Notes under the pieces: model-generated
What the model saw: only the letters and a program-made list of their open reading frames with translations
Told to the model about the DNA's origin: nothing
Database searches by the model: none
Made by a program: the position numbers and the translations under genes
DNA from: Chondrosia reniformis
Lineage: Eukaryota > Porifera > Demospongiae > Chondrillida > Chondrillidae
NCBI GenBank assembly: GCA_947172415.1
Contig: OX359198.1
Span: forward strand, 713,401 to 777,400
Direction of reading: 5' to 3'
Length of the DNA: 64,000 bases
Part shown: one piece after another, positions 1-64,000 of the stretch
How the letters are laid out: every line of letters starts with the position of its first letter
Position numbering within the stretch: position 1 is the stretch's first letter

Positions 1-3000
1 AAACTTAAAATTTGCCCTATCTCTCACCATACATTAACTTGGTATACCAGAATTTAATGTACATTGAGGGCTGTCACTCCATCAAACGGAGACATATGAA
101 GCTGTAGCTTTGTATCAGCATTAACAGACATGTATGTAATGTTTCCAATAAATTTTGCAAATTTTGATATTCACCCAAATTTGCACTGTCTCTCACCATA
201 CATTAACTTTGTATATATACCAGAATTTAATGTACATTGAGGGCTGTCACTCCATCAAACGAAGACATATGAAGCTGTAACTTTGTATCAGCATTCACAG
301 ACATGTATGAAATGTTTCCAATAAATTTTGCAAATTTTGATATTCACCCAAATTTGCACTATCTCTCACCATACATTAACTTGGTATACCAGAATTTTAT
401 GTACATTGAGGGCTGTCACTCCATCAAACGGAGACATATGAAGCTGTAACTTTGTATCAGCATTAACCGACATGTATGAAATGTTTCCAATAAATTTTGC
501 AAATTTTGATATTCACCCAAATTTGCACTATCTCTCACCATACATTAATTTTGTATATATACCAGAATTTAATGTACATTGAGGGCTGTCACTCTATCAA
601 ATGGAGAGATATGAAGCTAAATCTATGTGTCAGCATTCACAGACATCTATAGAACATGTCCAATGGATTTTTGAAATTTTGATGAAACTTAAAATTTGCC
701 CTATCTCTCACCATACATTAATTTTGTATACCAGAATTTAATGTTCATTGAGGACTGTCACTCCATCAAATGGAGAGATATGAAGCTAAATCTTTGTGTC
801 AGCATTCTCAGACATCTATAGAACATGTCCAATGTGTTTTTGAAATTTTGATGAAACTTAAAATTTGCCCTATCTCTCACCATACATTAACTTTTGTATA
901 CCAGAATTTAATGTACATTGAGGGCTGTCACTCTATCAAATGGAGAGATATGAAGCTAAATCTTTGTGTCAGCATTCACAGACATCTATAGAACATGTCC
1001 AATGGATTTTTGAAATTTTGATGAAACTTAAAATTTGCCCTATCTCTCACCATACATTAACTTGGTATACCAGAATTTTATGTACATTGAGGGCTGTCAC
1101 TCCATCAAACGGAGACATATGAAGCTGTAACTTTGTATCAGCATTCACAGACATGTATTAAATGTTTCCAATAAATTTTGCAAATTTTGATATTCACCCA
1201 AATTTGCACTATCTCTCACCATACATTAACTTTGTATATATACCAGAATTTAATGTTCATTGAGGGCTGACACTCTATCAAATGGAGAGATATGAAGCTA
1301 AATCTTTGTGTCAGCATTCACAGACATCTATAGAACATGTCCAATGGATTTTTGAAATTTTGATGAAACTTAAAATTTGCCCTATCTCTCACCATACATT
1401 AATTTTGTATACCAGAATTTAATGTTCATTGAGGACTGTCACTCTATCAAATGGAGAGATATGAAGCTAAATCTTTGTGTCAGCATTCACAGACATCTAT
1501 AGAACATGTCCAATGGATTTTTGAAATTTTGATGAAACTTAAAATTTGCCCTATCTCTCACCATACATTAATTTTGTATACTACTAAATCTTTGTGTCAG
1601 CATTCACAGACATCTATAGAACATGCCCAATGGATTTTTGAAATTTTGATGAAACTTAAAATTTGCCCTATCTCTCACCATACATTAACTTTTGTATACC
1701 AGAATTTAATGTACATTGAGGGCTGTCACTCCATCAAACGGAGACATATGAAGCTGTAACTTTGTATCAGCATTAACAGACATGTATGAAATGTTTCCAA
1801 TAAATTTTGCAAATTTTGATGAAACTTAAAATTTGCCCTATCTCTCACCATACATTAACTTTTGTATACCAGAATTTAATGTACATTGAGGGCTGTCACT
1901 CTATCAAATGGAGAGATATGAAGCTAAATCTTTGTGTCAGCATTCACAGACATCTATAGAACATGTCCAATGGATTTTTGAAATTTTGATGAAACTTAAA
2001 ATTTGCCCTATCTCTCACCATACATTAATTTTGTATACCAGAATTTAATGTTCATTGAGGACTGTCACTCCATCAAATGGAGAGATATGAAGCTAAATCT
2101 TTGTGTCAGCATTCTCAGACATCTATAGAACATGTCCAATGTGTTTTTGAAATTTTGATGAAACTTAAAATTTGCCCTATCTCTCACCATACATTAACTT
2201 TTGTATACCAGAATTTAATGTACATTGAGGGCTGTCACTCCATCAAATGGAGAGATATGAAGCTAAATCTTTGTGTCAGCATTCTCAGACATCTATAGAA
2301 CATGTCCAATGTGTTTTTGAAATTTTGATGAAACTTAAAATTTGCCCTATCTCTCACCATACATTAACTTTTGTATACCAGAATTTAATGTACATTGAGG
2401 GCTGTCACTCTATCAAATGGAGAGATATGAAGCTAAATCTTTGTGTCAGCATTCACAGACATCTATAGAACATGTCCAATGGATTTTTGAAATTTTGATG
2501 AAACTTAAAATTTGCCCTATCTCTCACCATACATTAATTTTGTATACCAGAATTTAATGTTCATTGAGGACTGTCACTCTATCAAATGGAGAGATATGAA
2601 GCTAAATCTTTGTGTCAGCATTCACAGACATCTATAGAACATGTCCAATGGATTTTTGAAATTTTGATGAAACTTAAAATTTGCCCTATCTCTCACCATA
2701 CATTAACTTGGTATACCAGAATTTAATGTACATTGAGGGCTGTCACTCCATCAAACGGAGACATATGAAGCTGTAACTTTGTATCAGCATTAACCGACAT
2801 GTATGAAATGTTTCCAATAAATTTTGCAAATTTTGATATTCACCCAAATTTGCACTATCTCTCACCATACATTAATTTTGTATATATACCAGAATTTAAT
2901 GTACATTGAGGGCTGTCACTCTATCAAATGGAGAGATATGAAGCTAAATCTTTGTGTCAGCATTCACAGACATCTATAGAACATGTCCAATGGATTTTTG

Positions 3001-4415
3001 AAATTTTGATGAAACTTAAAATTTGCCCTATCTCTCACCATACATTAATTTTGTATACCAGAATTTAATGTTCATTGAGGACTGTCACTCCATCAAATGG
3101 AGAGATATGAAGCTAAATCTTTGTGTCAGCATTCTCAGACATCTATAGAACATGTCCAATGTGTTTTTGAAATTTTGATGAAACTTAAAATTTGCCCTAT
3201 CTCTCACCATACATTAACTTTTGTATACCAGAATTTAATGTACATTGAGGGCTGTCACTCCATCAAACGGAGACATATGAAGCTGTAACTTTGTATCAGC
3301 ATTAACAGACATCTATAGAACATGTCCAATGTGTTTTTGAAATTTTGATGAAACTTAAAATTTGCCCTATCTCTCACCATACATTAACTTTTGTATACCA
3401 GAATTTAATGTACATTGAGGGCTGTCACTCCATCAAACGGAGACATATGAAGCTGTAACTTTGTATCAGCATTAACAGACATGTATGAAATGTTTCCAAT
3501 AAATTTTGCAAATTTTGATATTCACCCAAATTTGCACTATCTCTCACCATACATTAATTTTGTATATATACCAGAATTTAATGTACATTGAGGGCTGTCA
3601 CTCTATCAAATGGAGAGATATGAAGCTAAATCTTTGTGTCAGCATTCACAGACATCTATAGAACATGTCCAATGGATTTTTGAAATTTTGATGAAACTTA
3701 AAATTTGCCCTATCTCTCACCATACATTAATTTTGTATACCAGAATTTAATGTTCATTGAGGACTGTCACTCTATCAAATGGAGAGATATGAAGCTAAAT
3801 CTTTGTGTCAGCTTTCTCAGACATCTATAGAACATGTCCAATGTGTTTTTGAAATTTTGATGAAACTTAAAATTTGCCCTATCTCTCACCATACATTAAT
3901 TTTGTATACCAGAATTTAATGTTCATTGAGGACTGTCACTCCATCAAATGGAGAGATATGAAGCTAAATCTTTGTGTCAGCATTCACAGACATCTATAGA
4001 ACATGTCCAATGTGTTTTTGAAATTTTGATGAAACTTAAAATTTGCCCTATCTCTCACCATACATTAACTTTTGTATACCAGAATTTAATGTACATTGAG
4101 GGCTGTCACTCCATCAAACGGAGACATATGAAGCTGTAACTTTGTATCAGCATTAACAGACATGTATTAAATGTTTCCAATAAATTTTGCAAATTTTGAT
4201 ATTCACCCAAATTTGCACTATCTCTCACCATACGTACATTAATTTTGTATATATACCAGAATTTAATGTACATTGAGGGCTGTCACTCTATCAAATGGAG
4301 AGATATGAAGCTAAATCTTTGTGTCAGCATTCACAGACATCTATAGAACATGTCCAATGGATTTTTGAAATTTTGATGAAACTTAAAATTTGCCCCATCT
4401 CTCACAATACGTATG
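1..4415 (+). repeat. 170-bp satellite array
   Basis: About 26 tandem monomers of roughly 170 bp fill the left end and presumably continue beyond the window. Two monomer types alternate: one contains ATGAAGCTAAATCTTTG followed by GTCCAATGGATTTTTG, the other ATGAAGCTGTAACTTTG followed by TTTCCAATAAATTTTGC. Blocks of the same monomer order recur, for example at 2247, 3097 and 3948 (spacing near 850 bp, five monomers), suggesting a higher-order repeat. Short open frames inside are by-products: 170 is not a multiple of three, so the frame changes at every monomer. Confidence 0.95.
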
Positions 4416-4690
4416 GTGAGAGATAGGGCAAATTATAAGTTCCACCAAAATTTCTAAAACTTATTGAACATACTTTATAGATGACTGTGAATGCCCACAC
4501 AAAGTAGCAGCTTCATATCTTTTCATTTGATAGAGTTACATCCCTCAATGTATATTGAATTTTTGCATACAGAGTTAATGTATGGTGAGAGATAGGGCAA
4601 ATTATAAGTTCACAAAAATTTCAAAAACTTATTGAACATGCTTTATAGATGTCTCTATATAGTAACACCTTCATAGTCTATTCGATAGAA
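4416..4690 (-). repeat. Inverted satellite monomers
   Basis: The satellite continues here in reverse orientation for about one and a half diverged monomers, recognisable by GGTGAGAGATAGGGCAAATT, the complement of the CCCTATCTCTCACC of the main array. The switch point at about 4400-4425 is itself a near-palindrome (CTCTCACAATACGTATGGTG). Confidence 0.85.
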
Positions 4691-5290
4691 CTGCAAGAGC
4701 TGTACTAGTACTGTCGTACATACATAATTGCGCAATACTAGTAAATGGCCGACCGTGAGTGATACAAAGGGCAGATTTGGTATAGTATTGTATATCTGAA
4801 AAATTACAAGATTTCTTATACACTTTGACATGTAATTTGTAGTACTTGAACGTTGTTGAAGTCGTATTTATCCATATATTATTTATGGAAGCCATTAAAG
4901 TGAAAAAACGCCAATCGACAGCCAACGGAACTCCAAAGAAAAAAAGTTGGACCATACCGAACGCTACCATCCACGACGCTCAGAGGCCGGGATCGGTGGT
5001 AACGTTCAGAATCTGCCGAAGCAAATTACTGCCGAGTTGAGCATTGGGTGTCACTTGCGTGAGAAGAACCAGCTCTTCTCGATATGGCCGACTCATATGA
5101 ATCCTAAGATATCAGATGCCAATCCCACATTACGTGGAACCCCCCCGAAATCCGGATTATTGGTGAGCACGTCTCTATGGCACCAACCGATTAGGAGACA
5201 GCTTCAGAGTCTAAGCGCTACCAACCTCTATGGGAACCGCAACCACCATAGAGATGTGTCCAGGTAGGCCTACTATATAAGGTTTTTCGC
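4691..5290 (+). other. GC-richer island with uncertain open frames
   Basis: This stretch is clearly GC-richer than its surroundings and is flanked on both sides by reversed satellite monomers. On the plus strand an ATG at 4888 opens a lysine-rich frame of about 50 codons ending at 5040. An overlapping frame stays open from about 4947 to 5267 but has no ATG near its start, and the sequence CAG/GTAGG just before its stop resembles a splice donor. I recognise no domain in either frame. It could be a fragment of a gene, a relic of an inserted element, or non-coding. Confidence 0.3.
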
Positions 5291-5359
5291 TTCTATTTAT
5301 ATGAAGTTTTGTCCAAAGAAAACGGTTGTGGTTGGGACCTTTTTTAATACATTTCTCGT

Positions 5360-5680
5360 TATTTCCAGATCAGTGAATTGTTTCAAGCAAGTTTAAAGAC
5401 ATAGGCAGTATTAGTGGTTCACCTGAAAACTTGGAAAAGCGAAATAAATCCTGTAAGTGTCTTGATGGGCCGAGGAGAACGACTTTTCTGATCCCAATTA
5501 TTTTCGAGAAATTGTCAATTTATTCCACTTTAATTCCAGACCAGTGAATCGTTCCAAGCAATTTTACACGCATACGCAGTATTTCCAGTACATCTCAAAA
5601 CTGTGGAAAATGGATAAAAGCCTGTATGTGTGTTGATGGAGGGAGGAGAGCGACTTTTCATGATGCAAAAAATTGATATA
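5360..5680 (+). repeat. Diverged tandem pair, ~172-bp unit
   Basis: Two diverged copies lie about 172 bp apart, each starting near TTCCAGAYCAGTGAATYGTT (5362 and 5534), continuing with a GCAGTATT block and ending with a GAGAACGACTTTTC-like or GAGAGCGACTTTTC block. The unit length resembles the neighbouring satellite but the sequence does not. Confidence 0.6.
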
Positions 5681-5864
5681 GCGCGAGGTCCGATATTTAT
5701 CGCCTATACGATATTTATGTCTATGATCGACATTTCAACTAGGCCGGCTGTACTAATTCCTAACTCAAGAGAGAATGATGTATTTACTAAATAACGTTTT
5801 CAAAGAAACTGTAGCTCCAATAATGATTTTCATATATTATAGGATATACTCTTTATATACATAC

Positions 5865-6065
5865 GTATGATGAGAGATAGGGCAAATTTTAAGCTCCACC
5901 ACAATTTCAAAAACTCATTGAACATGCTTTTTAGATGTCGGTGAATGCTGACACAAAGTAGCATCTTCATATCTTTCCTTTTGATAGAGTTACAGCCCTC
6001 GATGTACATTGAATTCTGGTATATATATATACAGAGTTAATGTATGGTGAGAGATATGGTAAATT
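5865..6065 (-). repeat. Inverted satellite monomers, second block
   Basis: One and a bit diverged monomers of the 170-bp satellite in reverse orientation (GATGAGAGATAGGGCAAATT and, near 6046, a second GGTGAGAGATA). The stretch between here and the ABCA stop at 6368 shows nothing else. Confidence 0.8.
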
Positions 6066-6367
6066 ACAGGTTATTTACGATTTATGGTTCAAGGGATCTG
6101 ATTGAATCAGAATTTTGGCTAAACTTTGAAAATATCTGTCCAGGGAAAAGAGAACATTCTTAACATCGTGATACTCCCAGGCAACTGGGACTTCCCCTCC
6201 TCCAAGAGTCCCTTTTCTTTGGCCAGCTACTTGCAACGAGGATATGTCTGTTGTGTAGATATTCTGAGCGCTAAATTAAATTGCTAAATACAATAAAATT
6301 AGCAAAGAGCTAGTATATACATATGTATATAACTCAGTCAATTATTGCTCAATAAATAATCAACTAA

Positions 6368-9300
6368 TTAAGCAGATAAGGACAATGTCAGCTGATTGTG
6401 TCTTCTCCTGTTACAGCACTGTTGGCATGGTAACCATTCTAAGAGTCCTCTGGAGGGCGGAGTCCTCCTATCAACACCTCTGTTAACTATAGCCAGGAAT
6501 ACTGAGTTAAGACAGGGAGAGAGAAGATATAATATTCCTATACAGTGCTGTATATAAACATGTGCTTGGATCTACCATCCTCTAGTGTGGTCCTTTTGAC
6601 TCCCCAGTCCACTATTGGAACGTTTCCTTGAGAGGAATGAACCTTGTCAAATAATTCACTGATCACTAAGTCCTTCTTGGCAATCTGATAGGTGCATTTA
6701 TCTGTGTTTGGTGATCAATATGGAAGGAAGGAACATATGTGGGTGTGGCATAGTAAAGGATTAGGTGTGGCATGAGGTGGATGGGTGTGGCATGAGGAGG
6801 TGGATGGGTGTGGCATAAGGAGGTGGATGGGTGTGGCATGAGGTGGCTGGGTGTGGCATGAGGTGGCTGGGTGTGGTATGAGGAGGTGGATGGGTGTGGC
6901 ATGAGGAGGTGGATGGGTGTGGCATGAGGAGGTGGATGGGTGTGGCATGAGGAGGAGGATGGGTGTGGCATGAGGAGATGAATGGGTGTGGCATGAGGAG
7001 GTGAATGGGTGTGGCATGATTAATCAGTGACTAGGGGTACCTGCATAGGTCTCCACATGTACTGCTTTAGGTAGAATAGCCTTCACAAAGGATTCAACAG
7101 CTGCAATATAAATAGTGTACAGACTAATATCATAGTAACAATAATAAAGCATAGTGCAATCTATATATGTATATTCATTCCACACATACTACAGAGTCGT
7201 ATAGATGTACATACGTACGTATATTCATGTATATATGTATATATGTACATACGTATATTCATATGTACTGTGGATAATCAAGGAAATGAAATCCCATCAT
7301 CATATATGTGCACCTTCAATAGTAGCCTCATGTACCACTTCATTTGTACCAAATGTGTGTGCACAAAGACAGATATAGAACACTCAGCTACTATATGGTA
7401 CCTCTGATATATAAAGTAACATTACATCATAGGAATGATGTCATCTGGTCATATGGGTGGAGTACCTCTGATCTGCCCAGGAGATGAGTTGAACTGAAGC
7501 TGGTAGCCAGTTCCAAATTTGGTTTTCAGTCTGTTTTGGCTTCCTAGGCAACGGAGCTTACCATAGTTCATAATGCCGATATCGGTACACAAGTGATCAG
7601 CTTCCTCCATTGCATGAGTGGTGAGGATCTACAAGTACAGGAAGAGGAAGGGATAGGGAGGGGAGGGGCAGGAAGTGAGGGTACAGATACACAAAGAGGA
7701 AGGGATAGGGAGGGGAGGGGCAGGAAGTGAGGGTACAGATACACAAAGAGGAAGGGATGGGGGGAGGGGCAGGAAGTGAAGGTACAGATACACAAAGAGG
7801 AAGGGATAGGGAGGGGAGGGGCAGGAAGTGAAGGTACAGATATACAAAGAAGAAGGGATAGGGAGGGGAGGGGCAGGAAGTGAAGGTACAGATACACAAA
7901 GAGGAAGGGATGGGGGGAGGAGCAGGAAGCAAAGGCACAGATACACAAAGAGGAAGGGATAGGGAGGGGAGGAGCAGGAAGCAAAGGCACAGATACACAA
8001 AGAGGAAGGGATAGGGAGGGGAGGGGCAGGAAGTGAAGGTACAGATATACAAAGAAGAAGGGATGAGGAGGGGAGGGGCAGGAAGTGAGGGTACAGATAT
8101 ACAAAGAGGAAGGGATGAGGAGGGGAGGGGCAGGAAGTGAGGGTACAGATATACAAAGAGGAAGGGATAGGGAGGGGAGGAGCAGGAAGCAAAGGCACAG
8201 ATACACAAAGAGGAAGGGATGGGGAGGGGAGGGGCAGGAAGTGAAGGTACAGATATACACAAAGAGGAAGGGATAGGGAGGGGAGGACATCAAATCATAG
8301 AGTGGTACTGCGGAGAGATAACAAACATCAAGTGTCCAAACTTACCACTGATCTGTTCTGTTTAACTGTTTCAATCACTTCCCAAACCTGCCTCCTTGAC
8401 TCAGGGTCTGTACAGCAAAGTGACACACAGACAGTCACACTGTACACAATTACCCAGGTTGGCATGGCAACCTACCTAGGCCAGTGGTTGGCTCATCCAA
8501 GATGAGAATATCAGGGTTGCCGATGATTGCCATGGCAACCGAGAGTCTCCTCTTCATTCCTCCAGAAAGAGCCTTGCTTTTCCTCTTTTGAGCATCAAAC
8601 AGGTTGACCTGAGAGAGAGTTAGTACATGTGTGTAAGTTGACCTGAGAGAGAGTTAGTACGTGTGTGTAAGTTGACCTGAGAGAGAGTTAGTACGTGTGT
8701 GTAAGTTGACCTGAGAGAGAGTTAGTACGTGTGTGTAAGTTGACCTGAGAGAGAGTTAGTACGTGTGTGTAAGTGATTTTGCATGCATGAAAGATATTGA
8801 GGTTGTGGAACTTTTATCTGAGTGAAACCCTCTTCATCTCACTGGGTACCAAGGAATGCTCGACTCACTTGATTAAGTGCTTCCAGCACAACCGCCTTCT
8901 CATAAGATACCTTTACACCTTTCAATCTTGCATAAAACAACAAGTGCTACGTATGTACATAATGCAAATAATACACTCAAATGACCATCATATGACCATC
9001 ATGTGACCAACATGTGACCATCATGTGACCAACATTTTATATGAATTAAGGAATTCAAAACTATGCAGTTACCTCTCTGGCTGTCAGCTCTGTCCACTGA
9101 ATATCAAACTGGGGACATACCCCAAGGTGACTGTACACGGATCTAATCTAAAAATAGTAACATTACATCATGTGAATGATGTCATCTGATCACATGGGTG
9201 GAGTACCTCAGTCTGCAAGTCATAACCAGCAATCTTTGCAACACCTTCAGTAGGTTCATACAAGCCACTCAGTACTGATATGAGAGTAGTCTTACCAGCA

Positions 9301-12300
9301 CCTGGAGGGAGGGGAGGGGAGGAGAGTGGAGGAGAGTGGAGTGGAGGAGAGGGGAGTGGAGGAGAGTGGAGGGGAGGGGAGGAGAGGGGAGTAGAGTGGA
9401 GGAGAGGGGAGTAGAGTGGAGGGGAGTGGAGGAGAGGGGATGAGAGGGGAGTAGAGTGGAGGGGAGTGGAGGAGAGGGGATGAGAGGGGAGTAGAGTGGA
9501 GGGGAGTGGAGGAGAGGGGAGTAGAGTGGAGGGGAGTGGAGGAGAGGGGATGAGAGGGGAGTAGAGTGGAGGGGAGTGGAGGAGAGGGGATGAGAGGGGA
9601 GTAGAGTGGAGGGGAGTGGAGGGGAGTGGAGGAGAGGGGAGTAGAGTTAAGGGGAGTGGAAGAGAGGATGAAAGTGAAAGAGGAATTTGAAATGGAAACA
9701 AAATTGGAAAGGCAACGACTAGTTAAAAAGACGGGATGGTATACTATGGAGATGATATACGGGATGGTATACTATGGAGATGATATACGGAATGGTATAC
9801 TATGGAGATGATATACGGAATGGTATATATATCTTACCATTAGGGCCCAGTAGACCAAAACATTCATTTCTCTCAATAGCCAGTGACATTGAGTGCACAG
9901 CAATATGAGGGGGTTTCCCTCTTGAACCAGCATACTATATGTTTCCACAACATAAGAGAATGTAAACTATGTGACAGAGGTACGTATGTGTAAGCCATAA
10001 CAATAGATGGCATGCATGTCTTTGTAGATTATACTATTATGAAGAAGGTACTGTATATATATACGTAAGTCCACTATAGAATTTAATGGACATTTATAGC
10101 TGCAACTCTACCAAATGAGCTGCAATGAAGCTATAACTTGGTAACAACATTCACTGACTATATTCAGTGTGTGTTTTTGAACATTTGATGACAAACAACA
10201 TGTGACCTATATCTCAACCACACATTAACCTTGTAAAACTAGGTACATATATATACATACGTATAGTGGTATATATAATATATATAGTGGTATATATAAT
10301 ACATATAGTGGTATATATAATACATATAGTGGTATATATAATACATATAGTGGTATATATAATACATATAGTGGTATATATAATACATATAGTGGTATAT
10401 ATAATACATATAGTGGTATATATAATACATATAGTGGTATATATAATACATATAGTGGTATATATAATACATATAGTGGTATATATAATGTATATATAAT
10501 ACATATAGTGGTATAAGTATAACTTGTTATATGTACATAGAAATGGTATATAATAATTGAGTTGCAGTATACACAACAAACTGACCTCTTTCCTTAGCTT
10601 ATACATAATTATAGGGATATCCTCAGGGAAGCCCTTTGAAAGCCTCTCTTCTGCACAAATCAGAGAGAAGACATTCATTAAAACATCCTCCATCATACAA
10701 ACATTATCAGCTGGTATATACAGTATATACAATAGTCCAACAATTAGCTGTTGGAGCACATTACATATAAATATATACAATAGTCCAACAATCAGATATT
10801 GCAGCACATTTTACTCTATTATAACCACCCAAAGTTACCTTCAGCCAATACATCCTCGTCAATGGGATCCTCCTCATCTTCCAGCCCAAGGATGACATTG
10901 GGCAGAGGTGTGGAGTTGCCACAGGTTTTAGTCTTTATGAATCCACATCTCTGAAATCCCCTAACTACAAGTTTCACTACAGCTACAAGGGAACAAAGGA
11001 AGCTGGACATGAAACAATATCAAACTACTACATTTGAATACTGCTATGTAAGTGCAGAATAAGTATCAAGTTTATAGTATATTATATAACAGATCTGTGG
11101 AATAATCTAGCAGTGTGCCTATGTATGTTTATACACTGTCTTTAATGTGTGACTACATGGCGGCCATTTTACCAATGATGGGGAAAAAGATGGATCTCCT
11201 GACGCCATAGGCACTGGGTAGTACAAAGGAGAGGTATGCACCCAACAGGAAGAAGAAGATACTGGAACCAAATCTAAAAATATGAAATGGAAATGTGCAA
11301 TAATGAAATCAAACATGTTGTATATATATTTTATATATACGTATATAGTCTCATTCCAAGCCACCATTTTCTGCTATTAATCTAAAGTCTCATTTCCAGC
11401 CCACCCCATCACCATTTGGTTACCAGTATAGTCTCATTTCCAGCCCATCCTCCGCCATTTTGTGATGGATATGATAGTTAATAGTACAGTAGCAAATCTA
11501 AACTGGTGACTTTGTGGATTAGTACTCACAAGTAGAGAAGGCCCTTGGTAACAAGATTCAAACTCCCAAGTTTGTCAATTCCATAACATGACATTTGAAG
11601 ACAAGCATTATCCATGTATCCTAGCAACCTATACACAGAGAAATGACATCAGCATTCAACAGGGCAAGGAGTGCAGGTCTGGCTGCGTGAGGTTACCTGT
11701 AAAATGCAACTGGTGGATATAACATCACCAGGAATATAGGATCTTGGTCAATAGGAAGTACCTAAAGATCAGAGACGAATGGATATTGTGGATATCTGAA
11801 TTTTGAAGCATGAACCTTTGATTGTGTATACAAGTGTAGAACTTTAAGCATGATTTAGCAGAGCTGTCAAAAGATGTTGGCAGTTTTGTAATTTTACGAG
11901 TGAAATGAATTGTGACTTTGGTTGGAGAAAAGAAGTAATTTCGTAAAAGAAGCTAAGGAATGGATGTTACAATAACAGTTAACCAACCGAGATTACAAAA
12001 TTATTGTCAAATAGTTGAATAAGAGCAGTACAGTCATTCAACATACATTTAATCATTTATGTATAATCAGGGCTACATGTAGAACTTGGGGCCGGGGAGA
12101 GGGGGGCAAAATGAAAAATGAAAAATTTAGGAGGGCAATGGTATGAGGGTGTCAAAGCAGTTTAGGGGGTTCCCAAAATGTCTAGGGGCCGTGGGTATGT
12201 ATGTATACGTATGTAGGGACGTATGTATATGTGTGTGGGTACGTATGTATACGTATGTATACGTATGTAGGCACGTATGTATACGTATGTAGGGACGTAT

Positions 12301-13700
12301 ATACGTATGTATACGTATGTAGGGACGTATGTATACGTATATGGGTACGTATGTATACGTATGTATACGTATGTAGGTACGTATGTATACGTATGTTGGT
12401 ACGTATGTATACGTATATATATACATATGTATACGTATGTAGGTACGTATGTATACGTATGTTGGTACGTATACATACGTATATATATACATATGTATAC
12501 GTATGTATACGTAGGTACGTATGTATACGTATGTAGGTACGTATGTATACATATATATATACATATGTATACGTATATAGGTATGTATGTATACGCATGT
12601 ACCGGGAGCAAAATCAATCCTAGGGGTGGCAAATGCCCCCCCTCTATGCAGCCCTGTATAATGACACAAAGTTCGTATATAGCATTGCAATATATACACA
12701 CATATACACATAATACTGCAATCTCATTGGTCTCACTTACATTGATGAACTCCAGTAATTCCAGTATATTAACTTGTAGTAATACAATGATAATGGTGAC
12801 TATGACAGCAGTTCGAGATCTGTAAGAAGAAAAAGGAAATTTATCCAACATATTAAGCACAGCCCACTTATGGAGTATCAATAGTGATTATGTAGCTGCC
12901 TGATCTCTGGATGTGATGGTCATGTGATGGTCATGTGATGATCATGTAACCACATGTAACTCACTTTCCAAAAAAGTTGCTGAAAAGGAAAGCAGTTGCT
13001 ATTTGCCCATTTCCCCAGAGGAGAAAGGTCAAAATAATCAAAACTGGATGAGTCTGAAAAATACAACAAATACACAATATTAAGCAGTAGGAAAAAATTG
13101 TCTACTTTATTGGTTTTTAGCTACTCTCAGCTAGCAACTGTGAGAACCTCATTTGCATTTATACATTTGAATAGTGCAAAGCTCTCTCCAGGTTTAGTTC
13201 CCCTATAGGCTCTTTTACAGAATAGGCATAGCATGTAGGAAAATGGTATCTTAGATTTTTCATATAAAGTCTTTTATAAGGAAGTACAAATCTTGAGTTT
13301 GAGAACTCCAGAAAATTTCGTGTGTAAATCTTTGTGTGTGAAGAAATTTTTGTGTTGAAATGTTTTGGTCAAGAACTAATAGTCCATTGTTGAATGTTAG
13401 TATTTAATGACTAAAATTCACAGAATTATGGTATTTGTTGGAAAATATATGGGAACTTTAAGATCTGAGGCCGATCTTAAAGCTGATTTGTTGTTGAGAA
13501 GGTGTTTACAAATATTTGTTGCCAACCTGTGTAAATAGCCTCAGCTGAAAGGCAAAGGCAGCCGCCGTCAAGATGATGAAGACACAGATGTACATGATGT
13601 AGTCAAACATGTACTTGATAACCCAGTATGTAAGTCTGGATAACCCTACACAGGAGGACACCACGTACGGAAGACACAGATACATACATGTAATAGAGTA

Positions 13701-13753
<53 letters not shown>

Positions 13754-14917
13754 GAGTGCCCATGCATACAATAAATGCATAAAAAGCAAACCAAAAGTGG
13801 TTAAGGGGCACAGGCATATATAGGGTATATATACACTGAAGGAGTACATATATGCATATATAGGGTATATATACACTGGAGGAGTACATATATGCATATA
13901 TAGGGTATATATACACTGGAGGAGTACATATATGCATATATAGGGTATATATACACTGGAGGAGTACATATATGCATATATAGGGTATATATACACTGGA
14001 GGAGTACATATATGCATATATAGGGTATATATACACTGAAGGAGTACATATATGCATATATAGGGTATATATACACTGGAGGAGTACATATATGCATATA
14101 TAGGGTATATATACACTGGAGGAGTACATATATGCATATATAGGGTATATATACACTGGAGATACATATTGTACATGTATAGGGTATATTGGTTAGCTAG
14201 TCACTAAGTGTACTCACCACTTTGTTCCATCATAATGAGATACTTTTCTTGTTTATCCTTCACCAACGCTGACACATATATCTACATATGGATGGGTGGA
14301 TGGATGAGTGGCTGGGTGGACGGATGAGTGGCTGGGTGGATGGATGGATGGATGGGTGGGTGGATGGGTGGATGGGTGGGTGGATGGGTGGAGGGTGGAT
14401 GGATGAGTGGACAGATGGATGGGTGGATGGATGAGTGGACAGATGGATGGGTGGATGGATGAGTGGCTGGGTGGACGGATGAGTGGCTGGGTGGATGGAT
14501 GGATGGGTGGGTGGATGGGTGGATGGGTGGGTGGATGGGTGGAGGGTGGATGGATGAGTGGATGGGTGGATGGGTGGATGGGTGGATGGGTGGGTGGATG
14601 GGTGGATGGGTGGATGGATGGGTGGATGGGTGGATGGATGAGTGGAGGGTGGATGGATGAGTGGAGGGTGGATGGGTGGATGGATGGGTGGATGGGTGGA
14701 TGGATGGGTGGATGGATGAGTGGAGGGTGGATGGATGAGTGGATGGGTGGATGGGTGGATGGGTGGATGGATGGGTGGATGGGTGGATGGGTGGATGGAT
14801 GAGTGGAGGTGGATGGGTGGAAGGTGGATGGATGAGTGGATGGGTGGATGGGTGGATGGATGGGTGGATGGGTGGATGGATGAGTGGATGGGTGGATGGA
14901 TGCATGGGTGGATGGAT

Positions 14918-14956
<39 letters not shown>

Positions 14957-17900
14957 CACTCACTGGTAAAAGAAGGCTGGCTGCAAAGGGAAACAATATT
15001 CCTCCGAGGATGGCAGTCACATCAATCTTCACCAGAAGGGACTCAGATGGTAGAGGGGATATGAAGGTCTGAATTAGAGGCTCCGTTGTGTTATCCCCAA
15101 CCAGTACCTTGAACCAGGCATTGTTGATCATGCTAATCAGGTGGGAGCTAGGGAGAGAGATTGAAGTGACACTAGCACCTACATATATGACACATGTGGG
15201 CGTGGTCAGTGAGTTGCATTGGAGGCGGAGCTTACTTTGAGTTAACCTCAGTAGTGTTGAACAAGGAGAGAAGTGGAGTTACTACAGTATAGTGGAGATG
15301 TCTTTGGCTCACATTGTACCTGTAAGGAGCCAGGAGAGGGAGAGAGGAGAGTGGAAGAGAGGAGAGGAGAGGAGAATGGAGGGAGAGGGAGAGGGAGAAG
15401 GAGAGAGGAGAATGGAAGAGAGGGGAGGAGAGGAGAGTTGAGGGAGAGGAAAGTAGAAGAGAGGGGAGGAGAGGAGAGTTGAGGGAGAGGAAAGGGAGAG
15501 AGAGGGGGGAAGAGAGGGGAGGTGAGGGAGAGGAAAGGGAGAGAGAGGAAAGTAGAAGAGAGGGGAGGAGAGGAGAGTTGAGGGAGAGGAAAGGGAGAGA
15601 GAGGGGGGAAGAAATGAGAGAAACATGATAATCTGTTAGGACATTCAAAATACACAGACATTGTCGTATACAAACTCACTTGTGGAAGATGAATCCTCCA
15701 GTTGGTCTAACATTTGTGGTGTAATGCTTAGGTCCGTCCTGTATCTGTTTGAGAACATAGTCGTACAAGTCCTGATTAGTTGGGTTGAGGTAGTACAAAC
15801 TGCATAGTAAAACATATAGCATACAATAGCTGACTTTATACCTACATGCAGTAGAATAGGGCGGCCATGTTTTTCAGCCATCACTACTTAGAGATTACAA
15901 CTGTATTCTCTGATATTATGAATGCATAGACTAGCATGAACTAACCTAGATAATTCAAATAATTAATAATGATATCATGTCAATATTCACAGACTCTGGT
16001 ACATAGTATGTACTGGTAACCAAACATGTACCTCTTGTATTGTTGACTAATGGAGCGTGAGCTGGTGGCTGCCACATTGTCGTACTCTCTAATAATCTAT
16101 TGCCATGGATACACACAAATAAATATACTAAATGTTTTGGACAACTAATAGGTAGCTATTCACTTACACACACCCACACACATTCACTCTCTCACAGTCA
16201 CATTACCACACACATTCACTCCCTCACAGTCACATTAACACACATACACACACACACACCTCCTCCTCCCTCCTCCTTATCCTTAAGAGGGTGTAGGGCA
16301 GGAGAGGATGTAGGGCAGGAGAGGACGTAGGGCAGGAGAGGACGTAGGGCAGGAGAGGACGTAGGGCAGGAGAGGACGTAGGGCAGGAGAGGACGTAGGG
16401 CAGGAGAGGACGTAGGGCAGGAGAGGACGTAGGGCAGGAGAGGACGTAGGGCAGGAGAGGACGTAGGGCAGGAGAGGACGTAGGGCAGGAGAGGACGTAG
16501 GGCAGGAGAGGACGTAGGGCAGGAGAGGACGTAGGGCAGGAGAGGACGTAGGGCAGGAGAGGACGTAGGGCAGGAGAGGACGTAGGGCAGGAGAGGACGT
16601 AGGGCAGGAGAGGACGTAGGGCAGGAGAGGACGTAGGGCAGGAGAGGACGTAGGGCAGGAGAGGATGTAGGGCAGGAGAGGATGTAGGGCAGGAGAGGAT
16701 GTAGGGCAGGAGAGGATGTAGGGCAGGAGAGGATGTAGGGCAGGAGAGGATGTAGGGCAGGAGAGGATGTAGGGCAGGAGAGGATGTAGGGCAGGAGAGG
16801 ATGTAGGGCAGGAGAGGATGTAGGGCAGGAGAGGATGTAGGGCAGGAGAGGATGTAGGGCAGGAGAGGATGTAGGGCAGGAGAGGATGTAGGGCAGGAGA
16901 GGGTGTAGGGCAGGACACACACACACTTCACTTTCCTCTCTAAGCCATTCCTCTACTCACATCAACAAGTCTATTATCAATGTCTGCGCTGCTATTGAGT
17001 TGAGTGAAGAACGGTGCATACAGTGAAGTGTTGTAACTTTCATTTCTTTCCTAAGCATTCATACCAAATGGAAAGTGTTAATATCATGAGATGCAGTATC
17101 AATTCAGCATTCATACACTATAGAGTACATCTACGTATATATATACAAAAGTTATGCATACAAATCAGTATATTGTACACACACTATATGTGTACAATAG
17201 CTATGCCTATGTATTAGTACAATATCTAGCTAATTGCATGCAAAATGGAAATAAAACATACATACTGTACCTACCAACATCCTACATCGATTTATGTCTC
17301 TGTATTTGTCATTTATTACGAAACTTGTGGGAAATTCAAACTGTCCACCCTTGTTGTTATTTACAGCAAGTTCTAAAGGATTACAAAATCAAGGATAAGT
17401 ACAGTACATATATATATACACACAAGGGCCTACCAAGGAATCCTCTACTTGTGCCATTGTATGTCAGTTCTCCTAAATCAGTTCCAGCCTCACTAAGTAG
17501 AAGAGGGAAGCAACAATAAATACTATGGTGATAGTGGTTACCATGGTGACAGTTGGCTATGACATACGTAGGTGATCTTACTTGACAAGGTAGTAAAATG
17601 GTAGACTGTACAAAGTCATCTGATGACAAGAGCGTGAATCTTCGAGAAACATTTCAAGTTCTTTTTGATATTTCTTTGAAAAAGAAATGTTGAATGTTTT
17701 AATTAATTGTTCAATCTCCTCTACAGTAAATCCAGCATATGGTATGAGATTGACGGTTGGATCCACGCATTCAACCGGATGTTTAGATGAGTCAATGGTA
17801 CATGGGACATTCAAAGTCAAGGCTGCATGAAACGGAAAGTTGTTAACTTGTAACAAACAAAGATCTCTTTGAATTGTACATAAATAAAAGGTGAAGTTAA

Positions 17901-20076
17901 TATACTCAACAATAAATAAATGAATTAAAACTGAAACTCTGTGTTCACAGAATAATAAACTCATGGCTATTCAGACAAAACTACTTAATAATCACGTAAG
18001 TAGCTACCATAGACCTGCCAATGTACTGTATATAGCTGAAATTGAATAATATATTATATACCGCAAAACTCTATTAAGGCCATTATAGAGATGATAGTGA
18101 AAATGTATTTTATGAATGAAACATATTTTCAATCCTCCACGTACCTAGTTTCAACTCCAAACCACACAACAAGTACAAATGATATATATGATATACAATA
18201 GTACCACATTGTAGCTCAAATCTGCTTTATCTGAACAAACAATTATGATACAATTTAATCTGTCATGTATCTAAGTTAGAATATATGTATGTAGCTTTGC
18301 TCCCTCCCTTTCTCTCTCATTGGCCCCTCCCCCTCTCTCTCATTGACCCCTCCCCCTCTCTCTCTTTGACCTCTCCCATCTCTCTCATTGGCCCCTCCCC
18401 CTCTCTCTCATTGACCCCTCCCATCTCTCTCATTGGCCCCTCCCCCTCTCTCTCATTGACCCCTCCCATCTCTCTCATTGGCCCCTCCCCCTTGACCCCT
18501 CCCATCTCTCTCATTGGCCCCTCCCCCTTGACCCCTCCCATCTCTCTCATTGGCCCCTCCCCCTTGACCCCTCCCATCTCTCTCCTTTCTCTCCTGCACC
18601 TCTCCAACCTAACTCCTTGACTGTCCACTCTTTATTTTATTATTGGTATGCCTAATCAGAGAACTTCAAAGATCCTTCTATGATAAAGTTCCTACAAAGC
18701 TAGTCTTCAAGCTAAGAATTTGGTGTGACACTCTGACTAGTTGCATTGCTATTCAGCAGTGAGAAAGTGAGCTGTACCTTGTGGAAAAGGTAGGCTACCA
18801 CTTCCTGGAATCTTGACATCGTTGGCAACCAGAATTGCATTGGTGATGACTTGCATCAGTCCAGCCACAGCTAGGATGACTGCTGGAGCAATGATCTGGC
18901 ACAGAGAGGTAGCCCAGGCACGATACTGAAGTGTGATGTCCTTGAGAAACTAAATAATGAAAGAACTAGATTAAGGACAGAAAACACAAATACACAAGTC
19001 TAGACTTGAAGTTCTATGTATACTATATAACTTGAAGTTCTATGTGGACTATATAACTTGAAAGTCTATGTGGACTATATAACTTGAAGGTCTATGTGGA
19101 CTATATGACTTGAAGGTCTATGTGGACTATATAACTTGAAAGTCTATGTGGACTATATGACTTGAAGGTCTATGTGGACTATATGACTTGAAGGTCTATG
19201 TGGACTATATAACTTGAAGGTCTATGTGGACTATATGACTTGAAGGTCTATGTGGACTATATGACTTGAAGGTCTATGTGGACTATATGACTTGAAGGTC
19301 TATGTGGACTATATGACTTGAAGGTCTATGTGGACTATATAACTTGAAGGTCTATGTGGACTATATGACTTGAAGGTCTATGTGGACTATATGACTTGAA
19401 GGTCTATGTGGACTATATAACTTGAAGGTCTATGTGGACTATATGACTTGAAGGTCTATGTGGACTATATGACTTGAAGGTCTATGTGGACTATATGACT
19501 TGAAGTTCTATGTGGACTATATGACTTGAAGGTCTATGTGGACTATATAACTTGAAGGTCTATGTGGACTATATGACTTGAAGGTCTATGTGGACTATAT
19601 GACTTGAAGGTCTATGTGGACTATATGACTTGAAGGTCTATGTGGACTATATAACTTGAAGGTCTATGTGGACTATATAACTTGAAGGTCTATGTAGACT
19701 ATATAACTTGAAGGTCTATGTGGACTATATGACTTGAAGGTCTATGTGGACTATATGACTTGAAGGTCTATGTGGACTATATAACTTGAAGGTCTATGTG
19801 GACTATATAACTTGAAGGTCTATGTAGACTATATAACTTGAAGGTCTATGTGGACTATATGACTTGAAGTTCTATGTAGACTATATGACTTACCAGTGCG
19901 CGACACTGACGCCAGAACGTCACTTTCCGAACAAATCTCTCGTCTCTCCTTCTAGGCATTTTCTTTGTAGTGAAATCCGGTATGTTTGGCTGATCAAGTC
20001 CGATGGGCGTCTCCGTTGAGTTAACAACACTGTGGATCGGAGTCACCTTTCCATCCGCCAGACTATTCGAGGCCAT
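6368..20076 (-). CDS. Half-size ABCA-family ABC transporter, 28 exons
   Basis: Predicted membrane ATPase of subfamily A, the group that mostly moves lipids; substrate unknown. Exons: 20076-19894, 18949-18778, 17822-17582, 17492-17420, 17050-16961, 16096-16032, 15799-15680, 15319-15236, 15147-14964, 14281-14218, 13645-13527, 13053-12965, 12819-12741, 11761-11697, 11628-11530, 11273-11173, 10982-10839, 10650-10586, 9934-9838, 9301-9207, 9147-9073, 8946-8869, 8608-8476, 8407-8346, 7628-7466, 7100-7041, 6701-6576, 6501-6368. All join in phase with GT-AG ends, giving about 1019 residues. A basic cytosolic N-terminus precedes one membrane segment (~76-98), a large lumenal loop with N-glycosylation sites, then about five membrane segments. 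The single nucleotide-binding domain (~680-950) has Walker A GPNGAGKTT (~708), Q-loop CPQFD, FYARLKG, signature [10 protein letters not shown] (~808), Walker B ILILDEP (~832) and H-loop [10 protein letters not shown], and ends TTLEDVFLAI. Animal ABCA proteins usually have two such halves. The GTGT donor of exon 4 and the terminal exon are the least certain parts. Confidence 0.9.
6768..7016 (+). repeat. 23-bp minisatellite, ABCA intron 26
   Basis: About ten copies of GGATGGGTGTGGCATGAGGAG with small length variants, between exons ending at 7041 and starting at 6701. Confidence 0.95.
7629..8288 (+). repeat. ~52-bp minisatellite, ABCA intron 24
   Basis: About twelve purine-rich copies built on AAAGAGGAAGGGATAGGGAG plus GGGCAGGAAGTGAAGGTACA. 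The array touches the acceptor of exon 25 at 7628. Open frames on the minus strand (to 241 codons) are artefacts of the repeat. Confidence 0.95.
8606..8776 (+). repeat. 34-bp minisatellite, ABCA intron 22
   Basis: Five copies of TTGACCTGAGAGAGAGTTAG followed by TACGTGTGTGTAAG. The first unit includes the splice acceptor and first bases of exon 23 (8608), so the repeat appears to have been seeded by the exon boundary. Confidence 0.9.
9303..9662 (+). repeat. GA/GGGGA-rich array, ABCA intron 19
   Basis: Purine-only array of variants of GGAGTGGAGGAGAGGGGA, starting directly beside the acceptor of the Walker A exon (9301). On the transcribed strand it is an uninterrupted pyrimidine tract of about 360 bases. 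Confidence 0.95.
9732..9832 (+). repeat. 28-bp minisatellite, ABCA intron 19
   Basis: Three and a half copies of ACGGGATGGTATACTATGGA plus GATGATAT, ending at the donor of exon 19 (9838). Confidence 0.9.
10080..10240 (+). repeat. Isolated diverged satellite monomer in ABCA intron 18
   Basis: A single diverged copy of the 170-bp satellite lies here alone, recognisable from AGAATTTAATGGACATT, ATGAAGCTATAACTTGGTA, CATTCACTGAC and ATCTCAACCACACATTAAC in the same order as in the array at 1-4415. Confidence 0.7.
10262..10520 (+). repeat. 21-bp AT-rich minisatellite, ABCA intron 18
   Basis: About twelve copies of GTGGTATATATAATACATA plus TA. Because 21 is a multiple of three, it gives long false open frames on both strands. 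Confidence 0.95.
12190..12605 (+). repeat. TACGTATG-based array, ABCA intron 13
   Basis: Irregular array of ACGTATGTATACGTATGTAGG-like units, nearly self-complementary, so it could fold into cruciforms. It gives spurious frames on both strands. Confidence 0.95.
13180..13262 (+). repeat. 3' part of hammerhead-type interspersed repeat
   Basis: Matches the 3' end of the interspersed repeat at 24953-25223 and 25565-25805: CAGGTTTAGTTCCCCTATAG, ACAGAATAGGCATAGCATGT and TTAGATTTTTCAT. The hammerhead part is absent. It lies in an ABCA intron. Confidence 0.8.
13700..13753 (+). repeat. (TTA)n microsatellite
   Basis: About seventeen ATT triplets in ABCA intron 10. Confidence 0.95.
13812..14166 (+). 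repeat. 40-bp minisatellite, ABCA intron 10
   Basis: Nine nearly identical copies of TATATAGGGTATATATACAC plus TGGAGGAGTACATATATGCA; occasional GAA for GGA is the main variant. Confidence 0.95.
14285..14957 (+). repeat. GGAT/GGGT array plus (GA)n, ABCA intron 9
   Basis: About 635 bp of GATGGATGGGTG-type units followed by a (GA)n tract of about 35 bp, reaching almost to the donor of exon 9 (14964). Confidence 0.95.
15335..15612 (+). repeat. GA-rich array, ABCA intron 7
   Basis: Purine-only array of GGAGAGGAGAGTTGAGGGAG-type units; intron 7 lies between exons 15799-15680 and 15319-15236. Confidence 0.95.
16290..16915 (+). repeat. 17-bp minisatellite, ABCA intron 5
   Basis: About 37 copies of AGGAGAGGACGTAGGGC. 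Copies between about 16320 and 16660 carry GACG, those between about 16665 and 16900 carry GATG: two internally homogeneous blocks. CA-rich tracts flank the array. Confidence 0.95.
18295..18605 (+). repeat. Pyrimidine-rich minisatellite, ABCA intron 2
   Basis: Units of TCTCTCATTGGCCCCTCCCC alternating with TTGACCCCTCCCA, in a polypyrimidine context. Confidence 0.95.
19000..19893 (+). repeat. 26-bp minisatellite, ABCA intron 1
   Basis: About 34 copies of ACTTGAAGGTCTATGTGGAC plus TATATG. The last unit runs into the donor of exon 1 (19894), where the ACTTAC of the splice donor is part of the repeat-like sequence. Confidence 0.95.
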
Positions 20077-20231
20077 TATGACGTGAGATTTAGTTTCGAT
20101 AATAGCGAGCTACCTTGTCACACTGTACATACACTGCAAGCAAAGTGCTCGTGATGATTTTGGCAAGTTGTGCAATTATACAATCATGTGATCGCAGGGA
20201 ATCTAGTTTAGTCAAATTTCAACTGTATTAA
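20077..20231. promoter_or_regulatory. Divergent promoter ABCA / NUDT16
   Basis: The 155 bp between the two start codons must hold both 5' leaders and promoters. It contains TGACGTGA at 20079, close to a cAMP-response-element half site, and an ATCATGTGATC palindrome around 20184. No TATA box at a convincing distance is seen. Function is inferred from position only. Confidence 0.55.
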
Positions 20232-21610
<1,379 letters not shown>

Positions 21611-22232
21611 TGTCTCACTCAAACTCAGATGTATATAATAATATTAGTGTAGTGCTGATTATTAATTATCACATAATTCAGTTCATGTATATACTGTGTG
21701 TGGTACATGGATGTCATTAAAGACCCGTCCAGTTCTTCAAGATGATCATGCATGATTTACATCTTAACTGACTGCAAGATGTATGTATGTATTAGAAACT
21801 GCTGATGGGAATTATATTTAGAAATTGTATGTTACGAAACTCTCCTAGATCAGCAATACAAATAAAATAGCAACCATCTTATTAATAATACTCTTTTATG
21901 GTCATTCTTCCCATTAACCCAAGTTAGTATCGACTTTGGCTTTATTTCTATTCCTTCCTATGATTGTTAGTGTATTTGAAAATATTGAGGTCTACTGTAT
22001 ACTGTATATATGTTAAGATGATGATCTATGTAGACAAAATGGTATACATGGTGTCTTGAAACAAATCTTTAAAGTTATGGACTTTAAGTAATTTATATAT
22101 CAACCATTAATCATTCAAATTATCCACCCACCCGCTCATCCATTCATCCACCCATCCATTCATCCATTTACTCTTAAAGTACCCATTCATGCATCTGCCT
22201 GAACCGTCCCACCCCCTCCCCCTCCCCCTCAG

Positions 22233-22445
22233 GTATTTGGTATCGTTCGAGTTCCCTTATATACTCTTCCAAATGGTCTGGGATTGCCAGCATTTTTGAA
22301 GAACCAATTCATTGGCAATTCAAAATCCCAATTACTATGGTTACTGGAGGCTAGAAACCTATTAAGCAAGGATGAAATTAAGCAAGCTTTAGAATTAGGA
22401 AATAAAATCTCCACTCTAGTCACTGCAGAAGAAATTGACTATTAA
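22233..22445 (+). CDS. NUDT16: Second copy of NUDT16 last exon (4b)
   Basis: Nearly identical to the exon at 21389-21610, with an intact polypyrimidine tract and CAG acceptor, and the same entry phase. The frame is open for 70 codons but the end differs: ...TAEEIDY instead of ...TAEETRSYRM. The preceding intron piece (about 22090-22230) is copied too, so this is a local tandem duplication. It could serve as an alternative terminal exon. AATAAA follows at 22613. Whether it is used cannot be told from sequence. Confidence 0.65.
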   Translation, partial: VFGIVRVPLYTLPNGLGLPAFLKNQFIGNSKSQLLWLLEARNLLSKDEIKQALELGNKISTLVTAEEIDY

Positions 22446-23198
22446 AGGGAGACAAATCTGCTAGAAAATTTAACTGTTTAATAATTTGAATTATATAGAG
22501 CTCTATTGGTACATATATATTTTGTTATCATTCAGTTGCATATACGTATATATATTGTGTATTCATTAATTGGATATGTATGATCCATGAATAGTGTATG
22601 CAGATAAACTGCAATAAAAATGCCTACAGCTGTTAAACTATATTAAAGTGAATAACATTCAAACCTAAAGTTATAGAAGTAGCGCAATATATAGGGATGG
22701 CAGTGCTTGCAACAGTGACTATAGCACATCTGAGAAAAGTAACGAAACGAAACAATTAATTATCATGTAATAAGGCTAAACATTCAAATGGCATACTGAA
22801 ATTTAAGTGACTTAACTTACAGTACACATCACTTCTGTATTTGCAAACATGCTGAAGTAGTATATATTCAGTGTACATTTGGCTCAATATGGACATACAT
22901 ATAATATAGTCATTAGTATTGCAAGTACGTGTAGTTACAGAATATATGTATGTATTAATTATAACCTCTAATGACTTGATCCATATATACGTATATGAAT
23001 AAATACAATGTAATAATTTTATACATATAGGGATTATACCATAGGCCAGGGTAACTCATAATACACACAAACTAGAGATTTTAAATGATATAATGTAGTG
23101 CATTCAGGTATAATACTGTCACTATGTACTGTATATATATACACATCAAATATTAATGTTTTAAAAGTTAAACTTTATTGATTTTGACTTCAGTCCAT
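22446..23198. other. AT-rich spacer, no gene seen
   Basis: AT-rich DNA between the duplicated NUDT16 exon and the 3' end of the minus-strand seven-membrane-segment gene. The same stretch recurs at 37862-38641. An AATAAA on the minus strand (23179-23174) is a likely polyadenylation signal for the gene ending at 23199. Confidence 0.6.
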
Positions 23199-24732
23199 TT
23201 ATGCTTGCAAAATGTCACTGTCCATTTCAATTTGCATTTCTGAATTTTGATTCTGAAGTGTGTCTTTAATGACACCTTTACCAAAATATCCAAGTAGAGC
23301 CACACACAGTGACGATATTCCAAACTGAATCAATTTATTGCTATCAAACAGTTGAGATATTTTATCATAAAAAGACAGCATTACTAACATACTATAGACA
23401 AATCCTGCAACGATGATAATTACTGCAAGAGAAATGTGGATTTGAGCATGGTTCTTACAAGTGCAGCAATTCTTGGGATGTCTCAGCATTAGATAAATCT
23501 CATAAAGGATGACGACAACTACTGCTATAATTAGAAAATAGCAACCTAATGATATGATAGTTTTTATTGGAGAATAAAAAAAGTAAATTACAATATAAGC
23601 AGCCATCCTTCCAAATGCCTGTATTGCATAGATTGGTCCTGCCCATCCAAGTGCTATGGCATGATGTCTGAATAAAGTCTTAAATCTTGAGGAACTTGTG
23701 GATAGATGCTGTGGTTGCTTAGTTACTTTGCTATAGATAAATGGGTATTGACATAATTGGATAACTAATTGAATGAGATTCAGCATTAAACTGAACACAT
23801 AATCAGGTAGAAAATATTCTGGATGGTACTCCGCATGTGTGCCGATAAGATGGATCATGCTCACGTCAATAAAAGTGAAGTATCCCATCAATGGTAAATA
23901 TGTAAACCATCCAAACATTTTCAGCTTTGTTAATCGTCTGTTTGGTGCAGAAGTACATCTTATGCAGTATTTGTTGAGTGCTTTCATTGGTAGAATGCTG
24001 GTAAGAATTAACGCACCAATATTAACTGCATTGACAAGAAGTATGCATGACCATTTAGAAGGCGAATATTTTTCATATATCATGTCATTCCATGCGTAGA
24101 CTTTAATGTTCTTTAGAATAGGTTCTAATGGTTTTCCATTGTACCATAAGGGTCTGTATTGGAAATATATTCCTTCTTTCCATAATTTATTCTGAGGCTA
24201 AAAATGAAACAGAGGTTAATATATATATATTATATGTAAAGCAATGTGACTGTATATTTAATTGCTGACTTACTTCAAGATTAGCTATATATCTGCTGAG
24301 TATATTTTGATTGCAGAGTGTAGGAACATTAACACAAAATGAAATGGGTAGATAATGTTCATTTCTAAGTGGATGAAAAATTAAGGGAGACATCAGAATC
24401 CAATAAAAGTTTCTATACCAAACGTAAGCGTGACATTCTTCACTATTCCACTGACAACATGTGTTTCTTAAGTTTGTTGATTCCAATGTAGTCTCATTTG
24501 TTGCATTGATCATTCGAAAGTAAAAAACATTTATATCATGTAGATTTCGAGGTAGTTGATCAATTGGCAATGGCTTTCCAAAGAAATTATAAAAACCGTA
24601 GTCACTATTTTTATTTCTAAAAACTTGAATCAACTCTTCAAAACTCTCCACACACTCCTTCTTTTTGTCTACCTCTCCACTTGTGAATCCCATCTGGAGC
24701 AGGATCATTATCAGCCAAAGTGAACTAATCAT
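23199..24732 (-). CDS. Seven-membrane-segment receptor-like protein, copy A (intact)
   Basis: Two exons, 24732-24274 and 24197-23199, phase 0, 485 residues; family not recognised. The start gives a signal peptide (LWLIMILLQMGFTSG), then an ectodomain of about 150 residues with spaced cysteines (KKEC, NTCCQW, SEEC, SFC, TLC) and glycosylation sites NATNET. Exon 2 holds about seven hydrophobic segments. Loops after segments 1, 3 and 5 are basic (RHPKNCCTCKNH after segment 5), those after 2, 4 and 6 are not, which fits outside N-terminus and inside C-terminus, as in seven-helix receptors. Motifs shared by all copies: HAIALGWAGPIY, YLMLRHPKNCC and CVALLGYFGKG. It lies head-to-head with copy B. 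A diverged paralogue of copies B, C and E; nearest relative is copy D. Confidence 0.8.
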
Positions 24733-24952
24733 TATTCCCTTGCAGAAAGTACGTAAATAAACAACCTATCTACAGTTCAAATATTGTGAAATCTTTATTC
24801 TGCACACTTTATACTTCTCTTTATAGTTGCTAACTTATTAATGATATTCATTAATGTATATAATAAGGTTTAGCACATGTATGCGTACACTTTAAAAACA
24901 AATCATAAATTGGATTCAACTCTGATTGTTATAGAAACTAAATTCATGCATG

Positions 24953-25223
24953 AAAAATCTAAGATACCATTTTCCTACATGCTATATGCCTATTCTGTAA
25001 AAAGAGCCTACAGGGGAACTAAACCTAAAGAGAGCTTTAGATGAAGATACAGTAGTCTTTTCTTCCTTCTTTTCCCTTCTTTCATCTTCTTCTCCACTGG
25101 GTCATCCCTTCTTTCATCTTCTTCTCCACTGGGTCAGACAGCCGTTTCTGGGAATTCCACCCTTCATCAGTGATCCTGGGAGTCTTTGTCTTTTTCTTTA
25201 TCTTGATCTTCTGTGAATCCTTG
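24953..25223 (-). mobile_element. Hammerhead-bearing repeat with 5-bp target duplication
   Basis: A 271-bp insertion bounded by GCATG on both sides (24948-24952 and 25224-25228). The duplicated segment at about 40030-40050 has the uninterrupted sequence ATTCATGCATGCACACT, an empty site. On the minus strand the element starts CAAGGATTCACAGAAG and ends AGATTTTT. It contains a hammerhead-like core at 25170-25137 (-): CTGATGA, a GGG/CCC stem, GAAAC, an ACGG/CTGT stem, then GTC followed by TGACCCAG. Such motifs are known from Penelope-like elements and retrozymes. No protein is encoded. Confidence 0.75.
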
Positions 25224-25564
25224 GCATGCACACTGTACTACTACTAAAAATATATATATGTAGGGTGTAAAAACAATGAAAGTATATAATAACTATCATG
25301 CATATCTCGTGCATTGTAGTTTCACTCCAAAACTTAAATAACAAAACAGTAAATTAACTATGTTTCATTTACAGTGAATACGTAATTGCTATACATATAC
25401 GTATATATAGTTAATATTAATGCATGTACGAATATTATTTTTATAAGATCCACACACTTGTATATATGTATATACCTACAGAGCATGCAAATGAATGATA
25501 CACAGTCTGTATATGATTTTGTGAACTTCCTACTTCCTATATGTATTCAGTTACTGTACATGTA

Positions 25565-25805
25565 CAGGATTCACAGAAGATCAAGATAAAGAAAAAGACA
25601 AAGACTCCCAGGATCACTGATGAAAGGTGGAATTCCCATAAACAGTTGTCTGACCCAGTGGAAAAGAAGATGAAAGAAGATGAAAGAAAGAAAAGACTCC
25701 TGTATCTTTATCCAAAGCTCTCTTCAGGTTTAGTTCCACTATTGGCTTTTTACAGAATAGGGGCATAGCATGTAGGAAAATTAATATTGTCATGGATTTT
25801 TCATA
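25565..25805 (+). mobile_element. Second copy of hammerhead-bearing repeat
   Basis: Same element as 24953-25223 in opposite orientation, starting AGGATTCACAGAAGATCAAG and ending near GGATTTTTCAT. The core has CTGATGA (25617-25623) but TAAAC in place of GAAAC, so the ribozyme would be dead. A 75-codon open frame through it is probably incidental. Confidence 0.7.
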
Positions 25806-27320
25806 ATGTATACGTTCATCTCATATCTTCTCATTTTGTGTTTTTGAGTATATAATAATGGTAATACTAGGCCCCATATGTGTGTATGCATCTATCATTT
25901 CGGCTCTTTTCTCTTCAGCTGCAACACTATTTCGACTTGTCGGCAAAACAATTAAGTGAAATTTAAGTAAAATAAAACATTTTATATAGAAGTAGGTCAA
26001 TGTTGTAACAATGAATAGCACATCTGGAACAAGTATAAATCTCTATTTAATGAGATATATACTACAACATTAACATATTTATTATGGGAGTATATATTTA
26101 TTAACATATTAACATATTAACAAGGTATATGTTCACCCTTGATACTGTTGTTATTTGTAAAGAGGTTTAGTAAAGATTTTATCCAAAATCATGAAAGAGG
26201 AATAGTTATACAGGAAATTGATTTTGAACCAAAAATACTATCAATTTCAGTAATCATCGTATTTACTAAATGTTTTAGCATCTGATGTATATACAGACCA
26301 GTATTTCATAAGTCTGATAAACAATGTACTATATATATAATATATATATAGCTCACATTGTCAAGTATATATATATATATATGACATACACTTCTGTATT
26401 TGGGCACACCATTCCTACATACTTCAGCTTAGTGCGCCCAAACACAGAAGTGTATGGTTAAGTTACTTAAATTTCAGTATACGTATATGCAACTTCTGTA
26501 TGATTAGCCTTATCATATAATCACTGTCTTGTTTTAACACTCTTTGTAGATGTATTAGTGCACACTGCCATTCCTACTTCTAACATCATTTTTGTAAATG
26601 TTTTTTATTTACTTGTTTTTTTTTATATGGTCCACATACTTGTACTTTTGATATATACACAGTAACTAAATACATATAATATGAAGTAGGAAGTTCAAAA
26701 AATCATATACAGACTGTTATATATATTATTCATTTGCATGCTTTGACTGTATGTATAATGTACACGTTCATCTCAAAACTCATTTTGTATTTTGAGTATA
26801 TATATATATTAATGGTAATACTAGGCCCCATATGTGTGTATGCATCTACGTATGTTATAGAGATGGCTTTTTTGACTCTTTTCTCTTCAGCTGCAACATT
26901 ATTTCAACTTGTCGGCAAAAAAATATCAACAAAAAAGTGAAATTTAAGTAAAATAAAACATTTTTATATAGAGGTAGGGATGGTCAGTGTTGTAACAATG
27001 AATAGCATCTCTTAGTCTATTTAATGAGATATACTACAATGTTAACATTCATGTTTCATGATAAAATTAACAAGGTATATATATTATATTATATTACGTG
27101 CTCTGTTCATCCTTCTTGATACTGTTGTTATTTGTAAAGAGATTTAGTAAAGATTTTATCTAAAAACATGAAAGAGGAATATAATATATTTGAAACAAAA
27201 AATATTATCAATTTCAGTAATCATCGTATTTACTAAATTTTTTTAGCATCTGATGCATACAGACCTGTATTACATAAGTCTGATGTACTTTATATATACG
27301 TATATAGCTGACAAGTATAC
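25806..27320 (+). repeat. Direct duplication of ~550 bp (two copies)
   Basis: 25805-26350 and 26755-27320 are diverged direct copies, recognised by ACTAGGCCCCATATGTGTGT, TCTTTTCTCTTCAGCTGCAA, AAATTTAAGTAAAATAAAAC and GTTGTTATTTGTAAAGAG in the same order. No gene is seen in either; the stretch between them includes a foldback at 26385-26456. Confidence 0.7.
26385..26456 (+). repeat. 72-nt foldback hairpin
   Basis: A 21-nt arm CATACACTTCTGTATTTGGG... at 26385-26405 is matched by its reverse complement at 26436-26456 with one mismatch, around a 30-nt loop. The size resembles a microRNA precursor, but related sequence with CACTTCTGTATTTG occurs near 22830 and 38270, so a foldback repeat is equally possible. 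Confidence 0.6.
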
Positions 27321-27469
27321 ATATATGACCAAATGTATAGCTGCTGGTTTCATCGATCTTTATAATACCTTTGTAGAGGAAAGGTGTTGTTAAATGATAA
27401 CAATAGTTTGTGATCAAAAGGAGCCACGTACGTATATGGTTCATCTTTATTCCTCTTTAGTATATCTTT

Positions 27470-27700
27470 ACAGTGCATGATTTGAAAGTGTTTAGAAAGT
27501 ATATAAATATATATATATATATTATATACCTAATGTGATGGCAACAGGGATATAAATGTATATATATAATACCTTAATGGTATGTGAATTAGCTATGGTA
27601 TTTTGCTAGTGAAAGGACAGTTCTTTTCAGCTAATCTAAGTGATTTCTATGGTGATCCTGGGAATCACAAGTGGTGAGGGAGACAAGAAGAATGTATATC
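27470..27700 (+). pseudogene. 5' relic of a seven-membrane-segment gene (copy F)
   Basis: Upstream DNA and the signal-peptide region match copy C (33905-34135): AAGTGTTTAGAAAGTATATA, GCTATGGTATTTTGCTAGTG and then codons for ISMVILGITSGEGDKK. After GDKK the similarity stops and no ectodomain or membrane exon follows before copy B. It is the remnant of a sixth family member. Confidence 0.65.
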
Positions 27701-28131
27701 CCTATCTTGTTATTATTGACAATGCATTATCAATCAGATGCATGGTAACAGGTTTTCAATCCCATCTTATATATATGTATATACCAGTACAAGGTACGTA
27801 CCTATTAGGAATGCATGCATGAAAAGAAATATATGGATATTTAGAAATAAAAATTAAAACTAAGGTTCACTGAACTATATATACAACTACATATACCATT
27901 TATATCAAAAGGAAATTAATAGTTAAATCATAATATTTTATGTAAACATATTTTAGTATGAATTTTGGAATTGAAAGAAATATTGAAATAACATTGCATG
28001 TATATATGTCTATATGTATATTGATACATACATATAAGTGTATGTGCATATCTATGAATATCATTATTTAAGGGTTATATAGAGGATAGAGGGAGCCCCA
28101 TTGCAAGAAAGTACATGTATTTTGTTTGGGG

Positions 28132-29950
28132 ATGGGTATATATATCATGATGAAAACTTTTAGATCTATTCATTGGATGATAATAATCTCCATAGCGATA
28201 AGATTCACAAGTGGAGAGGGAGACAAGAAGGAGTGTGTGGAGAGTTTTGAAGAGTTGATTCAAGTTCTCAGTAATGAAAGCAGCTACTATGGAATGTATG
28301 ATTACTTTGGACATCCACTTGACATTAATCAACTCAATGGTACTGGATCATATGAAAGAATTAGAGTATTCCACTTTCATATGATAAATATAACCAACCA
28401 GAATGAGCCAAACTCGTCAAAGAACACTTTTAAGTGCTGCCAGTGGAACAGGGAGGAATGCTCTGTCTATGTGTGGTATTCAAATTTTTTTTACCTATTC
28501 TTTCCTCCTATTTGGTTACGTGCACTGAACATTCACTTTTATCCTCGTTCTAAGTGTTTGATTATACCAACCTTATGTGATCAAAGAATATTACAAGGTT
28601 TTGGAATTGTGAGTTGTAAACCATAGCATTCTAATCCACATTGCCACCAAAGGATTATACAAAAAAGGGGGGCTGTGCGTGCATGAATTAACTCGTAATC
28701 ATTTTCAATATTCTATTCAATTAAAAAAATCTACAAGCAGTCACCCAATGAAATCCAGTGGCTCAGTACATGGGTCTATATACGTAGTTCAATCTAAATC
28801 CTTCTTCATAATATTATATACATATTTTGGTTAAACATATGTATACTATATGTATGCGTGTATATATTCTGTATATACGTATGTTGACTTGGTACTTTGT
28901 TGTAATCAGAAGTGATTATATATGTTCTTTTAGAAACCAGGATACTTGAAAACTGAAATCTTCTTTAATTATCGGCCAATGAACATTTGGTTTTCAACCA
29001 TACCTAGAATTATAATTCAGAGGTTAGATAACTCAGCCATCATACATTCTGCAAATGGAATTTTTCCAGAAAGATGGACCAGCTTATTTCTTTCAAATTT
29101 AGTTGTTTTGGGACTAGTAATTCTTGGAAGTGTGTTCACAATGAAATTATTTCTTGAATGTGATGAGAAACTTCAAATGTTAATCTTTGGGAGTTCAAAT
29201 AAGAGATTAACAGAATTTAAAATCATTGGATGGTCTATCTATATAATATTAATGGGAATTGAATTCTTTCTCAATATAAGAAGTATCCATCTTCTATTGT
29301 CACATGAAGAATATTATCCAGAGTACTTTCTACCTGATCCAGTAATAAGTCTCATTGTTAAACTTCTAATGATTGTCATCCATGTTTGTGAATATCCAGT
29401 CATCTATAGCAGAGTACACAAATGTCTATCAACTGATCACCAACGATTGCAGCCCTCAAAGTGGAAGGAGGTGATCAGAAGCCATGCAATAGCCATTGGG
29501 TGGGCAGGTCCACTTTATTTTCTCCAATATGCTATAGTAAATGTTGTAAACATTGTAATATTATTTTTCAACTCCCCACTTATTACCTTGTTAAATATTA
29601 TGTATTACGGTCTGTTATTAGCAATAACAGTTACAATTCTTCATGAGCTATATCTGATGTTGAGGCATCCTCGGAATTGCTGCATTTGCAAGAATCACGT
29701 AACAATCCTCATCTGTCTTGCATTGTATTTTATAACATTTGGAGTGACATTTTATATTTACCCAATATTATCATATTACAACGAACACTCTCCACTGTTG
29801 ACTGGAAATAAAGTGACTCAATATGTGATATCATCTGTTTGCGTAGCTCTCCTTGGATATTTTGGAAGGAAGGTTGCAAAAGGGACAATTAAAGGAATGG
29901 AAAGCCAAAAAAACAATGTGAAAGAAGATGTACAAATGTTATCTTTTTGA
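28132..29950 (+). CDS. Seven-membrane-segment receptor-like protein, copy B (intact)
   Basis: Exons 28132-28608 and 28934-29950, phase 0, about 497 residues. The start is the first in-frame ATG (28132); the ATG at 28147-28152 would give an equally good signal peptide. Ectodomain: KKECVESFEELIQVLSNES, then KCCQW, EECSVYVWY, SKC and TLCDQ, with glycosylation sites NITN and NSSK. Estimated membrane segments at residues 209-232, 256-273, 295-316, 351-371, 375-398, 415-438 and 453-470, with basic inner loops (VHKCLSTDHQRLQPSKWK; MLRHPRNCCICKNH) and a short C-terminal tail ending VQMLSF. It is in subfamily B/C/E, whose membrane part is clearly similar to but well diverged from copies A and D. The function is unknown; topology suggests a receptor or transporter. 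Confidence 0.8.
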
Positions 29951-30400
29951 GTGTAAACTAATTATAACTCACATATGTGTATACATTCACAACTTATTAG
30001 CTTGAAGGAGTATTATGTTGAAAGAGTGCAAAGTAGCTATATAACTGATGATATATAGTAATAGTGAATTTATCCTCGGCATGGATCAGTCTCTTTATCC
30101 ACATAGACTATATATTTAAGACGACATATTCTCGCAGTAAAGTCAGGGGACTTCCCTATAAGCTTCCTATATAGGCATGATTACAAAACTTTTCTTTATT
30201 GACGTGTTTATTATATGTACCATGATAAAATTCAATCATTACTTATTAAAAAGTAAACTGTACAAGCACTGTAAAATAATAAACAATTGAAAACCAGCAA
30301 ATACACCTTTATGTACATGCAAAAATAATCAAAAAATATACAAGAGTTTACGAGTCCATTAATAGCTGCAACAAAATGCTCTTTTGAATTAAAGCTTTAC
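29951..30400. other. AT-rich spacer, nothing recognised
   Basis: 3' flank of copy B; an AATAAA lies near 30284. No other feature is seen. Confidence 0.5.
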
Positions 30401-31170
30401 TGTTACTGCACTTCTTTTCGCGTCACCCAGGGCACACCACGAGGAGGTAGAAGTACTTCGTGCCCCAAAAGGCCTCCGGTTTCTCAACTCTGTTTGACAC
30501 TTCCACTACTTGCGTCGTAAGAGAAGTTGCTCGGGAACGGTCCGGCGTACCTGACCGACCTGTGACCAGTTACTAGTCCTGCACTGCCTCACGCTACGGA
30601 CAGAACAAGCCCGACCCTGGCGGACCACAAACTCCCACCAATGAGAATCATCATGTGCACACAACGCAGCTTGAGAGCACTGTACACAGACTTTAGCTCA
30701 TTGGGATCGGCCAGGTTGCTTTAGAGTAGGGACCCATCGATGAACTACAAGAAAAGAATTAGAGAATATATAATTACCAGCATATGGACATAAACATTGA
30801 GCACACATGCGCATGTAAAATTCCAAATGCAAATGCAAATGTCTTCCAAACCAACCTGATGTGGCAGCCTACAATAGCTTCCTGACCGACTACGTAGTGG
30901 CACTGGACCACACCAACCTCCAGGTACGGGTCGTATAGCAAGAATCCGCAAGTGCCAATTTAACACACAAGCAGGATTAATAGTGAGATACATCTCCAGG
31001 CACTAACCCATAGGTAGAGAGACCACCCCACTATACGAACACCGATGACCCTTCGGATAGGCATGTACCATGACTCGTGCTCCAAGCATGGTTTTCGCAT
31101 CGATCCACACCAAAGTAGACCTCCAGAGTTGATAGCCCGGAGGCCAAAGACTGAAAATATTTTCAACTAT
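30400..31170. other. GC-richer island with broken coding-like stretches
   Basis: About 750 bp of much higher GC content than the flanks. On the plus strand several open stretches look protein-like but sit in different frames separated by stops, for example PPMRIIMCTQRSLRALYTDF near 30640-30700 and AAYNSFLTDYVVALDHTNLQ ending at a CAG/GTACGG donor-like site near 30921. The minus strand also has open stretches. I recognise no family. It could be a decayed gene, a retroelement fragment, or exons of an unmodelled gene. Confidence 0.3.
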
Positions 31171-31736
31171 TTATAAGAAATTGTCGGCGGGAAGCATCGT
31201 GAACTTGGCGGAAAATTGTGGAACCAAACTTTGTTGTTTGTTTTCGAGATCATGTTCGGGAACAATAGACAACATGTACGAGAACAATAGATGACATGTA
31301 GTACATGACCCGGCCTATTTAGCAAGTTATTATTTGCTTTTGAGTTTAGACTCGAAAACATGCAAATTATAGCATGTCCAGTGTTTAATTAATAATCAAG
31401 CTATCAATATCTCTTAATGAACCTCTAATTGTTTCAGCAGTAATAATTTCTATTTTAAATTGTTTCATTCATTCTAAACACATGCATAACCTCTTGCGAG
31501 CGCATGAATTGACATGCATGTTTCATGTACAGCACAAAGTATGGATTTGCGTGATTGTAATTTGTGCGCATCTTCGGCTGACATGAGGTTTAGATTATAA
31601 CCTATTTTGAGTTTCTTATATTTAAAAATGATATATATGTAGATAGTCTACATTAATGCTGTTAACCTTACACTATAATGCGTAAATGTCTATGTCAATG
31701 CAAACTCGAAGTGTTCTAGTCAATTTTGAATCCAAA

Positions 31737-32191
31737 ATGGCCGTTGTTACAACAGACGCTCATGATCAATTCCCTAGTTTGATGAACTCTGGCGTTGTAC
31801 ATGCCCCTAACTACACTGATTGGTAGGTTATCATGTTTAAGGATTCAGACAAACTATATAAATATATATAAAATAACCCAACATGGAGTTATTTGACCAT
31901 ATATACTTTAATAAGTTTAAAGTTTGTTTTCCTCTAAGTTACAATGTTAAGTATCGCACATTAATCTGTAAGAATACTTACTTGTGAGATTATTCAAATA
32001 CTAATTTGAACTTCAAGTCTATATACACTTGTACATTTTGTTTTCACAAGGCAGAAGAATTGTCATGGAAATCGAATGTTGGTTACCTAGCAACATGTCC
32101 AATTAAGAAACAAGAAGGAGAATCAATTAAAGATTTAAGCTTAACCCATTTAGAGAGAGAGAAGATAGTGAAAGAAACTATTGGATCATGA
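31737..32191 (+). CDS. Possible small gene, model uncertain
   Basis: An ATG at 31737 opens 28 codons (MAVVTTDAHDQFPSLMNSG...) to a good donor TG/GTAGGT at 31823. A second open stretch from about 32050 to a stop at 32191 (ELSWKSNVGYLATCPIKKQE...) follows an ACAAG acceptor, but the two do not join in the same frame with the sites I can see, so an exon is missing or one of the pieces is not coding. No family recognised. Confidence 0.3.
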
Positions 32192-32199
32192 GAATCAGA

Positions 32200-34056
32200 A
32201 GTGAGTATATATAACAACTGTAAACTGCATCTGTTCAATGGGACTACCATATTTAGCATGTCTACCAGTCCCTAGACTACCATAGTTCAGTTGGGGGATC
32301 TAGGTGGAACTCTTAAATCAGGAACCTATTTAGCTAGGAAATATAGGGAACTCTTTGTAATTTAGTCAGGTTATCCAGCATTTAAAGATGTAGTACAGCA
32401 TTTAATACAGGCTTATCAATATAAATGGCTATGAAACCCTTTGAGCAAGTTTATTAGTTGGTAGGTAAATTGTGTAAAACTGTTTAGAAAGTTGTAGCTA
32501 CTTAGATAATCTATTTGTTTTACTCTTTTTTAATATCCATGGTAACTAGATTGAGGAATTCTTCAAATGAACTCGTCCAATGGGTATACCTGATTTGGGG
32601 TCCATTGCAGCTCCTAGTAGCTATGGTTACACTCATTTGGGGAAGTGGTTACAGTGCTGGCCCTTCTTTGGTGTATAAATAAAGGTGTTTACGTTGTACC
32701 TCTTGTTTGCTTCTATTTAGCATACATGCCTTCATTTCCATTTATTTCATAGAAAGGTCTCCATGACAACCAGGTGCAGTTCCCTGGCAACCATTCAATT
32801 GGAAATAATTGTTCATGTACTTGTCTCTTACTGGTAGAACAAACTTTACACATGTAAGTCAAGTGGCATCTTTACCTATAGTCAGCTAATCCAAATTGAG
32901 ACCAGGCAGTTTCTCCAAAGTCATTATTTATGGATGTACATGAAAGAAACATTAATTTGTTGTATTTGATGACGTAATATGTTTGCTATACTACATGTGC
33001 ATGTCTTTTAATAGGACTTACTTGTCTGTGACTGGTGTAAGGTAGAGAATTACTTTGTTAAATCATTAAATTATCATGGACACATTTTCTTTCTATCTGT
33101 TTCACTGTAACACCACTTGACAGTGGTTGATGTAATAACATGTTTTGGCAGGATTTGTGTCTATGAACATGAATAACAACTTCTAGAAAAACTTGTTTCA
33201 TTTAGTATCATATATACGTACATCGTGACGTCGACTTACCACTACATATATGTACAGGAAGATTAACTAGTCAGTACTTGTAGTTCAGTTGGGAGTATAC
33301 AGTTTGTATGTACGTATATGGTTAACTCCTTTACTCTAAACACACAAGTATATACAGAAACAGTTTTGTCTGAAACTAGAACACTGACTGTTATTAATAT
33401 GAAGAATTAATAATATGAAGTTTTACTTTTCTTATAAACTCCTCAACTGAGCTTAGCATAAACAAGCACTTGCACACTTATACGTAATGTACGTATAACA
33501 TTGGGAAATATAAAAATGTTACTTTAATTAAGTGAAAGTGATTTACTGAAAGTTTTGGGTGAAACTGCAAAACACCACAACATGTATATATGTATTATAG
33601 TTATAAAATCAATATTTTTACTGCCATATGTTAGTTGCCATATGTTAGTTGGGATCACGAACTTGGTTTGTATTATAATCTGAATTTATAAACATTACAT
33701 TCCATCATTATGTGAGCATGATTAAATTTGTAAATTTTCCTATGTATGGAATGGTGAGCATCATTCGTATTGTTATTATTATTATTATAATAATAACCAC
33801 AGTTTTTGGATTTTAATGAATCGTCAATTATAGAACATACGTATACGTATAATAAATATAAATGTAAGATACAAAATACTTGCAGTATAGAACATTCTAT
33901 AGCTTTACAGTGCATGATTTTGAAAGTGTTTAGAAAGTATATAAATATTAAATATACGTATATACGTATATATAATACCAATGTGATGAAAACGGGGATA
34001 TAAATGTATATACCTGGTACGTGAATTAGTTATGGTATTTTGCTAGTGAAAGGATA
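32200..34056. other. AT-rich intergenic DNA
   Basis: No convincing gene. A short open stretch at 32611-32688 after a CAG acceptor-like site ends at a TAA overlapping an AATAAA and might be a last exon, but nothing upstream joins it. From about 33900 the sequence matches that before the relic at 27470. Confidence 0.4.
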
Positions 34057-36013
34057 ATGATTAAAAAATCTAGTTCTTTTCAGCTAATCAAAGTGATTTC
34101 TATGGTGATCCTGCTGGGATTCACAAGTGGAGAGGGAGACAAGAAGGAGTGTGTGGAGAGTTTTGAAGAGTTGATTCAAGTTCTCAGTAATGAAAGCAGC
34201 TATTATGGAATGTATGATTACTTTGGACATCCACTTGACATTAATCAACTCAATGGTACTGGATCAAATGAAATTATTAGAGTATTCCACTTTCATATGA
34301 TAAATATAACCAACCAGAATGAGCCAAACTCCTCAAAGAACACTTTTAAGTGCTGCCAGTGGAACAGTGAGGGATGCTCTGTCTATGTGTGGTATTCAAG
34401 TTTTGGTTACTTATTTGTTTCTCCTGGGTTGTTTCTTGCAATGAACAGTAGCTATTTTCTTCATTCTAAGTGTTTAGAGATGCCAACTGTGTGTGATCCA
34501 GGAATACTCAATTACTTTGGAAATACTGTGAGTTTTATGGATTCTGAAAACATTCTCATTAAATATTGAATATTACAAACTACAGTTATTAATGCAGTCA
34601 GAAACATGACATTGATATGAAGAACAGTATATGTGTGTATGTATATATAAATAGGTTCAATCTTTCATGCTGAGTTTATTAGTAGCTATACACTAGCCAA
34701 AACTTAGTAACAGATTTCAGATATTTTGACCCAATCAAGTGCTACATATATCAGTGAAAAAAGGGACTTACAATGATGACAAAGCAGACTCATAAAAATA
34801 TATATACATGGAGGAAAAGAGAAAACTCAATACTTATATACTTTAATAGTATACAATCTTAAGAGATGTAATCTTAATTATAGAACTCAATTACATTTTA
34901 ACAAAGCAGTGAAGTAATTGATCATGAGTTGGGGGTGGTAGATTCAAATTTTTTAACTCAATTATTTGTTTTATATATGTTTACATATTTTATTGTAATT
35001 GTTTTTTTCTCATATACGTATATAGCCCCAAAGTGACTTAAAAACTGAAATCTTCTTTGAATATCAACCAATATGGTATGCAAACATACCCAAAATTATC
35101 TTTTCTTCTTACCAACCCATACAAACTTCTTATGGGACATTTCCAGGAAGATGGACTATCTTATTTCTGTCAAATTTAGTTGTTTTGGGACTAGTAATTC
35201 TTGGAAGTGTGTTCACAATGAAATTATTCCTTGAATGTGACAAGAAGCTTCAAATGTTAATCTTTGGGAGTTCAAATAAGAGATTAACAGAATTTAAAAT
35301 TATTGGATGGTCTATCTATATATTATTAATGGGAATTGAATTCTTTCTCAATATAAGAAGCATCCATCTTCTATTGTCACATGAAGAATATTATCCAGAG
35401 TACTTTCTACCTGATCCAGTAATAAGTCTCATTGGTCATTCATGTTTGTGAATATCCAGTCATCCATAGCAGAGTACACAAATGTCTATCAACTGATTAC
35501 CAACGATTGCAGCCCTCAAAGTGGAAGGAGGTGATCAGAAGCCATGCAATAGCCATTGGGTGGGCTGGTCCACTCTATTGTCTCCAATATGCTATAGTAA
35601 ATGTTGTAAACATTGTAATATTATTTGTGAATTCTCCTCTGTATACATTGGGATATGCCTTGCACAACCTTCTGTTAATATCAATAACAGTAACAATTCT
35701 TCATGAGCTATATCTGATGTTGAGACACCCTCGGAATTGTTGCATTTGCAAGAATCACGTAATGATCCTCATCTGTTTTGCATTGCTTTCTATATCATAT
35801 GGAGTGACATATGGTATAGGTCCAATATTATCATATTACAACGAACACTCTCCACTATTGACGGGAAATAAAGTGACTCAATATGTTATATCATCTGTTT
35901 GTATTGCTCTCCTTGGATATTTTGGAAGGAAGATTGTAAAAGGGACAATTGAAGGAATGGAAAGTCAAAGAATCAATAATATGCAAGAAGATGTACAAAT
36001 GTTATCTTTTTGA
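34057..36013 (+). pseudogene. Seven-membrane-segment gene, copy C (frameshifted)
   Basis: Exon 1 (34057-34527) is open and codes for a signal peptide (LIKVISMVILLGFTSG) and the cysteine-containing ectodomain. Exon 2 (35026-36013) is homologous to copy B throughout but has lost 17 bp at about 35434, inside the third membrane segment: the B sequence ATTGTTAAACTTCTAATG... is reduced to ATTGGTCAT. This shifts the frame to a stop at 35451. The rest of the exon remains open in the shifted frame to 36013, so the lesion is recent. Its 3' half is the closest match to copy E. It would make at most a protein with two to three membrane segments. Confidence 0.75.
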
Positions 36014-36132
36014 GTGTGACCTTTATACAGTATATATACTATGTATTATTATTATTATTTATATATGTACCTACAATTGAAAGTGCAATTTTAAGAACAA
36101 ATGCCATCATGCATGAATAGTGAATATGTATG

Positions 36133-36499
36133 TTATGTTTTGGAGGGTTGGGAAGGGAATCTGGATATGCAAATGGAGGCATTGGTTCCTCCAAAGCCGT
36201 ATGAATTAGTAAGAGCCATTCTGTTGTCACTGTCCAATAATACTGACTTTGGGGAGACAATATTCAAAGAAAATTCTCTAGTTTGTGTTGTGAAGTTTAT
36301 AGTTGGAGGAATTATTCCCTCATGGACGGCCAGCACAGTAAAAATGGCTTCCAAAGAGCCGGCTGCTCCAAGCAAGTGGCCTGTAGATCCCTTAGTACTT
36401 GTGATAGGGAGGCTGAGGGCATTTTCCTTGAAGAGGGTCTTTATGGCTTGACTTTCAATTCTGTCCCCGAGAGGTTGCGTGAGCATTTATGTGGCCTAC
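36133..36499 (-). pseudogene. Broken copy of the OXSM last exon
   Basis: Close copy of the exon at 42822-42448 including its acceptor, but 8 bp are missing just after the codons for HINAHAT, so the frame breaks within the catalytic-histidine motif; the rest stays open to the same stop. No other OXSM exon accompanies it. It marks the right end of the duplicated segment. Confidence 0.85.
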
Positions 36500-36509
36500 C
36501 TGCACAATA

Positions 36510-36744
36510 TAAATTAAGATTGCTGCATGGAGCTATAATACCTATACAATATAAATTATATATTAATACAACTATATGGAGCTAGTACCTGCACTATATA
36601 AATTATACAATATTAATATAATTTATATTGTGCAGGAATTATAGCTAGCTGTATTAATAATAAAAATTATATATGAATACAACTACGTATATGGAGCTAG
36701 TACCTGCACAATATGAATTATTACAGCTTAGTTAGTATATTAGT
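36510..36744. other. AT-rich spacer
   Basis: Contains repeated CCTGCACAATATAAATTA-like phrases that resemble the OXSM intron beside exon 6; nothing else seen. Confidence 0.5.
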
Positions 36745-37622
36745 ACAGTTATATGTAGAGAGATAGCTACATAGAGTAATGGTCACTGTAGAGAGGTAGC
36801 TACATAGAGTAATGGTCACTGTAGAGAGGTAGCTACATATGGTCACTGTAGAGAGGTAGCTACATAGAGTAATGGTCACTGTAGAGAGGTAGCTACATAG
36901 AGTAATGGTCACTGTAGAGAGGTAGCTACATATGGTCACTGTAGAGAGGTAGCTACATAGAGTAATGGTCACTGTAGAGAGGTAGCTACATAGAGTAATG
37001 GTCACTGTAGAGAGGTAGCTACATATGGTCACTGTAGAGAGGTAGCTACATAGAGTAATGGTCACTGTAGAGAGGTAGCTACATAGCGTAATGGTCACTG
37101 TAGAGAGGTAGCTACATAGAGTAACGGTCACCGTAGAGAGGTAGCTACATAGAGTAATGGTCACTGTAGAGAGGTAGTTACATAGAGTAATGGTCACTGT
37201 AGAGAGGTAGCTACATAGAGTAATGGTCACTGTAGAGAGGTAGCTACATATGGTCACTGTAGAGAGGTAGCTACATAGAGTAATGGTCACTGTAGAGAGG
37301 TAGCTACATAGAATAATGGTCACTGTAGAGAGGTAGCTACATATGGTCACTGTAGAGAGGTAGCTACATATGGTCACTGTAGAGAGGTAGCTACATAGAG
37401 TAACGGTCACTGTAGAGAGGTAGCTACATAGAATAATGGTCACTGTAGAGAGGTAGCTACATAGAGTAATGGTCACTGTAGAGAGGTAGCTACATAGAGT
37501 AATGGTCACTGTAGAGAGGTAGCTACATAGAGTAACGGTCACTGTAGAGAGGTAGCTCCATAGAGTAACGGTCACTGTAGAGAGGTAGCTACATAGAGTA
37601 ATGGTCACTGTAGAGAGGTAGC
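36745..37622 (+). repeat. 33-bp minisatellite, expanded copy
   Basis: Nearly 30 copies of TAGAGTAATGGTCACTGTAG plus AGAGGTAGCTACA, some shortened by loss of the GAGTAATG part. The same repeat, with only eight copies, lies in OXSM intron 5 (42912-43185). It abuts the third NUDT16 last exon at the duplication joint. Confidence 0.95.
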
Positions 37623-37648
37623 TCCCACTCCCTCCCCCTCCCCCTCAG

Positions 37649-37861
37649 GTATTTGGTATCGTTCGAGTTCCCTTATATACTCTTCCAAATGGTCTGGGAT
37701 TGCCAGCATTTTTGAAGAACCAATTCATTGGCAATTCAAAATCCCAATTACTATGGTTACTGGAGGCTAGAAACCTATTAAGCAAGGATGAAATTAAGCA
37801 AGCTTTAGAATTAGGAAATAAAATCTCCACTCTAGTCACTGCAGAAGAAATTGACTATTAA
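37649..37861 (+). CDS. NUDT16: Third copy of NUDT16 last exon (4c)
   Basis: Almost identical to the exon at 22233-22445, including its pyrimidine tract, acceptor and the ...TAEEIDY end, but about 16 kb away and preceded directly by the 33-bp minisatellite. It was carried here by the segmental duplication. It is open and spliceable in principle; use by the NUDT16 transcript seems unlikely at this distance. Confidence 0.5.
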   Translation, partial: VFGIVRVPLYTLPNGLGLPAFLKNQFIGNSKSQLLWLLEARNLLSKDEIKQALELGNKISTLVTAEEIDY

Positions 37862-38641
37862 AGGGAGACAAATCTGCTAGAAAATTTAATTGTTTAATAA
37901 TTTGGATTATATAGAGCTCTATTGGTACATATATATTTTGTTATCATACAGTTACATATACGTATATATATCCTAATATATTGTGTATTCATTAATTGGA
38001 TATGTATGATCCATGAATAGTGTACGCAGATAAACTGCAATAAAAATGCCTACAGCTGTTAAACTATATTAAAGTGAATAACATTCAAAACCTAAAGTTA
38101 TAGAAGTAGCGCTATATATATATAGGGATGGCAGTGCTTGCAACAGTGACTATACCGCATCTGAGAAAAGTAACGAAACGAAACAATTAATTATCATGTA
38201 ATAAGGCTAAACATTCAAATGGCATACTGAAATTTAAGTGACTTAACTTACAGTACACATCACTTCTGTATTTGCAAACATGCTGAATTAGTATATATTC
38301 AGTGTACATTTGGCTCAATATGGACATACATATATAGTCATTAGTATTGCAAGTACGTGTAGTTACAGAATATATGTATGTACGTATTAATTATAACCTC
38401 TAATGACTTGATCCATATATACGTATATGAATAAATACAATGTAATAATTTTATACATATAGAGATTATACAATAGGCCAGGGTAACTCATAATACACAC
38501 AAACTAGAGATTTTAAATGATATATATAATGTAGTGCATTCAGGTATATATATACGTATACTGTCACTATGTACTGTATATATACACACCAAATATTAAT
38601 GTTTTCAAAGTTAAACTTTATTGATTTTGAGTTCAGTCCAT

Positions 38642-39990
38642 TTATGCTTGCAAAATGTCACTGTCCATTTCAATTTGCATTTCTGAATTTTGATTCTGAA
38701 GTGTGTCTTTAATGACACCTTTACCAAAATATCCAAGTAGAGCCACACACAGTGACGATATTCCAAACTGAATCAGTTTATTGCTATCAAACAGTTGAGA
38801 TATGTTATCATAAAAAGACAGCATTACAAAGATACTATAGACAAATCCTGCAACAACGATAAATACTGCAAGAGAAATGTGGATTCGAGCATGGCTCTTA
38901 CAAGTGCAGCAATTCTTGGGATGTCTCAGCATTAGATAAATCTCATAAAGGATGACGACAACTACTGCTATAATTAGAAAATAGCAACCTAATAATATGA
39001 TAGATTTTATTGGAGAATAAAAAAAGTAAATTACAAAATAAGCAGCCACCCTTCCAAATGCCTGTATTGCATAGATTGGTCCTGCCCATCCAAGTGCTAT
39101 GGCATGATGTCTGAATAAAGTCTTAAATCTTGAGGAATTTGCGGATGGATGCTTTAGATGCTTAGTTACTTTGCTATAGATAAATGGGTATTGACATAAT
39201 TGGATAACTAATTGAATGAGATTCACCATTAAACTGAACACATGATCAGGTAGAAAATACTCCGGATGGGACTCCGCATGTGTGCCGATAAGATGGATCA
39301 TGCTCACGTCAATAAAAGTGAAGTTTCCCATCAATGATAAATATGTAAACCATCCAAACATTTTCAGCTTTGTTAATCGTTTGTTTGGTGCAGAAGTACA
39401 TCTTATGCAATATTTGTTGAGTGCTTTCATTGGTAGAATGCTGGCAAGAATTAACGCACCAATATTAACTGCATTGACAAGAAGTATGCATGACCATTTA
39501 GAAGGCGAATATTTTTCATATATCATGTCATTCCATGCGTAGACTTTAATGTTCTTTAGAATAGGTTCTAATGGTTTTCCATTGTACCATAAGGGTCTGT
39601 ATTGGAAATATACTCCTTCTTTCCATAATTTTTTCTGAGACTAAAACAGAAACAGTGGTTGATATATATGACCGTATAGCAATGTGACTGTATATTTAAT
39701 TGCTGACTTACTACAAGATTAGCTATATATCTGCTGAGTATATTTTGATTGCAGAGTGTAGGAACATTAACACAAAAGGAAACTGGTAGATAATGTTCAT
39801 TTCTAAGTGGATGAAAAATTAAGGGAGACATCAGAATCCAATAAAAGTTTCTATACCAAACGTAAGCTTGACATTCTTCACTATTCCACTGACAACATGT
39901 GTTTCTTAAGTTTGTTGATTCCAATGTAGTCTCATTTGTTGCATTGATCATTCGAAAGTAAAAAACATTTATTTCATGTAGATTTCGAGG
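38642..39990 (-). pseudogene. Seven-membrane-segment gene, copy D (5' truncated)
   Basis: Exon 2 (39640-38642) is fully open, 332 codons, and very close to copy A. Exon 1 is kept only from about codon 60 of copy A (39990) to its donor at 39713. The promoter, start codon, signal peptide and first ectodomain cysteine are gone; the homology resumes upstream at the sequence that in copy A lies near 24912. At the joint there is a short extra TTCGAGAAA beside an existing TTTCGAG, as in repair with local templating. A new in-frame ATG at 40038 would make a protein without a signal peptide. Confidence 0.75.
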
Positions 39991-40324
39991 TTTCGAGAAA
40001 TTGAATTCAACTCTGATTATTATAGAAACTAAATTCATGCATGCACACTATAAAAACAATGAAAGTATATAATAATTATTATGCATGTCTCGTGCATTGC
40101 AGTTTCACAAAACAGTAAATTAAATATGTTTCATTTACAGTGAATACGTAATTGCTATACATATATAGTTAATATTAATGCATGTACGAATATTATTTTT
40201 ATAAGATCCACACACTTGTATATATGTATATACCTACAGAGCATGCAAATGAATGATACACAGTCTGTATATGATTTTTTGAACTTCCTACTTCCTATAT
40301 GTATTCAGTTACTGTACATGTACA

Positions 40325-40411
40325 GGATTCACAGAAGATCAAGATAAAGAAAAAGACAAAGACTCCCAGGATCAGTGGAATTCCCATAAACAGCTGTCTG
40401 ACCCAGTGGAG
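40325..40411 (+). mobile_element. 5' part of hammerhead-type repeat at duplication joint
   Basis: Matches 25565-25650 but lacks the CTGATGA stretch and stops abruptly after GACCCAGTGGA, where sequence homologous to the upstream of copy B (28040) begins. The break of the rearrangement therefore lies inside this repeat. Confidence 0.7.
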
Positions 40412-40501
40412 ATTTTGATATATGAATATCATTATTTAAGGGTTATATATAAAGAGGATAGAGGGAGCCCCATTGCAAGAAAGTACATGTATTTTGTTTG
40501 C

Positions 40502-42328
40502 ATGGGGATGGGTATATATATCATGATGAAAACGTTTAGATCTATTCATTGGATGATAATAATCTCCATAGCGATAAGATTCACAAGTGGAGAGGGAGAC
40601 AAGGAGGAGTGTGTGGAGAGTTTTGAAGAGTTGATTCAAGTTCTCAGTAATGAAAGCAGCTACTATGGAATGTATGATTACTTTGGACATCCACTTTACA
40701 TTAATCAACTCAATGGTACTAAGTGGAATGAAATCTTTACAGAATTAGAGTATTCCACTTTCATATGATAAATATAACCAACCAGAATGAGCCAAACTCA
40801 TCAATGAACACTTTTAAGTGCTGCCAGTGGAACAGTGAGTGATGCTCTGTCTATGTGTGGTATTCAAACTTTGTTTACTTATTCTTTCCTCCTATTTGGT
40901 TATTGGTTTTGAACATTCAATATTATCCTCATTCTAAGTGTTTGAATATACCAACCTTGTGTGATCTTGTGGAATACTACAAGGTTTTGGAATTGTGAGT
41001 TGTAAATCATAGCATTCTAATCCACATTGCCACCAAAAGATTATACAAAGAAAGGGGGGCTGCATGAATTAACTCATTTTCATTCTATTCAATTAAAAAA
41101 ATCCACAAACAGTCACCCAATGAAATCCAGTGGCTTACATGGGTCTATATACGTTGTTCAATGTATATATAAAGGTTTATATCTGAATCCTTCTTCATAT
41201 TATTTATTTTGGTTAAACATATGTATACTATATGTATGTGTGTATATATTCTGTATATACGTATGTTGACGTGGTACTTTGTTGTAATCAGAAGTGATTA
41301 TGTTCTTTTAGAAACCAAGATACTTGAAAACTGAAATCTTCTTTAAATATCGGCCAATGGACATTTGGTTTTCAACCATACCTAAATATATAATTCAAAG
41401 GTTAGACGACTCAGTCATACATTCGGCAAATGGAATTTTTCCAGAGAGATGGACCAGCTTATTTCTGTCAAATTTAGTTGTTTTGGGACTAGTAATTCTT
41501 GGAAGTGTGTTCACAATGAAATTATTCCTTGAATGTGACGAGAAGCTGCAAATGTTAATCTTTGGGAGTTCAAATAAGAGATTAACAGAATTTAAAATCA
41601 CTGGATGGTCTATCTATATATTATTAATGGGAATTGAATTCTTTCTCAATATAAGAAGTATCCATCTTCTATTGTCACATGAAGAATATTATCCAGAGTA
41701 CTTTCTACCTGATCCAGTAATAAGTCTCATTGTTAAACTTCTAATGATTGTCATCCATGTTTGTGAATATCCAGTCATCTATAGCAGAGTACACAAATGT
41801 CTATCAACTGATCACCAACGATTGCAGCCCTCAAAGTGGAAGGAGGTGATCAGAAGCCATGCAATAGCCATTGGGTGGGCAGGTCCACTTTATTTTCTCC
41901 AATATGCTATAGTAAATGCTGTAAACATTGTAATTTTATTTGTGAATTCTCCCCTGTATACATTGGGATATGCCTTGCACAACCTTCTGTTAATAACAAT
42001 AGCAGTTACAATTCTTCATGAGCTATATCTGATGTTGAGACACCCTCGGAATTGTTGCATTTGCAAGAATCATGTATCGATCCTCATCTGTTTTGCATTG
42101 CTTTCTATATCATATGGAGTGACATATGGTATAGGTCCAATATTATCATATTACAACGAACACTCTCCACTGTTGACTGGAAATAAAGTGACTCAATATG
42201 TTATACCATCTGTTTGTATTGCTCTCCTTGGGTATTTTGGAAGGAAGATTGTAAAAGGGACAATTGAAGGAATGGAAAGCCAAAGAAACAATAATATGCA
42301 AGAAGATGTACAAATGTTATCTTTTTGA
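40502..42328 (+). pseudogene. Seven-membrane-segment gene, copy E (exon 1 broken, B/C chimera)
   Basis: Exon 1 (40502-40994) has an 8-bp net insertion near 40725 that shifts the frame, and a TGA at about 40841 where copy B has a GAA codon. Exon 2 (41312-42328) is fully open and intact, 338 codons. The upstream DNA, exon 1 and start of exon 2 (KTEIFFKYRPMDIWFSTIP) match copy B, while its later part (NSPLYTLGYALHNLLL, SYGVTYGIGPIL) matches copy C, so it looks like the product of recombination between B-like and C-like genes. The substitution creating TGA also makes a good donor (GTGAGT). Confidence 0.75.
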
Positions 42329-42447
42329 GTGTGACCTATATACAGTATATATACTATGTATTATTATTATTATTTATATATGTACCTACAATTGAAAGTG
42401 CAATTTTAAGAACAAATACCATCATGCATGAATAGTGAATATGTATG

Positions 42448-45400
42448 TTATGTTTTGGAGGGTTGGGAAGGGAATCTGGATATGCAAATGGAGGCATTGG
42501 TTCCTCCAAAGCCGTATGAATTAGTAAGAGCCATTCTGTTGTTACTGTCCAATAATACTGCCTTTGGGGAGACAATATTCAAAGAAAATTCACTAGTTTT
42601 TGTTGTGAAGTTTATAGTTGGAGGAATTATTCCCTCATGGACAGCCAGCACAGTAAAAATGGCTTCCAAAGAGCCGGCTGCTCCAAGCAAGTGGCCAGTA
42701 GATCCCTTAGTACTTGTGATAGGGAGGCTGAGAGCATTTTCCTTGAAGAGGTTCTTTATGGCTTGACTTTCAATTCTGTCCCCGAGAGGCGTTGAGGTTG
42801 CATGAGCATTTATGTGGCCTACCTGCACAATATAAATTAAGATAGCTGCATGGAGCTATAATACCTGCACAATATGAATTATTGCAGCTTAGCTAGTAAT
42901 TAGTACAGTTATATGTAGAGAGGTAGCTACATAGAGTAATGGTCACTGTAGAGAGGTAGCTACATAGAGTAATGGTCACTGTAGAGAGGTAGCTACATAG
43001 AGTAATGGTCACTGTAGAGAGGTAGCTACATAGAGTAATGGTCACTGTAGAGAGGTAGCTACATAGAGCAATGGTCACTGTAGAGAGGTAGCTACATAGA
43101 GTAATGGTCACTGTAGAGAGGTAGCTACATAGAGTAATGGTCACTGTAGAGAGGTAGCTACATAGAGCAATGGTCACTGTAGACAGACCATGTTGCTACT
43201 GATTCCTGCATCTCCCATGGCTTCCCTCATGCAAGCAGCAGCTCCTAATCCATCAACATTGGGAGCAGTCAAGTGGTAGGCATCACACGACAGTCCATAG
43301 CCCAGCACTTCACCATAGATCTCTGGTGCTCCTCTACAAAGAGCATGCTCCATCTCCTCCAGCACCAGCACTGCTGAACCTAGGGAGAAGAGGCAGCTAA
43401 GGTCATGTGACATCATGTGACATCATGTGACATCAGGTTAAATCATGTGATGTCATTTGATACCATGTGATGTATAGGACAACATTATTAACCATATTTA
43501 TATCATCTGGAAAACAGCTAGGATCTAAAATCACATCACAGTGGGTGCCAATTAAATAAGAGACACCTTCACTCATGACAAAGCCATCTCTTCCACTGTC
43601 AAATGGCCTTGAAGCCTCTACTGGGTTGGAGTTGTATTTGGTTGACAGAGCTTTGGTCTGACTGAAGCCTGCCATTCCGAGAGGATATATAGGAGCCTCA
43701 CTGCCCCCAGCCACCATAACATCTGCTGCCCCTCGAGCTATCAGGCATGCTGCATCACCTGGAAAAGTGAGGAGTGGATCAAGGTAGATGGGTGTGTCAG
43801 GGTAGATGGGTGTGTCAGGGTAGATGGGTGTGTCAGGATAGATGGGTGTGTCAGGATAGATGGGTGTGTCAGGGTAGATGGGTGTGTCAGGGTAGATGGG
43901 TGTGTCAGGGTAGATGGGTGTGTCAGGGTAGATGGGTGTGTCAGGGTAGATGGGTGTGTCAGGATAGATGGGTGTGTCAGGATAGATGGGTGTGTCAGGA
44001 TAGATGGGGTGTGTCAGGATAGATGGGTGGGTCAGGATAGATGGGTGTGTCAGGGTAGATGGGTGTGTCAGGGTAGATGGGTGTGTCAGGGTAGATGGGT
44101 GTGTCAGGGTAGATGGGTGTGTCAGGGTAGATGGGTGTGTCAGGGTAGATGGGGTGTGTCAGGGTAGATGGGTGTGTCAGGGTAGATGGGTGTGTCAGGG
44201 TAGATGGGTGTGTCAGGGTAGATGGGGTGTGTCAGGGTAGATGGGTGTGTCAGGATAGATGGGGTGTGTCAGGATAGATGGGTGTGTCAGGATAGATGGG
44301 GTGTGTCAGGATAGATGGGTGTGTCAGGGTAGATGGGTGTGTCAGGGTAGATGGGTGTGTCAGGTTGTATACAGAAAGAAAAAAAAAATGTAATTGCAAA
44401 ACTGTAGTGTGGCAGTGATGTACTAAACAACACTGGAAGAAGGGGAAAACCCTCAAGTCTGATGGTACCACATGCACTTGCCTAAGGAGTGCAGTCCGGT
44501 GGTGCAGGCAGTGGATTGGGACTGGCTAGGTCCCCTAAGCCCAAATCGGATGCTGAGCTGAGCTGATGACATGTTACCAAGGTTCCTTGGGAGGAAGTGC
44601 GGGGACACTCTCCTTGGGCCCTGAGCCTTCAGCTTGCCTCCCTCTTCACAGATGTCAGCCATGTCTACCATTCCCACTCCAAAACAGACTCCAATTCTAT
44701 CTTCAGACACATCTGGAATGGAAAAAAGGTATACCTACTGTCACTAAAAGGTATACCTACTGTCACTAAAAGGTATATCTACTGTCACTAAAAGGTATAC
44801 CTACTGTCACTAAAAGGTATACCTACCTACAATTATAGAACTATAAGCATGAAGTGATAGGGCTTATTTGTCGCGATCATGATGATATATGAAGTTTATT
44901 GAGCAACAGCAACATTAAATCTCTGGAATAGAACGTTTCAACCCGCAGGTCTTCATCAGCAATATGAAAAAAAGTGAGGAAAGTGAGGAAAGTGAGGAAA
45001 GTGAGGAAAGTGAGGAAAGGTGTTGCTGTTGCCCAATAAACTATAAGCATGTAAGAAGTTGGTACGCTGTGAGGTTACAGTCATCCACTTGAAAACTTGA
45101 TATCACTTTCTACATGACTGGAGATAATTCTTTTACAACCAAAACATTAGAAATTATAATGTTTGTAATTAATCAATAGATATGATAATCAGGATAATAA
45201 GAAATACATATAGATGATTTTGGAAGCTAAATTTGGATTGGGACAATAAAGTTAAGAGGAATGTACTATAGACTAAACAGGTTTGGTATTTGATTAAGTG
45301 ACTACCAAACTGACCTTTTGTAGAGTATTTCTTCAAAGGTGTTTCACTTCCTGTTGTTCGCACAGAACTGCTATCCGTTGCTAGGAGACCAGCATCATTC

Positions 45401-46224
45401 AGAGCTTCCCATGTGGCACATATACCATATGTGCTGGCTAATGACAGGGTTTTCCTCTCCCATTTCTCAATCCAGTCACCTTCATTGAATAAACCTTCAC
45501 CACACCCTTTGGGAACAACACCCACCACCCTACATATGGCATTGTGGCACAAAGAGTGATAATAAAACCACAACTGTTTCCTTTGGTATGTAATCTAGTC
45601 AGTGGCATTTGAATGGATACCAAACACATATATATGCATACACTAGTTATATATTCAAACAATTACATATGGAATGTACATATTATGCAATCAGTAGCTA
45701 TTTGTCCTTATTAAGTGCATGTGTTAATATAAATAGTTACACTTCTTAAGAATACTAGCTTGTTCTCCGTAGGATTCTTACCTTGAGGGAATTCCCTTAA
45801 ATTCTTCGGCGTTTGGAAGCGTATCCAAGGAGACTATTCCACTTTCTCCTTTCAAGAGCCTCTTCCAAACATGTCTAACACCAACACCGAGCGGACAGCA
45901 AGTTCCTAGTCCTGTAATAACCACGCGAGCACCTCTATAGCGCATCAGGGCAAGCGGCCATTTTACAACGCAATGGGGGAAATACCACATAGTTGGGCGA
46001 GTACTTGTTAGCAAAAGAGAAGATTCAAGTTTGCATAAAGGTTGGTATGGGAGAGAAGCATATTCATACTCCAGTGTCCCATCCCTAGTGTTCTTAAGTG
46101 TTTTACGAGATAGTTTAATTAGTAATCTTTGCTGATCACTTCCTTCCTCCCTACATGCACAACATAAGATGACTGACACGAGCGTACAGTGGTACCAGAG
46201 TGTCTCACACGTCACAGCATCCAT
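42448..46224 (-). CDS. OXSM: Mitochondrial 3-oxoacyl-ACP synthase (OXSM, KAS II type)
   Basis: Condensing enzyme that extends acyl-ACP with malonyl-ACP in mitochondrial fatty-acid synthesis. Exons 46224-45782, 45529-45315, 44712-44482, 43758-43567, 43379-43189 and 42822-42448 join in phase. From the first ATG the protein is 548 residues; starting at the in-frame ATG at 45990 it is 470, nearer to the human 459, so the longer leader may be untranslated or include the mitochondrial presequence. The thiolase-fold core begins [16 protein letters not shown]. The catalytic triad is visible: Cys289 in [12 protein letters not shown], His431 in [11 protein letters not shown], His468 in [11 protein letters not shown], with Lys463. 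It ends with [14 protein letters not shown]. The intron after exon 3 has a GC donor (TTAG/GCAAGT), required by phase and by the family sequence HSLGDAAC. Confidence 0.95.
42912..43185 (+). repeat. 33-bp minisatellite in OXSM intron 5
   Basis: Eight copies of the same unit as at 36745-37622, ending next to the donor of exon 5 (43189). Confidence 0.95.
43776..44365 (+). repeat. 18-bp minisatellite in OXSM intron 3
   Basis: About 32 copies of GTAGATGGGTGTGTCAGG, with GGTAG/GATAG and an extra-G variant. It lies in the intron with the GC donor. Confidence 0.95.
44728..44826 (+). repeat. 22-bp minisatellite in OXSM intron 2
   Basis: Four to five copies of AAAAGGTATACCTACTGTCA plus CT, just upstream of exon 3. 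Confidence 0.9.
44867..45020 (-). mobile_element. Short element with second type of hammerhead-like core
   Basis: On the minus strand, 44959-44932 reads CTGATGA, a GACC/GGGT stem, GAAAC and GTT. The flanking GTTGCTGTTGCTCAATAAAC and GCGATCATGAT are shared with the copy at 59245-59385. A 9-bp GTGAGGAAA repeat (44972-45019) follows. Confidence 0.6.
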
Positions 46225-46905
46225 CTTAAAGCCAAAAGGAAGAGAAAAGGAGAAGATTAATGTTCAGTTTGGAGCTAGGAGATGTGAAATGTTTATCAAT
46301 GGTTAGCTAGTACATGAGTTTATTACTGCTTTGTATATTGTACATATTGTACATTTAAGGGATAATTTTTATTGCTGAAGAAGACCTACGGGTCGAAACG
46401 TCCTAATTCTTTGATTAATAATAAGTGTTGCTGATGCTCAAATCATATCCAACCAATTGTACATATTGTACGTTTAAGGGATATCACTATGAATGTGCTC
46501 ACGGAAATACAAAATGAAAAGTAAAATATGTGAACCAGTTAAAGTTATTTATAAATATCTACACTAAATACTTAATTTCGATGTGTGTTGCATAATGTAT
46601 ATTTCAATAGAATGTATTGCTTTGAATATGTTTAGTGACATATACTGTAATTACATGTATATAATATTAATATATATTATATTATATGTTAGCACGTTGT
46701 TCAATGATAATTAAGTATTAATGCATGACTTTTATTGTAAACATTTACTATCATCCATCACCATGAACTATTTTGGCAAATGTCAAGGAATCACATTTTT
46801 GAAAACAAAGTATAATGCAATGCGTCCACTACTGCTTTAGAACTAAGCAACAACGACTATATGTTTCAGCACCTATGTATATATATAGTGTATTAACTCA
46901 ATAAG
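46225..46905. other. Spacer between OXSM and the helicase gene
   Basis: AT-rich; it contains the small element at 46337-46483 and otherwise no gene. OXSM and the helicase share the minus strand, so it holds the OXSM promoter and the helicase 3' flank. Confidence 0.5.
46337..46483 (+). mobile_element. Hammerhead-like element flanked by 27-bp direct repeats
   Basis: About 90 bp containing CTGAAGA, a GACC/GGTC stem, GAAAC and GTC (46375-46402) lies between two near-identical copies of TTGTACATATTGTACATTTA plus AGGGATA (46337-46365 and 46455-46483). The core has A for U at position 7 (CTGAAGA), so it may be inactive. The flanking repeat could be a long target duplication or part of the element. 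Confidence 0.6.
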
Positions 46906-48960
46906 TTAGTCTTCCAGAATATCCTGCTCTTCCTCCTCCTCTATGTCGTCTTCCATATGTTCAGTAGCCAGTTTATCCATATCATCAAAGTTTCCTCTTT
47001 GATTGTGAATCTCATGTGAGATCACGTGGGCAGTGATTCCATCTAATGCGTCAAACCTGCGAACAGCTCTTCCCACAAATTGCGTGAGGTATACCTTTGA
47101 AGATGGCTGGACGTTGCGAAGGATTCCTACCACTGAGACATTCTTTCTATCAAAACCTTCTGTGCAGCGATAGATTACCACTAAAATGCGATACATTCCC
47201 TTAGCAAAATCATCAAGAACCCTTTTCTTTGTGTTGGTAACATAGGCTGTAGCCTTTTCCTCCTTTCTTCCATCTTTGAAGCAAAGACTGTTCCAAAGCT
47301 TTGCAATGCTCTCTCCTTCCTTTACATCTTTGGCTAAGATCATTCCTTGATGTTTGTGTCTGTTATCCTGTTCATCATGCTTTGTCAATAGTGTTTTCAT
47401 TTCACTCAACACTCCCTATAAGATTTAATGATTTGTTATAAATTTATAAATTATGATCAATTAAATTTTTAATATTATTCTGAATGAAACTGTTCACATG
47501 TGAAATTGTTACTATATATATCAACCAGTATGGGGCCATTGAAAATGAGATGTATCAAATCCCCACCCCTGCCCCACCCCTGCCCCACCCCTGTCCCACC
47601 CATGCCCCACCCATGCCCCACCCATGCCCCACCCCTGTCCCACCCATGCCCCACCCATGCCCCACCCCTGCCCCACCCCTGTCCCACCCATGCCCCACCC
47701 ATGCCCCACCCCTGCCCCACCCATACCCGGCCTGGGGGGGTAGGGATAGCCATTGATAGGTGCATCAGTGATATGTGCTAAATCGCTGAAAAGCAAGTAA
47801 TTGGTGGTTCTATTACCCAACTGAAGAAAGGGTAAAGATAGCCTATCAAAAGATTTCATATCTAAAAACAACTTAAGTACTTACCATAATTTCCTTTGCT
47901 CTTGAAAAGGCTTCATCTATATTGTTGTTTCCCATTATTTTCAAAATATTCAGCTGATCCAGATTACCATCCCAACTGGTAACTTCTCTGAATGCTTTTG
48001 GACGGATAATCCCCTTTTCCACTGCATCATCATAAGTCAGCTGATAGCACGGCCTTTTCTTCTTGTTGTTTGCTTGAAGAATATATTCTCCACCATTGTA
48101 AGGTGTGGCAGTCAGAAATACCACTTTTCTTCCTTTGAAATGAGTGACTATACTCTTCCATGTTTCAGTGGGGTAATGGTGAGCTTCGTCTACAATGACC
48201 AGATCAAAGCGACTTTGGGGAATATCATCTATATTTACATTTGATGTTTGTCCAAACTTGTGAGCATTGGCTATAACCAGTGCAATGCTTTGTACTTCAT
48301 GAATATCTGTTGCCTTTTTGATCAGTCTAGTAGAAGGAACGAAGCTATTCCTGTCATCTTTATTACGAAAGAGACCTCTTTTTATCAACCAGGGATCTGT
48401 GGTAAAATCCTTGTAAAGCTGCTCAGAGATGGTAAGGGATGGCGTGATCACCAAAACATAGCTGGTGTTTAGCACATACGGAGCAAGTATGGCTATCCCT
48501 GATTTCCCAGTACCAGTTGGTAGCACAGCCAGTGACACATTATGCAAATCTGTATCTTTAAAGGCTCCAGAGGGGTTATCTAATTCCTCCTTTAATGCTT
48601 TCACGGCATCTACTTGATGTTGATGGAGATACTTTTGATCAGCCAGATCTTGTAATTTTTCATAAACAATGGTATGGATATTGTTAAACTGGGTTCTCTG
48701 TGACTAAAAATAGATTAGAATCTGATTTATGGAATAGAAATGTCTTTCTTTGTGAAATATGGTAAATGGTATTATGTAACATTTGCTACGCTTGGTAACA
48801 TTACTGAAAGTAACTTAAGAGCTTCGACCCAGATCAGTGCTGACAAAGACATTCATTTCATTTTGTTGATGTTCATAGTAGTACGTATACATTTCAAGTA
48901 ACAATACATAGTTTAGTATCTATTTACACTTACAAGTACGAAGGATCTCGAAAGCGCCAT
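46906..48960 (-). CDS. SF2 DEAH-type helicase, restriction-helicase-like
   Basis: Exons 48960-48934 (nine codons, MALSRSFVL), 48703-47885 and 47415-46906, all phase 0, 451 residues. RecA-like domain 1: Walker A LPTGTGKSG (~70-77), DEAH in IVDEAHHYPT (~181), motif III FLTATPYN (~207). Domain 2: motif V CTEGFD (~367) and motif VI QFVGRAVRR (~394). It ends with a very acidic tail (EEDIEEEEEQDILED-like). The layout is that of type III restriction Res/helicase-C proteins common in bacteria and phages and also found in organellar helicases such as Irc3. The predicted activity is ATP-dependent unwinding or translocation on nucleic acid; substrate unknown. The short basic-hydrophobic N-terminus could be a mitochondrial presequence. 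It is head-to-head with the USP19-like gene. Two introns show it is a settled nuclear gene. Confidence 0.85.
47563..47728 (+). repeat. CCCCACCCMTG array in helicase intron 2
   Basis: About sixteen 10-bp units of CCCCACCCCTG/CCCCACCCATG. Confidence 0.95.
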
Positions 48961-49098
48961 TTTTATAATGGGGGACATCCGGTTAAATTTACTAATATTG
49001 CATTTTGTATAGTTCTTTAGTTTATTACAGAGTAGGTATAGAATGTTGGAAGGTGGTATGATTGTTCATGAGTTAACAACCAGTTGAATATTATTTAG
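48961..49098. promoter_or_regulatory. Divergent region helicase / USP19-like gene
   Basis: Only 138 bp separate the helicase start codon from the first USP19 exon that can be recognised. The part 49020-49075 resembles the 3' end of the hammerhead-type repeat (ACAGAGTAGGTATAGAATGT). The true first exon of the USP19-like gene is not seen; a short non-coding first exon could sit here. Confidence 0.4.
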
Positions 49099-56466
<7,368 letters not shown>

Positions 56467-56835
56467 CAGGACAACATGCATAATTCTCGGCAGATTATGC
56501 TTTCTATATTTGGACTGTATGAACCATATTTATAATTTAATAGGTAGCTACATGTTTAAATTGCAATTATTTTATTTTAAATGAATATTTGATAAAAAAG
56601 GAGATGGTTGCATGATTTAAGTACAGACTTCGGGTTCATATATATACTTTCATAATATCGCCCATCTGTGTTTGCACTATTAGTATATACAAACAGATCA
56701 TAGAAACATCCCCCATGCAGATGGCGCGCGCGATTTCCACAATTCCGGAAAGAATACGAAGATTTACGGATATTAAAGAGGTTTCTTTAAAAACTCGTTC
56801 CAAACGCAGTAGTCTACCGTTCTATCTGTGACAAA
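56467..56835 (+). promoter_or_regulatory. USP19 3' flank and SMC1 upstream region
   Basis: This 369-bp spacer ends with a locally GC-rich stretch (GGCGCGCGCGATTTCC near 56723) and an ATTCCGGAA palindrome near 56742, plausibly the SMC1 promoter. No TATA box is apparent. Confidence 0.4.
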
Positions 56836-59800
56836 ATGGGTCGTCTACATTACGTGGAACTAAAGGACTTTAAGAGCTATAAAGGACTCCACAAGATCGG
56901 ACCATTTAAAAGGTTTACCGCCATAATAGGACCCAACGGCGCAGGTAAGGTCACTGACAGCTGATGACGGCTTTAATCATGTTTATTATAATCCTCCTAT
57001 GAAGTGAAGACACGTTTATATCGTAGAAAGCTTAATTTAACTAATTTCAGCTTTTAAGTATCCTTACATATGGATTGGTCAAGACTTACAGTGTAATTAT
57101 ATAAAAGGCGCTTGTTTGAATATCATAAAATATTCCTGCTCCTTGTTTGTGTTTATGATAGTGGTAGTCTATGAGGATATATTTAAATGGTCACTGCACT
57201 AGGACCCTCTGTTGCCTAGTTACGTACCTCTCCTCGTTCATATGATATTCCAGTGAACATCCTCCACATCCTGATAGTAGTACCGTTATTATGGTACTGA
57301 GTTCTTGTGTATCTTGTATTGTGTTTTGTAAAGGAAGAAAAGACTCCTGTATCCTCATCCAAAGCTCTCTTCAGGTTTAGTTCCCCTATAGGCTCTTTTA
57401 CAGAATAGGCATATAGCATGTAGGAAAATGGTATCTTAGATTTTTCATCTGTGCATCTGTTAGGTAAATCCAATTTGATGGATGCTGTGAGTTTTGTGTT
57501 GGGTGAGAAGACATCGCAACTGAGATGTCGCTCTTTGAAGGACTTGATCCATGGAGCTCCAATTGGTAAACCTGTAGCTAACCGAGCATTTGTAACTGCA
57601 GTATACTTGGCTGATAATGATGAAGAAACTAGATTTAGTAGAATGTGAGTTTGACCATCCATCCATCCATCCACTCATCCATCCACCTATCCATCCACTC
57701 ACCCATCCACTCACCCATCCACTCACCCATCCACTCACCCATCCACTCACCCATCCACTCACCCATCCACTCACCCATCCACTCACCCATCCACCCACCC
57801 ACTCATCTGATAATTATCTCACAGTATTGTAGGTTCGGGGTCAGAGTACCGTATAAATGGGAAGACAGTCACAGCTAATGAATATGGAGAGCGGTTGGCT
57901 CAGCTAGGTGTTCTCATCAAGGCTAAGAACTTTCTTGTCTTTCAGGTATGCAACTGTCCATTTCCTAATCCAGGACAAGCAAGCTTGCAATTAGTAACTA
58001 TTGCATACAAAATAAATGTACTTTTGGGGAAATTTAAAAAAAATGATTTAACTTTATAAGTTAATTCAAATAGTGCTCCAATTTCAAATTCACTGCCAAA
58101 TGATTAATGGCTGCTCCATTTCCTGTTCTTGGACTACTTCCTGTTTCCTGTTTCATTTTTGACCCCTTCCTGTAGGGTGATGTGGAGACCATTGCCATGA
58201 AGAACCCTCGTGAACTGACGCATATGTTTGAGGAGATAAGTCACTCGTCTGAGCTCAAGTTGGACTACGAGGCCAGGAAGAAGGAGATGGAAGAAGCTCA
58301 TGAGAATGCCAACAGCAGGTTCACAAAGAAGAAGGTATGATCACTGACAGAGAGATGCAACCATATCATCATCATTGAACTCTGGGTATTTAGGAGACAC
58401 GAGTGGGCAGGGGTAATATCCAGAAGTCAATGACGATGATATCGATGCTTTAAGATTGGCTTTAGATCTTAAAGTTCCTCATAATCCAGGTATATACGTA
58501 CGTATATAGCTACGAGACCTATTTTATTACGTACGTATATACGTATGTACACATACACCTGCCTTGACAGGTGATTAGATGATAAGGATTTCTTCTAACT
58601 GCACAAAACGTATTTTTGAGATGGTTCATCTTTAGTCTTTTGAACGCCTAGAGACACAGTTGTTTAATGAAAATCAGATATTTTGACCCGGGGGGGGGGG
58701 GGTATTGTCCTATAGAGAGTAGTGACTGTTCATATACATACGTATGTCTTACTTAGCTAAGGTTCCACTGTATGAGTTATGTTTTATAAAGGTTTACCAG
58801 TCACTGTGGGCTCTTATAAATTGCCCTATTGTGTGTATCAATGTACGTAGATGTTGAGCAAGGAGAAGAGGGAGATGAAGGAAATGAAGGACGAAGCGGA
58901 CAAGTACAGGAAGACGCAGGAGGAGCTACGGGACCATCTCGTCCAGGAGAAGCTGTTCAAACTATTCCACGCTGAAGCAGACATGAAGAAGGCAGAGAAA
59001 GAATTTAAGAGCAACGAGGAGAAGATTAATGATCTTGTGAGTTTATTTGCTCCTGGGTTAGTCTAAATCTGATTTACATACGTACATACGTATGTGGTCC
59101 AGCATACGTACCTCATATATCCATAAAAATTAAGATTTATATAATAATGAATTTTTATTATTTTATATTATATTATTTAATTTTTTTTATTTTAATTTTT
59201 TTTAAGATATGAAGTTAATAATGAATTTTTATATTATCTTTATGAAGTGATAAGGGTTGTTTGTTGCGATCATGATTTAATCCAGAGGTGTTTGCTGATG
59301 AAGACCTACGGGTTGAAACGTCCTATTATCAATAATTTATGTTGCTGTTGCTCAATAATACCTCTGGATTATCTTTATCTACTTAACTACTTATACATTG
59401 CCTACAGATATGGTTACAGGATAGCTATGTACATATATTAATAGTATGAGCGATGGGAGTTAATGGCACTTCGCCTATGCAAAGGGTATGATGATAATCA
59501 AAAAATATTCACTGGAAGTTATTACACCAAACCAGCCAAGTGACCAAAGTCTAATCTTGGCTGGGGGACCAAAGTCCTATTAAATTGGCAACCAGTGATC
59601 GCCTCCCAGTCATCCAAGATGGAAAACTTTATCAAAGAACCACAGACAGCTGTTTTGTCCTCATTTGGGCTCATCAGTGTGGTACACTTCAATGATTGGC
59701 GTAATACTTTCCAGTGATTTTTTTGCTATATATGTGTGTATATTGTAACTTGCACTGTATATGTTATATTATGTGGTGTCCTTAGACAAGACGTAGAGAA

Positions 59801-62800
59801 TTGTGTGAAGAACAGTTGAAGTTGAAGAGACAAGAAATGGCAAAGTTCTCTCGTGAAAGTGCTGTCATTGAAAAGAAAATAAGAGAAAAAGATATTGAAC
59901 TCAGCAAATTGAAACCAGAATACATCAAAGCTAAACAGAAAACAGCCCATGTAATGAAACGACTGCAGGCTTCCAAGTAAGTATGTCCACCCATCCATCT
60001 ATCTGTCCAGCCATCTATTAATCCAACCAATAATCCATCTATTAATCCATCCATCCATCTATATATCCATCCATCCATCCATCTCTTAATCTATCCATCC
60101 ATCCACCCACCCATCCACCCACTTATCCATCCACTCATCCATCCACTCACTCGTAGGAGTGCTCATGAAAAGTCAGTTAAGAAACATGAGGAACATGAGA
60201 AGACAATTGCTGCTTTGGAAGAAGACCTTGAAGAGGTGAAGAACGCCTCAGAGATGTTTGAGAGAGAAGTAATGAGCAAGGAGGGGAGAGCCATTGAGCT
60301 ACAAGATGCTCAGGTCAGTACAAGGAATCACTATATCATATATACATACGTACGTACGTACGTACATACTAGAAGATACTTTGTGATGCAATCTTCAATT
60401 TTGTTTACTTTTGTGAGGTTAATACCATTGTTTCTTTCAGAGTATTTAGCAAGGGGGTCAGAATAATGATAATAGAAATGAAAGGGGGGCAAGCATATTT
60501 AGTACATCAATGTTCATTCTGGCACATATATGTACGTATGTAGCATATAACATTTGTCATTTTCAAGGGTCCCCAGCCCCCAGAAAGAAACCCTGAATAC
60601 GTAGTAGAAAGGCTTTCCATTATTAAGTTATTATGTGTCTCTGATAATATATAAGTACGTACCCAGGAGCTCAGAATGTTCACTTGTATATATCGTGTGT
60701 CTGTGTGCAGTTGAAGGAGTATTACAGGTTGAAGGGAGAGGTGAACGTGAAGGCAGCCAGTACCAAGCAGGAACAGCAGACTGTCATGAGGGAACACAAT
60801 AAAGATAAGGACACGAAGAATAGTATGGGAATGAGACTGAGAGAGATTCAAATGAGAGAAGAAGAACTGAAGGCAAGAAAGTAAGCATTTGTGGATGGAG
60901 TGTTTGTACGTACGTACGTATAGCCTTGCAACATATTAGTACTCAATTCTCTCCTTTTCTCTCCCTCCATCTCCCCTCCCTCTCCCCTCCCTTTCCTCCA
61001 TCTCCCCTCCCTTACCCTCCCTCTCCCCTCCCTTACCCTCCCTCTCCCCTCCCTTTCCCTCCCTCTCCCTCCCTTACCCTCCCTTTCCCCCATCTCCCCT
61101 CCCTTACCCTCTCCCCTCCCTTTCCCCCATCTCCCCTCCCTTTCCCCCATCTCCCCTCCCTTTCCCCCATCTCCCCTCCCTTTCCCCCATCTCCCCTCCC
61201 TTACCCTCCCTCTCCCCTCCCTTTCCCTCCCTCTCCCCTCCCTTTCCCCCATCTCCCCTCCCTTACCCTCCCTCTCCCCTCCCTTACCCTCCCTCTCCCC
61301 TCCCTTTCCCTCCCTCTCCCCTCCCTTTCCCCCATCTCCCCTCCCTTACCCTCCCTCTCCCCTCCCTTACCCTCCCTCTCCCCTCCCTTTCCCCCATCTC
61401 CCCTCCCTTTCCCCCATCTCCCCTCCCTTTCCCCCATCTCCCCTCCCTTACCCTCCCTCTCCCCTCCCTTTCCCTCCCTCTCCCCTCCCTTTCCCCCATC
61501 TCCCCTCCCTTACCCTCCCTCTCCCCTCCCTTACCCTCCCTCTCCCCTCCCTTTCCCCCATCTCCCCTCCCTTTCCCCCATCTCCCCTCCCTTTCCCCCA
61601 TCTCCCCTCCCTTACCCTCCCTCTCCCCTCCCTTTCCCCCATCTCCCCTCCCTTACCCTCCCTCTCCCCTCCCTTACCCTCCCTCTCCCATCCTTCTCTT
61701 CATCTCCATTTTCCCCATTCAAAGAGTTGATATTGAGGCCAAGATTGAGCGTCATGAAGAGGAGCTATCCAGCTACCAACAGGAACTGGAGGAGAAGAGG
61801 AGGCAGTTTGAAGCTCTGCAGTTTGAGGTGAACGCAGCTCACTACAAGTATGCCGACATCTCAGATCTCTTGGAGAAGATTAAGGATAAGCTTGACGCTG
61901 CCTCAATGGACCAGAGAGAGCATGAGAAGCAGAGAAGGAACAGAGAACTCTTGGAGAACCTCAAGAGACTGTATCCAGGAGTGGTCAGTATATAATAACA
62001 CACACAATACTATACATACGTACTAATACAGTACAGCCCAGCCAAGTTAGAATGCCAATATGTACAATAGCGCCTTCTCCTCCCCCTCTCTCCTCCTCCC
62101 CCTCCTCATCCCCCTTCTCCTCATCCCCCTTCCCCTCCCCTCCTCCCCTCTCCTCCTCCCCCTCCTCCTCCCCCTCCTCCTCATCCTCTCTCCTCCTCCC
62201 CCTCCTCCTCATCCTCTCTCCTCCTCCCCCTCCTCCTCATCCTCTCTCCTCATCCCCCTTCTCCTCATCCCCCCCCTCCTCCTCTCTCCTCATCCCCCTC
62301 CCCCTACTCCTCCTCCCCCTCCCCCTACTCCTCCTCCTCATCCCCCTACTCCTCTCTAGTATGGCCGTCTGATAGATCTATGCTCCCCAGTCCACCAGAG
62401 GTACTCCCTTGCCCTCACTAGAGTGTTGGGAGCCAACATGGACAGTATAGTGGTGGACACCGAGACCACAGGAAGAGAGTGCATCCAATACCTCAAAGAT
62501 CAGGTACGTGTGCCTCACACAAGTCCCACACACGTGATGGTGCTACCCATCACAGCCTCTTCTCCGATATTCTGTGTCTGTACGTACCTACGTATGCGGG
62601 CTATGGGGATATGGGGATTGTTAACAAATGCTGTTATATACATGTACGTGTATATGTACGTACGTACATGTTGAGTGATATTAATGTATAGGTAGATTAC
62701 AGGTCCCATATGTGCATGTTGAGTGATATTAATGTATAGGTAGATTACAGGTCCCATATGTGCATGTTGAGTGATATTAATGTATAGGTAGATTACAGGT

Positions 62801-63042
62801 CCCATACATGCATGAGATTAAAGTAAGTAAAAGAAATCATGTGAAATCCCAGTTGTTAATAATCTACTCCACTCATGTTCACCCCTCCCCCCTCTCCCCT
62901 CCCCCCTCAGCGTGTAGAACCTCACACTTTCCTCCCGCTGGACAGCATCAAGGTGACTGCCATCAGTGAGAAGCTGAGAGGACTGGGAGGCTCCTGTAAG
63001 CTGCTCTTTGACTGTGTCAAGTATGATCCACCGGAAGTTAGG
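56836..63042 (+). CDS. SMC1: Cohesin subunit SMC1, N-terminal half (runs off window)
   Basis: Structural maintenance of chromosomes protein of cohesin, which holds sister chromatids and shapes loops. Exons 56836-56944, 57464-57644, 57825-57945, 58176-58334, 58851-59036, 59786-59976, 60157-60313, 60711-60880, 61725-61983, 62360-62503 and 62911-63042 join in phase to 603 codons, the length expected to mid-hinge. The head has [17 protein letters not shown], Walker [29 protein letters not shown]-like [12 protein letters not shown] and the Q-loop region [19 protein letters not shown] charged coiled coil of about 330 residues follows, then the hinge ([39 protein letters not shown]). The remaining hinge, second coil and Walker B head must lie beyond the right edge. 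Introns carry large minisatellites. Confidence 0.97.
57330..57450 (+). repeat. 3' part of hammerhead-type repeat, SMC1 intron 1
   Basis: AAGGAAGAAAAGACTCCTGT to TTAGATTTTTCATC, nearly identical to the copy at 13180-13262; it ends only 14 bp before the exon 2 acceptor. Confidence 0.8.
57655..57802 (+). repeat. 12-bp CATCCACTCACC array, SMC1 intron 2
   Basis: About ten copies between the exon 2 donor and exon 3 acceptor. Confidence 0.95.
59245..59385 (+). mobile_element. Palindromic element with hammerhead-like core, SMC1 intron 5
   Basis: An 11-bp perfect inverted repeat, AATCCAGAGGT (59279-59289) and ACCTCTGGATT (59360-59370), encloses CTGATGA, a GACC-type stem, GAAAC and GTC (59295-59322). 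The copy at 44867 shares GTTGCGATCATGAT and GTTGCTGTTGCTCAATAA. Confidence 0.65.
59637..59683 (-). ncRNA. Hammerhead ribozyme-like motif (one core base changed)
   Basis: On the minus strand: stem I ACCACA pairs with TGTGGT, CTGATGA is intact, stem II GCCC...GGAC pairs with one mismatch, the second core segment reads AAAAC instead of GAAAC, stem III ACAG pairs with CTGT, and GTC precedes the cleavage position. The architecture is that of a type I hammerhead with a minimal stem III; the G-to-A change should inactivate it. Confidence 0.6.
59985..60156 (+). repeat. CATC-rich tract, SMC1 intron 6
   Basis: CCATCCATCTAT/CCACCCACCC units reaching the acceptor of exon 7 (60157). Confidence 0.9.
60945..61692 (+). 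repeat. 740-bp polypyrimidine array, SMC1 intron 8
   Basis: CTCCCCTCCCTTTCCCCCAT and CTCCCCTCCCTTACCCTCC units, almost pure C/T on the coding strand. Open frames on both strands (to 301 codons) are artefacts of the repeat. Confidence 0.95.
62075..62357 (+). repeat. CCTCCTCCCC array, SMC1 intron 9
   Basis: Polypyrimidine array merging with the acceptor of exon 10 at 62360. Confidence 0.95.
62664..62815 (+). repeat. 48-bp repeat, SMC1 intron 10
   Basis: Three copies of CATGTTGAGTGATATTAATG followed by TATAGGTAGATTACAGGTCC and CATATGTG. Confidence 0.95.
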
Positions 63043-63311
63043 GTAAGTACCCTGCTCATGCAATGAAGTGAGATTACCATAAGTATCAGGACTCAAATGT
63101 GAGGATAAGGATTTGTGATTTATCCAAAAATATTGCCATTTAAAGAATGCGACTTTTTTGGCCTTCATTGATTTGACACCTTAGTAATTCCATATACTAG
63201 TCTGTACACCTTAAGCTTCATCTCTCATTCCTTTAACCACAATGGTTTACGTATACCTGTAATTTGAATAAATCGCAATCTATTGCCTCCCAATCGATTC
63301 CCAATATGCAA

Positions 63312-64000
63312 TACACATGTGTATGTTATATATGTATGTCAGTAGTCACATTCCTTGTGTATGTTATATACGTATGTCAGTAGTCACATTCCTTGTGTAT
63401 GTATGTTATATACGTATGTCAGTAGTCACATTCCTTGTGTATGTATGTTATATACGTATGTCAGTAGTCACATTCCTTGTGTATGTTATATACGTATGTC
63501 AGTAGTCACATTCCTTGTGTATGTTATATACGTATGTCAGTAGTCACATTCCTTGTGTATGTTATATACGTATGTCAGTAGTCACATTCCTTGTGTATGT
63601 TATATACGTATGTCAGTAGTCACATTCCTTGTGTATGTTATATACGTATGTCAGTAGTCACATTCCTTGTGTATGTTATATACGTATGTCAGTAGTCACA
63701 TTCCTTGTGTATGTTATATACGTATGTCAGTAGTCACATTCCTTGTGTATGTTATATACGTATGTCAGTAGTCACATTCCTTGTGTATGTTATATACGTA
63801 TGTCAGTAGTCACATTCCTTGTGTATGTTATATACGTATGTCAGTAGTCACATTCCTTGTGTATGTTATATACGTATGTCAGTAGTCACATTCCTTGTGT
63901 ATGTACGTATATACGTATGTCAGTAGTCACATTCCTTGTGTATGTTATATACGTATGTCAGTAGTCACATTCCTTGTGTATGTTATATACGTATGTCAGT
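63312..64000 (+). repeat. 38-bp minisatellite, SMC1 intron 11, continues past window
   Basis: About 18 copies of GTATGTTATATACGTATGTC plus AGTAGTCACATTCCTTGT. The array is still in progress at the last base. The stretch 63043-63311 before it shows nothing else. Confidence 0.95.

Follow-up and report, generated by a model that had tools for sequence, protein, structure and literature searches.

Copies in the window and across the genome

The window analysed here, a 64,000-nucleotide stretch of Chondrosia reniformis DNA, holds six copies or relics of one gene family, in agreement with the first-pass annotation: copies A and B are intact, copies C, D and E are broken, and the sixth is an exon-1 fragment (Table 1). 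The proposed split into two diverged subfamilies is likewise borne out, A/D and B/E being ~41% identical to each other, with 100/100 support for each clade. The common gene layout consists of an exon 1 that encodes an N-terminal hydrophobic segment and an ectodomain of ~135 residues with six cysteines, a phase-0 intron, and an exon 2 that encodes seven helices.

Table 1 Exons, introns and relics of the family in the window
Feature	Positions	Strand	State
Copy A exon 2, 7TM domain	23199..24197	-	Intact, 332 aa, stop included
Copy A intron	24198-24273	-	Phase-0, 76 bp
Copy A exon 1	24274..24732	-	Intact, 153 aa; hydrophobic N-terminus and six-Cys ectodomain
Exon-1 start relic	27613..27690	+	85% identity to copy C residues 4-30
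Copy B exon 1	28132..28608	+	Intact; further in-frame ATGs downstream at 28147 and 28150
Copy B intron	28609-28933	+	
Copy B exon 2, 7TM domain	28934..29950	+	Intact, 338 aa, stop included
Copy C exon 1	34057..34527	+	Open, 157 aa
Copy C exon 2	35026..36013	+	Pseudogene; frameshift near 35432-35451 splits exon
Copy D exon 2	38642..39640	-	Open, 332 aa; 92% identity to A
Copy D exon 1	39712..39990	-	3' part alone; residues 1-60 of the A counterpart unmatched
Copy E exon 1	40508..40965	+	Broken: frameshift and in-frame stop
Copy E exon 2	41312..42328	+	Open, 338 aa; 88% identity to B

Matches to the family occur on 10 of the 15 contigs of the genome, the first-pass annotation having met the edge of the family. 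We found 46 near-full, stop-free 7TM exons (exon 2), 39 of which have an intact-looking ectodomain exon beside them, 'intact-looking' meaning that there is no stop within the aligned stretch, with frameshifts beyond it falling outside the criterion; the 4 weakest of 84 rows in one listing and 2 of 76 in another were left out before this count. Of 48 exon-2 ORFs, 41 could be paired with an exon-1 model that is free of stops and ≥100 aa long (one exon 1 being counted twice). Donor and acceptor sites were picked by a scoring script, so that their good look is partly circular. Many copies are broken, genome-wide as in the window. Among remote paralogues at 16–20% identity, the architecture is clearly kept in three of four, and the cysteines and motifs persist down to this level. 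One ectodomain match, at C12:2.499 Mb (E = 0.81), was dropped; by eye, the locus reads as retroelement reverse-transcriptase-like ORFs.

The ectodomain features that had been noticed on the window copies turn out to be family-wide. The cysteines C8, C73, C74, C81 and C114 are present in 38–39 of the 39 exon-1 proteins, and C121 in 28 of 39; all 39 carry N-glycosylation sequons (100 in total versus 51 ± 6 in shuffles) and an N-terminal hydrophobic segment, the putative signal peptide. Cys121 and a cysteine in exon 2 tend to replace each other: among 38 genes, 26 have C121 only, 10 the exon-2 cysteine only, one both and one neither (p = 2 × 10−7), counts that include L071 (among the 10), whose exon-1 model ends before C121, and L058 (among the 26), whose exon-2 model starts late. 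Because all 10 exon-2-only rows fall in one clade, this swap is essentially one evolutionary change. The predicted ectodomain structure, of mixed alpha/beta type, is too poor to interpret (pLDDT 55.3, pTM 0.48), and a Foldseek search with this model against the PDB gave no matches.

Membrane topology and relation to described families

The seven membrane segments of the first-pass annotation reappear as seven long helices in an AlphaFold2 model of the 7TM domain (pLDDT 74.5, pTM 0.64), and averaged hydropathy also delineates seven regions, with TM2 and TM7 weak. The outside N-terminus that had been read from loop charges is indicated in all 44 members, with K+R residues averaging 14.3 over the three cytosolic loops and 2.0 over the three outer ones. 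Besides being longer than the outer loops, the cytosolic loops are also richer in K+R by fraction (0.16–0.25 versus 0.01–0.12). Both the external N-terminus and the seven membrane helices are predictions. Most of the nearly invariant motifs, including LMLRHPxNCCxC at TM5-ICL3, are located on the cytosolic side or close to it; PEYFLP in outer loop 1 is an exception. Comparisons by hhalign were negative for an internal helix repeat or duplication in six of six cases.

The description of the family as unrecognised stands within the libraries searched, where we obtained no clear Pfam, PDB-sequence or Foldseek match while the model kept its seven helices. At E ≤ 1, Pfam matches comprised 18 families over the 44 exon-2 proteins and 3 over the 39 exon-1 proteins, with no 7TM receptor family among them; the broadest family matched 8 of the 44, and the best E value (0.0016) was for DUF6264 in one member. 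The best E values in PDB sequence profile searches were 0.55 and 0.092. Foldseek returned nothing at E ≤ 0.001, and neither Foldseek nor VIA gave a clear match of the helix bundle to a GPCR-like fold, at the weak power afforded by a model of pLDDT 74.5 and pTM 0.64. Among 100 and 62 pattern stretches in GTDB and IMG/VR, respectively, none was confirmed as a contaminating or viral relative. Among the papers listed by the literature searches, none concerns the family.

It is possible, if somewhat improbable, that the family is a diverged, sponge-expanded branch of a named GPCR-type family, such as Hi-GOLD or another minor 7TM family, with a kinship beyond the reach of these tools. Such families have, as here, an N-out 7TM domain directly behind an ectodomain, and the top BFVD row for the 7TM model, from a virus, carries a family 1 GPCR annotation, although the match is insignificant (E 0.17, TMq 0.18). 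This placement is opposed by the lack of any 7TM receptor match in Pfam and by the 7tm_1, 7tm_2, 7tm_3 and GOST_TM profiles, which match other loci of the genome and, by coordinates, never family loci. The ectodomain is modelled as mixed alpha/beta and not as an all-beta fold, which at a pLDDT of 55 proves little.

Constraint and change on the two faces

Overall constraint is significant in both exons, with a pN/pS of 0.65 over 12 disjoint pairs for exon 2 (Fisher p = 5 × 10−6) and of 0.66 over 11 disjoint pairs for the ectodomain (p = 0.005). In recent copies, nonsynonymous differences number 114 per 1623 sites in the linker and ECL1-3 versus 56 per 1942 in ICL1-3 (odds 2.5, p = 8 × 10−9, density ~2.4-fold), and few regions are as constrained as the cytosolic loops and the tail; synonymous differences between the same extracellular and cytosolic segments show no significant contrast (p = 0.20). 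Site permutation in three groups points in the same direction (p = 0.0016, 0.0005 and 0.015), two of these groups containing the genes of the pair test, and the site tests assume independent sites, an assumption that gene conversion would break. Over the 44 members, the majority-residue fraction is nearly equal in outer and cytosolic loops (0.639 versus 0.656), and the outer/inner contrast is therefore a feature of recent copies. Positive selection was not significant in the two regions with pN/pS above 1, both chosen post hoc (linker, 1.38, p = 0.26; ectodomain 97-108, 1.77, p = 0.32). Within the helices, outer and inner TM portions show no contrast in the C7 cluster (p = 0.67); when the pairs are pooled, synonymous differences also tend towards this contrast (p = 0.058).

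In our view the balance tips, with a probability of roughly 0.55, towards sponge surface receptors that form a large birth-and-death family and whose outer face changes faster. A chemosensory, allorecognition or pathogen-facing role, as the first-pass annotation had suggested, would fit both the copy number and this faster outer face. The same data can also be read as ordinary tandem duplicates drifting under relaxed constraint, the outer face changing faster through weaker structural constraint and without a diversifying function. Many copies are indeed broken, including C, D and E, pN/pS is ~0.65 across both exons, neither of the two regions tested is significantly under positive selection, family-wide loop conservation is nearly even, and exon 2 of copies A and D gives a dN/dS of 1.45. 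We nonetheless consider drift unlikely in view of the 39 intact-looking two-exon copies on several chromosomes, the retention of cysteines and motifs to 16–20% identity and the significant overall constraint.

A putative receptor family and known seven-helix systems

As surface receptors, A and B would be plasma-membrane proteins in which a signal peptide is followed by an N-glycosylated ectodomain with disulfide bonds, an extracellular linker, an N-out seven-helix bundle and, on the cytosolic side, a short tail. An external ligand, be it a microbe- or conspecific-derived or a dissolved cue, may be bound by the ectodomain, the linker and the outer ends of the helices; binding would move the helices, and the cytosolic face (the TM3 end with ICL2, and the TM5-ICL3 motif) could relay the signal in GPCR fashion or via another partner. 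A bolder version, which we regard as improbable, sees here an old seven-helix receptor superfamily (given its paralogues at 16–20% identity), non-homologous to GPCRs, with at least 39 intact-looking genes, that would serve this neuron-less animal as a main repertoire for reading microbes, food or neighbours.

A ligand-gated channel or transporter, whose seven helices would build or contribute to a pore as in insect odorant receptors, seems doubtful. ABC transporter chains fill 11 of the top 20 Foldseek rows for the 7TM model; these matches are, however, insignificant (best E 0.67, TMq ≤ 0.30 among the 50 rows listed), internal repeats were negative in all hhalign comparisons, and the charge-based N-out orientation is opposite to that of insect receptors. 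Equally doubtful are adhesion or allorecognition tags that lack 7TM signalling of their own, with a variable outer part recognizing other cells and helices serving as an anchor: the outer linker and loops, which in recent copies evolve faster than the cytosolic loops, would suit them, as would the self/non-self discrimination of sponges described in PMC5450542, but the constrained cytosolic loops and tail and several nearly invariant motifs near the cytosolic side would be superfluous for a passive anchor.

Sponges sense and discriminate without neurons. If the surface-receptor reading holds, 39 intact-looking, clustered 7TM genes with a faster outer face offer a candidate set for a sensory gap described in a survey of Amphimedon, which reports many classical mammalian-like sensory receptors, including olfactory ones, as missing in sponges (PMC4302439). 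Our results also suggest that profile-based receptor surveys can overlook a whole family.

Adhesion/secretin domains (7tm_2, GAIN/GPS, hormone-receptor domain) and class C domains (7tm_3, venus-flytrap ectodomain) gave no Pfam match in the 44 TM and 39 ectodomain proteins at E ≤ 1, with 95 7tm_2 and 68 7tm_3 matches elsewhere in the genome, and the Frizzled 7TM and Fz cysteine-rich domains were equally without a match in these proteins. Like Frizzled, the family places a Cys-rich ectodomain before seven helices; the Fz domain has ten cysteines, unlike the six, with a CC pair, found here. In GOST and Hi-GOLD proteins, too, one compact ectodomain lies directly N-terminal to seven helices. GOLD is an all-beta fold, unlike our low-confidence mixed alpha/beta model (pLDDT 55), and the 39 ectodomain proteins have no Pfam GOLD match. 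GOST_TM (PF06814; GPR107/108, TMEM87) matches no family member and finds two other regions on C2; the GPR180-TMEM145_TM profile matches none of the 44 members, its genome search being blank even in its controls. Hi-GOLD, reported in sponges (PMC12716839), was compared by its described architecture.

The insect profiles 7tm_6 and 7tm_7 have no Pfam match among the 44 members at E ≤ 1. Insect odorant and gustatory receptors resemble the family in being large, clustered and seven-helix; they have the N-terminus inside, unlike the family, which is N-out by charge in 44/44, and they are not known to carry a Cys-rich ectodomain. Class A GPCRs are marked by a TM3-ECL2 disulfide, DRY and NPxxY, all absent by eye from the invariant or nearly invariant columns of the family, whose ECL2 is ~7 aa long. 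The 7tm_1 profile matches none of the 44 members at E ≤ 1, its 16 other places in the genome (a lower bound, counted by exon, as are the 7tm_2 and 7tm_3 figures) including no family locus by coordinates. The family nevertheless resembles class A and expanded chemosensory GPCRs in its N-out seven-helix topology, in its clustering with many broken copies, and in the outer loops of its recent copies, which outpace the cytosolic loops in change.

Family size and protein anatomy

The copies A to E in the window belong to a large family in which exon 1 encodes a hydrophobic N-terminus and an ectodomain, and exon 2 a seven-helix part. In the assembly searched (117,379,552 bases, 15 contigs; the published account of C. 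reniformis odChoReni1.1 gives 117.37 Mb, 14 chromosomes and a 17.45-kb mitochondrion, PMC12181767), where the window occupies C10:713401–777400, searches with exon 2 of A, exon 2 of B and exon 1 of A gave 84, 86 and 76 matching places, respectively. Among the 80 retained exon-2 rows, 51 align over 286 or more residues of the query, and 46 of those are stop-free; 39 of the 46 are paired with an upstream exon 1 (at least 111 aligned residues, no stop, within 2.5 kb). Remote members align at 16–20% identity; three have a recognisable exon 1, and the fourth, at 216 kb on contig C7, shows no more than a CC...C stretch in a questionable exon-1 model (E 0.76). A protein tree of 45 exon-2 sequences separates the remote members as singles from a dispersed clade with 11 sequences, A/D, B/E with a copy on contig C12, and an expansion of 25 on C7 and C10. 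Branches between these groups have 95–100% bootstrap support; long-branch attraction may account for the union of A/D and B/E, as the tree tool warned.

The 39 exon-1 models share a hydrophobic N-terminal segment (best 10-residue hydropathy 1.4–3.2) and six cysteines centred on a CCxWxxxxC core, kept in 38, 38, 39, 39, 38 and 28 of the 39. Where the sixth (C121) is absent, exon 2 mostly has a cysteine near its beginning: in 38 paired members, 26 have C121 only, 10 the exon-2 cysteine only, one both and one neither. This pattern suggests that both exons encode one disulfide-bearing protein, but the swap goes back to roughly a single event in the tree. N-X-S/T sequons occur in 39 of 39 exon-1 proteins (100 in total versus 51 expected from shuffles), in keeping with the N-glycosylation sites proposed in the first-pass annotation. 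Its seven membrane segments with an outside N-terminus are likewise supported by prediction: AF2 places seven helices in exon 2 (pLDDT 74.5, pTM 0.64), and loop charge, with borders set by hand, fits N-out topology in 44 of 44 members. Near-invariant motifs include PEYFLP (outer loop 1), YPxIY (end of TM3), H-GWAGP-Y-Q (TM4), E-LM-RHP-CC-N (TM5 to ICL3) and LGYFG (TM7).

Immediately inside the membrane, ICL3 (residues 244–255 of B) carries a conserved RHPxNCCxCxNH-type motif, which could serve palmitoylation or metal binding. Exon-2 C-termini end hydrophobic-x-hydrophobic (for example MLPY, MLSF, ILQA, HLIV) in 36 of 44 members versus 3.3 expected from shuffles, a post hoc count in which many members are closely related; this ending resembles a class II PDZ ligand.

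Features of the window and of the family (window positions unless a contig is named; helices in copy B exon-2 numbering)
Feature	Position	Strand	Content
Copy A	23199–24732	−	two exons, intact
Copy B	28132–29950	+	two exons, intact
Copy C		+	exon 1 open, exon 2 frameshifted
Copy D		−	exon 2 open, only 3' part of exon 1 left
Copy E		+	exon 2 open, exon 1 broken
Relic	27613–27690		78 bp
Ketoacyl-synthase gene	42448–46263	−	Pfam ketoacyl-synt, Ketoacyl-synt_C; adjoins E
Copy of its last exon	36133–36486	−	adjoins C
Neighbouring ORFs	46906–48703; 53528–56173	−; +	Pfam: type III restriction/DEAD-type helicase, MYND finger, ubiquitin hydrolase
Minisatellite-like arrays (many)	~6.6–20, 36.7–37.6, 42.9–44.4, 50.3–53.4, 60.8–62.4 kb		ORF scan
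Main clusters	C7:2.16–2.30; C10:0.55–0.63, 0.74–0.76, 1.97–2.00 Mb		
Smaller groups or single copies	C7:6.72–6.86 Mb; C2, C3, C4, C6, C12, C13, C14		
Remote members	C8 (tandem two); C7:216 kb; C3:9.18 Mb		
Helices 1–7	46–75, 90–123, 134–171, 176–213, 215–244, 253–285, 291–328		AF2

Duplication history in the window

Six copies or relics, the number first proposed, emerge from stop-to-stop ORFs and from comparing family proteins with the window. The A/B and D/E stretches are mutual copies, 95.7% identical on the A/D side (22207–24553 versus 37623–39991) and 90.7% on the B/E side (28050–29954 versus 40418–42332). Head-to-head A-type/B-type pairs are A/B and D/E, in blocks 22207–29954 and 37623–42332, and a partial pair at C12:484913–488161. 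Because E matches the B block yet shares about 1.4 kb with C at 95.2% identity (35140–36559 versus 41438–42882, most of exon 2 plus a ketoacyl-synthase exon by Pfam), it looks like a mosaic of B-type and C-type sequence. The same segmental duplication carried the copy of the last ketoacyl-synthase exon that adjoins C; the gene beside E is presumably mitochondrial OXSM. Exon 1 of E and of the C12 copy each have two TGA codons in the same part, as if copied after breakage. For exon 2, A versus D gives dS 0.024 and dN 0.035, and B versus E dS 0.143; this gap within one duplicated block may reflect gene conversion or separate duplications. Long ORFs in the minisatellite-like arrays are repetitive, occur in several frames and do not resemble genes.

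Rates of change in recent copies

Recent copies change faster on the outside under overall constraint; positive selection is not proven. In disjoint pairs from the C7/C10 expansion, pN/pS is 0.65 for exon 2 (12 pairs; pN 0.039, pS 0.060; Fisher p = 5e-6) and 0.66 for the ectodomain (11 pairs; p = 0.005). Nonsynonymous differences number 114 per 1623 sites in the linker and outer loops versus 56 per 1942 in cytosolic loops (odds 2.5, p = 8e-9), and synonymous sites show no significant contrast of this kind (p = 0.20). The outer-loop excess recurs by group in C7 (p = 0.0016), C10 (p = 0.0005) and B/E/C12 (p = 0.015), the first two comprising the same genes as the disjoint pairs. In C10 the TM helices change more in their outer than in their inner halves (p = 0.0004; pS leans likewise, p = 0.04); this contrast is weak in B/E/C12 (p = 0.06) and absent from C7 (p = 0.67). 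Over all 44 members the outer and cytosolic loops are nearly alike in majority-residue fraction (0.639 versus 0.656); the values for TM halves are 0.603 outer and 0.699 inner. The highest local pN/pS values, 1.38 in the linker and 1.77 at ectodomain residues 97–108, were picked post hoc and neither is significant.

Comparison with known families

At E ≤ 1, 44 exon-2 proteins matched 18 Pfam families, each in at most eight members. No 7TM receptor family was among them, and DUF6264 scored best (E 0.0016, one member); 39 exon-1 proteins matched three (best E 0.019), and six window ORFs scored well under curated cut-offs. PDB sequence profiles reached E 0.55 and 0.092 at best, Foldseek of PDB and BFVD returned nothing at E ≤ 0.001 (top BFVD row, a viral protein annotated family 1 GPCR, E 0.17, TMq 0.18), and GTDB and IMG/VR scans found no relative. 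The ectodomain model, itself too poor for judging, had no Foldseek match. Genome profiles for 7tm_1, 7tm_2, 7tm_3 and GOST_TM matched elsewhere and never at family loci, with at least 16, 95 and 68 exon-level matches (not genes) for the first three; the GPR180/TMEM145_TM search is uninformative because its controls, too, went unmatched. The first-pass reading of an unrecognised family thus stands within Pfam, PDB, BFVD, GTDB and IMG/VR as searched: the family is real and large, its anatomy is receptor-like, its receptor role is putative and its fold a prediction. A survey of 7TM families in close animal relatives describes Hi-GOLD and GPRch3 as having sponge homologs (PMC12716839); the short N-termini in its description of GPRch3 set that family apart from the one reported here.
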